DNA from: Pseudomonas pergaminensis
GTDB taxonomy: Bacteria; Pseudomonadota; Gammaproteobacteria; Pseudomonadales; Pseudomonadaceae
Assembly (NCBI RefSeq): GCF_024112395.2
Contig: NZ_CP078013.2
Span: forward strand, 3,348,001 to 3,412,000
Direction of reading: 5' to 3'
Length of the DNA stretch: 64,000 nt
How positions within the stretch are numbered: the first letter of the stretch is position 1; every line of letters starts with the position of its first letter. Position numbers and translations under genes: made by a program. Of this stretch, positions 1-64,000 are shown piece after piece. A model generated the notes under the pieces. It did not search any database and was not told the origin of the DNA. It saw only the letters and a program-made list of their open reading frames with translations.

Positions 1-1
1 C

Positions 2-718
2 CTGGCGGAAATGACCACGCTGTATTTCTCCGCGCCGATCATGGTCACGCTGCTGGCGGCGCTGATCCTCAAGGAGCGCGCCAGTCGCGGCCAGTGGATC
101 GCGCTGATCATCGGTTTTGTCGGCGTGGTGATCGCCTGTCGCCCCAGCCATCTGCTCGATCCGGTGCCCATCGCGCTGACATTGGCCGCCGCCTTGTGCT
201 GGGCGTTTACCTATATCCAGTTGCGCCAGGTCGACCCGAGCACCTCGGTATTGGAGCAGATGCTGATCACCAACGTCGTGTTTGTGCTGTGCATGGCGGT
301 GACCTTGCCCTGGACCCATTCGCCATCGCCCACGCCGGCGTGGCTCGGCATGCTGGCGGCGGGCTTGGTGGGCGGTATCGGCCAGTTCCTGTTGTTTGCG
401 AGTTTTCGTCGTGCCACCGCGACGTTGCTGGCGCCGTTCGAATACACCGGATTGATCTGGGCGTTCCTGCTCTCAAGCCTGGTGTGGGGCACGCTCATGG
501 AAGGTTCGCTGATCGTCGGCGCGGTGTTGATCGCCATCAGCGGCACCTTGGCCATGCTCAGTGCGCGGCACCCGGTGTCACAGGATGTGGTCGGCGCCGA
601 ATGCGCCGTGACGCAACCCCTGTACCCAGCAGCGGCAGATGTGCAGGCCGTTGGCGGGGCTGAAGGTGCCGGGGTTGAGGCACCCCTCGAGCCAGAGTCC
701 ATCGAGCATCGCCGATAG
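2..718 (+). CDS. EamA/DMT-family permease, 3' part (5' end outside window)
   Basis: The frame is already open at base 2, so the true start lies upstream. The visible residues form alternating hydrophobic helices of the drug/metabolite (EamA) fold: the end of the first EamA repeat, then a complete second repeat with the typical 'LLASFRRATATLLAPFEY'-like helix. Such inner-membrane proteins export or import small metabolites; the substrate cannot be read from sequence. The last recognisable helix ends near base 570, yet the frame runs on for roughly 45 hydrophilic residues, rich in Ala, Glu and Pro, that are antisense to the 3' end of the convergent TetR gene (141-bp overlap). That tail is unlike a normal DMT terminus and may reflect loss of an earlier stop codon. 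Confidence 0.85.
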   Translation: MAEMTTLYFSAPIMVTLLAALILKERASRGQWIALIIGFVGVVIACRPSHLLDPVPIALTLAAALCWAFTYIQLRQVDPSTSVLEQMLITNVVFVLCMAVTLPWTHSPSPTPAWLGMLAAGLVGGIGQFLLFASFRRATATLLAPFEYTGLIWAFLLSSLVWGTLMEGSLIVGAVLIAISGTLAMLSARHPVSQDVVGAECAVTQPLYPAAADVQAVGGAEGAGVEAPLEPESIEHRR

Positions 719-1213
719 GCCAATGGCCGCCAGGTGGCTGTCGTGGATCACCAGGCGTTCGCTGCGGGCCAGGTCGTCCAGCAGTTGTTGGATCAATGCC
801 AGGTAGGCGTGGTAGCTGTTTTCGTGGGACTGGTTCACGTGGGGCGAGTGGCGGATCAGGCTCCAGAACACCACCCACACGCCGAGCAGGTCGGGGTCCA
901 TGACCCTGGGCGAAAACGAGGCGGTGAGGAAGGCGTCGAGCCGTGCGGCGGCGCCATCCGCCAGCTCGACCTGTTCCCACAGGGCGGTGGTCAGCTCGTT
1001 GGCGAGCTTTTGGTAGGTCTCGGCGATCAGCGCGTCGATGCTGCCGAAATGGTGGTTGAGCAACCCCACCGAAACCCCTGCTTCGGAAGCGATACGCCGC
1101 ACGGAAATCCCGGCGTGCCCGTCACGGGCCAGGCAGGTGAGGGTGGCGGCAATCAGCAGGTCGCGGCGCTCGTCGGGGTCGGCACGGCGCAGTTTGGAAG
1201 GTTCGACAGTCAT
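578..1213 (-). CDS. TetR-family transcriptional regulator (BetI-like)
   Basis: 211 residues. The N-terminal helix-turn-helix is clear (about residues 13-60, with 'ISVRRIASEAGVSVG' followed by the 'LLNHHF' recognition segment). The C-terminal part resembles the BetI-type ligand domain (TetR_C_6). It is divergent from the aspartoacylase-like gene at 1304, and a perfect 16-bp palindrome lies between them, so it probably represses itself and that gene. There is no betaine pathway (betA/betB) beside it, so I do not call it BetI. Its 3' end overlaps the permease frame on the other strand. Family assignment is firm; ligand unknown. Confidence 0.85.
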   Translation of the reverse strand: MTVEPSKLRRADPDERRDLLIAATLTCLARDGHAGISVRRIASEAGVSVGLLNHHFGSIDALIAETYQKLANELTTALWEQVELADGAAARLDAFLTASFSPRVMDPDLLGVWVVFWSLIRHSPHVNQSHENSYHAYLALIQQLLDDLARSERLVIHDSHLAAIGLSAMLDGLWLEGCLNPGTFSPANGLHICRCWVQGLRHGAFGADHIL

Positions 1214-1252
1214 GGACAGGCCTTTGAAGAAACACCACAGCGCTCAGGTTAG

Positions 1253-1268
1253 TTGAACACGTGTTCAA
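1253..1268. promoter_or_regulatory. Perfect 16-bp palindrome, probable TetR operator
   Basis: TTGAACACGTGTTCAA is an exact inverted repeat. It sits 39 bp upstream of the TetR start (1213) and 35 bp upstream of the aspartoacylase-like start (1304). Size and symmetry fit a TetR dimer site, and its place between the two divergent genes suggests control of both. The binding protein is inferred from position only. Confidence 0.7.
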
Positions 1269-1303
1269 TCTCTACCGATTAATTGATGAGAGGAGGGCAA
1301 GGC

Positions 1304-2302
1304 ATGGCAAAAGACCTTTCGTGGCAGGAAACCGGCGACGCCGGCAATGCGCTGCACGTCGGCGCCTGGCGTTTCGACGGTGACGGCAGCGGGCCCAGGG
1401 TGCACCTGCAAGCGGGTGTGCATGCGGATGAAATCGCCGGCATGTTGGTCCTGCATCAGTTGTTGCCGCGCTTGCAGGCGTGTCAGGACCAAGGCCGCCT
1501 GAAGGGCAGCGTCACGGTGGTGCCCCAGGCCAACCCATTTGGTATCGGCCAGTTCCGCCAGGGCCGTTTGCTTGGGCGTTTCCATGAAGCCACCGGGCAG
1601 AATTTCAACCGTGCCTTCGACCATTCCCTGGCCATGGAACGCCCAGCGAGCAACCTGGCGCAGTGGCAGAAACGCCTGGTGCAACTGGCCGCCGAGGCCG
1701 ACCTGGTGCTGGACCTGCACACCGATGACGAGGCGTTGCCGTACCTCTACATCCATCGCAGCTTCTGGCCCGACCAAGGCCTGGCGCTGGCGGCGGCGTT
1801 GCAGGTGGACCTGGTGATTGTCTGGGACGAGGGCGGCGATGGCTCCTTTGAAGAAACCATCATCAACCACGCATCGCCGCAACTGGCGGCCACCCTTGAG
1901 CTGCGCGGGCAAGCAGACGTCAGCGACGCCCTGGCGCAACAGGACGCCGCTGGCCTGTGGGCCTGGTTGTGCATCAATGGCGTGATCGATGAGGTGGCGA
2001 GTATCGCCGAATGGCCAGGCGACGTGGTCGACATGGGCTGCATGGAAACCCTTCTCGCGCCCTGTGCCGGGGTGCTGGTGTTCGAGAAAGGCTTGGGTGA
2101 TTACGTCGAAGAAGGCCAGCGTTTTGCGCGCATCATTGGCCGCCCCGGTGACCCCGCTTCGGAAGTGACCCTGCACGCAGCCCAGGCCGGGCGCATGGTC
2201 ACTGCCCACCGCGAACGCCTGGTAGCCCAGGGTGCGGTGGTCGCCAAGTTCACCGGCACGCGCTTATCCGACAGCTACAGCGGCGGCGTGCTCGACCCGT
2301 AG
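1304..2302 (+). CDS. Succinylglutamate desuccinylase/aspartoacylase-family zinc hydrolase
   Basis: 332 residues from the ATG at 1304, chosen because AGGAGG at 1291-1296 is ideally spaced; an upstream TTG in the same frame has no such site. Zinc-ligand motifs of the M14-like AstE/ASPA family are visible: 'GVHADE' (His-x-x-Glu) near residue 38 and 'LDLHTDDE' near residue 135, with 'NPFG' and 'NFNRAF' as expected between them. These cytoplasmic enzymes deacylate N-acyl amino acids or related amides. The C-terminal 60 residues form the beta-rich domain usual in this family. The gene is divergent from a TetR regulator with a shared palindromic operator. Exact substrate unknown. The 3' end overlaps the convergent AraC gene by 39 bp. 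Confidence 0.85.
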   Translation: MAKDLSWQETGDAGNALHVGAWRFDGDGSGPRVHLQAGVHADEIAGMLVLHQLLPRLQACQDQGRLKGSVTVVPQANPFGIGQFRQGRLLGRFHEATGQNFNRAFDHSLAMERPASNLAQWQKRLVQLAAEADLVLDLHTDDEALPYLYIHRSFWPDQGLALAAALQVDLVIVWDEGGDGSFEETIINHASPQLAATLELRGQADVSDALAQQDAAGLWAWLCINGVIDEVASIAEWPGDVVDMGCMETLLAPCAGVLVFEKGLGDYVEEGQRFARIIGRPGDPASEVTLHAAQAGRMVTAHRERLVAQGAVVAKFTGTRLSDSYSGGVLDP

Positions 2303-3121
2303 CGGCGCCTGCGAATGCAGCCATTCACGCGGGCTGGTGCCGATCTTGCGCCGAAACGCACGGGCCAGCGCCGAGGGGCTTTCGTAGCCGACTTCATCGG
2401 CAATCAGGGCGATGGGCCGGCCTTCACGCAGGCGTTTCTGCGCCAGGCTCACGCGCCAGCTCAGTACATAGTCGGCTGGGGTCTGGCCGACTACCTTATG
2501 GAAATGCGCGGCAAAACTGGCGCGGGACATGTTCGATTCCACTGCCATTTCCTGCACGGTCCACGGGCGTTCGGGATGGTTGTGCAGCAGGGTCATGGCC
2601 CGCGCCAGGCGCAGGTCCGCCAGGCCCGACATCATGCCGGTGGTCATGCTGTGATAGGCCATCATGTGGCGCAGGAACTGGATCACCATCAGCTCGAACA
2701 AGCGGTTCATCACCGCCTCGCGGCCACAGTGTTCGGCAAAGGCTTCACTGAACAGCCAGTCCAGCGTACCGGCGATCATCGGGATCTGCTTGAGCGGCAT
2801 CACGATGGTGTCGGTCAGCGCTACGGACAACGGGTTATCCAACCCACCGTCAAAACGCAGGGACGCCGCCACCACCTGGGCACGGTCAGCCTTGGTCGCC
2901 AGCAGGCGATGGGGCAGGGGACGCGGCACCAGCACCAGGCTGGGCTCGGGAATACGCAGGGTGGCGTCGGGCATTTCCAGGCTGGCCTGGCCGTCCTTGA
3001 GCAGATAGACCCGGCCCCGCTGCTGCACGTCGCGGGTGTCGAGGGCGCCGTGCAGGGGCCCACTATGAAAGGTATCGGCACCGATGCCGAAGTGCTCCAG
3101 CAGTGTGGACAAACGATCCAT
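2264..3121 (-). CDS. AraC-family transcriptional regulator (cupin N-domain)
   Basis: 285 residues. Residues 1-165 look like the cupin_6 sensor domain ('GALDTRDVQQRGRVYLL', 'LVLVPRPLPHRL'). Residues 175-270 carry the double AraC helix-turn-helix, ending in the diagnostic 'IADEVGYESPSALARAFRRK' and 'GTSPREW'. It is divergent from the exported alpha/beta hydrolase at 3265, the arrangement normally seen with AraC regulators and their target, so control of that gene is a reasonable inference. The 3' end overlaps the aspartoacylase-like gene. Effector unknown. Confidence 0.87.
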   Translation of the reverse strand: MDRLSTLLEHFGIGADTFHSGPLHGALDTRDVQQRGRVYLLKDGQASLEMPDATLRIPEPSLVLVPRPLPHRLLATKADRAQVVAASLRFDGGLDNPLSVALTDTIVMPLKQIPMIAGTLDWLFSEAFAEHCGREAVMNRLFELMVIQFLRHMMAYHSMTTGMMSGLADLRLARAMTLLHNHPERPWTVQEMAVESNMSRASFAAHFHKVVGQTPADYVLSWRVSLAQKRLREGRPIALIADEVGYESPSALARAFRRKIGTSPREWLHSQAPLRVEHAAAVAVG

Positions 3122-3264
3122 GACTCACCTGAATTGAAAAAGCGACCTTGTTTAGACGATCTGCGCTATATCGTCGACTATTAGCCTCCATTTGTAAAAC
3201 TTGCTTCGGCATCATGGCCTCACGTTCAACGCCTTGAGCGCCAACCCCAACGGAGCAAACGTCC

Positions 3265-4065
3265 ATGAAAACCTTCAAGTTCTCCCGCGTCGCCGCCGCC
3301 CTGATCACCGGTGCACTCGCCCTGGGTGCCAGCACCGCCAGCTTCGCCGCCCCGCAAAAAGCCACGGTGGTGCTGGTGCACGGCGCGTTCGCCGATGCAT
3401 CCAGCTGGAACGGCGTGATCGCCGGTCTCAAGGCCGAGGGCTACCCGGTAGTCGCTGTGGCCAACCCGCTGCGCAGCGTCAAGACCGACTCGGACTATGT
3501 GGCCGACATCGTCGAACACACCCCGGGCCCGGTGATTCTGGTCGGCCACTCCTACGGTGGCTCGGTCATCACCAACGCCGTGCATGGCAGCAACAAGGTC
3601 AAGGCCCTGGTCTACGTGGCCGCCTTCGCCCCTGAAAAAGGTGAGACCGCGTTCGAACTGTCCGGCCGCTACCCCGGCGGCACCCTGGGCCCGACCCTGG
3701 ACAAACCCGTGGTCTCCAAGGACGGCGTGACCGACCTGTACATCCAGCAAGACAAATTCAATAGCCAGTTCGCCGCCGACGTGGCAGCCAAGGACGCCCA
3801 ACTGATGGCCGCCGGCCAACGCCCGATCACCGAGGCTGCCCTCAAGGAACCGTCCGGCGACCCGGCCTGGAAAACCGTACCGTCCTACTTCATATACGGT
3901 TCAGCCGACAAAAATATTCCCGAGGCCGCGCTTAAATTCATGGCCGACCGCGCGGGCTCCAAGGAAACCGTGGATGTGAAAGGTGCGTCGCACGTGGTGA
4001 TGGTCTCGAACCCGGCGCGGGTGGTAGCGATCATTAACGACGCGGCCAAGGCTAACGCGCAATAA
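3265..4065 (+). CDS. Exported alpha/beta hydrolase
   Basis: 266 residues. A Sec signal peptide is visible (residues 1-29, basic start, Ala/Leu-rich core, cleavage near 'TASFAA'), so the enzyme should act in the periplasm. The alpha/beta-hydrolase features are an oxyanion-side 'LVHGAF' near residue 38, the nucleophile elbow 'GHSYGG' near residue 94, and a late 'GASHVVM' carrying the catalytic His near residue 244. It resembles the small haloperoxidase/esterase-like group that often sits beside AraC regulators. Substrate cannot be inferred. Start ATG has GGAG upstream. Confidence 0.85.
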   Translation: MKTFKFSRVAAALITGALALGASTASFAAPQKATVVLVHGAFADASSWNGVIAGLKAEGYPVVAVANPLRSVKTDSDYVADIVEHTPGPVILVGHSYGGSVITNAVHGSNKVKALVYVAAFAPEKGETAFELSGRYPGGTLGPTLDKPVVSKDGVTDLYIQQDKFNSQFAADVAAKDAQLMAAGQRPITEAALKEPSGDPAWKTVPSYFIYGSADKNIPEAALKFMADRAGSKETVDVKGASHVVMVSNPARVVAIINDAAKANAQ

Positions 4066-4074
4066 CCCATCACG

Positions 4075-4160
4075 GTAGGCGCTGGCTTGCCGGTGATGCA
4101 GGCGGCACGGTGCAACAGGCAGACCGAGTCGATGCCATCGCAGGCCAGCCAGCGCCTACA
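4075..4160. repeat. Inverted pair of REP elements (REPIN-like)
   Basis: GTAGGCGCTGGCTTGCCGG at the left is mirrored by a near-inverse copy ending GCCAGCCAGCGCCTACA at the right, with about 40 bp between. This is the REP-doublet layout typical of fluorescent pseudomonads, placed between the 3' ends of two convergent genes. Confidence 0.8.
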
Positions 4161-4216
4161 TTTGAACCGAGAACGGCTTGCCATATCGGTTGCTGCCTAA
4201 CGGATAGGTACCCAGG

Positions 4217-5005
4217 TCACTGATCAAACCGCGACCCCATCCCCCTCAACCGCCGCATGGCACTGTCCAAATGCGCCCGCGCACTCGCCGGATCACCCTC
4301 ACGCATCTGCTCATACGCCACCTGCGCCACCGCCGGGTCAATCGGCTTGAGCGCCTGCCCACTGGCCATGGCCTTCAATTGCACTTCAGCCGCGCGCTCC
4401 AGGTAGTACAAATCATCCCAAGCCTCGGCAATATTCGGCGCAGCCACCATCACCCCATGATTCTTCAAGAACAGAATATCGGCATCGCCCAACGCCGCCG
4501 CAATGCGCTGGCCCTCGCGGTTATCCAGGGCCAAGCCGTTGTAGGCCTCATCCACTGCCGTGCGCCCATAAAACTTCAACGCCGTCTGCCCCAGCCACAG
4601 CAAAGGCGGCCCTTGCAGCAGGCACAGCGCGGTGGCGTTGGGCATATGGGTATGAAAGGCGGCCTTGATGCGCGGCTGGCATTGATGCAACGGGGCATGG
4701 ATATAAAACGCCGTGGCTTCCGGCGTGCCATCGCCGTCGATCACATTGCCGGCAAAATCACACACCAACAGATGGGATGCCGTGATTTCCTCGAACGCAT
4801 AGCCGAACGGGTTGACGAAAAACAAGTCGTCATGACCCGGCACCGTCGCCGAAAAGTGATTGCAGATACCTTCTTCCATGCCATGCAGCGCCGCCAGTTG
4901 CAGGCACGCGGCAAGCTCCACCCGCGCGTCGATGGCGGCAGGCGTGTCGAGGTTGAAGCGCCCGGCACGCGGGCCCAGGGAGGAGGGCGTGAACGTATGG
5001 GCCAT
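4217..5005 (-). CDS. Class II aldolase/adducin-family protein
   Basis: 262 residues, the usual length of the class II aldolase/adducin fold. The metal-binding pattern is visible: 'AAFHTHMPNA' (His-x-His) around residue 119 and 'FLKNHGVMV' (third His) around residue 182. An N-terminal region with 'CNHFSATVPG' lies where the substrate phosphate or carboxylate binds in family members. Members act as aldolases, epimerases or decarboxylases on small hydroxy acids or sugar phosphates. It lies 3 bp downstream of the HAD gene at 5009-5713, so the two are one operon, divergent from a LysR regulator. Which substrate the pair handles is not evident. Confidence 0.85.
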   Translation of the reverse strand: MAHTFTPSSLGPRAGRFNLDTPAAIDARVELAACLQLAALHGMEEGICNHFSATVPGHDDLFFVNPFGYAFEEITASHLLVCDFAGNVIDGDGTPEATAFYIHAPLHQCQPRIKAAFHTHMPNATALCLLQGPPLLWLGQTALKFYGRTAVDEAYNGLALDNREGQRIAAALGDADILFLKNHGVMVAAPNIAEAWDDLYYLERAAEVQLKAMASGQALKPIDPAVAQVAYEQMREGDPASARAHLDSAMRRLRGMGSRFDQ

Positions 5006-5008
5006 GAT

Positions 5009-5713
5009 TCACCACCCCAGGGACTTGAACAGTTCGGGCACGCCGTCGAGGGTCGGCAAGATGGCATCCGGGGTGTAATCGGCGAGCAGTTGCCGGCCGG
5101 TGCCCCGGTCGATCCACACGCAGCGAAACCCCATGTCCCGCGCGGCGGCGTGGTCCAGGTGCGGGCTGGCGCAGATGTGCACCACCTGGTCGAGGCTCAC
5201 ACCGAGCTGCCCATGGGCATGGTCGAACAGGCGACGGTCGGGCTTGTAGGCCCCCGCCTGCTGGGCGGTGATGACCCGGTCGATATGGCCACCCAATTGC
5301 GCCACATTGCCGGCGATCACGTCATCGTCGGTGTTGGAGACAATGCACAGCTTGTAGCCCAGCGCCTTGAGCTGCTTCAGGGTATCCACCACCTCTGGAA
5401 ACGGAGGCATGGCACTGATGCTGTCGGTGAGGATCGCACCGTCCTGCGCGTTGGCCGGCAGGCCCAGTTCCTCCAAGGCCAACTGCAAGCCCAGGCCGGC
5501 GAGGGTGCGGAAATTACGGTGCGGTGGGGTTTGCTCCAGGGCGTGTTCGTGGTGGTCGTAGACGCTGATCAGGGTTTCAGGGTCGACCTGATGCGCGCCT
5601 TTTTCATCGAGGATCCGGTCGACGGCGGCACGCAGGCCTTCATCCCATTGGATCAGGGTGCCGTAGCAATCAAACGTCAGCCACAGCGGGCGAGGGGAGT
5701 GTTCGAGCGGCAT
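5009..5713 (-). CDS. HAD-superfamily hydrolase, haloacid dehalogenase type II-like
   Basis: 234 residues. The HAD motifs are in order: 'LTFDCYGTLI' with nucleophile Asp near residue 15, 'IVSNTDDD' (motif II Ser/Thr) near residue 117, and 'GAYKPDRRLF' with the motif III Lys near residue 150. The cap and length fit the type II haloacid dehalogenase group. Many members of this group act on 2-haloacids, others are plain phosphatases; I cannot distinguish these. First gene of an operon with the class II aldolase. SD AGAGGTG precedes the ATG at 5713. Confidence 0.82.
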   Translation of the reverse strand: MPLEHSPRPLWLTFDCYGTLIQWDEGLRAAVDRILDEKGAHQVDPETLISVYDHHEHALEQTPPHRNFRTLAGLGLQLALEELGLPANAQDGAILTDSISAMPPFPEVVDTLKQLKALGYKLCIVSNTDDDVIAGNVAQLGGHIDRVITAQQAGAYKPDRRLFDHAHGQLGVSLDQVVHICASPHLDHAAARDMGFRCVWIDRGTGRQLLADYTPDAILPTLDGVPELFKSLGW

Positions 5714-5828
5714 GGGGCACCTCTAGCAAAGAGTGGGCGAGCGCTTGAGCATAGGAAACCTGGTGGTCAGTTGGAAATTAAATTAACCTCTGTATCACAG
5801 TTGAATTATCGATATGTAGGTCGCCGCC

Positions 5829-6674
5829 ATGTTTGATCTCGAACTCCTGCACACCCTGGTCTGCGTGGTGGATGAAGGCAGTTTCACGCGTGCCGCCGAG
5901 CGCGTACACCGCACCCAATCCACCGTGAGCCAGCAGATTCGCAAGCTCGAAGAAAGCGTCGGGCAAGTGCTGTTGGTGCGCGACCGCTCGGGCCAGCAAG
6001 TCAGCGCCACCGAGCACGGCGAGTTGCTGACCCATTACGCGCGGCGCCTGTTGAACCTGTCCCGGGAAGCCCGCGACGCCCTGAACACCGAGGCCAGCGT
6101 GGTGCCGGTACGCCTGGGCGTGCCCGAAGATTTTGATGCGACGCGCATGGCGTCGGTGCTCTCGGGCTTTGTCCGCGCACGCCCCGAAGCGCGCCTGGAG
6201 ACGGTCAGCGGCATGAGCACCGACCTGCGCCGGCAGTTGGACAGTGGTGAAATCGACATCGCTTTGGTCAAGCGCGAAGCCGGCAGCGGCGAATGCCATG
6301 CCAGTTGGCCGGAGCCGCTGGTGTGGGTGTGCGGCCAAAGCCAGGACCTGCAGGCCGAAACCTTGCCCCTGGCACTGTTCCCCCAAGGCTGCATCTACCG
6401 CCAGCGTGCCATCCGCACCCTCGACAAGGCCCGGCGCAGTTGGCGCCTGGCGTTTGGCAGCCATAGCCTCACCGGCATCCAGGCCGCGGTGACGTCCGGA
6501 TTGGGGATCAGCATCCTGCCGAAAAGCGCCGTGCTGCCCAGCCACCGGATCTGCACGGAGCTGCCGCCGGTACTGCCCTCGGAATTGGCGCTGGTCAGCG
6601 GTGCGGAGCGGTTGAGTGCGACCCACCGAGGGTTGATCGAGTGTTTGCGCGAAGACATTTCAAAGACTCTCTAA
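5829..6674 (+). CDS. LysR-family transcriptional regulator
   Basis: 281 residues. The winged helix-turn-helix covers residues 1-60 ('[20 protein letters not shown]', then '[15 protein letters not shown]'), followed by a LysR substrate-binding domain to about residue 275. It is divergent from the HAD/aldolase operon (115-bp intergenic region), so it is the likely regulator of that operon. Its last 15 bp overlap the convergent REC-EAL gene. Inducer unknown. Confidence 0.87.
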
Positions 6675-7889
6675 GCGCTCCAGCAACAGGCGCTCCAAGG
6701 TGTCCGCCGGCAACGGCCGACTGAACAGATACCCCTGGATCTGATCACAGCCGGCCTCTTTCAAGAACGCCAGTTGTGCCTGGGTTTCCACGCCTTCGGC
6801 CACCACCCGCAGGTTGAGGCTGTGGGCCAGTTCTATGATGGTGCGGGTAATCGCCGCGTCCTGGGGGTTGCTGGTGACCTCGCGGATAAACGCGATGTCG
6901 ATCTTCAACGTGTCGATGGGAAACCGCCGCAGGTACGCCAGGCTCGAATAGCCGGTGCCGAAGTCATCGATGGAGATCTTCACACCCATGGCGTGCAGGC
7001 GTTGCAGGCTGGCGATGGTGTGCTGGGTGTTTTCCATCAGCGAGCCTTCGGTCAGTTCCACTTCCAGCCAATGCGGCTCGACCCCGGTTTGCGCCAGGGT
7101 GTGGGCGATATCGGCAATCAGGTCGCCTTCGATCAATTGATGGCCGGAGACGTTCACCGAGACTTCCACCGCACCGATGGCGCCGCGTTGCCATTCGGCA
7201 ATCTGCTGGCAGACCTGTTCGATCACCCAGCGCCCCACGGGCACGATCAAGCCGATGTTTTCCAGGATCGGCACAAACACCGCCGGGGACACCGCGCCGT
7301 AGTCCGGCCTTTCCCAGCGCAGCAGCGCCTCCAGCGCGCATATGCGGCCAGTGGCAACCTCGACCTTGGGCTGGTAATGCACGGTGAATTCCTCACGCTC
7401 GACCGCCAGGCGCAAGGCGTTTTCCAGGTCCTGGCGGGCCAGGTCATGCACATTCATGCCGGTTTGCTGTGGCTTGAGTTCGCGTGAAGGGTCCGCGCGA
7501 TCGCCGCGCGCCTTGAGCCGTAACAGGTTGCGCACCCGCAGCCACAACTCGACACGCTCCACCGGTTTGCTGATGAATTCCTCGGCACCGGCCTCCAGCC
7601 CGCTGACCCTGGCGCTCGGTTCACTGAGGGCCGACAGCATGATGATCGGTATGCCCGCCGTGGTTTCATCGCCTTTGAGCTGGCTGGCGACTTCGTAGCC
7701 GTCCATGCCCGGCATCATGATGTCCAGCAGGATCAGGTCGGGTGGCCGCTGCGCCACCAACTGCAGGGCCTCTTCACCACTGCCGGCGGTCAGGGTCTGG
7801 TAGCCCTCGTGTTGCAGCAGGGTTTCCAGCAGCTTGCGCACCTGGGGTTCATCATCAACGATCAACAGCGTTGCGGGTTGGCTGGCCAT
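6660..7889 (-). CDS. Response regulator with EAL (c-di-GMP phosphodiesterase) output
   Basis: 409 residues. The REC domain is at about 6-125 with phospho-acceptor Asp56 in '[13 protein letters not shown]'. The EAL domain is at about 150-405. All signature positions of an active phosphodiesterase are present: 'EALLRW', 'NVSG', 'ELTEGSLM', '[10 protein letters not shown]', 'LKIDIAF' and '[10 protein letters not shown]'. There is no GGDEF domain, so it should only degrade c-di-GMP, under phosphorylation control. Last gene of a three-gene set with the response regulator at 7899 and the kinase at 8267, which is the presumed phosphodonor. Likely effects on motility or biofilm are inference from the family. 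Confidence 0.9.
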
Positions 7890-7898
7890 GGAGAGGAC

Positions 7899-8282
7899 TC
7901 ATAGGAGAGGGCGGATGGACTGTTGCAGCAAGGTATCGATCACCTGATACAGCTCTTTGTAGCGCAGTGGCTTGATGATGTACGCGTCGCAACCGGCGAG
8001 CCGGGTTTTTTCGCGGTCTTCTTTCATCGCCATGGCCGTCAGGGCGATGACCGGGATGTGCGCGGTGAGTGGGTCGCGCTTGAGCAGGGCGGTGGCGGCC
8101 AGGCCGTCCATGCCCGGCAGCTGGATGTCCATCAGGATCAGCGCCGGTTGCTGTTCGCGGGCCAGGGTCAGGCCGGTCTCGGCATCGGGCGCCCACAGTA
8201 CGCTGTGACCCGCATTCACCAGCAACAGGCGCGCCAGGCGCATGTTGGCTTCATTGTCTTCAACGATCAGGATGTTGGCCAT
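7899..8282 (-). CDS. Single-domain response regulator (CheY-like)
   Basis: 127 residues, a receiver domain alone. Acidic pocket 'VEDNEAN' at 7-13, phospho-acceptor Asp52 in 'LILMDIQLPGMDG', switch Thr in 'ALTAMAM' and Lys in 'YIIKPLRYKEL' are all in place. No output domain, so it probably acts by protein contact or as a phosphate relay between the kinase and the REC-EAL protein. It overlaps the end of the histidine kinase gene by 16 bp and lies 9 bp upstream of the REC-EAL gene. Confidence 0.9.
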   Translation of the reverse strand: MANILIVEDNEANMRLARLLLVNAGHSVLWAPDAETGLTLAREQQPALILMDIQLPGMDGLAATALLKRDPLTAHIPVIALTAMAMKEDREKTRLAGCDAYIIKPLRYKELYQVIDTLLQQSIRPLL

Positions 8283-9604
8283 TCGGCCTCCAGGGCGCGG
8301 TGCAGCGGAAGCCAGACCACAAACCGCGCGCCCTGGCCTTCGCGGCTGGCCACGGCGACGCTGCCGCCATGCAGGTCGGTCAGGCGCTTGACCATTGCCA
8401 GCCCCAGGCCCGTGCCTTCGAATTTGCGTGCCAGGCTGCTGTCGATTTGGCTGAACGCCTTGAACAGCTTGTCCATATCGTCTTCGGCAATGCCGATCCC
8501 GGTGTCGCTGACGCTCAGCTCAAGGAATTGTCGATGGGGGCTGGCGGGCAACTCAAAGGTGTACACCGGCCAGTCGCCGGGGATCTGCCCGACCTGTTCG
8601 CGGGTTACCTGGCGCACGGTCAGGGTCACTGAGCTGCCGTGCTCGCTGAACTTCACGGCGTTGGCCAGCAGGTTGTAGACGATCTGCTTGGTCTTGCGCA
8701 GGTCCAGCGCCAGGCAACCGAGGTCCTCGGGGCTTTCCAGCTTCAATTGGATGCGTTGCAGGGCTGCCTTTTCGCGCACGATCAGCAGGCTGTTGGCCAA
8801 TAATCCCGCCAGTTCCACCGCTTCCAACTCCAGCGCCATCATCCCGGCCTCGACCTTGGACAGGTCGAGGATGTCATTGATCAACGACAGCAGGTGCTGG
8901 CCACTGGTGAAGATGTCGCCGATGTATTCGCGCTGGGTCTCGCTCATGTCGCCAACCAGGCCGTCCTTGAGCGCCTCGGAAAAACCGATCACCGCATTCA
9001 AGGGGGTGCGCAGCTCGTGGGACATGGTCGCGAGGAACTCGGACTTCATGTGGCTGGCGTGCTCCAGCTCCAGGTTCTTTTCTTCCAGCGCGCGCTCGAA
9101 GCCCTTGCGCTCGGCTTCCTCCTGCTTGCGCGCGGTATTGTCGGTGCCGATCAGCAGGTAGCCGATGATGGTGTCATGCCGGTTGCGCAGGGCGGTCACC
9201 GAAACCATCGCCGACAGGCGACTGCCGTCCTTGCGGATGTAGGTCAGCTCGTAGATGTCTTCAATGCCCCGGGAGGCCTTGAATACCAATGCCTCGAAAC
9301 CCGGCGTGATCGGCGTGTCCAGCTCCAGGCTGAGGGCAGCGGCGCGGGTGATCAGTTCGACAGGGTCGGAGATGTCGGCAGGGGTGATGCGGTTGACCAC
9401 GTCGGCGGCGGCATAGCCGAGCATGCGTTCGGCGCCGACGTTGAAAATCTGGATCACGCCTTTCTCGTCGGTGGCGATGCTGGAGAAGTAGGCGCTGTTG
9501 AAAATCGCGTCTTGCAGGGCGCCGGTCTTGAGCAGGGTTTTCTGCCGTTTGAATTCGACGATTTTTTCAGCACGCGACTGCGGTTCGGGTAACGGTGTGT
9601 CCAT
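8267..9604 (-). CDS. PAS-domain sensor histidine kinase (soluble)
   Basis: 445 residues with no membrane helix. PAS sensor at about 35-160 ('GVIQIFNVGAERMLGYAAAD'), a coiled-coil at about 160-190, HisKA dimerisation domain with His196 in 'MSHELRTPLN', and HATPase_c at about 300-440 with 'NAVKFSEHG' (N box), 'DTGIGIAEDD' (G1) and 'GTGLGLAMVK' (G2). Cytoplasmic kinase for the two downstream receivers (stop overlaps the next start). No receiver domain of its own. The signal sensed by the PAS domain is not readable. Confidence 0.9.
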   Translation of the reverse strand: MDTPLPEPQSRAEKIVEFKRQKTLLKTGALQDAIFNSAYFSSIATDEKGVIQIFNVGAERMLGYAAADVVNRITPADISDPVELITRAAALSLELDTPITPGFEALVFKASRGIEDIYELTYIRKDGSRLSAMVSVTALRNRHDTIIGYLLIGTDNTARKQEEAERKGFERALEEKNLELEHASHMKSEFLATMSHELRTPLNAVIGFSEALKDGLVGDMSETQREYIGDIFTSGQHLLSLINDILDLSKVEAGMMALELEAVELAGLLANSLLIVREKAALQRIQLKLESPEDLGCLALDLRKTKQIVYNLLANAVKFSEHGSSVTLTVRQVTREQVGQIPGDWPVYTFELPASPHRQFLELSVSDTGIGIAEDDMDKLFKAFSQIDSSLARKFEGTGLGLAMVKRLTDLHGGSVAVASREGQGARFVVWLPLHRALEAEWPTS

Positions 9605-9813
9605 CGCTTGGGCGTTCCGTGACGTTCAGGCCCGCCGTCGTCATTGGGCGAGGGCGCAGAGCATGCTCACAGAAGATCGCTTGGGGGCGATGAGGAGGAG
9701 ATGAGGTGCTTGGACAATAGCAGAGATTGTGGCGTTTTGATGGCGGGGTGCGGGTTATTTCCCTCCGAACGGATATCTGCGTGCAAATAATCATGTTTTT
9801 CGGAGTTACGCTG

Positions 9814-9829
9814 GATGAAACGTTTCATC
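9814..9829. promoter_or_regulatory. Perfect LacI-type palindrome 1
   Basis: GATGAAACGTTTCATC is an exact inverted repeat with the central CG typical of LacI/PurR-family operators. It lies about 100 bp upstream of the sugar ABC operon start, whose own operon encodes a LacI regulator (13420-14421). Confidence 0.7.
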
Positions 9830-9846
9830 TAGCGATAAATGGTCAT

Positions 9847-9860
9847 CGCAAGCGCTTGCG
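9847..9860. promoter_or_regulatory. Perfect LacI-type palindrome 2
   Basis: CGCAAGCGCTTGCG is an exact inverted repeat with a central GC, 17 bp downstream of palindrome 1 and different in sequence. Both lie in the leader of the sugar ABC operon, suggesting two LacI-family inputs or one tolerant regulator. Confidence 0.55.
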
Positions 9861-9928
9861 TAAGGAAATGTTTCTACATTAGAGTCGGGCCACGCAATGA
9901 CAAAAATAATAAAACCAGGAGCTCATTC

Positions 9929-11461
9929 ATGAGCCTTGAACCCTTGCTTGAGATGCAGGGCATCAGCAAAACCTTCAACGGTTTGCGCGTGCTCAAGACT
10001 GTCGGCCTGAAGGTCTACCCCGGCGAAATCCACGCCTTGATGGGGGAGAACGGCGCCGGCAAATCGACGTTGATGAAGATCCTCTCCGGCGCCTACCAAG
10101 CCGACCCCGGTGGTGAAATCCGCATTGCCGGCCAGCTCATCCCCACCTTCGACCCCGCCACCGCCAAAGCCCTCGGCATTGCCGTGATCTACCAGGAATT
10201 GAGCCTGTGCCCGAACCTGAGCGTGGCCGAGAACATCTACCTGGGCCGCGAACTGCGGCGCGGCTGGACCATCGACCGCAAGGGCATGGAAGCCGGTTGC
10301 GTCGAAGTGCTGCAGCGCCTGGGTGCGGAGTTCACCCCGGCAACGCGGGTCAGCAGCCTGTCGATCGCCGAGCGCCAACTGGTGGAAATCGCCCGCGCCT
10401 TGCATGCCCACGCCAAGATCCTGGTGATGGACGAACCCACCACGCCCTTGTCATCCCGCGAGACCGACCGTTTGTTCGCGTTGATCAAGCAGTTGCGCAG
10501 CCAGGGCCTGGCGATCATCTATATCAGCCATCGCATGGCCGAGATCTATGAGTTGTCCGACCGTGTGTCGGTGCTGCGTGACGGCCAATACATCGGCGAA
10601 CTGACCCGCGAGGCGCTGTCGGCGGAAGTGCTGGTGAAAATGATGGTGGGCCGCGACCTGTCCGGTTTCTACAAGAAGGAACACGCCGCCTATAACCCCG
10701 GCAACGTGGTAATGCGCGTGCGCGACATGGCCGATGGCAAGCGCGTACGACACTGCAGTTTCGATTTACATGCCGGTGAAGTGTTGGGCATTGCCGGGCT
10801 GGTCGGGGCAGGGCGCACCGAGCTCGCGCGCCTGATCTTTGCCGCCGACCCGCGCACCTCGGGCAGCCTGGAAGTGGTCGGCAAGCACGTCACGCACTTG
10901 CGCACGCCGGCAGATGCGATTCGCGCCGGCGTCGTCTACCTCACCGAAGACCGCAAGGCCCAAGGCCTGTTCCTGGACATGAGCGTGGCGGACAACATCA
11001 ATGTCTGCGCCTGTGTACCGGATGCTTATGCCGGCGGTGTGCTGGATCGCGGGCATGCCGCGCAGCGCGCCACCGACGCGATCAAGTCGCTGTCGATTCG
11101 GGTGGCCTCGGGCAAGGTCAATGTGGGTGCCTTGTCCGGTGGCAACCAGCAGAAGGTGCTGTTGGCCCGGCTGCTGGAGGTCAAGCCGCACGTGTTGATC
11201 CTCGACGAGCCCACACGCGGCGTCGACATCGGCTCCAAGTCCGAGATCTACCGCATCATCAATCAACTGGCCCAGGCCGGCGTCGGTATCGTGGTGATCT
11301 CCAGCGAGCTGCCGGAGATCATCGGCACCTGCGACCGCGTGCTGATCATGCGCGAAGGCCAGTTGGTGGCTGAAGTCGGCGGCGCGTCAGGCCAGGTTAT
11401 TTCCCAGGAACGCATTATTGACCTCGCCACCGGTGGCGATCAGGTGGTTGCCCATGGCTGA
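9929..11461 (+). CDS. Sugar ABC transporter ATP-binding protein (RbsA/XylG type)
   Basis: 510 residues from the ATG at 9929 (SD CAGGAG at 9916-9921); the frame is open further upstream but that part is not protein-like. Two fused ABC domains: Walker A 'GENGAGKST' near residue 38 and signature 'LSIAERQ' with 'MDEPTTPLS' in the first half; in the second half a degenerate Walker A ('GLVGAGRTE'), signature 'LSGGNQQKV' and 'LDEPTRGVD'. This double architecture is diagnostic of carbohydrate (CUT2) importers. The first-half 'PTTPLS' where most members have 'PTAALS' is a small oddity. First gene of the operon with permease, binding protein, LacI regulator and xylulokinase. Confidence 0.9.
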
Positions 11462-12431
11462 GTTGACTATTGCAACAACAGGTAAGGCTGAGCGCGCACG
11501 CGAGTTGATGCGCACGGTGGGCATGCTGCCGGTGCTGATCCTGCTGCTGGTGGGCTTTGCCCTGGCCAGCGAGAACTTCCTGACGGTGCAAAACCTGTCG
11601 ATCATCACCCAGCAGGCCTCGGTGAACGTGGTGCTGGCGGCCGGGATGACTTTTGTGATCCTCACGGCGGGTATCGACCTGTCGGTGGGCGCGATCCTCG
11701 CGGCCTCGGCCGTGGTCGCGCTGCAGGCCTCGATGTCGCCGCAGTTCGGCATGTTCGGGATTGCTGCCGGTATTGGCTTTGGCTTGCTGCTGGGCTTGGT
11801 TAATGGTGGGTTGATCGCTTTCATGCGCCTGCCGCCGTTTATTGTCACCCTCGGCGCGCTGACGGCCATGCGTGGTCTGGCGCGGCTATTGGCGGATGAC
11901 AAAACCGTATTCAACCCGGACCTGCCGTTTGCCTTTATCGGCAATGACTCGGTACTCGGCGTGCCCTGGCTGGTGATCATTGCCGTGGCGGTGGTGGCGC
12001 TGTCGTGGTTCATCCTGCGCCGAACAGTGATGGGCGTGCAGATCTACTCGGTGGGCGGCAACCCGGAAGCGGCGCGCTTGTCTGGGATCAAGGTGTGGAA
12101 AGTGCTGCTGTTCGTCTATGCCATGTCCGGTGCGCTGGCCGGGTTGGGCGCCGTGATGAGCGCGTCGCGGCTGTTTGCTGCCAATGGCCTGCAACTGGGG
12201 CAATCCTACGAGCTGGATGCGATTGCCGCGGTGATCCTTGGCGGCACCAGTTTTACCGGCGGCGTCGGCACCATCGGTGGCACGTTGATTGGTGCGCTGA
12301 TCATCGCAGTGCTGACCAACGGCCTGGTGCTGTTGGGTGTGTCGGATATCTGGCAATACATCATCAAGGGCATCGTGATCATTGGCGCAGTGGCGCTGGA
12401 TCGTTATCGCCAGTCCGGTGCGCGGACCTGA
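11454..12431 (+). CDS. Sugar ABC transporter permease (RbsC/XylH type)
   Basis: 325 residues from the ATG at 11454, which overlaps the ATPase gene end by 8 bp (translational coupling). About 8-10 hydrophobic helices, and the CUT2 permease hallmark '[13 protein letters not shown]' near residue 74, plus '[20 protein letters not shown]' near the C-terminus. Inner-membrane pore of the importer. Only one permease gene is present, so it should act as a homodimer. Confidence 0.9.
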
Positions 12432-12465
12432 GTTCACTCCTACAACAATCACAAGAGAGACCCGC

Positions 12466-13398
12466 ATGAACCTTAAACGCATGTTTCCCGTCATTGCCTT
12501 GGCTGCCTTGATGTCCCAAGCCGTCGAAGCCCGTGAGTTGAAGGCCCTCGGCATCAGCATGGGCTCGCTGGGCAACCCGTATTTCGTAACCCTGGCCGAC
12601 GGCGCCACCGCCCGCGCCAAAGAGTTGAACCCCAGCGTCAAGGTCACCTCGGTGTCGGCCGACTATGACCTGAGCAAGCAGTTTTCGCAGATCGATAACT
12701 TCATCTCGTCCAAGGTCGACCTGATCCTGATCAACGCCGTCGACCCCTCTGCCATGGCCTCGGCGATCAAGAAAGCCCGTGACGCCGGCATCGTCGTGGT
12801 GGCCGTGGATGTGGACGCCAAGGGCGTCAACGCCACCGTGCAGACCGACAACGTCGAGGCCGGCAAGCTGGCGTGCCAGTACCTGGTGGACAAGCTTTCC
12901 GGCAAGGGCAATGTGATCATCCAGAACGGCCCGCAAGTCACCGCCGTGACCGACCGCGTCAAAGGCTGCAAGGCCGCGCTGGCCGCCGCGCCGGATATCA
13001 AGGTGCTGTCCGATGACCAGGACGGCAAAGGCTCCCGCGAAGGCGGCTTGAACGTGATGCAGGGCTACCTCACGCGCTTCCCGAAAATCGACGGCCTGTT
13101 CGCGATCAACGACCCGCAAGCCATCGGCAGCGACCTGGCGGCCAAGCAGCTTAAGCGCAGCGGCATCATCATCACCTCGGTGGACGGCGCACCGGACATC
13201 GAGAACGCGCTGAAAACCGACTCGCAGATCCAGGCATCCTCCAGCCAGGACCCGTGGGCCATGGCGCAGACCGCAGTGAATGTGGGCAATGACATTCTCA
13301 ACGACAAAGCCCCGGCCGAAGCGGTTACCCTGCTTACGCCAAAATTGATTACCCGTGACAACGTTGCGACGTACAGCGGTTGGTCGAGTAAACATTGA
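12466..13398 (+). CDS. Sugar ABC transporter substrate-binding protein (RbsB-like)
   Basis: 310 residues from the ATG at 12466 (SD AAGAGAGA upstream). Signal peptide residues 1-24 with a cleavage site after 'QAVEA'. Periplasmic-binding-protein type 1 fold: 'SMGSLGNPYFVTLADGA', 'ILINAVDPSAM' and 'AINDPQAIGSDLAAKQL' match the ribose/galactose/xylose binding group. Two cysteines ('LACQYL', 'VKGCKAA') may form a disulfide. It captures a pentose or polyol in the periplasm; the xylulokinase in the same operon argues for a compound that enters metabolism as D-xylulose rather than ribose itself. Confidence 0.9.
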   Translation: MNLKRMFPVIALAALMSQAVEARELKALGISMGSLGNPYFVTLADGATARAKELNPSVKVTSVSADYDLSKQFSQIDNFISSKVDLILINAVDPSAMASAIKKARDAGIVVVAVDVDAKGVNATVQTDNVEAGKLACQYLVDKLSGKGNVIIQNGPQVTAVTDRVKGCKAALAAAPDIKVLSDDQDGKGSREGGLNVMQGYLTRFPKIDGLFAINDPQAIGSDLAAKQLKRSGIIITSVDGAPDIENALKTDSQIQASSSQDPWAMAQTAVNVGNDILNDKAPAEAVTLLTPKLITRDNVATYSGWSSKH

Positions 13399-13419
13399 TC
13401 TAGCCAGAGGAACAGCGTC

Positions 13420-14421
13420 GTGGTCACCATGGATGACGTGGCAAGCAGGGCGGGGGTGTCGACGTCGACGGTGTCCCACGTGTTGAATGGCACCCGCAAG
13501 GTCAGCCCGGCCACGGTGCAAGCGGTGCAGCAAGCGATCCAGGCATTGGGCTACATCCCCAACACCCTGGCGCGCTCGCTGGCCCGTTCGAGCACCAGCA
13601 CGATTGGCGTGGCGATTTCGGCGCTGTCCAACCATTACTTCAGCGAGACGGTGCACGCGATTGAAACCGAGTGCGCCAAGCACGGCTACATGATGCTGTT
13701 TGTCGACACCCACGACGACCCGGTGCAGGAGCTGCGGGTGGTCACGGCGCTGCACCATCGGCGGGTGGACGGAATCTTGCTCGCACCGTCCACCGGCTCC
13801 AGCGCGCTGGAGTACCTGCGGGCCAACGAGGTGCCCACGGTGCTGGTGGACCGCATGATGAGCGAGCAATTCGATCAGGTCGGGGTGGAGAACACACAGT
13901 CCACCCAGGCCCTGGTCACGCACCTGATTGAACACGGGCACCGGCGCATTGGCTTTATTGCCGGGCGAGCGGGGCTGGGGACTACCGATGAGCGCGTCGC
14001 CGGTTACCGTGCAGCATTAGCGGCGGCGGGCCTGGCGTTTGACCCGCAGTTGCTGGTCAACGGTGGCTCCAGCAGTGAGCCGGCACATGCGGCTACGCGG
14101 CAGTTGCTGGCCTTGACGGCGCCGCCCACGGCGATCATGGCGGGCAATAACCTGATGACACTTGGCGCCATGCATGCCCTGCGCGATGCGCGGATAGACG
14201 TGCCGGCGCAGATGGCGCTGGTGGGGTTTGATGATTTTGACTGGGCGGACTTTTTCGTGCCGCGCCTGACCTTGATCGCGCAGCCGGTCCAGGCCCTTGG
14301 CGCCCAGGCCGTGAACCTGCTGTTGCAGCGCATGGCCTTGCCCGGCGCGCCGACCCACAGCGTGCGCCTGGCGCCGAGCCTGCAAGTGCGTAATTCATGT
14401 GGCTGTATTGGATTGGAATGA
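13420..14421 (+). CDS. LacI-family transcriptional regulator
   Basis: 333 residues using GTG at 13420 (SD AGAGGA with 8-nt spacing); an ATG three codons later is the alternative. LacI DNA-binding head 'MDDVASRAGVSTSTVSHVLN' with hinge helix 'PNTLARSLARSST', then a ribose-binding-protein-like sensor domain ('VDGILLAPSTGSS', 'VGFDDFDWADFFVPRLT'). Located inside the sugar operon, hence likely its own regulator through one or both palindromes at 9814-9860. Confidence 0.9.
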   Translation: MVTMDDVASRAGVSTSTVSHVLNGTRKVSPATVQAVQQAIQALGYIPNTLARSLARSSTSTIGVAISALSNHYFSETVHAIETECAKHGYMMLFVDTHDDPVQELRVVTALHHRRVDGILLAPSTGSSALEYLRANEVPTVLVDRMMSEQFDQVGVENTQSTQALVTHLIEHGHRRIGFIAGRAGLGTTDERVAGYRAALAAAGLAFDPQLLVNGGSSSEPAHAATRQLLALTAPPTAIMAGNNLMTLGAMHALRDARIDVPAQMALVGFDDFDWADFFVPRLTLIAQPVQALGAQAVNLLLQRMALPGAPTHSVRLAPSLQVRNSCGCIGLE

Positions 14422-14428
14422 CCCACGT

Positions 14429-15889
14429 ATGAGCAACCCCGTATCCCTCGGCATCGACCTCGGCACCTCGGAACTCAAGGCCATCCTCATGGACCTCGAC
14501 GGTACGGTGTTGGCCCATGCCGGCGTGCGCCTGAATGTATCGCGGCGCCACAGCGGCTGGTCCGAGCAGGCGCCGCAAGACTGGTGGCAGGCGTGCGTGC
14601 AGGCGCTGGCCGAATTGCGCGGGCATGAGGCGTTTACCCGCGTGGCCTGTATTGGCCTGTCCGGGCAGATGCACGGCGCAGTATTGTTGGACGCGGATAA
14701 CCGCGTGTTATACCCGGCCATCTTGTGGGACGACTCCCGTGCCATCGCCGAGGCCGAGCAGTTGGGCGCAGGCTTTGCCGACGTCACCGGCAGCCTGCCC
14801 ATGGCCGGCCTGACCGCGCCGAAGCTGCTATGGCTGCAACAGCATGAGCCAGAGGTGTTCAAGGCCATCGATTGCGTGCTGTCACCCAAGGACTATCTGC
14901 GGTTGTGCCTGAGTGGCGAGCGCATCAGCGAGATGTCCGATGCAGCCGGCACCTTGTGGCTGGATGTGGCCCGGCGTGAATGGTTCGCCCCCCTGTTGCG
15001 CGCCACGGGCCTCTCGCCCGCGCAGATGCCCCGGCTGGTCGAAGGCGGTGCCGCAAGTGCCGTGCTGACGGCGCAGGGGTTAGGCTTGTCGCCCTCGGTG
15101 GTCATCGCTGGCGGCGGTGGTGATAACCCGGTGGCGGCGGTCGGTATCGGTGCGATCAATGCGGGGGATGGATTTATCACCCTCGGCACCAGCGCGGCCA
15201 TTGTGGCCATCACCGACCACGCTGCCGGCAACCCGGCGAGTGCGGTGCACAGCTTCTGCCATGCCTTGCCCAACCGCTGGTACACCATGGGCGCCATGCT
15301 GGCCGGCGCCAGTTGCCTACGCTGGGTCACGCGGCTCACAGGCACCCTGGACGAGCAGACATTGCTGGACCAGGTGCAGACGCAATTACCGATCGAACAG
15401 ACCGTGCCGCTCAGTACACCCTTGTTCCTGCCGTACCTGGCCGGTGAACGCACACCCCATAACGACCCGCTGCTGCGCGGTGGCTTCATGGGCCTGGGCC
15501 ACGACTGCACACCCGCGATGCTCGGTTATGCCGTCATGGAAGGCGTGGGGTTCGGCCTGCTGGACGCATTGCGCGCCGTGCAATCGGCCGGCGCCGACGT
15601 GGGCGCGTGCGCTCTCGTGGGCGGTGGTGCGCGCAGCGGGTATTGGGCGCAGTTGCTGGCGAATATCCTGCAACGCGAAATCTTCACCCTGCACGGCAGT
15701 GAACTGAGCGCCTGCATTGGCGCCGCGAAGCTCGGGTTTTTAGCGATTGACCAAGGAGAGGCGCTGGTGCAAGCGGGGATGCCAGTGAAGGCGCGGTACC
15801 TGCCGGATGCCAGGCAGCAAGCCGTGTTGGAAGCGCGCTACCGCAAATTCCAAGGGCTGCTGGCCGCGGCCAAGGCACTGCACGACTGA
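14429..15889 (+). CDS. xylB: Xylulokinase (FGGY family)
   Basis: 486 residues from the ATG at 14429, 7 bp after the LacI stop. FGGY-kinase features: phosphate-1 loop 'GIDLGTSELKAILMD', the xylulokinase-typical 'GLSGQMHGAVLLD' near residue 78, 'LWDDSRA', adenosine region 'LVGGGARSGYWAQLLANIL' near residue 390 and 'LPYLAGERTPHNDP'. It phosphorylates D-xylulose to xylulose 5-phosphate for the pentose phosphate pathway. No isomerase or polyol dehydrogenase is encoded in the operon, so the enzyme making xylulose from the imported compound must lie elsewhere. Confidence 0.88.
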   Translation: MSNPVSLGIDLGTSELKAILMDLDGTVLAHAGVRLNVSRRHSGWSEQAPQDWWQACVQALAELRGHEAFTRVACIGLSGQMHGAVLLDADNRVLYPAILWDDSRAIAEAEQLGAGFADVTGSLPMAGLTAPKLLWLQQHEPEVFKAIDCVLSPKDYLRLCLSGERISEMSDAAGTLWLDVARREWFAPLLRATGLSPAQMPRLVEGGAASAVLTAQGLGLSPSVVIAGGGGDNPVAAVGIGAINAGDGFITLGTSAAIVAITDHAAGNPASAVHSFCHALPNRWYTMGAMLAGASCLRWVTRLTGTLDEQTLLDQVQTQLPIEQTVPLSTPLFLPYLAGERTPHNDPLLRGGFMGLGHDCTPAMLGYAVMEGVGFGLLDALRAVQSAGADVGACALVGGGARSGYWAQLLANILQREIFTLHGSELSACIGAAKLGFLAIDQGEALVQAGMPVKARYLPDARQQAVLEARYRKFQGLLAAAKALHD

Positions 15890-16282
15890 GCAACGAGGCT
15901 TTACAGGCAGGCTTGCCTGCGATGGCATCTCCACAACGAAACCACGATGCGAAGCGAGCCGCTCTTGATGTTGCTCTTGATCTGCTTTTGATGTGCTTTT
16001 GATCTAAAGCGCCCCATCAAACACGCTGGCCGGAATCTGACAGGGATTTGGGGGGTAAACCGGCAGGGATGCCGGTTTAGCCGCCCCGCGCCATGGATGG
16101 CGCGTGGCGGCGGCCCCCCAAATACCTGTCGGATTACGGGCACACCGAGCCTAGGCGAGGTGCCGAGTGTTGGGGCAAGAGCCTTTTGCTTACTTTTGGG
16201 CTTTTCAAAAGTGAGCCGCTGTAAGAGCGGAACCATAAGCAGCCGTTACCCAAATAACGGATATGTACACCGCACCACCGCC
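15890..16282. repeat. Structured repeated element in a long intergenic region
   Basis: No gene is supported here. A REP-like stretch (cagGCTTGCCTGCGATGGC) occurs near 15905. Then 16032-16137 forms nested inverted repeats: an outer 24-bp stem (16032-16055 with 16114-16137, three mismatches) enclosing two hairpins, a perfect 10-bp stem at 16056-16079 (loop GGGA) and a 14-bp stem with one mismatch at 16080-16111. The following segment up to about 16250 looks like a sequence I remember as widely repeated in fluorescent pseudomonads. Small open frames across it are by-products of the repeat. Confidence 0.65.
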
Positions 16283-16577
16283 TTCGCAGGCAAGCCAGCT
16301 CCCACATTTTTGGATCGTGGGGGGTGACAGTTAGATTGTGGTGGCTGACAGGCCGCTTTCGCAGGCAAGCCAGCTCCCACATTTTGGATCGCGGGGGTGA
16401 CAGTTAGATTGTGGTGGCTGACAGGCCGCTTTCGCAGGCAAGCCAGCTCCCACATTTTGGATTGCGGGGGTGACAGTTAGATTGTGGCGGCTGTCAGGCC
16501 GCTTTCGCAGGCAAGCCAGCTCCCACATTTTTGGATTGCGGGGGTGACAGTTAGATTGTGGCGGCTGTCAGGCCGCC
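16283..16577. repeat. Tandem array of four 73-75 bp REP-bearing units
   Basis: Four direct copies begin at 16283, 16358, 16431 and 16504 (spacing 75, 73, 73), each starting TTCGCAGGCAAGCCAGCTCC and continuing through a tgacagttagattgtgg segment to ggccgc. The array ends in a partial fifth copy at about 16577. Copies differ at only a few positions, implying recent expansion. Confidence 0.9.
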
Positions 16578-16608
16578 AGCGGGCGTAATTCCAACACCCT
16601 ACCCAGAA

Positions 16609-17460
16609 CTATCCAGACACCAGTCCACCCAAGACAGTCAACAGCGTCGTATTGCCCTTGAGCACCTGGCCATGCTCAAAACAAATCCACCCCTCATTGA
16701 ACCCATCCACCATGCGCATACGTGGCATCGGGTTCTGCGCACCTTGCGAACGCAGCAGGGTTTCCCAGCTATCACGCGCGACCACCTCGGCGCGAACGTC
16801 GCGGCCCAGCAATTGCGCCAGGGTAAACGCGATATCGTTCGGGCTCACCCATTGGCCCTCAAGCTCCACCACACGGTGACCGGCCCAATCCTGTTGCAAT
16901 AACTGCGCAGCCACCGTGCCGATATCCGCCGTGGCGACCATGGGCACAGCCTTGTCCAGCGGTTGCAGGAAGCTGTGGATCACCCCGTTTTCACGGGCGG
17001 TTGTCACGTCGTACAGCGCGTTCTCCATGAACCAGGCCGGGCGCAGGAAGGTCACGGGGATGTCGAGGGCGCCCAGGGCGTGTTCCATCAAGGTCCGCTG
17101 GGTCAGCAGGTTGAGCGGCTCGGCCTGGGCACCGATGGTCGACAGGCACAGCACCTTCTGCGGCGCGGCGGCCTGCAGGGCCTGGGTGACCGCACTGATC
17201 ACAGCGCGGGCTTCGGGAAAGCCGGGCTGCGGGTCGAAGCCGGGTGGCGGCAAGATGAATACCCCGGTCGCACCCTTGAACGCGGCGGTCAGCGCCTGGG
17301 CGTCTTCCATGTGGGCGAATACCACTTCGCAACCCTGGTCAGCCCAGTAGGCCGCCTTGCCCGCATCGCGCACCACGGCGCGAACGGGCTGGCCTGCCTT
17401 GATCAGATTGTGCGCCAGGGCGCCGCCGACTTTGCCTGTGATTCCGGTAATGACATACAT
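16609..17460 (-). CDS. NmrA-like/atypical SDR NAD(P)-binding reductase
   Basis: 283 residues. Rossmann start 'VITGITGKVGGALAHNL' (GxxGxxG type) and an 'FILPPPGFDPQPG' loop followed by 'VLCLSTIGAQ' match the NmrA/QOR2 group of atypical short-chain dehydrogenases; there is no YxxxK catalytic pair in canonical form. 'FLRPAWFMENAL' is a common family segment. It may act as a quinone reductase or redox sensor; function unproven. SD AGGTGAG precedes the ATG at 17460. Downstream is the tandem REP array. Confidence 0.8.
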   Translation of the reverse strand: MYVITGITGKVGGALAHNLIKAGQPVRAVVRDAGKAAYWADQGCEVVFAHMEDAQALTAAFKGATGVFILPPPGFDPQPGFPEARAVISAVTQALQAAAPQKVLCLSTIGAQAEPLNLLTQRTLMEHALGALDIPVTFLRPAWFMENALYDVTTARENGVIHSFLQPLDKAVPMVATADIGTVAAQLLQQDWAGHRVVELEGQWVSPNDIAFTLAQLLGRDVRAEVVARDSWETLLRSQGAQNPMPRMRMVDGFNEGWICFEHGQVLKGNTTLLTVLGGLVSG

Positions 17461-17556
17461 GAGCTGCTCACCTGTTGGTCCAAAGAGTGGAGCCAGGATA
17501 AAGACCGCCCAGTGATGACAGAATACCTATTCAGGCATTGCGCTGATGACTCGAAA

Positions 17557-18000
17557 TCACGAATCCCCCAGGGGCGGCAAACGCCGTTTCACCGGGGTTT
17601 TCTTGACGATGGCCGTGTTGGTTTCGGCATAGGCGTTCAGTTTATCGAGCAGGCTGTCCAGGTGATCCATGGTGCGCACATGCAGGCGCGCGATAAAGCA
17701 GTCGTCACCGGTGACCTTGTCGCACTCAGTGAATTCCGGGATCGCCTGGATCTGCCGCTCCACCTCATGCAATTTGCCGGGCAATGGGCGGATGCGCACA
17801 ATGGCCTGGAGCAGATAGCCGAAATGCTTGGGGTCGATGTCGACGGTGTAATGGGTCAACACGCCGCGCTCTTCAAGGCGGCGCAGGCGTTCGCCGACAC
17901 TGGGTGAGGACAGCCCGGTAATCCCGGCCAAGGCCTTCAGGGACAGGCGCGAGTCGTCCATCAAAGCCGCGATCAGTTGCTGGTCGATGGTGTCAATCAT
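17557..18000 (-). CDS. Lrp/AsnC-family transcriptional regulator
   Basis: 147 residues from the ATG at 18000, preferred over an in-frame GTG at 18009 because TAGGTG is well spaced for the ATG. N-terminal helix-turn-helix 'LKALAGITGLSSPSVGERLRR' and C-terminal AsnC/RAM ligand domain ('RLHVRTMDHLDSLLDKLN'). Divergent from the DMT permease at 18110 with 109 bp between; Lrp regulators often control adjacent amino-acid exporters of the DMT class, so that is the likely target. Confidence 0.87.
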   Translation of the reverse strand: MIDTIDQQLIAALMDDSRLSLKALAGITGLSSPSVGERLRRLEERGVLTHYTVDIDPKHFGYLLQAIVRIRPLPGKLHEVERQIQAIPEFTECDKVTGDDCFIARLHVRTMDHLDSLLDKLNAYAETNTAIVKKTPVKRRLPPLGDS

Positions 18001-18109
18001 GGTGTTCACCTAATAAGTAAAGGCAACCCTGGCCTTTGGCCTTTTTTAGTCGCTGGAGCCGGTCCCAAGCAGATTGCCATAATTGAGCCTCACTTGAGGA
18101 GCCTCATAC

Positions 18110-19012
18110 ATGGACACATCCATCCGTCGCGGGTCGTGGGAAATGATCGCCGCTATGCTGATCTCAGGCACCATTGGCTGGTTTGTACTGGTGTCAGGCG
18201 TGTCGGTGATCGAAGTGGTGTTCTGGCGCTGCGTGATCGGCGGGCTGACGCTGTTGCTGGTCTGCGCGTTGCTCGGTTACCTGCGCCTGGACCTGCTCAG
18301 TTGGGTCAAGCTTGGCCTGGCGATGCTCAGTGGCGTGGCGATTGTCGGCAACTGGTTGCTGCTGTTCGAATCCTATTCGCGCGCATCTATTGCTATCAGC
18401 ACGGCGGTGTACAACGTGCAGCCGTTCATGCTGGTGATGCTGGCGGCGGTGTTCCTGGGTGAAAAGATCACCGTGCAGAAACTGGCGTGGCTGAGCGTGG
18501 CGTTCCTGGGAATGTTGGCGATTGTGACTGCCCACGGCGATCAACAGACCGGCGACGATTACCTCACAGGCATCGCGTTGGCGTTGGGCGCAGCCTTCCT
18601 GTATGCGATTGCGGCGCTGATCATCAAGCGTCTGAAAGCAGTGCCGCCACATTTGATGGCGTTGATCCAGGTGACCACCGGCGCACTGTTACTGGCGCCG
18701 CTGGTGCCGTGGAATAGCCTGCCGGTCACGACCAATGCCTGGGCGGCACTGGTGACGCTCGGCGTGGTGCATACCGGCCTGATGTATGTCTTGCTGTACG
18801 GCGCGATCCAGAAGTTGCCGACAGCCCTGACCGGCGCGCTGTCGTTTATCTACCCGATTGCGGCGATCTTCGTCGATTGGATCGCCTTCGGGCATCGCCT
18901 GGGCTGGCTGCAATGGCTGGGGGTGGTGGCGATCCTGCTGGCGGCCGCCGGGTTGCAGCGGGGCTGGTGGTGGCCCCGCTCCCAGCGTGTCAGTGCGTAC
19001 CCTGGAAAATGA
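18110..19012 (+). CDS. EamA/DMT-family transporter
   Basis: 300 residues, ten hydrophobic helices in two EamA repeats ('MISGTIGWFVLVSGVS' and 'GAAFLYAIAALIIKRLK' open the halves). Predicted inner-membrane exporter of a small metabolite, perhaps an amino acid given the divergent Lrp-type regulator. SD GAGG lies just upstream of the ATG. The last 23 bp overlap the convergent rlhA gene. Confidence 0.85.
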   Translation: MDTSIRRGSWEMIAAMLISGTIGWFVLVSGVSVIEVVFWRCVIGGLTLLLVCALLGYLRLDLLSWVKLGLAMLSGVAIVGNWLLLFESYSRASIAISTAVYNVQPFMLVMLAAVFLGEKITVQKLAWLSVAFLGMLAIVTAHGDQQTGDDYLTGIALALGAAFLYAIAALIIKRLKAVPPHLMALIQVTTGALLLAPLVPWNSLPVTTNAWAALVTLGVVHTGLMYVLLYGAIQKLPTALTGALSFIYPIAAIFVDWIAFGHRLGWLQWLGVVAILLAAAGLQRGWWWPRSQRVSAYPGK

Positions 19013-20969
19013 TGTTTTCCGGGTTGAAATGCTCCACCACGCTGCCCGGCTGCGGCAGGCCGAGGATATGCCCCTTGATTTTGCCCACCACGTGCATCTC
19101 GCAGGGTTTGCAGTCGAACTTCAGGGTCAGCACTTCATCGCCGTGGATCAACTGCATCGGCGCGACCTTGGTCTTCACGCCCGTGACCCCCTTGGCCTGT
19201 TTAGGGCACAGGTTGAACGAGAAGCGCAGGCAGTGCTTGGTGATCATCACCGGGACTTCGCCGGTTTCTTCGTGGGCTTCGAAGGCAGCGTCGATCAGCT
19301 TCACCCCGTGGCGATGGTAGAAGTCGCGGGCTTTCTGGTTGTAGACGTTGGCCAGGAACGACAGGTGCGCGTCCGGGTAGACCGGCGGCGGCGAGGTCTC
19401 GGCCTTGCGGCCACCGCGTGGGTGAGCGGCGACGCGGGCAGCGGTCAGCGCCTCGATCACTTCGCGGCGCAGGGCCTTGAGCTGTGAGTTGGGGATGAAG
19501 AACGCCTGTGGCGCATCCAGCTGGATATTGGTCGCGTGGTACTCGGTGGTGCCCAGTTGGCCGAGCAGGTCGCGCAGGGTGTCCAGCGCCTGTTCCGGCT
19601 TGTTGGCCACGCCGAACGGGCCGGGCAGGGTGATGCTGGCGCTGATGCCTTCTTCGCTGGTGGCGGTGACGTCCAACTGCGCTTCGCGCAGACGTGCTTT
19701 CCAGGTCAGGCCGATACGGCGCTCGGATGAGGTCTTGAGCAGCGCCTGTTGCCAGTTGTGGTCCAGGTTACGGTTCAGCGGGTGGTTCGGGCGCAGTTGA
19801 TGCAAGCCCGCCGGCATTTCATTCGGCTCGACGCGGTAGCGGTAGCGCTTCTCGCCGTCTTCCTCGAACTCGCCTTTAGGCTCGGCGATATTGGCGCGGA
19901 AACCCACCACTTCACGCTTGACCAGCACGTTGAGGCCATCGCCGTTGGACAGCGGCTCATGGGTGACCACCTGCAGGTCGCGCTTGCCGGCTTTTTCCAC
20001 CACACCCACCGGCAGGCCGGTGAAGGTCGGGGTGTCGAAGGCGCCGATGTCGACCTTGCGGTCAGTCACGAAATAATCGGTGCTGCCACGATGGAAGGTC
20101 TTTTCCGGGTCGGGCAGGAAGAAGTGCGCGGTGCGGCCGCTGGAAGCGCGGGCCAGGTCCGGGCGGTCTTCAAGGATCTCGTCGAGGCGCTGGCGGTAAT
20201 AGGCGGTGATGTTCTTCACATAGCCCATGTCCTTGTAGCGGCCTTCGATCTTGAACGAACGCACCCCGGCTTCGACCAGCGCGCGAATGTTGGCGCTCTG
20301 GTTGTTGTCTTTCATCGACAGCAGGTGCTTCTCAAAGGCCACGACGCGACCTTGATCGTCTTTGAGCGTGTACGGCAGGCGGCAGGCCTGGGAGCAGTCG
20401 CCACGGTTGGCGCTGCGGCCGTTCTGCGCGTGGGAGATGTTGCACTGCCCCGAGAACGCCACGCACAGGGCGCCGTGGATGAAGAATTCGATGGCGGCAT
20501 CGGTTTCGTCGGCGATGGCACGGATCTCTTGCAGGTTCAGCTCACGGGCCAATACCAACTGCGAGAAACCGGCCTGGTCGAGAAACTTGGCGCGGCCCAG
20601 GGTACGAATGTCGGTCTGGGTGCTGGCGTGCAGCTCGATGGGCGGGATATCCAGTTCCATCACGCCCAGGTCCTGCACGATCAACGCGTCGACGCCGGCA
20701 TCGTAGAGCTGATGGATCAGCTTGCGCGCGGGTTCCAGTTCGTTGTCATGCAAGATGGTGTTGATCGTGGTGAACACGCGCGCGTGGTAACGGCGGGCGA
20801 ATTCCACCAGTTGAGCGATGTCGCTCACATCGTTGCAGGCGTTATGGCGCGCGCCGAAGCTCGGGCCGCCGATGTACACGGCGTCGGCGCCATGCAGGAT
20901 AGCCTCGCGCGCGATGGCGACATCGCGGGCAGGGCTGAGCAATTCCAGGTGATGCTTGGGCAAGGACAT
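18990..20969 (-). CDS. rlhA: Peptidase U32-family 23S rRNA C2501 hydroxylase (RlhA/YdcP-like)
   Basis: 659 residues from the ATG at 20969; the open frame upstream of it is not protein-like, and MSLPKHHLELLSPA is the normal U32 start. Length agrees with E. coli RlhA (about 650-670). U32 features: 'AILHGADAVYIGGPSFGARH' near residue 29, and the Cys cluster around residues 165-195 ('ALCVAFSGQCNISHAQNG', 'GDCSQACRLPY') thought to hold an iron-sulfur cluster in this family. The C-terminal collagenase-like half carries further Cys ('LCPKQAKG', 'FDCKPCEMHVVGKIKG'). The family makes 5-hydroxycytidine in 23S rRNA. RlhA rather than UbiU/TrhP is chosen on length and C-terminal domain. Confidence 0.85.
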   Translation of the reverse strand: MSLPKHHLELLSPARDVAIAREAILHGADAVYIGGPSFGARHNACNDVSDIAQLVEFARRYHARVFTTINTILHDNELEPARKLIHQLYDAGVDALIVQDLGVMELDIPPIELHASTQTDIRTLGRAKFLDQAGFSQLVLARELNLQEIRAIADETDAAIEFFIHGALCVAFSGQCNISHAQNGRSANRGDCSQACRLPYTLKDDQGRVVAFEKHLLSMKDNNQSANIRALVEAGVRSFKIEGRYKDMGYVKNITAYYRQRLDEILEDRPDLARASSGRTAHFFLPDPEKTFHRGSTDYFVTDRKVDIGAFDTPTFTGLPVGVVEKAGKRDLQVVTHEPLSNGDGLNVLVKREVVGFRANIAEPKGEFEEDGEKRYRYRVEPNEMPAGLHQLRPNHPLNRNLDHNWQQALLKTSSERRIGLTWKARLREAQLDVTATSEEGISASITLPGPFGVANKPEQALDTLRDLLGQLGTTEYHATNIQLDAPQAFFIPNSQLKALRREVIEALTAARVAAHPRGGRKAETSPPPVYPDAHLSFLANVYNQKARDFYHRHGVKLIDAAFEAHEETGEVPVMITKHCLRFSFNLCPKQAKGVTGVKTKVAPMQLIHGDEVLTLKFDCKPCEMHVVGKIKGHILGLPQPGSVVEHFNPENIIFQGTH

Positions 20970-21039
20970 AGTTTTTTTAGTCAGGCTTGTCACGGTTGAG
21001 GCGCGCATTGTAGCTGTGAAATGCCTGACCGGCACCCAC

Positions 21040-21420
21040 TCAGGCCTGAGCGGCCATCGCGGTGACTTCCACGCGCATGCCATCGACCGCCAACGCCGCC
21101 ACGCCAACTGCCGCGCGCACGGGCCAGGGCTTGGCGAAGAAGCGTTTGTAGACCTCGTTAAAGGCAGCGCGGTCGGCCATGTCGGTCAGATAAATGGTCA
21201 GGTGCATCACCCGGTCCATGGAGCTGCCGGCCTTTTCCAGGGCGACTTTCAGGGCTTGCAGGGTGCATTCGCTTTGCAGGGTGATGTCGCCCAGTTCCAG
21301 GCTGCCATCGGCGCGGGTCGGAATCTGGGTGGACACCAGGATGCCGTTGAAGCCGATCACGTCCGAAGAGATCGAGTCGGCATCGGGGTCCGGGGTGTAG
21401 TGCAGGTCGTGGTTTGCCAT
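21040..21420 (-). CDS. RidA/YjgF-family imine deaminase
   Basis: 126 residues, a single YjgF/YER057c/UK114 domain. The catalytic Arg in 'PVRAAVGVAAL' near residue 103 and the following 'VEVTAMA' with the conserved Glu are present. RidA enzymes hydrolyse reactive enamine/imine intermediates from PLP enzymes. SD GAGAGG precedes the ATG at 21420. It stands alone between rlhA and fabF, and may belong to one of the specialised Rid subgroups rather than archetypal RidA. Confidence 0.85.
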   Translation of the reverse strand: MANHDLHYTPDPDADSISSDVIGFNGILVSTQIPTRADGSLELGDITLQSECTLQALKVALEKAGSSMDRVMHLTIYLTDMADRAAFNEVYKRFFAKPWPVRAAVGVAALAVDGMRVEVTAMAAQA

Positions 21421-21485
21421 GGGCGCCTCTCGTTGGCAGGTTCACAAAGGCGCCCATGGTCCCCGAAAAATACCGCAGGGGCAAA

Positions 21486-22754
21486 CTACGCCCAGCGGCG
21501 GAACAGCACGCTGGCATTCACGCCGCCAAAGCCGAAGCCGTTGGACAGCGCGTATTCAATCGGCATCGGCCGGGCTGCACCGCGCAGCAGGTCCAGGCCA
21601 TCCGCAAGCGCGTCGGGGACTTCCAGGTTGAGGGTGACCGGGGCGACCTGATCGCGCAGGGCGAGTACGGTGAAGATGGCTTCGATACCGCCCGCAGCGC
21701 CCAACAGGTGACCGGTGGCGGATTTGGTCGAGCTGATCGCCGGGCTGCCGTTAGCGCCAAATACCGTCCTGATCGCCGCCAGTTCGCCTTTATCGCCCAC
21801 TGGTGTGGAAGTAGCGTGAGCGTTCAAGTACTGCACCTGGGCCGCCTCGATTCCTGCCTGGCGCAAGGCTTGCTGCATGGCACGTCGTGCGCCGTCGCCG
21901 TCTTCCGGGCCGGCGGTCATGTGATAGGCGTCGGCGCTGGTGCCGTAACCCACCAATTCGGCAATCGGCTGTGCGCCGCGCGCCAGGGCGTGCTCCAGGT
22001 CTTCGATCACCAGGATGCCGGCGCCTTCGCCCATGACAAACCCGTCACGTGCCTGGTCGAATGGCCGCGAAGCTTGCGCCGGGCGGTCATTGAAGTCACT
22101 GGACAACGCCCGCGCCGCCGCAAACCCGGCCAGGCTGACGCGATGGATCGCCGCTTCGGCGCCCCCACACACCGCCACATCGACTTCACCTGCCCGAATC
22201 ATCCGTGCCGCGTCACCAATCGCCTGCACGCCTGCCGCACACGCGGTCACCGGCGCGCCCAGCGGCCCCTTCAAACCGTAGTTGATCGACACATGCCCGG
22301 CGGCCATGTTGCTCAGGAAGGAGGGGATGGTGAACGGTGACAACCGCCGCGGGCCCTTGCTGTCGGTGGTGCGCACCGCATCGGCAATTGCCGGGAAGCC
22401 GCCGACGCCCGAGGCGATGATGGTTGCGGTGCGTTCCTGCGCTTCGGCGGTAACGGGTGCCCAGCCGGCCTGTTTCAAGGCTTCATCTGCCGCCGCCAGG
22501 GCGAACAGGATGAAGCGGTCCATCTTGCGCTGCTCCTTGGCCGCCAACAGCCGGTCGGGATCGAACCCGGCTTGCGGATCCTGCTGCACGCTTTGCACCT
22601 GGCCGCCGATGCTCACGGCCAGGTCTCCGATCAGTTCTTCCGGCAGGCGACGAATGCCCGACTGCCCGGCCAGCAGGCGTTGCCAGGTTGACTCCACGTC
22701 AGCGCCGAGCGGCGTCAGCGCGCCCATGCCTGTCACAACGATGCGTTTACTCAT
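21486..22754 (-). CDS. fabF: Beta-ketoacyl-ACP synthase II (FabF-type)
   Basis: 422 residues from the ATG at 22754 (MSKRIVVTGMG). The Cys-His-His triad is intact: 'VTACAAGVQAIG' near residue 164, 'LNAHATSTPVGDKGE' near 304 and 'KSATGHLLGAAGGIE' near 341. It condenses malonyl-ACP with acyl-ACP in fatty-acid elongation. It stands outside the usual fabD-fabG-acpP-fabF cluster, so it is likely a second, accessory KAS II. The HxlR regulator at 22862 is divergent from it. Confidence 0.87.
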   Translation of the reverse strand: MSKRIVVTGMGALTPLGADVESTWQRLLAGQSGIRRLPEELIGDLAVSIGGQVQSVQQDPQAGFDPDRLLAAKEQRKMDRFILFALAAADEALKQAGWAPVTAEAQERTATIIASGVGGFPAIADAVRTTDSKGPRRLSPFTIPSFLSNMAAGHVSINYGLKGPLGAPVTACAAGVQAIGDAARMIRAGEVDVAVCGGAEAAIHRVSLAGFAAARALSSDFNDRPAQASRPFDQARDGFVMGEGAGILVIEDLEHALARGAQPIAELVGYGTSADAYHMTAGPEDGDGARRAMQQALRQAGIEAAQVQYLNAHATSTPVGDKGELAAIRTVFGANGSPAISSTKSATGHLLGAAGGIEAIFTVLALRDQVAPVTLNLEVPDALADGLDLLRGAARPMPIEYALSNGFGFGGVNASVLFRRWA

Positions 22755-22861
22755 GATCAATCGACTCCGGTTGCGTTGAGGGAACAGACCCTATGGACGT
22801 CACTATCATCATGAAAGTAACATGGCATCACGTAAATAGGCACCGGCCCAAGGAAACGCCC

Positions 22862-23350
22862 ATGCAACGCAAGTCCCTCACCCGCGACGAATGCCCCATC
22901 GCCCGCAGCCTCGACCGGGTAGGGGAGTGGTGGAGCATCCTGATCATGCGCGACGCGCTGCAGGGCCTGCGCCGCTTCGATGAGTTTTCCCGCAGCCTGG
23001 GCATCGCGCCCAATATGCTCACACGCCGCCTGAACGCGTTGGTGGAGGCCGGCATGCTGGAGCGCCAGGCCTACAGTGAGCGGCCACCGCGCTATGAATA
23101 TGTGCCGACGGCAAAGGGCGAGGATTTCCGCATGGTGCTGATGTCGCTGGTGGCCTGGGGCAACCGGCATTACGCCGAGGAGGGCACCAGTGTGGAGTTG
23201 GTAGAGCGTGCGACAGGCACGCCCGTGCAGCCGATGTTGGCGCGTGCCGACGGCCAGCAAGTACCGCTTGATCAGTGCGTGTTGCAGGCCGGCCCGGCGG
23301 CGAGTGCCGGCATGCGCGAACGCCTGGCGTTGCTTGATGCAAAGCGCTGA
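22862..23350 (+). CDS. HxlR-family transcriptional regulator
   Basis: 162 residues from the ATG at 22862 (AAGGA 7 nt upstream); the longer open frame before it is not conserved-looking. The HxlR winged helix is clear: 'CPIARSLDRVGEWWSILIMRDAL', 'FDEFSRSLGIAPNMLTRRL', 'ERPPRYEYVPTAKG', with the conserved N-terminal Cys often used for redox or electrophile sensing. Divergent from fabF, suggesting it governs that gene. Confidence 0.87.
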   Translation: MQRKSLTRDECPIARSLDRVGEWWSILIMRDALQGLRRFDEFSRSLGIAPNMLTRRLNALVEAGMLERQAYSERPPRYEYVPTAKGEDFRMVLMSLVAWGNRHYAEEGTSVELVERATGTPVQPMLARADGQQVPLDQCVLQAGPAASAGMRERLALLDAKR

Positions 23351-23464
23351 TCACGCAAGTATTTGACGCCAGAAAATAATCCTGAGGCGGCGCGTAAAGT
23401 CGCGTATTTCCCAGCCGATAGCGAGGTGAGACACAGGGTTCTCCGCACGGCTGAGGGTACGTCC

Positions 23465-24820
23465 ATGTTCAACACAGCACTCAAGACAGCACTGTCGGCC
23501 AGGACGGCCGAAGTCACCGAGTACAAAGGACTGATCGCCGCACTCGAACGCTCCATGGCCGTGGTCGAATTCGACCTGAACGGCAAGGTATTGCGGGCCA
23601 ACGACAACTTCCTCAAGACCCTGGGTTACAACGCCAGTCAATTGGCCGGTAAATCCCACCGCGATTTTTGCCCGTCGGCGCTGACCGGCAGCCCGGCCTA
23701 CAGCCAGTTCTGGAGTGATTTGAAGGCCGGCAAGTTTGTGTCCGGCACCTTCAAGCGCGTAGACAGCAACGGCAATACGATCTGGCTGGAGGCCAGTTAT
23801 AACCCGGTGCTGGATGAGCGCGGCCAGGTATTGAAGGTGGTCAAATACGCGCTGGACGTGACCAGCAAGGTCGAGCAGGAGGCCGCCACCCGCAGCAAAC
23901 TCACGGCCGTGGACCGGGCGATGGCGGTGATTGAGTTCGATTTGAGCGGCCAGGTACTCGACGCCAACGCGAACTTCCTCAACGTGATGGGCTACAGCCT
24001 GGCGGAAATCAAAGGCAAACAGCACCGCCTGTTTTGCGAGCCGGCGCTGATCAACAGCCATGAATACGCCGACTTCTGGCGGCGTTTGAACAACGGCGAA
24101 TTCTTCACGGGCCAATTCAAGCGCCTGGGCAAGCATGGGCATGTGGTGTGGCTGGAGGCGAGCTACAACCCGGTGTATGACGGCGAAGGCAAGCTGGTCA
24201 AGATCGTCAAATTCGCCAGCGACATCACCGAGCGCGTGGAAAAGTTCGAAGAGGATTCCCGTGGTGCGTCGCGGGCCTACCATATCTCCTCTGAAACCGA
24301 GCGTTTTGCCGAACATGGCACCCAGGTGATCCAGGAAACTGCCAGCGAAATGCGCCGCATCGCCGACAACATCGGCGCTTCTGCACGGCTGGTGGGGCAA
24401 CTGGGCGATCGTTCCGAGCAGATCACCGCCATCGTCAACACCATTCGCGGGATCGCCGACCAGACCAACCTGTTGGCGCTCAATGCGGCGATCGAGGCAG
24501 CGCGCGCGGGGGATCAAGGGCGGGGCTTTGCGGTGGTGGCCGATGAGGTCCGGCAACTGGCCGGGCGCACCAGCCGCTCGACGGCGGAAATTGCCGAGAT
24601 GATCGGCATGATCCTCTCGGAAACCCGTGACGCGGTGACCAGCATGAACGCCACCCAGGAAGGCGCGCAACGCGGCGTCAGCCTGGCTGATCAGGCCGGT
24701 TCGGTGATCCTGCAGATTCGCACCAGCACCAGTGACGCGGTGGAGGCAGTGAGCATGTTTGCGTCGAAGCTGGATGAGTCGGAAGTCATTCCCAAGACCG
24801 CAGTGGGTTGGGTGGGCTGA
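23465..24820 (+). CDS. bdlA: Soluble chemoreceptor with two PAS domains (BdlA-like)
   Basis: 451 residues from the ATG at 23465 (SD GAGGGT). No membrane helix. Two tandem PAS domains at about 30-150 and 155-270 with near-identical openings ('[19 protein letters not shown]' and '[19 protein letters not shown]'), then a short MCP signalling domain with the invariant hairpin '[20 protein letters not shown]'. This order and size match P. aeruginosa BdlA, the biofilm dispersion regulator that links nutrient cues to c-di-GMP. The gene name is a proposal from architecture; other PAS-PAS-MCP paralogues exist in the genus. Confidence 0.75.
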
Positions 24821-24829
24821 TGTAGCCCA

Positions 24830-24857
24830 GTGGTGAGGGAGCTTGCCCCCTCACCAC
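24830..24857. terminator. Hairpin between convergent genes (REP-like, possible terminator)
   Basis: GTGGTGAGGG (24830-24839) pairs exactly with CCCTCACCAC (24848-24857) across a 8-nt loop. It lies between the stop codons of the BdlA-like gene and the OprD porin, where a bidirectional terminator would be expected, but no T tract follows. The sequence family recurs at 60239-60301. Confidence 0.5.
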
Positions 24858-24866
24858 AAAGGCCAC

Positions 24867-26189
24867 TTACAGCAGGGTAAACGGATAGTCGACGATCAAC
24901 CGCAGCTCATTGAGATCACCATCGCGCTGGTCGGCGTTTGAGGCCACGATCGCATCACGCAGGCGCAACGACAGGTTTTTCGCCGGACCGCTCTGGATCA
25001 CGTACTTGGCTTCCACATCCGTCTCGTGGTGGGCGCCATCGGCACCGTAGTCGCCTACGTAGGCGCTGTGGCTCGGGGTGTGGGTGCCATTGATGTCCGA
25101 ACCGTTGATGTAGCGCGCCATGAAACTCAGCCCCGGCACGCCATAACTGGCCACGTTGAGGTCATAACGGATACCCCACGACTGCTCGCCCGGGCCGTTG
25201 AAGTCGCCCCATTGCACCGAGTTGGCCAGGTACACCGAATCACCGCCTTCGCCCGCACCGTTGTTGCCAGTGCCGATGTAGTCGAACGGCGTGTCGCCAT
25301 GCACTTTCTGGAACGACAGCGTCAGCGTGTGCGCTTGCAGGAACGAGTAGGCTGCCGCCACCGAGTAGGTGGTGTTATTGATCGCCCCGGCCTTGGCGCT
25401 GCCCGTGTCGAGGGTACGGTACAGGTTGCCGTCCAGCGCCAGGGACTGGTCATGCGCCAGCGCAATCACGTAGTTGAGGTTGGTGTAGTACTGGCGCCAG
25501 ATGTCTTCCAGCTCGCCGGCATACAGCGTGGCGCTCAGGGACGGGGTAAAGGTGTATTTGCCGCCGACAAAGCTTGCGCTGTTGGCGGCGATGTTGGCGT
25601 AGGTCGCATAGATATCGTGGTCATGGTTGCTGGTCATGCCGCTGTTGGTGCTGGTGAAGTGCCCGGCTTCCAGGTCCAGGCCGGCGATTTCGCTGCTGGT
25701 CAGGTCGAAACCGGTGGCGGTCTGCGGCAACAGGCGCGTGCCACCGGTGGCGAAGACGGGCGCGGTGGGCTGCATGTCACCGAATTTGAGTTGGGTCTTG
25801 GACACTTTGATTTTCACGGCGGCGCCGACCGAGCCGTAGGCGTCTTCGGGATCGCCGTGCCGGTCGGTCGGCAGGTTGCCGGTGCCCGCGTATTCATGGG
25901 TGGCATCCAGTTTCAGCCCGCCGTAGGCATAGGCATCCACCCCGAAACCAATGGTGCCTTGGGTAAAGCCCGAGGCGTAGTTGAGCATTGCGCCTTGGGT
26001 CCAGTCGCGGTTGTCAGCCCGACCGCCTTCACGGTTGCGGTTCATGTAGTAGTTGCGCAGCAGCCCGGTGATGCTGCTGCCCTCGATAAACCCCTTGGCA
26101 TCTGCCTGGTCGCTGACGGACTCTGCAAAGGCCATTTGGCTGATACCGGCACACACCGCCAGTGCTAACAGGCTCGACTGTTTAATCAT
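24867..26189 (-). CDS. OprD-family outer-membrane porin
   Basis: 440 residues from the ATG at 26189 (SD GGGGAAG); the frame is open upstream but the signal peptide (residues 1-23, cleavage after 'QMAFA') fixes this start. Mature start 'DQADAKGFIEGSSITGLLRNYYMNR' and 'GFTQGTIGFGVDAYAYGGLKLD' are typical of OprD channels, as is the aromatic end 'LRLIVDYPFTLL'. An 18-strand barrel for uptake of small acids, amino acids or aromatics is expected; the specificity subgroup (OccD or OccK) is not assigned. Confidence 0.88.
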   Translation of the reverse strand: MIKQSSLLALAVCAGISQMAFAESVSDQADAKGFIEGSSITGLLRNYYMNRNREGGRADNRDWTQGAMLNYASGFTQGTIGFGVDAYAYGGLKLDATHEYAGTGNLPTDRHGDPEDAYGSVGAAVKIKVSKTQLKFGDMQPTAPVFATGGTRLLPQTATGFDLTSSEIAGLDLEAGHFTSTNSGMTSNHDHDIYATYANIAANSASFVGGKYTFTPSLSATLYAGELEDIWRQYYTNLNYVIALAHDQSLALDGNLYRTLDTGSAKAGAINNTTYSVAAAYSFLQAHTLTLSFQKVHGDTPFDYIGTGNNGAGEGGDSVYLANSVQWGDFNGPGEQSWGIRYDLNVASYGVPGLSFMARYINGSDINGTHTPSHSAYVGDYGADGAHHETDVEAKYVIQSGPAKNLSLRLRDAIVASNADQRDGDLNELRLIVDYPFTLL

Positions 26190-26464
26190 GTTGTGACTTC
26201 CCCGGAATAATGAACGCGCGCACAGAAACACCGCACTTATTGGATGGTGCATAACGTGGTATGGGCAGATGTTTGCAGGTGAGCTGTTACGGTTTTTTAT
26301 TGTGTTCGGCATGGTTGCCGAGGTTGATTCTAAGCCCAGTCTGCGCGGCCTGTAGCGGTGTTCCGGATGAAACTCGATTAATTAAACTTCACGGTATTTA
26401 ACCTGCCGCGGGTGTAGCGTTGGGCCTGTCTTAGCCGCTCTGCTTCGACAAAATCCTTTGGTTG

Positions 26465-26494
26465 CCGCCGCAGACTCTGCGGCGGATTTTTTTT
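26465..26494 (+). terminator. Strong rho-independent terminator without an upstream gene
   Basis: CCGCCGCAGA pairs with TCTGCGGCGG (26465-26485), followed by a run of eight T at 26487-26494. It points along the + strand, yet the 275 bp before it hold no coding gene on that strand. It either ends an unannotated small RNA from the 26.2-26.46 kb intergenic region or acts as a leader attenuator for the LysR gene at 26579. Confidence 0.75.
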
Positions 26495-26578
26495 GCGTGG
26501 GCAGTATTTTCAGTGGGCGTCTTAGTTGAACTCACTTATGCTGCGCAACACTGTTGGCTTAACCCGTCGAGACGCCGC

Positions 26579-27493
26579 ATGAGCCTGAAATCCACCCACT
26601 TGCCGGCGCTGATCGCGTTCGAATGTGTGGCCCGTCATCTGAATTTCGCGCGGGCGGCAGCCGAGATGGAGGTCACGCCGACGGCCATGTCCAAGACCAT
26701 CAAGCAGCTTGAAGCGCAATTGGGTGTGCGCCTGTTCAACCGCACCACCCGCAGCGTGGCGCTGACCGAGTCCGGCAGCCAGCTGCTCGACACCCTGGCA
26801 CCGGCACTGGAGCAGATTCGCTTCTCGGTGCAGCAAGTGCACGACACCGCCAGCCGCCCTTACGGCGCGTTGAAGATCAACAGTTCCTACGTGGCCTATG
26901 CCTCGCTGATCGAGCCGCACGTGGCGGCATTCCTCACGCAGTACCCGGATATCACCTTGGATATCGCCCTCGATAATGGCTTGAGCGACATCATTGGCGA
27001 AGGTTTCGATGCCGGCATTCGCCTGGGCCAGGCCTTGCAGCGCGACATGATCGCCGTGCCGCTGGGCACGTCGCAGCCGATGGTGGCCGTGGCGGCGCCC
27101 GCGTACCTGGCGTGCTCGGCACCGCTGGACACACCCGAAGACCTGCTGGCCCACGACTGCATCCACCAGCGCCTGAGCAGCCGCGGGCCGTACATGGATT
27201 GGACGTTTCGCATCGGCAAGGCCACTGTCGCGATCGAGGTGAAGGGGCGCCTGGTGCTGGATGAAATGCGCACCACCTTGTCGGCTGCGCGCCTGGGTTG
27301 CGGCGTGGCCCTGGTGTTCCGCCCGTTTGCCCAGGCGGATATCGCCAGCGGTGCACTGGTGGCGTTGCTGGAACATTACGCGGCGCCCGCCGAGACCTTC
27401 CACCTGTATTACGCCAACCGTGCGCAAATGCCCGGAAAGCTCCGGGCATTTATCGACTTCTTCCAGACCCGTAACCGTCAGGCCACCGAGTAG
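26579..27493 (+). CDS. LysR-family transcriptional regulator (GcvA-like)
   Basis: 304 residues from the ATG at 26579; the frame is open upstream across the terminator but is not protein-like. Helix-turn-helix 'LNFARAAAEMEVTPTAMSKTIKQLE' and effector domain with 'DAGIRLGQALQRDMIAVPLG', typical of the GcvA/LrhA-like subgroup. Convergent with the SDR gene it overlaps by 16 bp. Target unknown. Confidence 0.86.
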   Translation: MSLKSTHLPALIAFECVARHLNFARAAAEMEVTPTAMSKTIKQLEAQLGVRLFNRTTRSVALTESGSQLLDTLAPALEQIRFSVQQVHDTASRPYGALKINSSYVAYASLIEPHVAAFLTQYPDITLDIALDNGLSDIIGEGFDAGIRLGQALQRDMIAVPLGTSQPMVAVAAPAYLACSAPLDTPEDLLAHDCIHQRLSSRGPYMDWTFRIGKATVAIEVKGRLVLDEMRTTLSAARLGCGVALVFRPFAQADIASGALVALLEHYAAPAETFHLYYANRAQMPGKLRAFIDFFQTRNRQATE

Positions 27494-28251
27494 CCGCCAT
27501 CTGCCAGCAAGGCATGGCCGGACACGTAGCTGGCATCTTCCGACCCTAGGAACGCCACCACCGTCGCCATCTCTTCGGCCGTGCCAAACCGGCTGGCCGG
27601 TGTGCTGGCGGCGAAAGCGTGCTGGGCATCCACCGACGGCCAGATCCCGCGATGGTGGAACGGCGTCTCGATCAGGCCCGGGCACAGCGCGTTGACCCGC
27701 ACGCCCCGCTTGAACCATTCGATGGACGCGGTCTTGGTCATACCGACAATGGCGTGCTTGGTGCCGATATACAGCGCGGCATTCTCGAAACCGATCACGC
27801 CACCCATGGACGCGTTATTGATGATGCTGCCAAAACCCTGTTCGAGCATGACCTTGGCTTGGTACTTCATGCAGTTGAAAACCCCGCGCACATTCGGCTC
27901 GAACACCAGGTCGAAGCGTGCATTGTCCTGTTCGACCAGCGGCGCGAACACGCCTTCGGTGCCGGCATTGTTGAAGGCGATGTCCAGCTTGCCATAGGTG
28001 TCCACGGCAAATGTGACCATGGCGATGATGTCGGCTTCGCGGGTCACGTCGACGACGATGGAGGACGCGGTGCCGCCATTGGCAGTGATCTCGGCAACCA
28101 CGTCGTCCAGCTCGCTCTGCCGGCGGGCAGCAGCCACGATCTTCGCGCCGCGCTGGGCCAGGACGACAGCGGCCGCGCGACCAATGCCGGAACTGGCGCC
28201 GGTGATCAGCGCGACTTTGCCTTCGAGTTGACGGGAGTTGGAAAGGGTCAT
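27478..28251 (-). CDS. SDR-family NAD(P)-dependent oxidoreductase
   Basis: 257 residues from the ATG at 28251. Classical SDR motifs complete: 'TGASSGIG' cofactor loop, 'NNAG', Ser in 'NNASMGG', 'YIGTK' (YxxxK) and 'CPGLIETP'. Sugar, steroid or keto-acid dehydrogenase activities are all possible. Convergent with a LysR gene. Downstream lies a remnant of a flavin monooxygenase. Confidence 0.85.
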   Translation of the reverse strand: MTLSNSRQLEGKVALITGASSGIGRAAAVVLAQRGAKIVAAARRQSELDDVVAEITANGGTASSIVVDVTREADIIAMVTFAVDTYGKLDIAFNNAGTEGVFAPLVEQDNARFDLVFEPNVRGVFNCMKYQAKVMLEQGFGSIINNASMGGVIGFENAALYIGTKHAIVGMTKTASIEWFKRGVRVNALCPGLIETPFHHRGIWPSVDAQHAFAASTPASRFGTAEEMATVVAFLGSEDASYVSGHALLADGGYSVA

Positions 28252-28391
28252 GGGAAGCTCCGTTTGTGTGCTGCGCAAGGCGGTGTGCTTGCGCTTTGGA
28301 GCACAGGTTACATCGCGTGATTACCCCTGATAATCCACGCAAATACACACGAGTTATGTGCTATGGGTTCACAGTGCTCAACGACACATAA

Positions 28392-28574
28392 TGGCTGGAG
28401 GAGGAGGGCAGTGATAGTTTCAACGTGATGTTCCCGTGGCTGCCGGGAGGCTTGAATGACGTTGTCGACAAGGTGGTTCCAGCGCTGCAGGCACGCGGGA
28501 TTTTCCGTCGCAAGTATGAGGGTACGACCTTGCGCGAGAACCTGGGGTTGGCTCGGCCGGTGAATCGGTTTTTT
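28392..28574 (+). pseudogene. C-terminal remnant of an LLM-class flavin monooxygenase (NtaA/SnaA/DszA type)
   Basis: About 61 codons read as the C-terminal end of a nitrilotriacetate-monooxygenase-type LLM oxidoreductase: 'GSDSFNVMFPWLPGGLNDVV', 'VVPALQARGIFRRKYEGTTL', 'RENLGLARPVNRFF'. A stop lies just upstream in the frame (28389) and no N-terminal part of such an enzyme is visible, so only the tail of a once 440-residue gene remains. It shows this intergenic region (28252-28623) suffered a deletion. Confidence 0.75.
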
Positions 28575-28623
28575 ACCGGAGCGGGAAAGGAGGGGTGTTG
28601 CACCCCTCGTCCCGGCTTGCGTA

Positions 28624-29493
28624 TTACTCTTTGACGTCCATGAACTCTTCAGCCCAGGCCACGTAGTTTTCAGGCAAGGTATAGGTGTGCGTCAACTCGG
28701 TAGCACTGAGGTTATCGGTGCTGTGGGTCAACTGGCGCTGGGCACGCAGGCTGTCGTAGGTCGCCTTGATCGCGGCAAAGTAGGCACCATGGCCGGCAAC
28801 CACCACACGCACACCGAGGCTGGCCAGACGCTTGGCGTCATTGAGCTTGGGATTGCCATACGTCACCAGCATCAGCGGCACGGTCAGGTTCTCGGCGATC
28901 TTCTCCAGATGCTCGAAATCCGCCACACCCACCATGCAAATCCCATCGGCACCGGCTTTCTGATACGCCAGGGTGCGCTCGATCACAGCCTCGGTCGGCA
29001 ACACACCAGCGTTGGTGCGGGCAATGATCGACAACTCTGGATCAACACGGGCTTCCAGCGCCGCGCGGACCTTGCCGATGCCTTCTTCAATGGAAATCAG
29101 GTCGGTGGACTTGCGCCCGAATTGCGCCGGCAGCAACGTGTCTTCAATGGTCAACGCGGCCACACCGGCACGCTCAAGCTCTTCGACAGTGCGCATCACG
29201 TTCAGCGCGTTACCGTAGCCATGGTCGGCATCGGCGATGAACGGCAACTGGGCAACACGGCCAATACGGGTGGCTTGCTCAACGAACTCACTCAGGGTGA
29301 TCAACGCGAAATCGGGCGCGGCCAGTACCTGCAACGAAGCAACGGAGCCACCGAGGATGCCGACTTCGAAACCCAGGTCAGCGGCAATACGCGCGGACAT
29401 CGGGTCAAAGACGGACGCGGTTTCAACGCAGGTTGGGGTAGCAAGCAATTCACGGAATTTGCGGCGCAGGGCTGAGTGAGAAATCTTTGGCAT
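28624..29493 (-). CDS. Oxaloacetate decarboxylase (PEP mutase/isocitrate lyase superfamily, PA4872 type)
   Basis: 289 residues. Superfamily motifs: '[20 protein letters not shown]' near residue 29, metal-binding '[14 protein letters not shown]' near 86, '[13 protein letters not shown]' near 115 and 'IARTNAG'. The whole sequence is very close to what I recall of P. aeruginosa PA4872, for which oxaloacetate decarboxylase activity is established. Cytoplasmic, Mg-dependent: oxaloacetate to pyruvate plus CO2. A short inverted repeat (AGGGGTG...CACCCCT, about 28588-28607) downstream may help termination. Confidence 0.88.
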
Positions 29494-29695
29494 GGGCTTT
29501 CCTGATTCTGGTCATCGTCTTGTGACGATCAATGTCTATTCGTGGTGGGGCGAGATTAACATGCAGAAGAGCGGGGGATGATGACGTTTCAGCATTAGGG
29601 TTATGGAGAGGCGGGAATGGCTCCAGAGCAAAAATGGGGTTAGCATTCCGCCTCACTCGGCTTAAACAGCCTGTTTTTCAGATCAGGGTCGTATC

Positions 29696-31135
29696 GTGGA
29701 AAAGCTAAAACGCCTTCAAAGTGGAATCGAAGGGCTAGACGCTCTGCTCAAGGGTGGGCTGGTAGCAGGCGCTTCATACATCATCCAAGGGCGCCCAGGG
29801 TCTGGAAAAACGATCCTTGCCAACCAGCTTGGGTTCCATCATGCGAACAATGGAGGAAGGGTTCTGGTCGCCACGCTGCTGGCCGAATCACACGACCGAC
29901 TCTTTCAATTCCTTTCGACTCTGAGCTTCTTCGACGCTTCCAAGGTTGGCGCCGAAATCCAATTTGTCAGTGCGTTTGACACGTTGGAAAACGACGGACT
30001 GGACGAGGTGGTGAAACTGCTGCGGCGCGAGATAAGCCGTCAAAAAGCCACAGTGATGGTAGTAGACGGCTTGCTCAATGCGCGCTCCAAAGCAGATTCG
30101 CACATCGATACCAAGAAATTCATTTCCGAGTTGCAAGGGCACGCCGCTTTCGCAGGCTGCACAGTGCTGTTTCTCACCAGTTCCCGTCTGGACGACGGCA
30201 GCCCTGAGCACACCATGGTTGATGGGGTGATTGAGATGGGCGAGGAGCTGTTCGGCACTCGGTCAGTGCGTCGAATTCAGCTTCGTAAAACTCGCGGCAG
30301 CTCAGCAATGACCGGTCTTCACGAGTGTGAAATTACCGAAAATGGCTTGGTGGTTTACCCGCGACTCGAAAGTCTCTACAGCCACCCGTCGTCTCCCGAC
30401 AGCGCCGACATGACCCGTATCGCCAGTGGGATTGAATCACTGGACGACATCCTGGGCGGGGGTCTGCACAGTTCCAGCGTGACTCTGGTAATCGGCCCCT
30501 CCGGTATTGGTAAAACCACCCTTGGCCTCAAATTTCTGGCTGAGTCGACCGTGGAAGCGCCTGGCCTGCATTTTGGCTTCTACGAAAGCCCGGAACGGTT
30601 GCGACTCAAAGGCCAATCACTCGGTATCGATATAAAGGGCATGGAAGGCAGCGGCGCCTTGAGCATTGCCTGGCAGCCTACTACTGAGGGGTTGCTGGAT
30701 GGGTTGGGCACACGACTACTGAGTCTCGTAGAAGAGAAGGGCATCAAGCGCGTGTTTCTCGATAGCCTTAGCGGTATGACGCGAGTCTCGACGAATCCCG
30801 CACGGATTACTGACTTCTTCAGTGCACTGATGAACGAGCTGCGATCCAGGGGCGTTACGGTATTTGCCTCCTGGGAAATGCGCGATCTATTTGGTTCCGA
30901 GGTCAGCGCACCAAACTCTGACCTGTCTAGCATCGTCGACAACCTGATGCTGATGCGGTTTTCTGAGAATCACTCTGAACTAAGCCGGACGCTATCCATT
31001 CTTAAGGTAAGAGACAGCTCTTACGATCCCTCACGATTTGAGGTCATCATCCGTGATCATGATGTTTTCCTGAAAAAGGCTTCAAGACATGAACCATCGG
31101 TCCCCGCTGAGTCATCGCCCGGTTCAATTTCTTAA
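29696..31135 (+). CDS. KaiC-like double-RecA ATPase
   Basis: 479 residues from GTG at 29696. Two KaiC-type P-loop domains: 'GRPGSGKT' near residue 32 in 'LQSGIEGLDALLKGGL', and 'GPSGIGKT' near residue 264 after 'IASGIESLDDILGGGL'. Walker B-like 'VMVVDGLLN' and 'RVFLDSLSG' follow. Relatives without KaiA/KaiB occur in many non-cyanobacterial genomes and are linked to stress responses or signalling rather than a clock. The receiver gene at 31159 follows after 23 bp, so the two probably form one signalling unit. Confidence 0.85.
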   Translation: MEKLKRLQSGIEGLDALLKGGLVAGASYIIQGRPGSGKTILANQLGFHHANNGGRVLVATLLAESHDRLFQFLSTLSFFDASKVGAEIQFVSAFDTLENDGLDEVVKLLRREISRQKATVMVVDGLLNARSKADSHIDTKKFISELQGHAAFAGCTVLFLTSSRLDDGSPEHTMVDGVIEMGEELFGTRSVRRIQLRKTRGSSAMTGLHECEITENGLVVYPRLESLYSHPSSPDSADMTRIASGIESLDDILGGGLHSSSVTLVIGPSGIGKTTLGLKFLAESTVEAPGLHFGFYESPERLRLKGQSLGIDIKGMEGSGALSIAWQPTTEGLLDGLGTRLLSLVEEKGIKRVFLDSLSGMTRVSTNPARITDFFSALMNELRSRGVTVFASWEMRDLFGSEVSAPNSDLSSIVDNLMLMRFSENHSELSRTLSILKVRDSSYDPSRFEVIIRDHDVFLKKASRHEPSVPAESSPGSIS

Positions 31136-31158
31136 GCTTTTGTGTGGGTTGAATTAAC

Positions 31159-31521
31159 ATGACCACCATCCTGGTCGTCGACGACGAGTATTTGATCGCT
31201 GACATCCTTAGCTTCGCGCTGGAGGATGAGGGGTACATGGTCGTAACGGCGAGCAATGGTCGAAAAGGACTCGAGGTTCTCGAGAGAGAACGGCCTGCTT
31301 TGATCATTACCGACTATATGATGCCGGTCATGAGCGGCGAGGAATTCGCCACCGCCATTCGAGCGCTGCCTTCGGCAAATAAATTGCCGATCATCTTGAT
31401 AAGCGGTGCTCAGGCGCATATCGGAATAGAGAGATCGGATCTTTTTGATGCTGTATTGGCCAAACCCTTCAACATCGACTTGATCATCGCCGAAGTCAAA
31501 AAGCTCTTGGCAGATGATTAG
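31159..31521 (+). CDS. Single-domain response regulator
   Basis: 120 residues, receiver only. 'VVDDEY' acidic pair, phospho-acceptor Asp52 in 'LIITDYMMPVMSG', switch Ser in 'ILISGAQ' and Lys in 'VLAKPFNIDL' are present. Placed 23 bp after the KaiC-like gene and on the same strand; no kinase is adjacent, so its phosphodonor is unknown. Confidence 0.88.
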   Translation: MTTILVVDDEYLIADILSFALEDEGYMVVTASNGRKGLEVLERERPALIITDYMMPVMSGEEFATAIRALPSANKLPIILISGAQAHIGIERSDLFDAVLAKPFNIDLIIAEVKKLLADD

Positions 31522-31539
31522 TCAGCTGCTGGAGCAGGG

Positions 31540-31671
31540 TCAGCTTTTGCTGCGCCGGCAACGCTCCGAGCAGTAGCGCACTTCATCCCAGCAGCGTGCC
31601 CATTTCTTCCTCCACGTGAAGGGAAGTCCACAGGTCACGCAGGTTTTTACTGGAAGCTCACTCTTTTTCAC
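31540..31671 (-). CDS. DUF2256 small zinc-finger-like protein
   Basis: 43 residues, GTG start at 31671. The sequence is the complete DUF2256 pattern: '[20 protein letters not shown]' followed by '[17 protein letters not shown]'. Five cysteines plus one before the end suggest metal binding (CxxC ... CxxxC). In many bacteria this tiny gene sits beside cryptochrome/photolyase-related or deoxyribodipyrimidine genes; here it lies between the KaiC/receiver pair and a kinase. Function unknown. A frame this short is easily missed. Confidence 0.85.
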
Positions 31672-31756
31672 AGATATAACTACCGGCTGGGTCGATCACT
31701 CAATCACGTCGACAAGAAGAGGCGTGGTTATCATTATCCTGATCACTGTGTGACAA

Positions 31757-32368
31757 ATGAATATTCCGTTTTTTGTTTCCCTGGATGGGCCCAAAGGCAC
31801 CGGCAAAACTACGCTGTTGGAGGCTGTAACGGCAACGCTGAGGGCGCACAACAAGAAAGTCATCCGACTTTGCGAGAGAAAAAGCGATCCCTACAGAAGG
31901 GAAACCATGGCCCTGGTTAACGAACTTGCCAGAAATCCCTCGCGGGATCTGGAATGGGCTGTGTGCGAGCGTTTTGCCGAGAGTCGCAGCTGGATATCCC
32001 GGAACGTACTGACTCAGCAGCCGTTGGACAGCGTTATCCTGATTGATCGCTGGTATCCGTCCGATGCTGCGTTTCGACACACCATCTCGTTTGCAGAGAT
32101 TCTCCAGTTGAACCGGGAGCGGGACGTGCGAGTGCCGGATGTGCATGTCGGCGTTGTCACCGCGCCGGATATTTCGTGGGCAAGGGCAGTTGCACGGTCG
32201 CGAGGATTGGGCGGTACGGTAATCCAGAAGTATGCAGAGCATGTTGCATGCACAGAGATGTTCGAGCAGGCCGTTGCGGAGCATGGCTGGGTGATGTGCC
32301 GGAATGAAGGTGCGATCGAAGACGCAGTGAAGCAGGTGGTTGCTGAGATCTACAAAGTCGCTGGGTGA
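31757..32368 (+). CDS. Thymidylate-kinase-like P-loop nucleotide kinase
   Basis: 203 residues. Walker A 'LDGPKGTGKTTL' at residues 9-20, 'LIDRWYPSDAAFRH' with the DR(Y/W) motif near residue 96, and a short lid 'ARSRGLGG' near residue 150 give the thymidylate-kinase fold. The P-loop 'GPKGTGKT' differs from housekeeping Tmk ('GxDGAGKS'), and the gene is far from the holB/tmk context, so this is likely a specialised nucleotide kinase. Divergent from the DUF2256 gene. Confidence 0.75.
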   Translation: MNIPFFVSLDGPKGTGKTTLLEAVTATLRAHNKKVIRLCERKSDPYRRETMALVNELARNPSRDLEWAVCERFAESRSWISRNVLTQQPLDSVILIDRWYPSDAAFRHTISFAEILQLNRERDVRVPDVHVGVVTAPDISWARAVARSRGLGGTVIQKYAEHVACTEMFEQAVAEHGWVMCRNEGAIEDAVKQVVAEIYKVAG

Positions 32369-32692
32369 CACGTATAGCGTAATACATCATTGAACAAGTG
32401 GGCGATGTCAGATGTTCATAAGCGGCTCATGAGCCTGAAATTACTGGCTAACCGCTCTAGAAATTAACGCGCCTGTTCATCGATCGCTGTTCATAACGGC
32501 TCAAGCGATTCGCGAGCTAGGCCAAGGATGTGGGAGATAAATCGAGCTCTGAAGTAAGTAGAGTGAGGAATGAAGGACAAAGTACACGTTGCGCAGACCT
32601 CCATAGTAGGCTGATGAGCTTTCCTAAAAATCGAGCGATTCGGCCGTGCATCTGCGCGGCAGCGCCCAGGTCTTATACATAGAACGTTGCAA

Positions 32693-32821
32693 TCAGACGT
32701 CATCTATTGGCTCGATGTAGTTCTGATACAGCTTGAGCAGCAGATGAATGAAGAGAGCTCCGAAAACGACATACTCGAAAATATCAGATCGAATCAGGTA
32801 GCAAATAACATCGCTGCACAT
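32693..32821 (-). CDS. Small putative membrane protein (42 aa)
   Basis: 42 residues, start ATG at 32821 preceded by a strong ribosome binding site (TAAGGGG, six bases before the ATG). A hydrophobic segment 'YVVFGALFIHLLLKLY' at residues 17-32 could span the membrane. Not recognised in any family. It is the only supported gene in the 620-bp space between the kinase and the DUF4354-like gene; the rest of that space shows nothing. Confidence 0.5.
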   Translation of the reverse strand: MCSDVICYLIRSDIFEYVVFGALFIHLLLKLYQNYIEPIDDV

Positions 32822-32992
32822 CGTAAATCCCCTTACGTCTAACGTACAATCAATAAATTTGATTGCGCATACTTATCGCATCATTAGGATAAGCGAGATA
32901 CTTTCTCTAGTAGATGCAGCTTAAAAAATTATCAATATTTACTTTTGAGAACTTATCAATGTGAAGTGGCAGTTTTTTAGCCGAGTGCTTTA

Positions 32993-33373
32993 TTAGTTGC
33001 AATTTTGTGACTCTTTAACCAAAGTTGCACTGAACACCTTTTCATTTTGCGAGGCAAATGCGGCAACTCCTTTTATTATTGCTTTGGATTCCAAGCGGCC
33101 TGTGATCAGTTCCTTATCAATTGTGTCTAGATCAAATTTATCGCCATCTGGAGCGTAAGCGAGTAAACATAATGTTGACAAGTCAATATCTTTACCAGAT
33201 AGATTGGCAATGGTAACTAAAAAGATTTTGGTATATGCCGACTCACTCCCTATTGATATGGACCCTCTGGATTGCTCCGTCGCATATATAACGACTTCAT
33301 TAAGGTTGGCTCCAATCGAACCAAGGCAAATATTCGATATACCCATAAATGCTATTGGGATTATTTTTTTCAT
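32993..33373 (-). CDS. Exported hypothetical protein, DUF4354-like
   Basis: 126 residues from the ATG at 33373 (a GTG two codons earlier is possible). N-terminal signal peptide ('MKKIIPIAFMGISNICLGSI'). The mature part with 'EVVIYATEQSRGSISIG', 'FLVTIANLSGKDIDLSTLC' and a late Cys resembles the DUF4354 family of small periplasmic beta proteins; two cysteines could form a disulfide. Function unknown. AT-rich codon use compared with flanking core genes. Confidence 0.65.
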   Translation of the reverse strand: MKKIIPIAFMGISNICLGSIGANLNEVVIYATEQSRGSISIGSESAYTKIFLVTIANLSGKDIDLSTLCLLAYAPDGDKFDLDTIDKELITGRLESKAIIKGVAAFASQNEKVFSATLVKESQNCN

Positions 33374-33894
33374 AAGCACACCATTTTGAATGAATGATTA
33401 GTATCCAGGCTTTGATCCTGGGTTAGAGCTATCCGTTGCATTCGGTTTTGCAAATTCTGTAGTTTGGGTTGTTTTTATCATAATGGCTGCCCAATTGTTA
33501 ATTCATTAGATTTTGCTGTTGGTGAGACAGAACTGAATCTGTGCGCTGTCAATTTTTAGGTTGATCTTTTACTTAATTTTTTTTGCGCTTCAGATGTGCG
33601 GATTATTTGCATTTTTCAAAAATTTATACCTCTATAAGTTCTCGCATAAAATTAATGCTTTAGTTTTTTGCTTGTTTTTCGATGTCAATTATTCTTATCG
33701 CCGTCAACCTCTGGACTGTGAGCTGTTTACTAGCTGTCAAACGTCTATGAGGAGTGTATTTTAAGGCTGTAAACACATTTGTTGTATTGTAGATCTTTGT
33801 GATATCTCGCAGCATTGATCTAATGCATCCATGTTCAACTCCTTACGCACATGACCAAATACTTTTCCATGCTGTCATAAAATTATAAATTTGG
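33374..33894. other. AT-rich intergenic stretch, no supported gene
   Basis: Contains long T runs and only short open frames on both strands. A 27-codon minus-strand frame (33398-33481) and a plus frame at 33561-33764 lack convincing ribosome binding sites or family resemblance. Confidence 0.6.
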
Positions 33895-35601
33895 TCAGCC
33901 GGTTAGAGGTCTATTAGAAATCACTATTTCGACGAGGTTTGGCATTGCGGATCTTATGCCTTTTTCGACTGCTGTCATGATATCCTGAGCCTCTGTTACT
34001 CGCTGCGCAGGTAAACCGTAACAAGCGGCCAATGCCATGAAATCAATAGTGGGATCAGTTATGTCCATGCCAATGAAACGGTTTGTTCTGGCGCTGCGGA
34101 AGTGAGCTTGCGCACGAGTATAGTTTTTTAATATGTTGTATTCGCAATTGTTCATCACCACAAATGTTACTGGCAAACGTTTATGAACGGCAGTCCACAA
34201 GGCTTGCGGGGAATACATTGCTGAGCCGTCGCCTACTAGGCACACTACGGGAGTTCCTCTTAGCCCTAGGGAGGTACCAACTGCCGCGGGCATACCCCAG
34301 CCTAGAATCGCACTGCGTGTAAAAAGATATTGGCAAGTAGATGGTGAGTCCAAGCATGCCCTCACATGCGCAATGGTAGCTGGTGCCTCGTCAATAATTG
34401 GGATGGACGGCCCAATTGCCCGCAGCGTCTCTCTTGCAGCGACGAAAGGTGTTGTCACAAGTGCATCTATTTCCTTGTTCGCACGAGTATTGATTTCTAC
34501 ACGACGTGCTTCGCGCGCTTCTATCGCCTGGGTGTATAAAGTGGCTATCTTATTTTTATGACGCAGGTATTTGAGCCGAACTAATGGTAGCAGAGCTTGA
34601 AGTGACTGCCGCAGCTCTCCTACTACGCCAAGGGCAACTTCATGAACCCGGCCAAGTTGATTTCCGTCAAGGGTCAATTGATAAAGCTTGCACTGACGTG
34701 GGATAGCTGGCCCCTCGGAATAAGGATAACTGATCAACGAATGGCCGCCCAACACAAACACTGCGTCAAATGGTGCAAGCGTCCTATGGATATCAGAAGC
34801 CCTCGGCGGCAAGGTGCCTTGCCAGTAAGGATGTGAGGTCGGAAATGGAATGTGTCCTGGCCAAGAAGAACCAAATACAGGCGTGCCGAGCACTTCCGCA
34901 AGCGCAACAACATCTAGGCCAGCACCTGCGGTAAATACTTCGTCACCCACCACCAGCGCTAGACGGCCGGGTATAACGTCAGCCAATGCCTCGGCTAAGT
35001 CATCTAGCCTGGCGATGTAACCTCGCTCAATACGAGACGGCTGGCCTGCTTCCATCATGGTGTAGCGTTCCATTACATCGATGGGTAATGAAAGAAAAAC
35101 AGGACCTGCCGGAGCTGTACGACAGTCTTGGAACGCACGGCGCAGCAACATAGGGATATGTTCAGGATGTAGGATTTCCTCCGCCCATTTGACATTTGGC
35201 CGAGCAATACTCACCAGGTCGCCATGTAACAACGGGTCGGTGACGCCATGGCGGGTATCTTGCTGGCCAGCGGTGATCACCATGGGGGTGTTTGCCATTT
35301 TGGCGTTGAGAATTGCACCCATGGCATTACCTAGGCCGCCGGCGGTATGCAAATTAACGAAGCCAGGGCGACCGCACGCTTGAGCATAGCCGTCGGCCAT
35401 GGCGACTACGCTAGCTTCTTGCAAGCAAAGTATGTAATCAATTGTCGCGCAGTCGGAAAGCGCATCAAGCAGCGGCAACTCGGTGGTTCCGGGATTTCCA
35501 AATATATGACGGACGCCTTCACTTTCTAGTACCTCCACGAACAAGTCTGCGCCACGCTTTTGGCCTGAGCGCAAGGCGGGGATGTCGAAGGTCGTTTGCA
35601 T
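33895..35601 (-). CDS. Thiamine-diphosphate enzyme related to benzoylformate decarboxylase
   Basis: 568 residues, SD GGAGG well placed before the ATG at 35601. N-terminal Pyr domain with 'FGNPGTTELP' near residue 34, catalytic Glu62 in 'LQEASVV' and His85 in 'NLHTAGGLGNAMG'; C-terminal PP domain with 'VGDGSAMYSPQALW' and 'MNNCEYN' for Mg-ThDP binding. It aligns along its length with P. putida MdlC, but MdlC Ser26 corresponds to Thr39 and MdlC His281 to a Tyr ('ISYPYSEG'). Decarboxylation of a 2-oxo acid or carboligation is likely; the substrate differs from benzoylformate or is unknown. It stands alone. Confidence 0.82.
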   Translation of the reverse strand: MQTTFDIPALRSGQKRGADLFVEVLESEGVRHIFGNPGTTELPLLDALSDCATIDYILCLQEASVVAMADGYAQACGRPGFVNLHTAGGLGNAMGAILNAKMANTPMVITAGQQDTRHGVTDPLLHGDLVSIARPNVKWAEEILHPEHIPMLLRRAFQDCRTAPAGPVFLSLPIDVMERYTMMEAGQPSRIERGYIARLDDLAEALADVIPGRLALVVGDEVFTAGAGLDVVALAEVLGTPVFGSSWPGHIPFPTSHPYWQGTLPPRASDIHRTLAPFDAVFVLGGHSLISYPYSEGPAIPRQCKLYQLTLDGNQLGRVHEVALGVVGELRQSLQALLPLVRLKYLRHKNKIATLYTQAIEAREARRVEINTRANKEIDALVTTPFVAARETLRAIGPSIPIIDEAPATIAHVRACLDSPSTCQYLFTRSAILGWGMPAAVGTSLGLRGTPVVCLVGDGSAMYSPQALWTAVHKRLPVTFVVMNNCEYNILKNYTRAQAHFRSARTNRFIGMDITDPTIDFMALAACYGLPAQRVTEAQDIMTAVEKGIRSAMPNLVEIVISNRPLTG

Positions 35602-36130
35602 AAATTAAGTCCTCCTACTTTCCAGGTATAGGTTGTGTGTCGGACCGCATCCACTCATTGGGCGTTGCAATCCCACTAATGCAACATCAACTAATACCAA
35701 TATTTACGGCCAAGATGAAGTTCAATGTTTGAGTCGCTTAATTCGATAGCCGCAGTTTTGTTCTGGCGCTGCAGCACGACAACCGGCTTGAAAATCTGCA
35801 ATCGGCTAAGGCGGTTAGCCTTTCGCCGTCGCCGCGACTGCAGGGAGAGCGACGTCGCGAGGAGGAAGCCATGTATACTGCGAGTCCCACACGCTGCCTA
35901 GCTTTCGCATCTAGAAATTTTAAAAAACATAAAACCTAATGATTTAGGCTCAACCGTGTATATCGGAATGACGCATTCAAACCAAACTTATGGCTGCCGC
36001 AGAAAACTTGTCGAGATATGTTGCGTATAAATATTGTATGCCGAACTCCATCATTAGCACCCTTCGAACCTCGATAATTGCTACGACGTATCGCCAATCC
36101 AAGATAATTGTATTTCTTAATTGCTGAAAA
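35602..36130. other. Intergenic, no supported gene
   Basis: No recognised gene. A minus-strand open stretch of roughly 55-60 codons ends at 35693 ('KPVVVLQRQNKTAAIEL' then 'NIELHLGRKYWY') and looks protein-like but has no start or SD; it may be the tail of a lost gene. A GAGGAGG followed by ATG at 35869 opens only a 22-codon frame. Confidence 0.5.
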
Positions 36131-36610
36131 CTATTTCGGCGCCATCAACGAGGCCGCGAGTGTGCGATCAGCACCATCAAGTTTTAGCGCTGACTCTTCC
36201 TGAAGCATATTAGTTATAACCGAACTTAACGTGTTGCTGAAGACAGAGATTTGGATTTGTATATTTTGGGATTTGAGATTTCGTATATTTTCGCTAAGTG
36301 ACTGGTCTCTTGCGACACTTTCAAGTTCTTGAATTTTTTTATCAATCTTTTCTTGAAGATCTCGAATTGCTTTCAGATAATTTTTTATTGACTTTGGGAG
36401 TTTAGCAGCATCAATATCGGGATGCGTACTCTTCTCATTGTCGGATTTTACTTTTCCTTCAGGTGATAATACCACTGAGACACTTTCAGGCGATGAAGAG
36501 TAGGCAGTTGTAGTTTTTTTAGAATTCTCATTGTGAACTTCGAGAGGTCCTAGCTTTACAACCGGCCTTAAAGATAGGGGTGTAGATGACGCGTCATTAA
36601 TGATGCTCAT
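36131..36610 (-). CDS. Hypothetical protein with coiled-coil
   Basis: 159 residues, hydrophilic. The N-terminal third is Ser/Thr-rich ('SLRPVVKLGPLEVHNENSKK'). Residues 75-120 ('IKNYLKAIRDLQEKIDKKIQ', 'ELESVARDQSLSENIRNL') have heptad character and should form a coiled-coil. I vaguely associate this layout with uncharacterised Pseudomonas proteins but cannot name a family. No signal peptide. SD AGGGAG near the start (36610). Confidence 0.6.
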   Translation of the reverse strand: MSIINDASSTPLSLRPVVKLGPLEVHNENSKKTTTAYSSSPESVSVVLSPEGKVKSDNEKSTHPDIDAAKLPKSIKNYLKAIRDLQEKIDKKIQELESVARDQSLSENIRNLKSQNIQIQISVFSNTLSSVITNMLQEESALKLDGADRTLAASLMAPK

Positions 36611-37834
36611 AATTACTCCCTGATTGTGAGATGATCGTTGTGCCTACAATATTGGCGAATGCGTGCGAATTTTTTGTCTTGCAAATGCAACGGTATTTTT
36701 TAGTAAAAGCAAAATTTTCGTAACCACTAGTGGAGCTCCCTCGGGCCGTTGAAATCTCGCATAGCCAGAACTCATCGTCAAGCTTGTTGCACATAAAAAA
36801 CAAATATAACTGCACCGGGATGAAATATTTAGTGAGGCTTATATAAATTTCGTATTAGTTAGGGTCGACTGATAATACTTTTGGATATCGATATATATGC
36901 ATACACAGTCCATCAGTTTGAGCGGGCGCGATCACGCTAATTGCTAGGATTTGCACGCACCAACGTAACTCTACCCATCGACTTTTATATCTTGGGTCGT
37001 ACGGGAACGCCTGCGACCTAGCACCTGAATTTCTAGTGGATTAATCCGTCCCGATATCAATGTCAGCATCATCCGCAAGTAGCCGCAGACTTACCGCGAC
37101 AAGGTGGCAGCACCAATTCCCCCATATATATGTACCGCCACGCAAACCAGTGGTTTTTAAGCAACAGCGTCACGTGTTCGAAAGAAATTGCCGCCATGCC
37201 TTTACCCGTCACGCCTGTCTATGAGGTGCGCTTAGGCGCGTTGCGCAGGGAAGCGCCGGAGTGGGCGACCGTATTGCTCAGGGAGATCGTAGTGCAGTTA
37301 GCCAGCATGCTAGAAAATACGTTGTTGGGCTATTTGCAGGCGCTCCGCCGTCAACAGGTGCGTAGCGGCACTTGCCTCAGTGCGCGGCCTGATGAGTGAG
37401 CACCCGGACAAGGATCACAACGCACCAAAGCGGCCACGTTACCGGCTGGAGCGGCCAGTTACGGAGTCCTGTCAGTCGTCACACAATGAGCAATGAGCGC
37501 GCGTGGCAGTAACCGGGCCGCTATCTGTTCGATAACGGCCTGAAAGCCCGGTCAACTAAATTGGTAGTGGACGGTAACTCGCCGCACAGCGCCGGGGGGC
37601 AGAGCTAGCAAACCCGTGCACCGCGCGGATGAGTCTTTTCGCCAACACGGATGTGGCGACGCACTTCCACGTGATGTTCTTTTTTTTACGACTTATTGCT
37701 ACAAAGAAGAACGAGTAAAACCAAAGGAAACGAGGCTTTCGTAAAACTCCTTGCTTTGCGCCGATCGGCATTCATCGGATTTGATTGTTGCAATTTAAGG
37801 TAAAGAGATGTCCACGAGTCCTGAGGTTTTTCAG
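36611..37834. other. 1.2-kb stretch without a convincing gene
   Basis: One plus-strand frame at 37130-37399 (89 codons, possible inner ATG at 37196; 'PEWATVLLREIVVQLASML' is helix-like) is the best candidate, but it has no clear ribosome binding site and no family resemblance. The remainder has frequent stops in all frames and mixed composition, as in decayed DNA. Confidence 0.5.
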
Positions 37835-38728
37835 CTAGGTCAAAACACCGCTGCGCAAGCGCACGGCATCCCGGGCAGGGGGCAGGCCAAACATTCGCGC
37901 ATAGTCACGGCTGAATTGAGACGGACTCTCGTAGCCCACGCGGTAACCGGCTGCGGCAGCGTCCAGCGCCTCGGCGACCATCAGGCGCCGGGCTTCCTGC
38001 AGCCGCAGAAGGCAGCGAAACTCGAGCGGACTCATCGACGTTACCGCTTTGAAATGAGCGTGAAAGGTGGAGCGGCTCATGCCGGCGATGTCGGCAATAT
38101 CGTCAATGCGTAACGGTTTTTGGTAGTGAGCGCGGAGCCAGGTAATCGCTTTGGCAATCTGGGATAGGCGGCTATCGGCCTTAGCCATTTGCAACAGCAT
38201 GTAATTGCCCCGGCGGGTGAGGAGCCGATAGAGCACCTCGCGCACCACCAGCGGAGCCAGTTCAACTGCGTCTTGTGGAGTGTCCAGTAAGCCAGCCAGC
38301 CTGGTCACGGCGTCGAGTAGCTCCGGTGTATTACCATGGAGCTCTATGCCGGTCGATACCGGGGAGGCTTTCTCGCAACGGCTCGGCGTATCACGCAGGG
38401 CTAATTCGCTCAGCACCTGCATGTCGAGGTCAAGCACCAGGCACAAATAGGGTTTTGACTCGCTGGCTTCGATGACCGAGCCCATCACCGGAATGTCCAC
38501 TGAGGCCACTAGATAGTTGGCCGCGTCGTAAACGTAGGTTGTGGTGCCCACCAACACCTGCTTACGGCCTTGCACGATGTAGCAGAGAGTAGGCTCATAT
38601 ACTACGGGCATGGGCACTGTTGGGCTGTCGGAACGCACCAGAGTAACGCCTGTCAATGGCGTCGAGTGAAAGCCATTTGAAGGTGCATGACGGCTGATGA
38701 TATCGATCAGCTTTTGCCGCGGATTCAT
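37835..38728 (-). CDS. AraC-family transcriptional regulator (AraC_N type)
   Basis: 297 residues from the ATG at 38728 (GAGGT six bases upstream). N-terminal AraC_N domain ('VYEPTLCYIVQGRKQVLVG', residues 40-60) and C-terminal double helix-turn-helix ('IDDIADIAGMSRSTFHAHFK', 'GYESPSQFSRDYARMFG'). Divergent from the aldo/keto reductase at 38876, a pairing common for this regulator type, so control of that gene is likely. Confidence 0.86.
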   Translation of the reverse strand: MNPRQKLIDIISRHAPSNGFHSTPLTGVTLVRSDSPTVPMPVVYEPTLCYIVQGRKQVLVGTTTYVYDAANYLVASVDIPVMGSVIEASESKPYLCLVLDLDMQVLSELALRDTPSRCEKASPVSTGIELHGNTPELLDAVTRLAGLLDTPQDAVELAPLVVREVLYRLLTRRGNYMLLQMAKADSRLSQIAKAITWLRAHYQKPLRIDDIADIAGMSRSTFHAHFKAVTSMSPLEFRCLLRLQEARRLMVAEALDAAAAGYRVGYESPSQFSRDYARMFGLPPARDAVRLRSGVLT

Positions 38729-38875
38729 GGTGTACCTCAAAACGCTCTACGACAGAACGCGCAATAGTTCGGACGATGATGCAAGGATGCAGGACGATCC
38801 GGCTAGGTGCAAGTCGTCGTTCCCACGCAAAATCCCTCCCAACAGAAGTCAACCTTTGTTTCGTGAGGAGTCACA

Positions 38876-39949
38876 ATGTTTAGCCATTCAGCACTAGATA
38901 ACTATCGTCTGCTCGGCCGTTCCGGCATTCGTGTTTCCCCTCTCGCATTGGGCACGATGACATTTGGCTCTGATTGGGGCTGGGGGACGGACGATGCAGG
39001 AGCCCGGCAAATATTCAACGCCTATGTCGAGGCTGGCGGAAACTTTATCGATACCGCTGTCAATTATACGAACGGGGCTTCCGAACGGATTCTTGGCCAG
39101 CTCATGAAGGGTCGCCGTGATCGCCTGGTTATTTCTACAAAGTACACCATGGCCCGTGACCCCGGTGATCCCAACTCAGGCGGCAATCATCGGCTTAACT
39201 TGATGCGTTCGGTTGAAACCAGCCTTAGTCAGCTAGACACCGACCGTATAGAACTGCTGTACCTGCATGCATGGGACTTCACCACAAGCGCGGAAGAGGT
39301 GATGCGAGGTTTGGATGACCTCGTACGCAGCGGCAAGGTTCTGTATCTGGGAATCTGCAACACCCCCGCGTGGAAGGTAGTGCAGTTGCAAGCGCTCTCA
39401 GAGCTGCGCGGTTGGTCGCCCCTGGTGGCCTTACAAATTGAATACAGCCTAGTGGAGCGCACGGTGGAACATGAGCTGCTGCCAATGGCTCAAGAAATGG
39501 GGCTGGGCGTAATACCGTGGTCACCCTTGGGCGGCGGCATTCTGACCGGTAAATACGGGCGTAACGACCTTAGCCCAAGCAACGAAGCCGGCGTAGCGTC
39601 ACAACGCAAGGGCGTTATCAGTTCATCGGGGCACTTGACCGAGCGTTCATTGCAAATCGCCAGTGTGGTGGTAGATATTGCTGAGGAAATCGGCGCAACG
39701 CCTTCCCAAGTTGCGCTTGCGTGGACGTTGCGAAATCCGGCCGTGGTGGCGCCCATTATCGGCGCGCGAACGTTACGACAAGCCGAGGACAACTTGAAGG
39801 CACTGAGCATAGAGCTGGCAGAATCTCATATTGCCCGCTTGGATCACGCAAGTGCGCCGGAGCCAATTTTCCCGAGTCGGTTTGTTGCCACACCGATGGT
39901 CCAGCAGCTCATATTCGGCGGCGCCAACGTGCAAGATCGAGCCTATTAA
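38876..39949 (+). CDS. Aldo/keto reductase
   Basis: 357 residues, SD GAGGAG six bases before the ATG. The catalytic tetrad is visible: Asp and Tyr in 'FIDTAVNYTNGASE' near residue 57, Lys in 'LVISTKYTM' near 87 and His in 'IELLYLHAWD' near 126. NADPH site 'PIIGARTLRQAEDNL' near residue 300. Reduces aldehydes or ketones to alcohols; specific substrate unknown. Under likely AraC control. Confidence 0.88.
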   Translation: MFSHSALDNYRLLGRSGIRVSPLALGTMTFGSDWGWGTDDAGARQIFNAYVEAGGNFIDTAVNYTNGASERILGQLMKGRRDRLVISTKYTMARDPGDPNSGGNHRLNLMRSVETSLSQLDTDRIELLYLHAWDFTTSAEEVMRGLDDLVRSGKVLYLGICNTPAWKVVQLQALSELRGWSPLVALQIEYSLVERTVEHELLPMAQEMGLGVIPWSPLGGGILTGKYGRNDLSPSNEAGVASQRKGVISSSGHLTERSLQIASVVVDIAEEIGATPSQVALAWTLRNPAVVAPIIGARTLRQAEDNLKALSIELAESHIARLDHASAPEPIFPSRFVATPMVQQLIFGGANVQDRAY

Positions 39950-40076
39950 GAATCGCAAGTAGCAATGAGCAATAACTCCTGTCTGTCAGTAACGCCATCA
40001 ATAACACATGACTGAATTTTTTTGTTGTCATCCTGTCGAGATATTCAAGTAGGCTTTTCATCTCTGGAGGTTCCTA

Positions 40077-40775
40077 ATGTCGTCTGCATCGTTATCAGTA
40101 GGTTTTTTGCTCTATCCCGAGCTTACGCAACTTGATTTAACAGCGACGTACGAGGTATTTGCCAGGGCCCCTAATGTCGATGTCCACTTGATCTGGAAGA
40201 CCCAAACTTTAGTCAAGTCAGATCTGGGATTGGAAATCATGCCTAACGCGAGTTTTGAAGCACACCCCAAACTTGACATAATTTGCGTTCCGGGTGGCCC
40301 TGGACAAATTGCATTAATGGATGATCAGGAGACGCTTGACTATCTGCGGCGCACTACAAAAGATACGAAACTCATTACCTCCGTATGTACAGGATCTCTA
40401 GTATTAGGTGCCGCCGGCTTACTTGAGGGATATCGAGCTACATCGCATTGGTCCTCCTTGGATCAGCTATCTCTATTCGGTGCGACGCCCGTCGCGGAGC
40501 GGGTTGTTTGGGATCGTGACAGAGTAACCGGTGCAGGCGTGACGTCAGGTATTGAATTTGCACTGACAGTCATTGCGGATACTCACGGGCGTGAAATTGC
40601 AGAAGAAATTCAGCTTCAGATTGAGTACGACCCAGCACCGCCTTTTTCGTGTGGTTCGCCAGAAGGCGCGAGTCGGGAATTGCTGGATAAGCTGAGCGTT
40701 CGTAACCGCGAGTTTATGCTCAAGCGACGTAACGCAGCAGAGCGGGCTGCTGCTCGTCTGCAAGCTTTGAGTTGA
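40077..40775 (+). CDS. DJ-1/PfpI-family protein, isonitrile hydratase-like
   Basis: 232 residues, SD GGAGG seven bases before the ATG. The nucleophile elbow 'SVCTGSLVLGAAGLLEGYRA' with Cys near residue 102 and the following 'TSHWSS' match isonitrile hydratase (InhA) of P. putida, which converts isonitriles to N-substituted formamides. The Glu/Asp positions in the N-terminal 'LYPELTQLDLTATYEVF' are as in that group. It lies just after the aldo/keto reductase, possibly cotranscribed. InhA-like rather than InhA because related proteins have other roles. Confidence 0.75.
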   Translation: MSSASLSVGFLLYPELTQLDLTATYEVFARAPNVDVHLIWKTQTLVKSDLGLEIMPNASFEAHPKLDIICVPGGPGQIALMDDQETLDYLRRTTKDTKLITSVCTGSLVLGAAGLLEGYRATSHWSSLDQLSLFGATPVAERVVWDRDRVTGAGVTSGIEFALTVIADTHGREIAEEIQLQIEYDPAPPFSCGSPEGASRELLDKLSVRNREFMLKRRNAAERAAARLQALS

Positions 40776-41891
40776 TTAAATGAGATAGGAAGTAGTCTAC
40801 CGAGCGGCTTGCTGCGGAGCCGCCCATCATACGTACACCCATTGGCATCTTCTCTTTTTGTCTAACGCAGGGACGCTTATAGTCGAAAAGCTCGACGGTT
40901 TGCTTAGCGTAGAATTGGTCAAAAGCAGCCTAAGCGAAGTGAATGTAAGCGGACGGCGACCACACTTCGAAAATTTCTGAATTTAGAGCGATATGTTCTG
41001 ATTGCATGTAATGCCGCAATCTTGGCGACTAGTCTATATAAAATATGGTGCCCTATCAGTGGTTGCACAGTCAGATGGGCATCCACCTTTGCCGCAGTAT
41101 GTCGGTATCTCATTCGCCCGCCGCGTCGGCAGGCGGGGGGGGAACTTTCTTTCGATGCGCGTATCGACCATGACCATTCACCCGTGCTCACTGGTCAAGC
41201 TCATAATCTCCGCCGCTCGTTTGCCGATGCGAAGCGACCCGGTACACAGCCATCGTATGCTACGTCAGCAAATAGCTGCGCGCTGCGGGAAAACTAGGGC
41301 TAGCCGAGAGTATGCGTCTGATTGGTAAAGTCACACATAGGCGGAAAAGCAAAGGGGGTAAGCCGCGGAGACCTCGCTGTGCTGAAGTTCGAGGTAAGCC
41401 ATAAGGCTCCAAGTGGGAGCAGAAGGTAGTGCGCGGCGACCTTTATAGTTGGGGGGGCTTGTGAACTTGCTTCTAGTCGATTGCAAAAAAGTATAGGGTT
41501 TAGTGGTTAAAAGTATATTAGTAAATTATGCCCGCATTGAAAACTGTTCGGCGATGACTTGCCATACTCCAAAGCAATCACTCTCATATCTAATAAATTT
41601 AAAGAATTTAAGAAAAGTTTTTGTTAAGCTAAAAATACCGGAGTGCTGCTGATTGTAGAAGCACGATAAAATCAAATTTACTTCGCAGAAAAATCTATGT
41701 TATATGTTTTAGGGCTTACTTAGCTGGCTTAACAGCAAGCATTAATATACGTAATTTTTGTTCCGCCCATAATGACGTTTATGTACGCGTGCTGTACCTC
41801 CTTATTCCTTTCAATATGCAAAATATTAGTTTGATCAAGCAGCTATACGTTTGTGTAGATTTGTCATGCGGCTGTCGAGGACGATTCACAT
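40776..41891. other. 1.1-kb stretch with no supported gene
   Basis: Open frames on both strands between 40919 and 41330 are shadows of each other, with no start signals or family resemblance. The second half (41450-41880) is very AT-rich and stop-filled. I see no transposase, RNA gene or repeat here. Confidence 0.6.
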
Positions 41892-42659
41892 ATGAATAAT
41901 CGATTGGAAGATAAGGTCATCGTTATAATAGGTGCCGACAAGGGGCTAGGAGGGGTATTGGCGCGCGTTTTTGCGTCAGAGGCAGCGATCGTAGTGGTAA
42001 ATTATTCTGTGAATAGAACGTTTGCGGAGAGTTTGGTTGCAGATATATCAAGTAAAGGAGGGGAGGCTGTTGCAATTCGTGGAGTTACAAGCAATGCTAC
42101 AGAGATCGAGGACCTATTTAAAACAGTAATCCAGCTTTACGAAAGATTAGATGTATTGGTAAATAACTCAGAAATTTATAACCCTCTGCCTGCAGAAGAA
42201 AAATCAGATATTTCTTTTTCTGCGCATATGGAGTTCAGCACTTATACTTACCTTATTGCTATAGATAAAGCTGCGAAGTATATGGTTAGGGGAGGGAGTG
42301 TGTTGAATATCTCTTCATTAGAAACTTTTTCTCCATCATCAAATTCTTCTCTTTTGGAACCAGTTAGCCGAACAGTAGAGAGGCTTACGTTAGCACTATC
42401 TAGCGAATTGGCTGCGCGCTCGATTCGAGTAAACATGATTAAGGCAAAAATTTTTTTTAATAAGGAGCCGAGCGAGCTCGGTAGACATGCATGTCTCAGC
42501 GAGCACATAAAAGGAAGGGTGCAATTATCAGCGGAGCGGGTAAAGTCAACAAATTATCCAAATGATGATATTTTATCGACCGCGGTATTTCTTGTCTCTG
42601 ACGAATCAAAATGGATCAATGGAAAATTATTTCTATCTTTCGGCAGTTATCCTGGATAA
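41892..42659 (+). CDS. SDR-fold protein lacking catalytic Tyr and Lys
   Basis: 255 residues of classical SDR length and order: cofactor loop 'GADKGLGG', 'LDVLVNNSEIY' (NNAG degraded to NNSE), 'LNISS', C-terminal 'TAVFLVSDESKWINGK'. At the YxxxK site, expected as 'LYAASKGAVEALT', the protein reads 'LLEPVSRTVERLT', so both catalytic Tyr and Lys are replaced. The frame is intact over 255 codons. Either an NAD(P)-binding pseudo-enzyme or a gene in early decay. AT-rich codon use sets it apart from SDRs elsewhere in the window. Confidence 0.75.
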   Translation: MNNRLEDKVIVIIGADKGLGGVLARVFASEAAIVVVNYSVNRTFAESLVADISSKGGEAVAIRGVTSNATEIEDLFKTVIQLYERLDVLVNNSEIYNPLPAEEKSDISFSAHMEFSTYTYLIAIDKAAKYMVRGGSVLNISSLETFSPSSNSSLLEPVSRTVERLTLALSSELAARSIRVNMIKAKIFFNKEPSELGRHACLSEHIKGRVQLSAERVKSTNYPNDDILSTAVFLVSDESKWINGKLFLSFGSYPG

Positions 42660-42779
42660 CCACGGAAGAGTGGCTGATTTATAGGCGTGTCTACAGAAAA
42701 TCTCGATAAGTTAACGTTATGTGTGAAAGCAGAGTGATTCACCTTCTGCATCAGGTATAAACGACTTCGGATCTGCCCC

Positions 42780-42825
42780 AAAATTACAAAGCGCCTAAAC
42801 GTTTCATTTGACGCTTTGTAATTTT
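42780..42825. terminator. 14-bp inverted repeat between convergent genes
   Basis: AAAATTACAAAGCG (42780-42793) and CGCTTTGTAATTTT (42812-42825) are exact inverse copies separated by 18 bp. Located between the stop codons of the SDR-like gene and the cupin gene, with A/T at the outer ends of both arms, it fits a bidirectional terminator. Confidence 0.6.
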
Positions 42826-42862
42826 AGAGACAGATGTGAATCTTATTCAGTGCCGGTCACTA

Positions 42863-43291
42863 TTATGATCTTGGCGCCCAATTTTCCGGTGCTAACGTAA
42901 AACCTTCGAAATTAAATGCTGGTGATACAACACATGACACTAAGGCCCAGCCTGCATTTGCCTCTGCTGCCTGCCATTCATTTGGTAGGATAAGAAGTTG
43001 TGGCGTTTCACCTTGTAATACGCTAGGACCCAACATCCGACTTGTTACTGGTCCCGCCTCTGTGATTGCAGTCTTCAATTCAATCGGATGCCCTGCATGC
43101 CAAAGCCAGATTTCCGCAGCATCTACGCGGTGCCAGTGTGATTGCTGCTGATGCTCAAGCAGAAAGTAAATTATTGACGCGGTACTACGTTGTCCTCCGT
43201 AACTATCGGCTCGCCAAGTTTCTCGATACCAACCTCCCTCGGGGTGGCGAACAAGCTCAAGTTCTTTAATGATTTCATATGGACAGGTCAT
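42863..43291 (-). CDS. Cupin protein, DUF985 (Cupin_5) family
   Basis: 142 residues. 'LVRHPEGGWYRETWR' near residue 13, 'SIIYFLLEHQQQSHWHRVDA' and 'EIWLWHAGHPIEL' are the DUF985 signature, with histidines at the cupin metal positions. The C-terminal 'VVSPAFNFEGFTLAPENW' is also characteristic. Small cytoplasmic beta-barrel, biochemical role not established; some relatives bind sugar-like ligands. Confidence 0.85.
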   Translation of the reverse strand: MTCPYEIIKELELVRHPEGGWYRETWRADSYGGQRSTASIIYFLLEHQQQSHWHRVDAAEIWLWHAGHPIELKTAITEAGPVTSRMLGPSVLQGETPQLLILPNEWQAAEANAGWALVSCVVSPAFNFEGFTLAPENWAPRS

Positions 43292-43769
43292 AGTGTCTCG
43301 CTTATGGATGAAGTTTAGCCACCGGCGTTCCTAATTTCGATTTGAGCCCAGCTAATCCACGGGGCTGAATGCCAACGATGGTTTGGGAGGCATCAACCTG
43401 TTAGCTGTAGGCATATGCGAATCTAGGTTATCTATTCCAACTGGAACGGTTATGTTATATAGTACCATTTGCTGGGGTGTCAACCGCTTATTAAGATTAT
43501 GTTGGAGGGTGCGAGGTCCATAATGATGAGCATAACAACCATTTAGGGTATTCACTTAAAAGTAATGCGAGTAGTTATCATTTCTTGGAGGTGGAAGTAG
43601 AGCTGCCTGGCGCATTAAAAAATATTTTTGTCTGGAATTGATCTTCAGCCCTATAGAGCTGTCTTGGTCTGCCATAAGAGAGAGGCAACTTTACTAGTAG
43701 AAAGAATTGAGCGGTGGGATTGATATATTTTTTCTTATTTAATTTAAAAACATCGTAGAGGTGCCTAGG
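43292..43769. other. Intergenic between divergent genes, no gene seen
   Basis: About 480 bp between the cupin and the LysR gene. Open frames on the minus strand (43352-43555, 43578-43784) have no start signals or recognisable content. It may hold the promoters of both genes. Confidence 0.6.
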
Positions 43770-44708
43770 ATGGAGCTCAGACATTTACGTTATTTTGTCG
43801 TTGTTGCTGAAGAACAAAGCATGACTAGAGCTGCGCGTCGCCTAGGAATTCAACAGCCACCACTAAGTATCCAGATTCGCAATTTAGAGCGCGAACTGGA
43901 AGTTGAACTATTTGACCGTTCACCTCGTAAAGTTCAGTTAAATGAAATAGGGCGCTCTTTCTTATATGATGCGCAAGCGATACTTGAGGACGCGGAGCAA
44001 GCCATTGTTCGAGTTCGCCAAATCGCGCGCGGTGAGCGTGGGCGAATCGTTGTTGGATACACAAGCGCTATTGGTCTGCACGGTAAAATACCCGACATCG
44101 TAAAAATATTTAACCAGAAATTCCCAGACATCATAGTCGTGCTGGAAGAGGTATCAGCCTCAAATGCGTTTGAGGCTGTCACATCTAATTGTTTAGATGC
44201 GTTATTTACCTGGTCCACAGCAGCGAGTTTTCATATGCTCAAAAGCAGAGCGGTTAGCGAAGAACGAATGGTTTTAGCTATACCTAAAGAAAATTCGGCT
44301 TGGATTGATAGTAAAGCCATCAATACATTTGAAATTAAAGATCAGGATCTCTATTTTGACAGAAATATATGCGGTGCGCGGGTGCAAGTTTTTTTTGCAG
44401 ATTCGAAAAATCTAAGATTATTACCTCGCACTTTTGAAGACGTATCACAATTACTCTCTGTTTTAGCAATCGTAGCTGCTGGAAACGGGATTGCGCTTGT
44501 ACCGAAATATATGGAAGCGTTTTATTGTGAAAATGTTTATTATAAAGATTTAGTAGGAGGCTCTATATTATCAGTACCTCTGAATTTGTATTACTTTGAG
44601 TCCTCGCAGGACTCATATACCTATCGGCTCGCTGAAGTTGTGAGCGATATTGCTAAGGCGCAGCTGAGTTTCGAAAGTCGGGCCCAGGACGTCACCGATC
44701 TTCAGTAA
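43770..44708 (+). CDS. LysR-family transcriptional regulator
   Basis: 312 residues from the ATG at 43770 (MELRHLRYF, the standard LysR start; AGAGG upstream). Helix-turn-helix 'SMTRAARRLGIQQPPLSIQI' and effector-binding domain of the BenM/CatM-like group ('IVVGYTSAIGLHGKIPDIV'). The second subdomain is unusually AT-rich and divergent ('DLYFDRNICGARVQVFFADS'). It has no obvious divergent target other than the cupin gene 480 bp away. Confidence 0.82.
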   Translation: MELRHLRYFVVVAEEQSMTRAARRLGIQQPPLSIQIRNLERELEVELFDRSPRKVQLNEIGRSFLYDAQAILEDAEQAIVRVRQIARGERGRIVVGYTSAIGLHGKIPDIVKIFNQKFPDIIVVLEEVSASNAFEAVTSNCLDALFTWSTAASFHMLKSRAVSEERMVLAIPKENSAWIDSKAINTFEIKDQDLYFDRNICGARVQVFFADSKNLRLLPRTFEDVSQLLSVLAIVAAGNGIALVPKYMEAFYCENVYYKDLVGGSILSVPLNLYYFESSQDSYTYRLAEVVSDIAKAQLSFESRAQDVTDLQ

Positions 44709-44818
44709 AGCCAGCACAAATAGTGTAAACATTTACGATTTTTCACATCTCGCTAGCTACTTGGCGGCTATTATCTTTAGTAGGTAGCGATTAATGACAA
44801 CTGTAAGTAGTCGAGGAG

Positions 44819-45022
44819 ATGGCAGTGATAGAACTTCATACGCGAGTAAATCGTAATAATAATGATACGCTGACACGAGTCCTTGAGGAGAAGAGGGCAG
44901 TTGAGGAGGAGGTCGATACCGGATCGGCTACAGCACGCGCCATATACAACCACAAATACGCCGTTATTTTTGACGCTATCCTCGCGAAACATGCGAGTGA
45001 TGCTGGGCAATCTAAGCTTTAG
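44819..45022 (+). CDS. Hypothetical small protein
   Basis: 67 codons, with GAGGAG just upstream; spacing fits the GTG at 44825 better than the ATG at 44819. Hydrophilic, helical and charged ('LTRVLEEKRAVEEEVDTG'). Not recognised. The short length and the decayed surroundings make it doubtful. Confidence 0.35.
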   Translation: MAVIELHTRVNRNNNDTLTRVLEEKRAVEEEVDTGSATARAIYNHKYAVIFDAILAKHASDAGQSKL

Positions 45023-45563
45023 GAGTGTTAAAGACAGGATAGGTTAGCTCTATCTTATCAATCGCCATGCTGACTCCTTTGCCTAGTGCATCTGCGTGTT
45101 GATGTTTCATCAAACGGGGGATTTCGAGATTGAAAAGCATCGCCACTAGCTTTTCTTATGGTCGACTTTGTTGCTGTATTCAATAGCACAGTTGTAGCGT
45201 GTTTTTATGATTGATTAGTGAGTAAGTAATAGCGCCGGATTGAATCTGCAATCAGAAAGTTAGTCATGACTGTTGGGATACCCATAACTAATCCAGGTAT
45301 GGAGGGTAAATCACTTGCCCGATCCGTGGCTGAATTTGAGATGAGAGGCTTAAATATAAATGATATGCTATAACGTAGTTGTTGCAATGATCCAATTGGC
45401 CTCTTGTCCCCGTTACAAGAACTTAAGGGTTCCGTAGGTCTAGAAGCCAGCCTTTAACTACGGGCTCATGTTTTTTTCAATCACAAGAAAGCTATCAGCG
45501 GCTGATGTTAGCGGGCTGAGGCTCTAACGATATCAAGTCCGTAGATTTCGGCGAGAAATATCA
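45023..45563. other. Intergenic, nothing recognised
   Basis: About 540 bp with stops in all frames. The last 100 bp presumably carried the promoter of the chemoreceptor pseudogene at 45564. Confidence 0.6.
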
Positions 45564-47239
45564 ATGACTCTAAAATTTAAAGTAATATTATTGGTGACGT
45601 TGCCTTTATTAGCGTTTGCAGTGATGGCCGGAGGCGTAATAATTAAAAGCTTACATGTACTGGGTGATGAAGAGGTGAGTGCAACTCGAGAGCGAATGTT
45701 AGAGGATAAGCGGAAAGAGTTAAGAAACTATATGGCGATAGCCACTGGTGCAATTAGAAATATCTACGAAAATTCCATTGATGGTGATTTTGACAGCAGA
45801 GCCAAGGCTATTGAGATCCTGTCAAATATCAAATATGGTAATGGTAGTTATTTTTTTGGCCAAGACTCTAATATAATACTCTATTTCGTAGTAATAGCAC
45901 AGCTGTTGTCGGAAAAAATTTTCGTGATGAGAAAGATACTCACGGAATCTATGTGAACCGTGAGTTGGTACGAGCGGCTAAAGACGGTAGTAACTACATA
46001 TTTTATTCTGCGCCTGTTCCAGGCGATGACAAAATATTGATACCAAAGCTCGCATTTAGCACTTACCTTTCAAAATGGGATCTGGCTCTAGGTACTGCGA
46101 TCAATCTTGACGACGTTGATAGAGAGGTGTCTACAATTCGCCGCGAAATAGAAGCTCGAATTGATTACGCAATTTTAGGCATCGCTATAATTTCTATTAT
46201 TTCAGTTCTGCTATTTAGCGCCATTAGTACTATTTTGGTCGGCAACTTTCTTCGTCCGTTGCAAAAAATTAAGGAGAATTTTGATGACATAGCAGCAGGT
46301 GAAGGAGACCTGACTCAGCGTCTGAGGGTGCATAGTCGCGATGAACTGGGTGAACTAGCTCACTCTTTCAATAGTTTCGTAGAAAAAATTCACGGCCTTG
46401 TCAGACAAACTGTTGAAATGACGGTTTCACTTTCGTGCCTTGCATCTGAGATTACAACACAAGCTGCTGGGTCTGAGAAGTCTATGGCACAGCAACAGAG
46501 TGAAACCGATTTAGTTGCCTTAGCTATGAACGAGATGTCTATAGCTGCAAATGAAGTTGCAGGCAGTGCGGAAAGCTCTGCTGACGCTGCATATGACGCT
46601 AACGAGTTAGGAGTGTCGGCAAAAATTGTGGTTAGTGCAAGCCTTAGCCAAATCATTTCTCTGGTAGGAGATATTCGCTCAAGTAGTACAAAGCTGGACG
46701 TTCTCCAGCAGGATGTTAATAGTATAGTTAAGGCATTAGTCGTAATAGATTTTCTCGCTAAAAGAACAAACCTACTTGCGCTTAATGCTGCAATTGAAGC
46801 CGCTCGCGCGGGAGAGGCTGGTCGCGGCTTTGCAGTGGTCGCCGAAGAGGTTCGCGCTTTATCTGATCGTACCCAGCTAAGCGCGAACGAAATAGGTGAA
46901 CTAATTGGTCGGTTGCAAGCCGGCACACAAGAAGCTGTTATTGCTATGCGTAAATCAAGTGGTGCTGGTGATCTTGCAGGCGAATACGCCAATAATATCG
47001 ACACTTCGTTAGACTCTATTGCAAATTTAATAACCGCGGTGAGCTCCCTGACCGCGCAAATCACCAGTACTGCAAAAAAACAGCAGTCCGTAGTTGAGGA
47101 CATAAATCGCAGCGTACAGAAAATTGCGGAAAGCGGAGGGCGCGTCGCTCAAGAAGCACGCACTGGAACTCAGACCGCCCACAAACTTACCCAACTTAGC
47201 AAAGCTCTAGAGGATCTTATGAGGCAGTTTAAAATTTAA
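45564..47239 (+). pseudogene. Methyl-accepting chemotaxis protein broken by a frameshift
   Basis: Two consecutive frames form one transmembrane receptor. The first (45564 to about 45880) has an N-terminal membrane helix and the start of a single-Cache sensor ('[11 protein letters not shown]'). The second (in phase from 45872) continues '[20 protein letters not shown]', then a second membrane helix near 46170-46240, a HAMP domain ('[20 protein letters not shown]') and the MCP hairpin '[17 protein letters not shown]'. Removing one base near 45883 (ctctAtttcgt) restores a continuous reading 'QDSNIILFRSN'. The signalling tip also differs from consensus ('[11 protein letters not shown]' where 'GIADQTN' is usual). 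Likely inactive. Confidence 0.85.
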
Positions 47240-47829
47240 ATTCGTCACTGAGTGCGTGCTTAGCGTTTCATGATTAATTGAATCATGGTGCTGTCGCATT
47301 TGACCTAAAAGAAACTATGTGTCGCTGATATAGGGGCTCGTCTCGACGTGTCAACGCATGGCTTTTATGATTGGATAATGCGCTACAGCAAATCTCAAGA
47401 AAACGGTAGAACGGCCTAGATTTTCCAATTCGTTTCAATGCACGGATTGCAACCTTTTACGACAGACCCTATTCTGATTTTGAGACCAGGGTTCGAGGTG
47501 CAACCGAGCGGATTTTTCCCTCACTGTTTCAGTTTAATTAGGAATACTTCGACTGGCTCAGCGACAAACCGCGGTTTGGTGATAGTGGCCACTCGATTAC
47601 CACACCATCGCAGCGATAGGCGACGGGTTAGGTCAATCCGCGCCGGGTAGCTCGTGATCAGCTTGATGCGATTTACAAACGCTAGCGCCAGTGAGCGGTC
47701 TGCAGGCGGTGTTCCCCGAACTTGGTGCACGCCCGGATCGGATCAAAATAGCCGCCCTTGATGGTTAGGCTTAGCGTAACAACGGTCGCTTACCAACCTT
47801 TAATCAGCGTCAAACCAATATCGGCTCGG
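47240..47829. other. Intergenic, nothing recognised
   Basis: About 590 bp between the receptor pseudogene and the hydrolase. Opposing open frames around 47438-47730 are mutual shadows without start signals. Confidence 0.6.
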
Positions 47830-48840
47830 TTAGCTTCGGTTTAAACAACATGCTGTGATGAATACTTGGACTTCTTGTAGGAGTTCTTCGTCCTCTGCCG
47901 TGCCCCCCATAAATCCGCCATGCGGCATGCCTTCTCCAAGATAGAACTCTACCGGTACCCCTGCCCGGCGCAATCCACGATGTAGGCGCGCTGCGTTAGA
48001 TAGGAAAAGATCACGAGTACCAGTTTGCAGGAAAGTTGGCGGTAGTCCTTCAAAGTTGCCAAACAGAGGCGAGAGATAAGGATCGGCTAGGTCAGCCCCC
48101 GCAGCGTAGAGCTGATTAATCTGCATAAGCGGTAGAGGAAGCACCACATCAATATAGCGGTTGGTATGAAAGCTATCCCCAGATTCAGTCAGATCGACTT
48201 CTGGCGATAGCAGTACTAGCCCTGCGGGCATAGGCAGGCCCTCATCGCGCCCGCGTAGCAGCATCGCCAAAGCGAGATTGCCGCCAGCAGAACGCCCGAT
48301 GAGGACAATTTCATTTGGCGAATGCTGGCTCAGCACATACCGATACGCCTCGAGGCAATCATCCAGTGCGGCAGGATAGGGATGTCTGGGCGGCAACCTA
48401 TAATCAACGCCATAGCAGGAGATGCCGTATCGGTCCGCTTGCTGCTGCGCGCTCACGCGGCATGCTTCGCCGCTGCCGAAGAGGAGGGCACCGCCGTGCA
48501 GATCGATACAGGCATGCTTCGGGCGAATCTCGCCTTTAGGGGTTGCGACGTGAATTTCGGCGTTCCCGATTATCAAAGTCTGGACATCTGCGTGTAGTTG
48601 CTCAGTTGAGCCTTTCACGGCTAACTCGTATTGACTATTCACATACTCCTGAAGTGTTTGCCATGCGGCGGTATCATCCGCCGCTGGCAGTTGGTAGAGG
48701 GCATTAACTGGCGTGCCCTGTGCAGTAACCAAATTTTGTAATTTGGCCTTTGCCTGGGGGCTGATCGAAATAGGGAAGGGAACAATACGATCCTGCAACA
48801 ATATCCCGTGATGGGGGTTGGTGATCTTTGCATCCGCCAT
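47830..48840 (-). CDS. Alpha/beta hydrolase (hormone-sensitive-lipase-like)
   Basis: 336 residues, GGAG eight bases before the ATG at 48840. Hormone-sensitive-lipase family features: oxyanion 'IDLHGGALLFG' near residue 113, nucleophile 'GRSAGGNLALAM' near 183, Asp in 'GTRDLFL' near 277 and His in 'GMPHGGFMG' near 308. No signal peptide. Acts on short-chain esters or amides; natural substrate unknown. An intact gene in an otherwise eroded neighbourhood. Confidence 0.85.
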   Translation of the reverse strand: MADAKITNPHHGILLQDRIVPFPISISPQAKAKLQNLVTAQGTPVNALYQLPAADDTAAWQTLQEYVNSQYELAVKGSTEQLHADVQTLIIGNAEIHVATPKGEIRPKHACIDLHGGALLFGSGEACRVSAQQQADRYGISCYGVDYRLPPRHPYPAALDDCLEAYRYVLSQHSPNEIVLIGRSAGGNLALAMLLRGRDEGLPMPAGLVLLSPEVDLTESGDSFHTNRYIDVVLPLPLMQINQLYAAGADLADPYLSPLFGNFEGLPPTFLQTGTRDLFLSNAARLHRGLRRAGVPVEFYLGEGMPHGGFMGGTAEDEELLQEVQVFITACCLNRS

Positions 48841-49441
48841 GAGGGGCTCCAGCGCAATAATTGAAATACTTTAGACTTTTCTGTGGTTCGTGGACCTGGT
48901 GTCGATCAGCGTGACTTGTCGCCCTAGTTGGCACCCGCCAGCGAGCCTTTGGGCGCGCAAGCCGAGCGTTATCATTAGGCTGCTCTATCTGTAGGTCATT
49001 GCTATGGACCTGCTGGTTGTGGCTTTCCATTTGGATCTTGGCCTACACCCTCTACAGGCCAGCGACTCAGCCTTAACAGCCAGGATCTGAGTCAGCGATA
49101 CGTTAATGGCTACGTGCTGCTTGTTACTGTCGTCGATCTGCGCTTGCGACCGGTCGGCGGAAGCATAGCTAACTCCGCAGCGCTCAGGGTCAGATGTGCT
49201 TTCATTGGCTCGACCCTTCAGGCTGGGCCAGTTCGGGCTCAACGTCGACGCCGTATACTTCGATGGAGGCAGATCCGTATGTTAGCGGTGATTGACAAGA
49301 TTTGGCAGACTAGCCTAGCTGGAAAGTTGGCTAGGTCATAGTCACTTACAGTTGTATCAACGCCTAATATATCTGATGCGGTGTTCAACTATACCGCCCG
49401 GTTATTTTAATGAGTTCCACCTCTTTTTCTGAAGCTTCTGA
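48841..49441. other. Intergenic, nothing recognised
   Basis: About 600 bp. Several overlapping open frames (48985-49242 minus, 49114-49341 plus) resemble no family and lack start signals. Confidence 0.55.
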
Positions 49442-49900
49442 TCAGCTCCCCTTGTCCGACAGCGAACGTTGCTCTGAATAGCCATCCTTGTCCTTCCAAA
49501 ATGATATGTTTTTAGTGACTGAGGACTTGAGCGAAAAACTTCCGAGCTCTGGGAGATCGATTTTCGACGTCACCAAAAAGGACTCCGTTGAGCAGTCTTC
49601 GATGATTCGCCCTTCGTCCAAGAAGATCACCCGATCACTCACCTTTCTAGCGAAACCCATCTCATGGGTCACGCACACCATCGTCATGCCGTCATTAGCG
49701 AGTTTGACCATCACGTCCAAAACTTCACCGACCATTTCCGGGTCCGGAGCCGAGGTAGGCTCATCAAACAGCATGGCGACGGGGTCCATGGTTAAAGCGC
49801 GGACGATTCAGCCGTAGGATGGAGCCAAACTGAGACTAGGACGCCGGACCGTAAAGCCCAGCTCTCAAAGCATCCTCAGCAATTTCCGACAATCCTCAAA
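49442..49900 (-). pseudogene. Remnant of an amino-acid ABC transporter ATPase (GlnQ/HisP type)
   Basis: Minus-strand residues '[20 protein letters not shown]' then '[19 protein letters not shown]' and '[19 protein letters not shown]' are the Walker B, D-loop and H-loop of a polar-amino-acid importer ATPase. Upstream of 'IVRALTMDP' (about 49800-49900) the reading breaks: the expected signature 'LSGGQQQRVA' is only faintly traceable across frameshifts, and no Walker A is found. The C-terminal 40 codons ('[12 protein letters not shown]') are also unlike the family. A dead fragment. Confidence 0.8.
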
Positions 49901-50070
49901 GGCGGAAATCGGGCATAAGGAGGAGGGCAGCCATTGATCCTCAGCTGACCAGCTTCGAGCGACTGACGTGGCGGTGGTCTAGCAGCAGTAGGTAGAGCAA
50001 GCACTCCTTCGCACATGTAGGTGTACGATATCGTCTAAAATATTTCGGTCGAGAACGGAGCTAGCACCCA

Positions 50071-50274
50071 ATGAGTGATGCATTGCCAACTACTTTGATA
50101 TGCCGGGATCCAGGTGATAGCAGCGGGGACATCGTCATAGATCTCCCACCGAATATACTAGCGGCAATGGACGTCGGTTTGGGTGATTTCTTAAGCATCG
50201 AGTTGGTCGACGGATCGATAGTGCTAAAGCCAATTCGTCGAATCAAAGCTGAAGGTCGGGTTGACTCAGATTGA
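50071..50274 (+). CDS. AbrB/MazE-type swapped-hairpin protein (orphan)
   Basis: 67 residues. 'GDIVIDLPPNILAAMDVGLG' then 'DFLSIELVDGSIVLKPIR' is the AbrB/SpoVT/MazE DNA-binding fold, the usual N-terminal part of an antitoxin or transition regulator. GGAG stands 10 bases before the ATG. No toxin gene of the MazF or PIN type is adjacent, so it is either a stand-alone DNA-binding protein or an antitoxin left after toxin loss. Confidence 0.75.
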   Translation: MSDALPTTLICRDPGDSSGDIVIDLPPNILAAMDVGLGDFLSIELVDGSIVLKPIRRIKAEGRVDSD

Positions 50275-50365
50275 GCAGGCCGGTAGCTCGCCCATCTGAA
50301 TCTCAGGACGTTCGAGTAGCACTAAGATGGAAGGAAATATCCAAATGCAGGAACAATTCCGCAAT

Positions 50366-50641
50366 TTAGATTTTTACTTCTCTGAAATTTCGATCTTCAC
50401 TTCCGGGTACCCTTACGTGGCTTATGAACATATCTGACATAGCACCTGGTTTAACATAATATACATTATGCGAACCATCCGAACTGTCCGTTAGCAGCTC
50501 TGTACGACACATTTCACTAAGCGGCCTGCAACCACCACCCGCAGATTCAAAAGCAGCCACCGTCGCCCTCGTTGATCTGTCTTCGTTCGACCTCTGGGCA
50601 GTCGGACATTTACGACTAGTCAGCGCACCGTTCACCAACAC
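50366..50641 (-). CDS. Hypothetical protein, doubtful
   Basis: 91 codons following and overlapping (26 bp) the exported protein gene. Moderately Cys- and Ser-rich ('CRPLSEMCRTELLTDSSDGS'), no signal peptide and no family that I recognise. The overlapping start could be coupled to the upstream gene, but no ribosome binding site is obvious. Confidence 0.3.
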   Translation of the reverse strand: MLVNGALTSRKCPTAQRSNEDRSTRATVAAFESAGGGCRPLSEMCRTELLTDSSDGSHNVYYVKPGAMSDMFISHVRVPGSEDRNFREVKI

Positions 50642-51086
50642 TGTGGTGAAATCGATAACGTTGCCCGTCGTAACGTATTACTGGAAAACAAAAGCCTGGG
50701 CCGCCGACCTCGATATCAGGCCAACCATCATTGCCTTTGCTGGCGAGAAACTGAGCGACACCGTTTTCTTCGAGCATGAGTTTCCAATGACCGTCAGACT
50801 GCTGGCTGACTAGATAAAATCCAGTGCCCGCTTGCCCATAGCAGTCAGTGCTGCCTTCGGTAATCAACGCATCCGGCCGGCCGTCACCGTTCAGGTCCTT
50901 AACCAGCTCCATGGTTGCCGGCGTATAGCTAGCAGTTGTCTCGATTTCGCACTCCGACGTCTCTTGGTTAAATCCAGCAGCGCGGAATGCTTTTAACTGC
51001 TCGCTACGCGGTAGTTCATCTGCCAGCGCTGTAGCACTGGTCATGAAACATGCCACCCACAGACCTGATTTAAGCCGTCCCAGCAT
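50616..51086 (-). CDS. Exported protein with a VCBS/FG-GAP-like calcium motif
   Basis: 156 residues, SD AAGGGA before the ATG at 51086. Signal peptide at residues 1-22 ('LWVACFMTSATALA'). 'LVKDLNGDGRPDALITEG' near residue 62 is the DxNxDGxxD calcium-binding loop of FG-GAP/VCBS repeats, and a second weaker match 'GNDGWPDIEVGGPG' follows near residue 119. Four cysteines may form disulfides. Periplasmic, role unknown. Confidence 0.7.
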   Translation of the reverse strand: MLGRLKSGLWVACFMTSATALADELPRSEQLKAFRAAGFNQETSECEIETTASYTPATMELVKDLNGDGRPDALITEGSTDCYGQAGTGFYLVSQQSDGHWKLMLEENGVAQFLASKGNDGWPDIEVGGPGFCFPVIRYDGQRYRFHHSVGERCAD

Positions 51087-51235
51087 ATAGATCGTCCCTT
51101 TATGAAGCCCAATGTGAAGTGTCGCGACTGTACCCGCACTAGCGTAAAGGATAAAACGAGAAGTGCTAAAGGGTTCGCTACGCGCAATCAGGGGCAGTGC
51201 CCGTCAGATTTCAACAGGCAAAACCCCTGTCTGGC

Positions 51236-51985
51236 TCAAACCTGAGCAAAGCCTCCGTCGACAAACATTTCACTGCCGGTCATGAAGCTGCTCTCATCCG
51301 ATGCCAGGAACAACGCGGCTGCGGCAACTTCTTCAGGTTTGCCGATACGACCCAGAGGAACCTGCGCCGTCATGTCGTCGATGATTGCGTCCTTCTGGCC
51401 CGTACCCGACAACGCCAAGTCCAGACCCGGTGTCGAGATCGGGCCTGGTGAAAGTACGTTGACGCGAACGCCGGTGCCTTTCAGGTCCAGCGCCCAGCTC
51501 CTGGCGAAATTTCGTAGCGCGGCCTTGGTAGCGCTGTACACGCTGAATGCCGGTGTGCCCATTGTGCCGGTGGTCGAACCGGTGAGGATCACTGAGCTGC
51601 CAGCGCTCATCAGGGGCAACGCTTTTTGTACGGTGAACAATGTGCCTTTGACGTTGATACCAAAGGTACGGTCGAACGATTCCTCTGTGATCGATCCGAT
51701 CGGCTGGAAATCTCCCAGGCCTGCGTTGGCGAACAATACGTCAACCCGGCCCTTGGCGGCCTTGACCTGGGTAAAGATGCGCTCCAGGTCGTCCAGGTTT
51801 GAAATGTCGCCCTGGATGGCGATGGCTTCAGGGCCGATCAGTTGCAGCGCCTTATCCAGTTCTTCCTGGCGACGCCCTACGATGACCACCTGCGCGCCTT
51901 CTGCTGCAAAGCGAATGGCGGTTGCCAAGCCGATGCCGCTGTTGCCACCGGTCACCACTGCGATTTTCCCGTTGAGCCTGCTCAT
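51236..51985 (-). CDS. SDR-family oxidoreductase
   Basis: 249 residues from the ATG at 51985. Complete SDR motifs: 'TGGNSGIG', 'FANAGLG', Ser in 'LTGSTTG', 'YSATK' and 'SPGPISTPG'. Divergent from the HxlR regulator at 52089; this SDR-HxlR pairing is frequent in pseudomonads and is typically induced by electrophiles or quinones. Marks the return to high-GC core-like DNA. Confidence 0.87.
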   Translation of the reverse strand: MSRLNGKIAVVTGGNSGIGLATAIRFAAEGAQVVIVGRRQEELDKALQLIGPEAIAIQGDISNLDDLERIFTQVKAAKGRVDVLFANAGLGDFQPIGSITEESFDRTFGINVKGTLFTVQKALPLMSAGSSVILTGSTTGTMGTPAFSVYSATKAALRNFARSWALDLKGTGVRVNVLSPGPISTPGLDLALSGTGQKDAIIDDMTAQVPLGRIGKPEEVAAAALFLASDESSFMTGSEMFVDGGFAQV

Positions 51986-52030
51986 ACTGAACTCCAATGA
52001 ATTAGGTTGAGGCCTAACTCTAGATCTGCG

Positions 52031-52046
52031 CTATTCTTTTGAATAG
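52031..52046. promoter_or_regulatory. Inverted repeat in the SDR/HxlR intergenic region, possible operator
   Basis: CTATTC-TTTT-GAATAG is an exact 6-bp inverted repeat with a 4-bp spacer, located midway between the two divergent starts (51985 and 52089). Suited to a dimeric HxlR regulator; binding is inferred. Confidence 0.5.
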
Positions 52047-52088
52047 TATGCACCTTTAAGTAAGTACCCCCATTGGAGCCAAGCCATC

Positions 52089-52448
52089 ATGGCCAATAAC
52101 TCATTCAACTGTGGTCTGGAAGCTGCCCTGGCGGTGATTGGCGGCAAATGGAAGCCCCTGGTGCTGTTCAACCTGGCCCAGAATGTTCATCGATATGGTG
52201 AATTAAGACGCGCAATTGGCGGTGTGACCGATAAGGTGCTGATCCAGCAGCTCAAAGAGTTGGAGCGCGACGAGATCATTGCCCGTGTGGACTTCCACGA
52301 GATACCGCCGAAGGTCGAGTACTCCCTGACACCCTTCGGGCAGTCCCTTGCCACGGCGCTGGGCGCGTTGTGCCAGTGGGGCACGCAGCATATGCAAACG
52401 GTTGAGCGTATCGCCGAACGACGTACGTCTGCCCTCTCCCAGTCCTGA
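52089..52448 (+). CDS. HxlR-family transcriptional regulator
   Basis: 119 residues. HxlR core 'NCGLEAALAVIGGKWKPLVL' with the conserved Cys near residue 7, 'YGELRRAIGGVTDKVLIQQL', 'PPKVEYSLTPFGQSL'. Probable regulator of the divergent SDR gene. The conserved Cys suggests a redox or electrophile signal. Confidence 0.88.
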   Translation: MANNSFNCGLEAALAVIGGKWKPLVLFNLAQNVHRYGELRRAIGGVTDKVLIQQLKELERDEIIARVDFHEIPPKVEYSLTPFGQSLATALGALCQWGTQHMQTVERIAERRTSALSQS

Positions 52449-52467
52449 GCCCCCTGCCCTGATTGCC

Positions 52468-52497
52468 AACTCAACTAAATGACTATTTAGTTGAGTT
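52468..52497. terminator. Perfect 13-bp hairpin between convergent genes
   Basis: AACTCAACTAAAT (52468-52480) and ATTTAGTTGAGTT (52485-52497) with loop GACT. It sits between the HxlR stop (52448) and the chemoreceptor stop (52509), where a bidirectional terminator is plausible; no T tract follows on either strand. Confidence 0.5.
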
Positions 52498-52508
52498 AAA
52501 TCAATAGG

Positions 52509-54122
52509 TTACAGCCTAAAGCGATCGACGGACCGTGACAGCTGGCCTGCCAGGCTGGACAACTCGTCTGTTGTCGACGCTGTCTGGCCAATGACCCGGC
52601 TATTACTCTCCGACATCCCCGCAATCATCTCCACCTGGTGAGCAATTTCATTGCTGGCCAGGCTCTGCTCCCCGATGGTGCGGGAGATATCGTTGACCAT
52701 CTCGGTGGTATTCAACGTGGCTTGGAGAATCTCGCGAATTGCTCGCTCCACCTCGGCGGTCACCGCCATGCCCTTATCGACCTGTGCTACGCCCTCCTCC
52801 ATGCTGGTGACCGCTTCCCGCGTGCTTTGCTGGATGCGCCCCACCATGCTGGCAATCTCCTGGGTCGAAGCACTGGTGCGCCCGGCAAGGCTGCGCACTT
52901 CATCGGCGACTACCGCAAAACCGCGCCCCTGCTCGCCAGCGCGGGCGGCCTCGATGGCGGCGTTCAAGGCCAGCAGGTTGGTCTGGTCGGCAATCCCTTT
53001 GATCACCTGGATAATGCTGAAAATTGCCTCAGACTCTTTGTCCAGCGTACGGATCACCTGGGCCGATTGCTGCGCGGAACGGGCGATGCCATCCATGTCG
53101 CTGACCACTTGATGAATCACCCGGCCGCCGTCCTTGGCCAGGATTTGTGCCTGGTTGGCCATCTCTGAGGCGCGCCCGGCATGCCGAGTGATTTCCTCGA
53201 TGCTGGCGGTCATTTCACTCGCGGCAGCGGCCATGGTACTGGCTGCGGCGCTTTGTTGCTGGCTGCTGCCGGCGACTTCATGGCAGCCGTGGCTCAGTTG
53301 TTCGCTCATGCCGTTAACGCCGTGGGCGTTGCTGCGCACCACTTCGATCATGCCGCGCAGGTCGCGTTGCATGGTGGCGAGGCTGCGAATCAACGCGCTG
53401 GCTTCATCCTTGCGGCGGGGTTCGACAATGGTTTCGCTCAAGTTGCCATGGGCGATACTCTCGGCAATGCGGCTGGCCGTGTGCAGCGGCCCCATGATGC
53501 TGAGCATGACCCACCGCCCCTGTGCCAACAGTAATAGCAGACTGGCGATCAGCACCACGCCCAAGGTGAGGTTGGCATTGCTGATGCTCTGCCGAGTGCC
53601 GGCACTGGCCTGCTGGGTGTTGTTCTCGATCTGCTCACTGAGCGACGCCATTTGGTCTTCAAGCTGGCTGAACGCCGCGTTGAACGTCCCCAGTTCACCG
53701 CGGGCGGCGTCGGGATTGTCGAGTGCCAGGGCGACGATGCGCTCGCCGGTGGCGATGTAGTTATCCAGACTGGGGCGGATTTTTTCCAGGCTGGCCTTGA
53801 GCGCATCGTCCAGCGGCAACTTGAGATTGTCCGCGAGCACCTGGCGAAAATGCTCGGCGTGTTCCTGCAACGAGCTGTTGACCTCCGCTTTGCTGCTGGT
53901 GCTCTTGCCCAAGCCCACCAGCATCGCCGACAGCACGTCCGCGCGCAGGGCGTCGTGCATCATGTCGGCTTCCATATGGTTACGCAGCACGGTCATGCTG
54001 AGTTCGCTGCCATACACCGCAGTGCCCATCCGGGTGTTTCCCAGGTAGCCGGCCAGGCTCATGATCAAGGCGGTCAGCAATCCGGTCGCAATCAACAACA
54101 TCAAGCGCAATTTGATCGTCAT
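52509..54122 (-). CDS. Methyl-accepting chemotaxis protein
   Basis: 537 residues from the ATG at 54122 (MTIKLRLML). Topology: membrane helix at 10-30, periplasmic four-helix-bundle sensor at about 35-185, second helix near 190-210, HAMP ('MGPLHTASRIAESIAHGNLS') and a signalling domain with '[20 protein letters not shown]' and '[20 protein letters not shown]'. The sensor resembles the helical-bundle (4HB_MCP) class that binds small acids or amino acids; ligand unknown. An intact contrast to the broken receptor at 45564. Confidence 0.88.
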   Translation of the reverse strand: MTIKLRLMLLIATGLLTALIMSLAGYLGNTRMGTAVYGSELSMTVLRNHMEADMMHDALRADVLSAMLVGLGKSTSSKAEVNSSLQEHAEHFRQVLADNLKLPLDDALKASLEKIRPSLDNYIATGERIVALALDNPDAARGELGTFNAAFSQLEDQMASLSEQIENNTQQASAGTRQSISNANLTLGVVLIASLLLLLAQGRWVMLSIMGPLHTASRIAESIAHGNLSETIVEPRRKDEASALIRSLATMQRDLRGMIEVVRSNAHGVNGMSEQLSHGCHEVAGSSQQQSAAASTMAAAASEMTASIEEITRHAGRASEMANQAQILAKDGGRVIHQVVSDMDGIARSAQQSAQVIRTLDKESEAIFSIIQVIKGIADQTNLLALNAAIEAARAGEQGRGFAVVADEVRSLAGRTSASTQEIASMVGRIQQSTREAVTSMEEGVAQVDKGMAVTAEVERAIREILQATLNTTEMVNDISRTIGEQSLASNEIAHQVEMIAGMSESNSRVIGQTASTTDELSSLAGQLSRSVDRFRL

Positions 54123-54374
54123 GCAGGTATCCCCATGGCCTGGACAGGCGGCTGGGAACCCAACCGCTTGAGCGTCTATTACCGTTATCGGCAACAGTTG
54201 GCTATTAGTGAAGCCCAAGTCAGGGGATCTGCGCGTTTCCCTTGCGCGGGCACGCAAGGGAAACGGTTGCCAAGGCTACGCCGAACGAAAATGTAACAAC
54301 TGTGTAATCGTCACCTTGTATACCCACGGTCGGCTCACTAAGCTGGCCGATCCCTTGATGGCGCCGGAAATTCC

Positions 54375-55583
54375 ATGTCTCGAAGCATCGCCCACCTCGC
54401 CCTCCTCCTGGGCTTGATCACCGCCGTCGGCCCCTTTGCCATCGATATCTATCTGCCCGCCTTGCCGACCCTGGGCGCGAGCCTGCACGCCTCGCCGGCA
54501 CTGGTGCAGATGAGCCTCACGGTGTTCTTCGTCATCGTTGGCGTGTGCCAGCTGTTCTACGGGCCGATCAGTGATGTGTTCGGGCGCAAGCCGCCGATCT
54601 ACGCCGGCTTGGTGATTTTTGCGCTGGCCAGTGTTGGCTGCGCCCTGGCGCCGACCATCGAAACCCTGATCGCCTTTCGTGCCCTGCAGGCGTTTGGCGC
54701 GTGCGCGGGCATGGTGATTCCGCGCGCCATCGTGCGGGACCTCTACACCGGGCATGAAGCCGCGAAACTCATGGCCTTGCTGATGTTGGTGATGAGTGTC
54801 TCACCGATCCTGGCGCCGCTCGCCGGCAGCCTGGTGATCTCGTTGTGGAGCTGGCGTGAAGTGTTTGCCGTGTTGGCGGTGGTGGCCGTGGCGTGCCTGG
54901 TGATGACCATCGTGCAACTGCCCGAAACCCATCCGGCCGAGCGCCGCCTGGGCAAGACCCTGGGCAACGCGTTCAGCAGCTACGGCGCGTTGCTGCGTGA
55001 CCCGGTATTCATCGGGTTGTCAGTGGTATGCGGTTTTGGCCTGGCGACCTTCTTCGTGTTTATCGGCAGTGCGCCGTTCGTGTACATCGAGCATTACGGC
55101 CTGACGCCAACGCAATTCAGCCTGGGGTTTGCGCTGAATGCCGCCTCGTTTTTCGCCATGAGCCAACTCACTGCACGCCTCAGTGCGCGCTTTGGCCTCG
55201 CGCCGCTGATTCGTTGGTCGGTGGTAGCCGTGGCGGCGGTCATGACCGTGCTGGCGGCCACCACGCTGTGGGTCGACAGCCTGGCCTTGACCATGACGCT
55301 GCTGTTTATCGGCTTCGGTTTTCTCGGGCTGTTGCTGCCCGCAGCGGGCGTGTTGTCGTTGGAGGATCATGGCGCGGCGGCGGGTTCTGCCTCGGCCTTG
55401 CTCGGAGCGATCCAGATGATCACCGCCGCCGTGTCCATGACGCTGGTCGGTGTGTTCGCCGATCACACACCCGCGCCGATGTTAATCGGCATCGCACTGT
55501 GCGCTGTCGCGGCGATGCTCACCACGCTGTGGACGCTGCGCCGTCTACCGGCTCACTTGGCGAGCGCCCCGCCCTCCTCCTGA
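54375..55583 (+). CDS. MFS exporter, Bcr/CflA family
   Basis: 402 residues, twelve hydrophobic helices. 'GPFAIDIYLPALPTLGASL' at residues 16-34 and the motif A loop 'GPISDVFGRKPPIYAGL' near 63 are diagnostic of the Bcr/CflA drug-resistance family (bicyclomycin, sulfonamide or cysteine export in relatives). Inner membrane, proton-driven. The end overlaps the convergent DUF971 gene by 31 bp. Confidence 0.87.
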   Translation: MSRSIAHLALLLGLITAVGPFAIDIYLPALPTLGASLHASPALVQMSLTVFFVIVGVCQLFYGPISDVFGRKPPIYAGLVIFALASVGCALAPTIETLIAFRALQAFGACAGMVIPRAIVRDLYTGHEAAKLMALLMLVMSVSPILAPLAGSLVISLWSWREVFAVLAVVAVACLVMTIVQLPETHPAERRLGKTLGNAFSSYGALLRDPVFIGLSVVCGFGLATFFVFIGSAPFVYIEHYGLTPTQFSLGFALNAASFFAMSQLTARLSARFGLAPLIRWSVVAVAAVMTVLAATTLWVDSLALTMTLLFIGFGFLGLLLPAAGVLSLEDHGAAAGSASALLGAIQMITAAVSMTLVGVFADHTPAPMLIGIALCAVAAMLTTLWTLRRLPAHLASAPPSS

Positions 55584-55861
55584 TCGCTGCCCAATTGCGC
55601 CAGGTACGCCCACGGATAAATCCCGCGCTGGTGGCCATCGCTGAACACCAGTTGCACGCCATAACCCTGAGGGTGGACCTCCACCACCCTCACCGCGTCC
55701 GACACCATCGGTGGGCTGCCCCGTAGCCGAAACGCCCGGCACTGCGAGCAGGGGCATGCACGGCGCAGGCGTGCATGCTCGATCCATTGGGCACCGTCGG
55801 CCCACTCCAGGCGCAGACGGCCGTCGCGGCCTTTGCCAATGGCGTTCGGCGCGGCGGTCAT
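55553..55861 (-). CDS. DUF971-domain protein
   Basis: 102 residues, one DUF971 domain: 'LRLEWADGAQWIEHARLRRA' then 'CPCSQCRAFRL' (CPC-x2-C, likely metal-binding), 'VRVVEVHPQGYGVQLVFSDG' and 'GIYPWAYL'. This domain also forms the N-terminal zinc-binding part of gamma-butyrobetaine hydroxylases and occurs with iron-sulfur assembly genes. It starts inside the stop of the HEAT-repeat gene (4-bp overlap), as the last member of the GntR-controlled transport/redox run. Confidence 0.85.
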   Translation of the reverse strand: MTAAPNAIGKGRDGRLRLEWADGAQWIEHARLRRACPCSQCRAFRLRGSPPMVSDAVRVVEVHPQGYGVQLVFSDGHQRGIYPWAYLAQLGSDQEEGGALAK

Positions 55862-56802
55862 TGCAGCTGCGCCAAGGCTATCCGCACGGCCTTGCGCACT
55901 TCCGGGTCGCCATCGTCGGCTGCATCACGTAACGCCGCCAACGCCTGGCGATCGCCCAATTCGCCGAGTGCCAGGGCGGCCTCCTTGCGCAGGTTGCTGA
56001 TGCTGTGGCCCAGGGTCTGGATCAACGCCCCTAGCGCCGGGAGATAACGCAGGCGGCCAAGGCTGCGCGTCGCCCGCAAGCGAACCTGCCAGTACTCGTC
56101 CGTCAGCGCTTCGACCAGCGCATCCCCCGCATTGAGGCTGCCGACTTTGCCCAAGGTGGTTGCGGCTTCCTCCCGTACTTGCCAGGCCGGGTCCAGCAAC
56201 GCCTGGTGCAGCGCCGGTAGAACCTGGTCATCGTTCGCCAACCCCAGGGCGCCGGTGGCAGCGCGGCGGACCTCTGTGTCGGGATCGCTGCTGGCCAAGG
56301 TCGCCAGGGCTTCAAGCGCAGGCAGGTGCTTGAGCCACCCCAGCACGCCCACCGCTTCACGCCGGATACCCGCGTCGGCGTCCGCCAATGCCAGCAAGGC
56401 CGCCGGCGCCGCCGCTGCCAGGCGCAGCTCGCGCAATGCGCGGAATATCGCGGTGCGCACGCTCACATCGGCATGCTCGGTCCAGGGCAACAGCAATGCC
56501 CCCGCCTCGGCGGTTTTCAATACGCTCAGGCTCTGGGCGGCCGCCTCGCGCACGGGCGGTTCGGCATCTGTGAGCGCCTCGCACAACGCCTGCACCACCT
56601 CGGTTTCTTCCCAGGCTTCCAGCAAGGTGGCGGCCTGGGCACGCACGTCCACAGAGGGATCGTTGCGCAGGCTGTCCACCAGCCATTCAAGGCCGTCGGG
56701 GTCTTCAAGGTCAGCCAAGTCGATCAGGGCAATGCGGCGCATGCCGGCGTCCGGGGCTTGCAGGCGCGGGCGCAGGGCTTCTATTTCCAGGTTATAGGTC
56801 AT
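55858..56802 (-). CDS. HEAT-repeat protein (PBS-lyase-like repeats)
   Basis: 314 residues made of about nine HEAT repeats of 30-31 residues with the pattern DPDxxVRxxAAxALG ('DPDTEVRRAATGALG', 'DPAWQVREEAATTLG', 'DEYWQVRLRATRSLG', 'DGDPEVRKAVRIALAQ'). Such solenoids bind partner proteins; relatives attach cofactors or act as assembly factors. It overlaps the ABC ATPase gene upstream and the DUF971 gene downstream by 4 bp each, so it is made in step with both, suggesting a role in maturation of the flavoprotein/ferredoxin pair or the importer. That role is inference. Confidence 0.85.
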   Translation of the reverse strand: MTYNLEIEALRPRLQAPDAGMRRIALIDLADLEDPDGLEWLVDSLRNDPSVDVRAQAATLLEAWEETEVVQALCEALTDAEPPVREAAAQSLSVLKTAEAGALLLPWTEHADVSVRTAIFRALRELRLAAAAPAALLALADADAGIRREAVGVLGWLKHLPALEALATLASSDPDTEVRRAATGALGLANDDQVLPALHQALLDPAWQVREEAATTLGKVGSLNAGDALVEALTDEYWQVRLRATRSLGRLRYLPALGALIQTLGHSISNLRKEAALALGELGDRQALAALRDAADDGDPEVRKAVRIALAQLQ

Positions 56803-57629
56803 ATGGCAAATCGCGGTGTTGAATGATCGGTGGGCAACCCGAGCGGGTTCAGGCGTGGCAACTGGCGGCCATCTTCATGGTGCAGCAGTTCCAGGCAATG
56901 ACGCTTGAGGTGAGTGAATTCGGGGGTGGTCATCAGTTCGGTATGGCGCGGCCGCGCAAAGTCCAGCGAGAAGTCTTCGATAATGCGCCCCGGGCGCGGG
57001 CTCATTACCAGGATGCGATCGGCCAGGAACAGCGCCTCATCAATATCGTGGGTGACGAACACCACCGTGGTGCGAATGCGCGTCCAGATATCCAGCAGCA
57101 AGGCCTGCATCTTCATGCGCGTCAGCGCGTCCAGCGCGCCGAACGGCTCGTCCATCAGCAACAGGCGTGGGCGATTGACCAGCACCCGGGCGATTTCCAC
57201 GCGCTGCTGCATGCCGCCCGACAGCTGGTTCGGCCAACGCTCGGCAAACCCTTCAAGCCCGACCAGGGCCAGGATCTCGTCGGCTGCGGCCAACCGCTCA
57301 GCCTTGGCCACGCCGCGCATCTTCAAACCGAACGCGACGTTCTCGCGCACGCTGCGCCACGGGAACAACGTGTGCTGTTGGAACACCATGCCGCGTTGCT
57401 GGGACGGGCCGACCACTGGCTGCCCGTCCATTTGCAACGTGCCCTGGCTCGGCACCAGGTGGCCGGCCAACGCGCCAAGCAAGGTCGATTTGCCGCAGCC
57501 CGACGGGCCGAGAATGCACACGAATTGCCCCGGCTCGATCCTGCAATCCAGTGCCTTGACTGCCTCGAATGCCTGCGCCTGTTCGCCCAGGACAATGGAC
57601 AAACCGCTGATTTCAATCCGACCTTCCAT
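56799..57629 (-). CDS. ABC transporter ATPase, TauB/SsuB type
   Basis: 276 residues. Walker A 'GPSGCGKST' near residue 41, Q-loop, signature 'LSGGMQQRVE' near 139, Walker B 'LLLMDEPFGALD' near 159 and H-loop 'VFVTHDIDEA' near 193 are all intact. This sequence group energises nitrate/sulfonate/taurine-type importers. Overlaps the permease gene by one base and the HEAT gene by four. Confidence 0.9.
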   Translation of the reverse strand: MEGRIEISGLSIVLGEQAQAFEAVKALDCRIEPGQFVCILGPSGCGKSTLLGALAGHLVPSQGTLQMDGQPVVGPSQQRGMVFQQHTLFPWRSVRENVAFGLKMRGVAKAERLAAADEILALVGLEGFAERWPNQLSGGMQQRVEIARVLVNRPRLLLMDEPFGALDALTRMKMQALLLDIWTRIRTTVVFVTHDIDEALFLADRILVMSPRPGRIIEDFSLDFARPRHTELMTTPEFTHLKRHCLELLHHEDGRQLPRLNPLGLPTDHSTPRFAI

Positions 57630-58411
57630 CAGGCTTTACCTCGCGAACGGTGCCAAGGGGTGAACACGGCGCCCAGGCGCTTGACCAGCCAACTGCTGCC
57701 CATGCCCAGCACGCCGATCAACAGCATGCCAACCACAATGTCGGCATAGTTCTGGATGGTGTATGACTCCCAGGTGTAATAGCCGATGCCGAACTGTCCG
57801 GAGATCATCTCCGCCGTCACCAGGCAGAACCACGACGTACCCATGCCAATGGCCAGGCCGGTGATGATGCTGGGTGCGGCGCCCGGCACCACCACTTCCC
57901 GCAGGATCGCGCCCCGCCCTGCCCCCAGGCTGCGTGCCGAAGCAATCAACCGTGGATCGACGCCCTCGACGCCGTGCACGGTATTGAGCAGGATCGGAAA
58001 CAGCGCACCGGTAAAGGTGATGAACACCATCGACAGCTCCGACGATGGAAACATCAGGATCGCCAACGGTATCCACGCCACCGCCGGAATCGGTCGGATG
58101 ACTTCCAGGGGTGGCAGCAGCACATCTTCAGCCCATTTCGAACGACCGATAGCGATGCCCAAGCCAACCCCCACCAGCACTGCCGCCAGGTAACCTTCGA
58201 ACACCCGGGTCAGGCTCGCGCTTAAATGCCGGGCCAGCTTGCCCGAGTCCGCCAACCCCAGCGCCGCCTCCAGCACGGCGCCTGGGGTGGGTACGTTGGC
58301 AAAGGTCACCAGCCACAGGTTCCAGTGGTGGCTGGCAGCAAGTTGCCAGAACAACAGGCACACCAGCAGTGACGCTGTGCGCGGCAACCAGCGATAAGCA
58401 GCAGTCGACAT
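57629..58411 (-). CDS. ABC transporter permease, TauC/SsuC type
   Basis: 260 residues from the ATG at 58411 (SD GAGAGGAA). Six hydrophobic helices and the EAA-like loop 'RLIASARSLGAGRGAILREV' near residue 165 typical of the nitrate/sulfonate family permeases. Inner-membrane channel of the importer; lies 13 bp after the binding-protein gene. Confidence 0.9.
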   Translation of the reverse strand: MSTAAYRWLPRTASLLVCLLFWQLAASHHWNLWLVTFANVPTPGAVLEAALGLADSGKLARHLSASLTRVFEGYLAAVLVGVGLGIAIGRSKWAEDVLLPPLEVIRPIPAVAWIPLAILMFPSSELSMVFITFTGALFPILLNTVHGVEGVDPRLIASARSLGAGRGAILREVVVPGAAPSIITGLAIGMGTSWFCLVTAEMISGQFGIGYYTWESYTIQNYADIVVGMLLIGVLGMGSSWLVKRLGAVFTPWHRSRGKA

Positions 58412-58424
58412 GGGCCTATTCCTC

Positions 58425-59831
58425 TCAGCGACCGACCACGGCCTGCGCGCCGGCCGTGGTGAAGTCAAACACCTTGCCGCCCTGGGCATCCGCGAACTGC
58501 TGCGCCTGGCCCTTGAGCAGGAATGCACTCAACGTGCCTTGGCGATCACTGGCAAACCACGCCTGGTTGGCGAGCAGCTTGATGCCGCTGTCTTCGGCCT
58601 GGGCGTAGACGGCACGCACGTCCTTGCCGTCTTTTTTCAAACGGGCCAATGCACTGAACGCAGATTCGGCAGACGCGTAGTCACGCACCTTGGGCTCGCC
58701 TTTCACCCAGATTTGCGCCACGTGTTTCCAGTCGGTGATGGGCTTGCCGGTCAAGGCGTCGTTGGCCTTGAGCGGGGCCTGGGCGTAATTGCCCAGCTGC
58801 GCCTGATAGTCCAGGCCGGACGCCTTGAAGGCAGCGCGGATGTACTGGTCATCGATAAAGGTAGTGAGGTCGAGGCCACGGTCGGCTTTTTTCAGCAGCT
58901 TGAGGGTGTCGATGGCGGTGCCGACAGCCTGGCGGTATTCCGGCTTCCAGCTCAGGTCACGGGTTTGCACGCCAAGCGGGCCGTGGAACAGGTAGCTGAC
59001 CTCGGCTTCGACGCCGGTGACTTTTTCGATCAGTTCGCTGTATTTCTCCGGTTCCGCCGCCAGCAACTGGTTGGCTTCGATAGTCGCACGCAGGTAGGCG
59101 GCGACCACTTCCGGGTACTGGCGGGCGTAGCTTTCATCCACCAGCGCGCCGTGGAAGGTCGGGGTGTTGGACTGCGAACCGTCATAGATCTTGCGGGCGA
59201 AACCCCGGTTGGGGAACAACTCGGCAAACGGCACGAAGTCGGCATGCGCCTCGATCTTGTTGGCTTGCAGCGCCGAACCCGCCACTTCGGGCGCCTGGGC
59301 GATGATGTTCACATCCGTGAGTGGGTCCCAGCCTTGCGCCGCGACCGCCCGCAACAGCATGCCGTGGGCGGTGGACGCGAACGGCACCGAAATGGTCTTG
59401 CCCTTCAGGTCGGCCAACGACTGGGCGCTGGACTCGGTCGGCACCACAATGCCATTGCCACTGCCTTTGATATTGCCCGACAGCACGCTGATAAACAGGC
59501 TGTGCTTGCCAGCGCCCTCAAACGCCACGCCGTTGAAGGCGCCGGGGAAGTCGGCCATGGCGCCGAAGTCGAGCTTGCCGGCCACCATTTCGTTGGTCAG
59601 CGGTGCGCCACTGGTGAAGTTTTTCCACTGGATATCATAGGTGGCGTCCTTGTACTTGCCGTCATGGGGCAAGTACTTGTCCAGCAGGCCCAGCTCGCGG
59701 ATCAGCAAGCCGCCAGCGACGCAGTTGATGGTGGTGTCCTGGGTACCGATGGCGACCCGGATGGTCTGTGCCTGTACCGACAGGCTCAAGGAAGCCAGCA
59801 CCAGGCCGGCCAAAGTTGCGCGCAAGAACAT
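58425..59831 (-). CDS. ABC transporter substrate-binding protein, NMT1/TauA/NrtA-like
   Basis: 468 residues. Signal peptide at 1-22 (cleavage after 'SVQA'), mature start 'TIRVAIGTQDTTINCVAGG', then the NMT1/SsuA-like pattern 'NFTSGAPLTNEMVAGKLDFG' and 'KGKTISVPFASTAHGML'. At 468 residues it is distinctly longer than TauA or SsuA (about 320), closer to NrtA-type proteins, with an extra C-terminal region around 340-450. Ligand not evident; sulfonates, nitrate/nitrile-like or heterocyclic compounds are handled by relatives. Confidence 0.87.
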   Translation of the reverse strand: MFLRATLAGLVLASLSLSVQAQTIRVAIGTQDTTINCVAGGLLIRELGLLDKYLPHDGKYKDATYDIQWKNFTSGAPLTNEMVAGKLDFGAMADFPGAFNGVAFEGAGKHSLFISVLSGNIKGSGNGIVVPTESSAQSLADLKGKTISVPFASTAHGMLLRAVAAQGWDPLTDVNIIAQAPEVAGSALQANKIEAHADFVPFAELFPNRGFARKIYDGSQSNTPTFHGALVDESYARQYPEVVAAYLRATIEANQLLAAEPEKYSELIEKVTGVEAEVSYLFHGPLGVQTRDLSWKPEYRQAVGTAIDTLKLLKKADRGLDLTTFIDDQYIRAAFKASGLDYQAQLGNYAQAPLKANDALTGKPITDWKHVAQIWVKGEPKVRDYASAESAFSALARLKKDGKDVRAVYAQAEDSGIKLLANQAWFASDRQGTLSAFLLKGQAQQFADAQGGKVFDFTTAGAQAVVGR

Positions 59832-59952
59832 TGGGTGTTTCCCCTCGAATCATGGTTATAGGCATCGTCTCCGCCGCGATCTGGCGCGGTGGGAAACGAG
59901 GGGGGTACGGCGTTGGCGTCCGGTGTTGGCGGATGGCTTGGAGTCGACACGC

Positions 59953-60198
59953 TCAGCGCAGCAGGTACGGGATCTCGACCTTGACCGCGCCTGTGGGGCA
60001 ATCCTTTTCACACGGCATGCAGTACCAGCATTCGTCGAACGCCATATACGCCTTCTGTGTTGCGGGATTGATCGCCAGCAGGTCCATCGGGCAGACGTCG
60101 ACGCACACCGTGCAGCCTTTTTCGGCAATGCACTTGTCTTCGTCGATCGTCACCGGCGCGTTGGAGCGAAAAAATATTTCCTGGGGTTGGTAGGCCAT
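59953..60198 (-). CDS. 2[4Fe-4S] ferredoxin, AprB-like
   Basis: 81 residues with eight cysteines in two cluster motifs: Cys23, 29, 32, 36 ('CIAEKGCTVCVDVCP') and Cys57, 60, 63, 67 ('CWYCMPCEKDCP'). The widened first motif (C-x5-C-x2-C-x3-CP) recalls the beta subunit of adenylylsulfate reductase. Probably the electron partner of the flavoprotein encoded 131 bp upstream; a long hairpin lies between the two genes. Cytoplasmic. Confidence 0.87.
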   Translation of the reverse strand: MAYQPQEIFFRSNAPVTIDEDKCIAEKGCTVCVDVCPMDLLAINPATQKAYMAFDECWYCMPCEKDCPTGAVKVEIPYLLR

Positions 60199-60238
60199 TT
60201 CACGGTGTCCTTAGCACTTTGTGGTTGTGCTGATTGTT

Positions 60239-60301
60239 GTGGTGAGCGGGCTTCTGTGGTGAGTGGGCTTGCCCTGCTCACCACAGAAGCCCGCTCACCA
60301 C
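60239..60301. repeat. Long imperfect inverted repeat between flavoprotein and ferredoxin genes
   Basis: 28-bp arms (60239-60266 and 60274-60301) with three mismatches, near the apex, around a 7-bp loop. Each arm contains two copies of the GTGGTGAG(C/T)GGG motif, and a further half-copy follows at 60302-60318. It belongs to the same repeat type as 24830-24857 and would form a strong hairpin in the operon mRNA. Confidence 0.8.
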
Positions 60302-60329
60302 AGGAAGCCCGTTCACCAGAGATTGAGCT

Positions 60330-62060
60330 TCAGGCCGCATCAGCCCCCACGCGCAGGCGGTCGTAGGCTTGCATTTCTTCGGCGTCCAACGGAATGACGT
60401 AGGGCTCCACGGGTTTCTTGAAGCTGACCATCTGGCCGTCATCGCCCTTTTTCAGGTGGCAATGGCAGAACCAGTCGGCGTCATTGCGCAGCGGGTGATC
60501 GACGCGATGGTGGTACAGGCCCCAGCGGCTCTCGGCGCGGAACAGCGAAGCGCGGGCGGCCATTTCAGCGCAGTCGCGGATCACGCTGGTTTCCATGGCG
60601 CGCATCAGTTCGTGGGGGTTGTGGGCTTTCATCTGGTCGAGGTCGCGCTGGATATCGCTGAAGCGCTGCAGGCCGATTTCCATCTTGCGGGTGACCTTGG
60701 GCGGCTGCAGATAATCGTTCACGAAACGCCGCAGCTTGTACTCGACCTGCGCCGGCGGCAGGCCGGTTTCGCGGTCCAGCGGCGCGTAGACGCGGGCCTG
60801 TTCTGCTGCGACTTGCTCGGTGTTTACCGCGCTGAATTCTTTCTCCACCACATACTGGGCGGCGTTGGTACCGGCAAACCAACCGTAGGTAAACGCGCCC
60901 AGCATGTAGTTATGCGGCACCGCCGCCATGTCGCCGGCCGAATACAGGCCTTTCACCGAGGTTTCGGCACGCTCGTTCACCCACACGCCGGAGGCCGAAT
61001 GCCCGCTGCAAAAGCCGATCTCGGAGATGTGCATCTCGACCATGTCGCTGCGGTAATCGGTGCCCCGGTTGGCGTGGAACTGGCCACGGCTCGGGCGCTC
61101 GTTGCTGTGCAGGATGGTTTCGATGTTCTGGATGGTTTCCTCGGCCAGGTGGTCGAGCTTGAGAAACACCGGGCCATTGCCGCTTTCGAGTTCCTGATGG
61201 AACTCCCACATCATCTGGCCGCTCCAGTAGTCGCACTCGATAAAGCGCTCACCCTTGTTATTGGCGGTGTAGCCACCCAGCGGGCCCGTCACGTAGGCGC
61301 AGGCCGGGCCGTTGTAATCCTTGATCAACGGGTTGATCTGGAAGCACTCCAGGTTCGCCAGTTCGGCGCCCGCGTGGTAGGCCATGGCGTAGCCGTCGCC
61401 GGCATTGGTAGGGTTTTCATAGGTGCCCATCAGGTAGCCCGACGACGGCAAGCCCAGCCGGCCCGCCGCGCCGCAGCACAGAATCACAGCCTTGGCCTTG
61501 ATCACCTGGAAGTCGGCGGTGCGGCAGTCAAAGCCCATCACGCCGTTGACCGCGCCTTCGCTGTCAGTCAGCAAGCGCGTGCACACCAAGCGGTTGGTGA
61601 TAGTCACCCGGGCACGCTTGAGCTGGCGGTACAGCACTTTCTTGATGTCATGGCCCTCGGGCATCGGCAGCACGTAGGCGCCCATGTGGTGAACCTTTTT
61701 CACCGCGTAGTCGCCGGTCTCGTCCTTTTCGAACTTCACCCCCCAGCGGTCCAACTGCTCGATGGTCTCGTAACTGTGGGTGGCATAGGCGTACACCGCT
61801 GCCTGGTTGACGATGCCGTCGTTGGCGATGGTGATTTCCTTGGTGTATTGCTCAGGCGTCGAGTGACCGGGGATGATCGCGTTGTTCAGCCCGTCCATGC
61901 CCATGCTGATCGCACCGCTGCGCTTGACGTTGGCCTTGTCCACCAGCAACACACGCAGCGCCGGGTTGGCTTCCTTGGCCTTGATCGCCGCCATCGGCCC
62001 GGCTGTGCCGCCGCCGATCACTACGATGTCGTATTCCAGCTCCAGGGTTGTGCGGCTCAC
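60330..62060 (-). CDS. FAD-dependent oxidoreductase of the fumarate reductase/AprA type
   Basis: 576 residues. FAD-binding Rossmann motif 'IVVIGGGTAGPMAAIKAKE' at residues 12-30 and AprA-like 'KRSGAISMGMDGLNN' near residue 46. A fumarate-reductase-type FAD/capping region follows ('NPTNAGDGYAMAYHAGAEL', 'LYSAGDMAAVPHNYMLGA'), then the helical C-terminal domain. Similarity is closer to the alpha subunit of adenylylsulfate reductase than to SdhA/FrdA, but lengths and neighbours differ from aprBA of sulfate reducers. It overlaps the GntR gene by 4 bp, and the AprB-like ferredoxin follows, so a soluble flavin-iron-sulfur oxidoreductase acting on the imported compound is a reasonable inference. Confidence 0.85.
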   Translation of the reverse strand: MSRTTLELEYDIVVIGGGTAGPMAAIKAKEANPALRVLLVDKANVKRSGAISMGMDGLNNAIIPGHSTPEQYTKEITIANDGIVNQAAVYAYATHSYETIEQLDRWGVKFEKDETGDYAVKKVHHMGAYVLPMPEGHDIKKVLYRQLKRARVTITNRLVCTRLLTDSEGAVNGVMGFDCRTADFQVIKAKAVILCCGAAGRLGLPSSGYLMGTYENPTNAGDGYAMAYHAGAELANLECFQINPLIKDYNGPACAYVTGPLGGYTANNKGERFIECDYWSGQMMWEFHQELESGNGPVFLKLDHLAEETIQNIETILHSNERPSRGQFHANRGTDYRSDMVEMHISEIGFCSGHSASGVWVNERAETSVKGLYSAGDMAAVPHNYMLGAFTYGWFAGTNAAQYVVEKEFSAVNTEQVAAEQARVYAPLDRETGLPPAQVEYKLRRFVNDYLQPPKVTRKMEIGLQRFSDIQRDLDQMKAHNPHELMRAMETSVIRDCAEMAARASLFRAESRWGLYHHRVDHPLRNDADWFCHCHLKKGDDGQMVSFKKPVEPYVIPLDAEEMQAYDRLRVGADAA

Positions 62061-62812
62061 GGGCGGCTTCCTCGTTCACGGTCGATGCGCAGGCGATACT
62101 GGAAGGCGTCGCCACGGTAATACAGGTGTTCAAAGTCCACCGGCTGGCCGTCGGCGGTATGGGTCAAGCGCTCGATATGCATGATCGGCGAGCCCGGTTC
62201 CACGTTCAGCGCCTGGGTCAGGTCGCTGTCGGCCAGCACGGCGTCGATGGCCACATCCGCATGCCCCAAGTGCAGGCCGCAGTCGTTTTCCAGGATCAGG
62301 AAGATGTCGCGGGTGACCAGGTCAGCCTTTTCCAGGCGCTCGCCGAGGGGTTGCGGCAGGTAGGTGATTTCCAGCGACACCGGCTCTCGGTTGATCAGGC
62401 GCACCCGCTTGATCTGCGCAACCACGGTGCCCTCCTCCACGCCCAGGCGCTCGGCCACCTGCTTGTCGGCCGGCACGAAACGAAAACTGCGCAAGCGGTT
62501 GATCACTTCATAACCGCGCTCGGTCATCGACTCGGCCAACCCCTGCAAGGTGCTGACGTTCTGGTAGGCCTTGGGCTTGGACACAAACGTGCCTTTGCCA
62601 TGAATCTTGTAGATCAAGCCCTCTTTCTGCAGGTCGCCCAATGCCTGCCGCACGGTGATGCGGCTGACTTTGAAGCGCACGCCCAACTCGCTTTCTGAGG
62701 GCATTTGAGTGTTGGGCGCGTATTCGCCGTCGAGAATGCGACTGCGCAACAGGTCGCGCAGTTGGGCATGCAGGGGAATGCTGGACAGTGGAGAGAGGCT
62801 GGAATCGTTCAT
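62057..62812 (-). CDS. GntR-family regulator with UTRA domain (HutC subfamily)
   Basis: 251 residues from the ATG at 62812; an in-frame GTG at 62821 is the alternative, neither has a strong SD. Winged helix 'QMPSESELGVRFKVSRITVR' then 'QALGDLQKEGLIYKIHGKGT' at residues 38-77, UTRA effector domain from about 95 ('EPVSLEITYLPQPLGERLEK', 'HLYYRGDAFQYRLRIDR'). First gene of the operon, and a perfect palindrome lies just upstream, so autoregulation and control of the whole run are likely. The UTRA ligand would be the operon's substrate. Confidence 0.88.
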   Translation of the reverse strand: MNDSSLSPLSSIPLHAQLRDLLRSRILDGEYAPNTQMPSESELGVRFKVSRITVRQALGDLQKEGLIYKIHGKGTFVSKPKAYQNVSTLQGLAESMTERGYEVINRLRSFRFVPADKQVAERLGVEEGTVVAQIKRVRLINREPVSLEITYLPQPLGERLEKADLVTRDIFLILENDCGLHLGHADVAIDAVLADSDLTQALNVEPGSPIMHIERLTHTADGQPVDFEHLYYRGDAFQYRLRIDRERGSRP

Positions 62813-62823
62813 CAAGGTCACTT

Positions 62824-62841
62824 GTCATAACGAGTTATGAC
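62824..62841. promoter_or_regulatory. Perfect GntR-type palindrome upstream of the operon
   Basis: GTCATAAC-GA-GTTATGAC is an exact 8-bp inverted repeat with a 2-bp centre, lying 11 bp before the GntR start. The GT...AC ends and length match HutC-subfamily operators. No second copy was found before the ferredoxin or binding-protein genes. Confidence 0.75.
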
Positions 62842-62996
62842 GTGATCTTAAGAAGTCTAATGGCGGCGGTGGAAATACCGTTTATGCATAAGCTTAAAGC
62901 CAACCACTCGTCGGGCTTCAGCGGCATCCGTTACAACTATCGCCCGGCATGTAACTACTAACCCCATAGCCCCTTTGCACTGCTATGGAGATTGAT

Positions 62997-63854
62997 ATGA
63001 CTGACTATCCTCGCCCGCCCTTCGCCCCTCAAGCCCAAGCTGTTCCAGGTGCGCAGAAAAAAATGGACCCGTACCCCGACTGCGGCGAGAAAAGCTACAA
63101 GGGCTCCGGCCGACTCGCCAACAAGATCGCGCTGATCACCGGTGCCGACAGCGGCATCGGGCGCGCGGTGGCTATCGCCTTTGCCCGTGAAGGCGCCGAC
63201 GTGGCCATCGCTTATCTGGACGAGCATGAAGACGCCCAGGAAACCGCACGCTGGGTCGAAGAGGCCGGTCGCCAATGCCTGTTGCTGCCCGGTGACATTG
63301 CGCAGAAAAGCGTGTGCCAGTCGTTGGTGGATAAAACCGTCGAGCAGTTCGGTCGCATCGACGTGCTGGTGAACAACGCCGCGTTCCAGATGACCCACGA
63401 GTCCCTTGAGGACATCGAGGACGAGGAATGGGTGAAGACCTTCGATATCAACATCACGGCGATGTTTCGTATCTGCAAAGCGGCCTTGCCACATATGAAG
63501 GCCGGCAGTTCGATCATCAACACCAGCTCGGTCAACTCCGACATGCCCAAGCCGACGCTGCTGGCCTATGCCGCCACCAAGGGTGCGATCGCCAACTTCA
63601 CCGGTGGCTTGGCGCAGTTGCTCGGTAGCAAAGGGATTCGGGTCAACAGTGTGGCACCGGGGCCGATCTGGACGCCGCTGATTGTGGCAACCATGCCGGA
63701 TGAGGATGTGCAGAGCTTCGGCAGCGAAACCCCGCTGGGGCGTCCGGGCCAACCGGTGGAAGTGGCGCCGATCTATGTGCTGTTGGCCTCGGATGAAGCC
63801 AGCTACATCTCGGGTTCGCGATATGCGGTGACTGGCGGCAAGCCGATCCTCTAA
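62997..63854 (+). CDS. SDR-family oxidoreductase, YghA-like
   Basis: 285 residues from the ATG at 62997 (GGAG six bases upstream); an in-frame ATG at 62985 is less well placed. Long N-terminal extension ('PYPDCGEKSYKGSGRLANK') typical of the YghA/general-stress group, then 'TGADSGIG', 'NNAAFQ' (NNAG variant), Ser in 'NTSSVNS', 'YAATK' and 'APGPIWTPL'. Often stress-induced in pseudomonads. Separated from the GntR operon by a divergent promoter region. Confidence 0.87.
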   Translation: MTDYPRPPFAPQAQAVPGAQKKMDPYPDCGEKSYKGSGRLANKIALITGADSGIGRAVAIAFAREGADVAIAYLDEHEDAQETARWVEEAGRQCLLLPGDIAQKSVCQSLVDKTVEQFGRIDVLVNNAAFQMTHESLEDIEDEEWVKTFDINITAMFRICKAALPHMKAGSSIINTSSVNSDMPKPTLLAYAATKGAIANFTGGLAQLLGSKGIRVNSVAPGPIWTPLIVATMPDEDVQSFGSETPLGRPGQPVEVAPIYVLLASDEASYISGSRYAVTGGKPIL

Positions 63855-63868
63855 TCCTTGCCCCCCCC

Positions 63869-63900
63869 TGTGGGAGCAGACTTGCCTGTAAAGGCGGCTG
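63869..63900. repeat. Single REP-like element
   Basis: TGTGGGAGCAGACTTGCCTG followed by taaaggcggctg, matching the REP consensus of fluorescent pseudomonads, directly after the YghA-like gene. Confidence 0.75.
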
Positions 63901-63925
63901 CCCAACTGCAAGTGCGCGATCCAAA

Positions 63926-64000
63926 TGTGGGAGCTGGCTTGCCGGCGATTGCATCACCTCGGTACAACTGAGCTACCGAGGTCGCTGCATCGCGGGCAAG
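63926..64000. repeat. REPIN (inverted REP pair), running into the window edge
   Basis: TGTGGGAGCTGGCTTGCCGG with gattgcatc, an inner hairpin CCTCGGTA...TACCGAGG (63958-63985), then the inverse REP gcatcgcgggcaag cut by the window end. The typical REPIN layout. Confidence 0.85.

Follow-up and report, generated by a model that had tools for sequence, protein, structure and literature searches.

What does a bacterial operon do in which an ABC importer is encoded together with relatives of both subunits of APS reductase? The question is raised by eight minus-strand genes at positions 55553–62812 of a 64,000-nucleotide stretch of DNA (the window) from Pseudomonas pergaminensis, NZ_CP078013.2 (Table 1). 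All of the co-oriented genes described in an earlier note were found, with overlaps of 4, 1, 4, and 4 bp as claimed there; in gene order from gntR, the gaps are −4, +131, +121, +13, −1, −4, and −4 bp. The end coordinate given in that note, 62841, coincides with the last base of a perfect 18-bp palindrome. Our best reading, which we judge to be about evenly poised between right and wrong, is substrate-inducible import of a sulfonate-type compound and its ferredoxin-driven reductive cleavage with release of sulfite, the HEAT-repeat and DUF971 proteins serving the Fe–S enzyme. It is built on features that are directly observed: the gene content and its conservation, a protein fusion, the domain and fold families, and the palindrome.

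Table 1. Features of the operon in window coordinates.
Feature	Position	Strand	Support or remark
GntR/HutC-type regulator, GntR and UTRA domains, operon gene 1	62057..62812	-	PF07702 136.9 bits, PF00392 70.7 bits; ATG at 62812
AprA-like FAD flavoprotein, likely catalytic subunit	60330..62060	-	GTG start; NF006131/PRK08275 1139.1 bits
AprB-like 2[4Fe-4S] ferredoxin, 81 aa, likely electron-transfer subunit	59953..60198	-	PF12838 36.9 bits
Periplasmic binding protein, 468 aa, TauA/SsuA/NrtA/CmpA fold (about residues 20-350)	58425..59831	-	
NosL-like C-terminal domain of binding protein (about residues 371-458)	58458..58721	-	PF05573 18.5 bits
ABC permease, SaoP/NtrB/SsuC/TauC type	57629..58411	-	PF00528 81.6 bits
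ABC ATPase, TauB type	56799..57629	-	PF00005 120.7 bits
HEAT-repeat protein, flavoprotein partner	55858..56802	-	PF13646 204.5 bits
DUF971 protein, 102 aa, likely Fe-S cluster factor	55553..55861	-	PF06155 68.7 bits, cut-off 22.8
Perfect 18-bp palindrome GTCATAACTCGTTATGAC, likely GntR operator	62824..62841	.	11 bp before gntR start codon
Inverted REP pair between flavoprotein and ferredoxin genes	60239..60301	.	genome-wide repeat matches

The cassette is real and widely conserved among bacteria. The full order GntR–flavoprotein–ferredoxin–binding protein–permease–ATPase–HEAT–DUF971 recurs in 84 of 117 relative loci (mostly Pseudomonas), and all 31 loci fetched from outside the Pseudomonadaceae have the flavoprotein, ferredoxin, and HEAT genes together, which indicates an arrangement beyond chance. 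Loci with these three genes come from Pseudomonadota, Cyanobacteriota, and Actinomycetota. The earlier note had proposed a conserved uptake-plus-redox unit and had staked it beforehand on gene-order conservation beyond close relatives; the gene set is kept across phyla, which supports the proposal. Its statement that no described pathway has this gene set agrees with our literature searches aimed at the operon, in which no description was found. The flavoprotein family is carried by 41 of the 119 genomes sampled from the window's genus, the window's own genome among them. It was found in three phyla and has thousands of relatives: a cyanobacterial member used as query retrieved at least 6565 proteins at E ≤ 1e-60, not all of them necessarily true members. 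Among the matches listed, the database names are mostly fumarate reductase or succinate dehydrogenase (SDH), with one adenylylsulfate reductase alpha and one putative oxidoreductase. Counting against our best reading, DUF971 went undetected in 10 of the 17 plasmid loci, and no binding protein was detected in 2 of 20 loci or in 3 of 17.

In the mechanism proposed here, a TauA/SsuA-type ABC importer would take in an anion that probably carries an S-oxo group, and the AprA-like flavoprotein and AprB-like 2[4Fe-4S] ferredoxin would form the cytoplasmic enzyme. Electrons would pass from NADPH through ferredoxin–NADP reductase (FNR) and ferredoxin to this enzyme, and the substrate would be cleaved at the flavin by a two-electron step, predicted to be reductive. 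Sulfite would be the likely product, the bond broken conceivably being C–S, S–S, N–S, or O–S, and would enter cysteine synthesis or be exported. The HEAT protein would stay bound to the flavoprotein as a partner, the DUF971 protein (an Mrp/NBP35 ATPase in cyanobacteria) may help to install the Fe–S clusters, and the GntR protein at the palindrome would repress the operon until substrate or product binds to it. The system probably shares its job, supplying sulfite from an imported sulfonate, with the oxygenases TauD and SsuD; those enzymes need O2, whereas the window system is an Fe–S flavoenzyme with a predicted reductive route. More generally, an O2-independent reductive desulfonation by an AprAB-type flavin/2[4Fe-4S] enzyme, with ferredoxin electrons and cluster-loading factors of its own (HEAT and DUF971, or Mrp), is an extension that we put forward tentatively and hold to be somewhat more doubtful than not. 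Sulfonates are otherwise cleaved by oxygenase, thiamine, PLP, and glycyl-radical routes. If the extension is true, reductive desulfonation would be a chemical class apart from these, one that occurs in Pseudomonadota, Cyanobacteriota, and Actinomycetota but is masked by the fumarate reductase label. If our best reading is right, the operon would stand for a new way of sulfur acquisition for bacteria, a reductive route so far unseen in many soil, plant-associated, and photosynthetic species, and its cassette would offer a small bacterial model for HEAT/DUF971/Mrp-assisted Fe–S loading.

The flavoprotein lies above the 587-bit cut-off of NCBIfam NF006131/PRK08275, a family without a characterised member. 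The closest solved structure by sequence is the alpha subunit of the PAPS reductase from Methanothermococcus thermolithotrophicus (MtPAPSR; 8a8o, E 1e-59), followed by AprA (1jnr), with identities of 29% to MtPAPSR and 27–28% to two AprA sequences. With the flavoproteins of SDH and fumarate reductase, the family's usual database name, it shares the FAD_binding_2 and Succ_DH_flav_C domains; in contrast to them, it scores 161.2 bits with TIGR01812 against a cut-off of 567, and its cassette contains neither a membrane anchor nor a FrdB-type subunit. The family-invariant Gln282 stands opposite an SdhA arginine, presumably the catalytic arginine of the capping domain, in the HMMER alignment, but opposite a gap in the joint alignment. 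An asparagine near the flavin, kept in the family, is also found in the single SDH-type sequence aligned, which counts against our best reading.

The class of substrate is suggested by the importer. Because the fold of the binding protein is closest to TauA and SsuA, and the best fit of the ATPase is TauB (PRK11248, 266 bits versus a cut-off of 357), import of a sulfonate-type compound is suggested; because CmpA-type proteins tie with TauA and SsuA, the importer could also carry a sulfur-free anion. The SsuA/TauA model TIGR01728 gives the binding protein 115.6 bits, under its cut-off of 163.5, and the permease scores 143 bits for SaoP, 141 for ntrB, 131 for SsuC, and 128 for TauC, none above cut-off. 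The importer thus resembles TauABC, SsuABC, and NrtABC/CmpABCD in binding-protein fold and in permease and ATPase type, but differs from them in that its proteins fall under the cut-offs of these families and its binding protein bears a NosL-like C-terminal domain.

The imported compound may be free of sulfur (such as an N-heterocycle, nitrile, or carboxylate), with the enzyme reducing or oxidising a C=C, C=N, or N–O bond as other enzymes of the fumarate reductase superfamily do. The flavoprotein belongs to that superfamily, the binding-protein fold is also common to nitrate, bicarbonate, and HMP binders, and the cassette has amidase and GNAT genes as neighbours in Methylocystis and Nostoc, with an amidase in locus L130 as well. 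We regard this explanation as unlikely, since PAPS and APS reductases are the closest solved structures by sequence and since several lineages have genes for YeiH, TauE, TauD, SsuD, and sulfonate importers next to the cassette. Among the genes for sulfite export or resistance, those of the YeiH family occur in 9 of 31 loci outside the Pseudomonadaceae and TauE beside 4, and in locus L134 YeiH, FNR, flavoprotein, ferredoxin, and HEAT genes follow one another on one strand; it is these YeiH and TauE genes that point to sulfite as the product. In Salmonella, yeiH is the key sulfite-resistance gene (PMC12880088). A taurine dioxygenase and TauB adjoin the cassette in L074, a taurine dioxygenase lies one gene away in L072, and relatives of TauD, TauD-like, SsuC-like, or SsuD proteins, counted without a chance control, lie near further Pseudomonas, Sinorhizobium, and Nonomuraea loci. 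Where the earlier note had left the choice between an organosulfur and a nitrogen compound, these recurrent sulfite and sulfonate genes favour the former, and the nitrogen branch draws little support from context. Several observations count against our best reading: one of the tested sulfonate genes occurs in the fetched flanks of just 12 of 80 Pseudomonas loci; YeiH is absent from the window's genome; neither TauE, YeiH, nor the tested sulfonate genes lie beside the window's own operon; five of the six YeiH-adjacent genomes belong to one genus; and YeiH is not adjacent in 12 of 18 YeiH-bearing cassette genomes.

The direction of the reaction is suggested by redox genes at other loci. Outside the Pseudomonadaceae, FNR is encoded in 10 of 31 loci and FdxA in 6 of 31, which argues for a reductive electron supply and favours the first of the two options, reduction or oxidation, in the earlier note. 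The presence of FNR or FdxA with part of the cassettes also argues against a different chemistry on a sulfur compound, in which, for example, a sulfinate or sulfite is oxidised or a sulfoxide or sulfone is reduced without sulfite being the product. The same sulfur context would suit such reactions, the flavoprotein keeps few AprA substrate residues, and the sulfite that the exporters remove could come from sulfonate oxygenases encoded nearby instead of from the flavoprotein enzyme. However, YeiH, FNR, and flavoprotein genes are co-oriented in L134, and cyanobacterial loci L116, L146, and L148 have YeiH and TauE, whereas a sulfonate oxygenase is not annotated in the parts of them inspected (the gene table being incomplete), and we consider this alternative quite unlikely.

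Like AprAB and MtPAPSR, the predicted enzyme pairs an FAD subunit with a 2[4Fe-4S] subunit, and its ferredoxin shares with theirs eight cysteines and a CW.C motif. At least eight cysteines and the motif DECW[YF]C are present in 117 of 117 ferredoxin homologues; we take the tryptophan of this motif to match the electron-transfer tryptophan of AprB. For MtPAPSR, Trp42 is named in a figure legend (PMC10322725). This homology of both subunits would suit a true APS/PAPS reductase, or its reverse (sulfite + AMP → APS), placed beside an unrelated importer, which we nonetheless judge very improbable. The window ferredoxin has just 81 residues, and the aprA model TIGR02061 and the aprB model give 179.5 and 36.3 bits, under cut-offs of 641.75 and 135.65. 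AprA positions R265, R317, and W234 (AfAprA numbering), which we assume to be substrate residues, are occupied by leucine, a gap, and tyrosine in 26 of 26 family members aligned, whereas the same alignment has R, R, and W in 8 of 8 AprA sequences and in MtPAPSR; because they are not conserved, AprA chemistry is not simply transferable to the flavoprotein. In the tree the family forms a clade of its own, apart from the APS and PAPS reductases included, and clustering with a characterised enzyme, named in advance by the earlier note as a refutation of its proposal, was seen with none of those compared. Neither an ATP sulfurylase nor an APS kinase is encoded near the cassette, which instead has its own importer, HEAT, and DUF971 proteins: CysD, CysH, CysC, and CysN-like queries (E ≤ 1e-10) matched in 0 of 117 loci, whereas an Ilyobacter AprA-like locus has cysC and cysD. 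The window's genome already encodes an ordinary CysD and a CysH-type APS/PAPS reductase away from the cassette; the earlier statement that sulfate-reduction genes are missing holds for the cassette surroundings. The description as AprA/AprB-like parts that fall short of an APS reductase stands, on model scores, substrate residues, and gene context.

The NosL-like domain explains why the binding protein is longer than known sulfonate binders, as the earlier note had remarked. PF05573 matches a fragment of the window protein at E 0.0027, under the gathering score of 24 bits. Of 59 aligned proteins, 41 match it at E ≤ 0.01, with 2.1e-5 as the best value; the window protein is not one of these 41. 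Judged from sequence, the C-terminus is a NosL-related domain rather than NosL. A metal-chelate or copper system, in which this domain would hold copper for release or use by the redox enzyme, would suit the cysteines found there in some alphaproteobacterial-type and actinomycete members, but is hardly credible given that the window domain has no cysteine and the recurrent neighbours point to sulfite, not metals.

The HEAT protein matches the C-terminal HEAT part (612–896) of PRK13800, where HEAT repeats are fused to a flavoprotein, and in actinomycetes both occur in one fused protein (L147). Each of the 21 cassette genomes searched has a DUF971 gene at the cassette, and in 6 of them it is the genome's sole DUF971; in all four fetched cyanobacterial cassettes DUF971 was undetected, and an Mrp/NUBPL-type Fe–S ATPase lies beside them instead. 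In HCF101, an Mrp ATPase and DUF971 are combined (PMC5890173, PMC11838916). The cassette resembles HCF101/Mrp-NBP35 and MMS19 in that a 2[4Fe-4S] client comes together with DUF971, an Mrp-type ATPase, or HEAT repeats; unlike HCF101/Mrp-NBP35, the window DUF971 is a separate small protein, in which a domain search found DUF971 only and no P-loop NTPase domain. The HEAT fusion, the presence of DUF971 in the cassette genomes searched, and its replacement by Mrp in cyanobacteria support the earlier idea that these proteins may be maturation or partner factors.

The palindrome upstream of gntR is the sole perfect copy in the 6.6-Mb genome, with one further site within 2 mismatches. By eye, related palindromes precede gntR in most Pseudomonas loci inspected and also occur in Acinetobacter L118, Aquabacterium L140, Paraburkholderia L144, and some other loci; none was seen upstream of gntR in L078, L114, or L119. 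Three of four cyanobacterial loci encode a LysR regulator whose sensor domain is SBP-like; together with the unique palindrome, which is probably the operator of the GntR protein, this suggests an operon inducible by its substrate. The RNA between the flavoprotein and ferredoxin genes has a folding energy of −72.9 kcal/mol (z −8.75). The REP pair there lies inside the operon and outside the conserved cassette, and REP-element matches in the genome (≤1 mismatch) number 74 and 87, versus 0 and 1 for the reversed control.

The eight genes that the earlier note had described as a compact uptake-plus-redox operon stand as a real, unusual unit, as gene content, overlaps, and conservation in relative loci all hold. 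The cassette lies in a genome of 6.6 Mb, a single contig. Its co-oriented genes are indeed tied by 4-bp or 1-bp overlaps at both ends, the intergenic gaps from GntR to DUF971 being -4, 131, 121, 13, -1, -4, and -4 bp, and it encodes an 81-residue 2[4Fe-4S] ferredoxin and a binding protein of 468 residues.

Features of the cassette and its flanks (window positions)
Feature	Position	Strand	Description
Eight-gene cassette	62812 to 55553	minus	GntR-UTRA, FAD flavoprotein, ferredoxin, binding protein, permease, ATPase, HEAT, DUF971
Perfect 18-bp palindrome	62824-62841		11 bp ahead of gntR
SDR gene	62985-63854	plus	ordinary family, outside the cassette
MFS gene	54375-55583	plus	ordinary family, outside the cassette
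Inverted REP element pair (GTGGTGAGCGGGCTT family)	60239-60301		insertion in the flavoprotein-ferredoxin spacer

The palindrome occurs as a single perfect copy genome-wide, with one further site at two mismatches or fewer. Variants upstream of gntR were recognized by eye in most printed Pseudomonas loci, in Acinetobacter, and in several other GntR-type loci, though not in all. At the opposite end, the DUF971 gene converges on the MFS gene, and their 3′ ends share 31 bp (55553-55583). The REP family has 161 genome matches with at most one mismatch, and the inserted pair folds into a very stable hairpin; the spacer that it occupies is only ~30-60 bp in relatives such as L008, L016, and L024 (L-numbers denote relative loci) and longer in others, such as L072.

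Conservation was assessed in 117 relative loci: the best 80 of 593 Pseudomonas loci (Pseudomonas in the title of all 80), 20 phylum loci comprising every other genome that passed the family cut-off in a sample of 398 Pseudomonadota genomes (6 of the 20 are Pseudomonadaceae), and 17 plasmid loci chosen from the matches listed, 143 plasmid records having matched. Genes were scored as present if they lay no more than 9 kb from the flavoprotein gene and reached identities of at least 36% (GntR) or 42% (permease and ATPase) or exceeded 100 bits (binding protein), thresholds that miss a few real genes, such as the permeases of L114 and L147, seen on reading the loci. The flavoprotein and ferredoxin are found in 117/117 loci. 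The HEAT gene accompanies them in 77/80 Pseudomonas, 20/20 phylum, and 17/17 plasmid loci, the three misses being contig ends, and the DUF971 gene in 76/80 (four misses, again contig ends), 20/20, and 7/17, respectively. Corresponding counts are 77/80, 18/20, and 14/17 for the binding protein and 79/80, 9/20, and 7/17 for GntR. The co-occurrence search that the earlier note had proposed came out in its favor: flavoprotein, ferredoxin, and HEAT genes are kept jointly in all 31 loci outside Pseudomonadaceae, in varying order. The window's gene order is preserved in 84 of the 117 loci. DUF971 adjoins flavoprotein-ferredoxin-HEAT in 14 loci, the named ones alphaproteobacterial, with the importer downstream in eight and divergent in six; three of four cyanobacterial loci place importer genes before flavoprotein-ferredoxin-HEAT, and both actinomycete loci read GntR-ferredoxin-importer-flavoprotein::HEAT. 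Constant content with reshuffled order is a mark of functional linkage. A flavoprotein-HEAT fusion is itself a curated family, PRK13800 (1568 bits for the L147 protein; cut-off 1196), whose HEAT part is matched by the window HEAT protein. Named close protein relatives are nearly all from Pseudomonas, where 41 of 119 sampled genomes encode the flavoprotein.

An organosulfur reading of the cassette is favored, and reductive sulfite release would be the most economical mechanism for its enzyme. A weak alternative relates the cassette to the selenocysteine-assisted organometallic (SAO) system (PMC13188914). The cassette permease and ATPase score 143 bits against SaoP and 230 bits against SaoA, although both values are far under the cut-offs. 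The kinship of NosL and MerB also speaks for this relation. In the fold comparison of the binding protein, NosL is absent from the VIA-align rows, which are uninformative for its NosL-like part.

The importer and regulators vary among loci. In L120 and L138, in whose stretches ABC genes were undetected, no recurrent alternative transporter was found, and the L138 membrane protein had no Pfam match at E ≤ 0.001. Pseudomonas L081 retains GntR, flavoprotein, ferredoxin, HEAT, and DUF971 genes, while its binding-protein and permease genes were undetected. LysR regulators of ~670 residues in L116 (7658-9673), L146 (9388-11424), and L148 (9673-11673) contain an additional C-terminal binding-protein-like domain homologous to the cassette binding protein; they would be one-component sensors built from an importer part. 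In the alphaproteobacterial-type loci L129-L139, L141-L143, and L150, GntR is replaced by Crp/Fnr-family regulators, and relatives of the L141 regulator (15192-15962) occur in 16 of the 31 loci outside Pseudomonadaceae.

The flavoprotein belongs to a family that already has a named NCBIfam model, NF006131 (1139 bits; cut-off 587), so that the proteins are known to databases; in the literature searched for the cassette or its chemistry, no title or abstract was found to describe the system or what it does. By sequence, the closest solved structures are AprA and the alpha subunit of MtPAPSR, the PAPS reductase of Methanothermococcus thermolithotrophicus. The earlier note had likened the flavoprotein to an APS reductase subunit while knowing of no described pathway with this gene set. 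In an IQ-TREE analysis of 37 sequences, the family forms a clade (97/99) apart from the characterized AprA and MtPAPSR proteins compared, which form the opposite clade (100/99) with an Ilyobacter AprA-like protein; the lone outgroup branch is very long. We take the residue numbering used here (R265, R317, W234, N74, H398, F448) to be that of AfAprA. In a joint alignment, R265, R317, and W234 are present in 8/8 AprA and in MtPAPSR, whereas Leu, a gap, and Tyr occupy these positions in 26/26 family members. The family retains the His of H398, an aromatic residue at position 448, and the Asn of N74, although this Asn is also present in the sole SDH-type sequence of the alignment. Scores against the AprA-like family (292 bits), aprA (180), and sdhA/frdA (161) are all far under the cut-offs. 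APS/PAPS reductase was rejected on the aprA score, the three lost residues, the separate clade, and the lack of any CysC, CysD, CysN-like, or CysH match in the 117 loci (the Ilyobacter AprA-like locus has cysC and cysD), and fumarate reductase/succinate dehydrogenase on the sdhA/frdA score; judged on these comparisons, the cassette fails the curated tests for APS reductase and for fumarate reductase.

Across the phyla compared, 194 of 576 flavoprotein positions (about one-third; 26 sequences) are invariant, which indicates a tightly constrained enzyme; they include His124, Tyr129, Tyr214, Lys247, Cys254, Gln282, Arg322, Arg325, Arg332, Arg337, His354, and His383. A structure model of poor confidence (mean pLDDT 57) was set aside. 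The ferredoxin has at least eight Cys and the motif DECW[YF]C in 117/117 homologues. For MtPAPSR, a reaction via a flavin-N5 sulfite adduct is proposed (PMC10322725), and such chemistry may carry over to the cassette flavoprotein.

A DUF971 gene is present at the cassette in 21/21 cassette genomes searched, and in six it is the genome's sole copy. DUF971 was undetected in 4/4 cyanobacterial cassettes, which have an Mrp ATPase in its place; the one scanned contains NUBPL-type and FeS_assembly_P domains. MMS19 is a HEAT protein. It is included in the eukaryotic cluster-targeting complex, and the Fe-S factor HCF101 combines an Mrp ATPase with DUF971 (PMC5890173, PMC11838916). Given the cyanobacterial swap and the HCF101 and MMS19 parallels, it is reasonable to suppose that the HEAT/DUF971 pair would act as a cluster-loading or partner module. 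DUF971 is not obligatory, since it was undetected in 10/17 plasmid loci.

Genes neighboring the cassettes were clustered, leaving out clusters that were antisense reading frames of cassette genes; the recurrent neighbors point to sulfite and to reduction. Outside Pseudomonadaceae, ferredoxin-NADP reductase homologues occur in 10, YeiH-family genes in 9, and FdxA in 6 of the 31 loci. YeiH, ferredoxin-NADP reductase, flavoprotein, ferredoxin, and HEAT all share one strand in L134, and TauE/SafE exporter genes adjoin the cassette in L116, L146, L148, and L140. Deletion of yeiH in Salmonella causes high sulfite sensitivity (PMC12880088). Of the 18 cassette genomes with YeiH, six have it no more than 9 kb from the flavoprotein gene, five of these six being from one genus, and 12 have it farther away; none was found in the window's own genome. 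The sole YeiH-family gene of cassette genome G335 (G335:C1:2757117-2758027) reads as two pieces and lies far from the cassette, which sets it apart from its genus mates.

The link to sulfonate genes is suggestive but does not extend to all loci. In Pseudomonas L074 the cassette is bordered by genes for a taurine dioxygenase and a taurine ATPase, and in Pseudomonas L072 a taurine dioxygenase gene lies one gene off it, all above curated cut-offs. TauD-like dioxygenases are near the cassette in L067, L071, L080-L082, L124, L127, and Sinorhizobium L150 (57% identity), and Nonomuraea L149 carries an SsuD relative. At least one tested sulfonate gene occurs in 12/80 Pseudomonas loci, a count without a chance control, and none in the flanks of the window's own cassette.

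Two plasmid loci have distinctive surroundings. In Acidithiobacillus caldus pTcM1 (L114), the core cassette is followed by FdxA and a 1153-residue FAD-dependent oxidoreductase with a Pyr_redox_2 domain (10574-14035), a possible electron donor. In Nostoc edaphicum pNe_5 (L145, 12001-21432), the stretch between flavoprotein and ferredoxin genes encodes a pair of HAD hydrolases along with a methyltransferase, a GNAT protein, and a FosA-like VOC protein, and HEAT is followed by genes for an Mrp ATPase, a GNAT protein, and an amidase. MetX and O-acetylhomoserine sulfhydrylase are encoded close by, and L149 has relatives of both.
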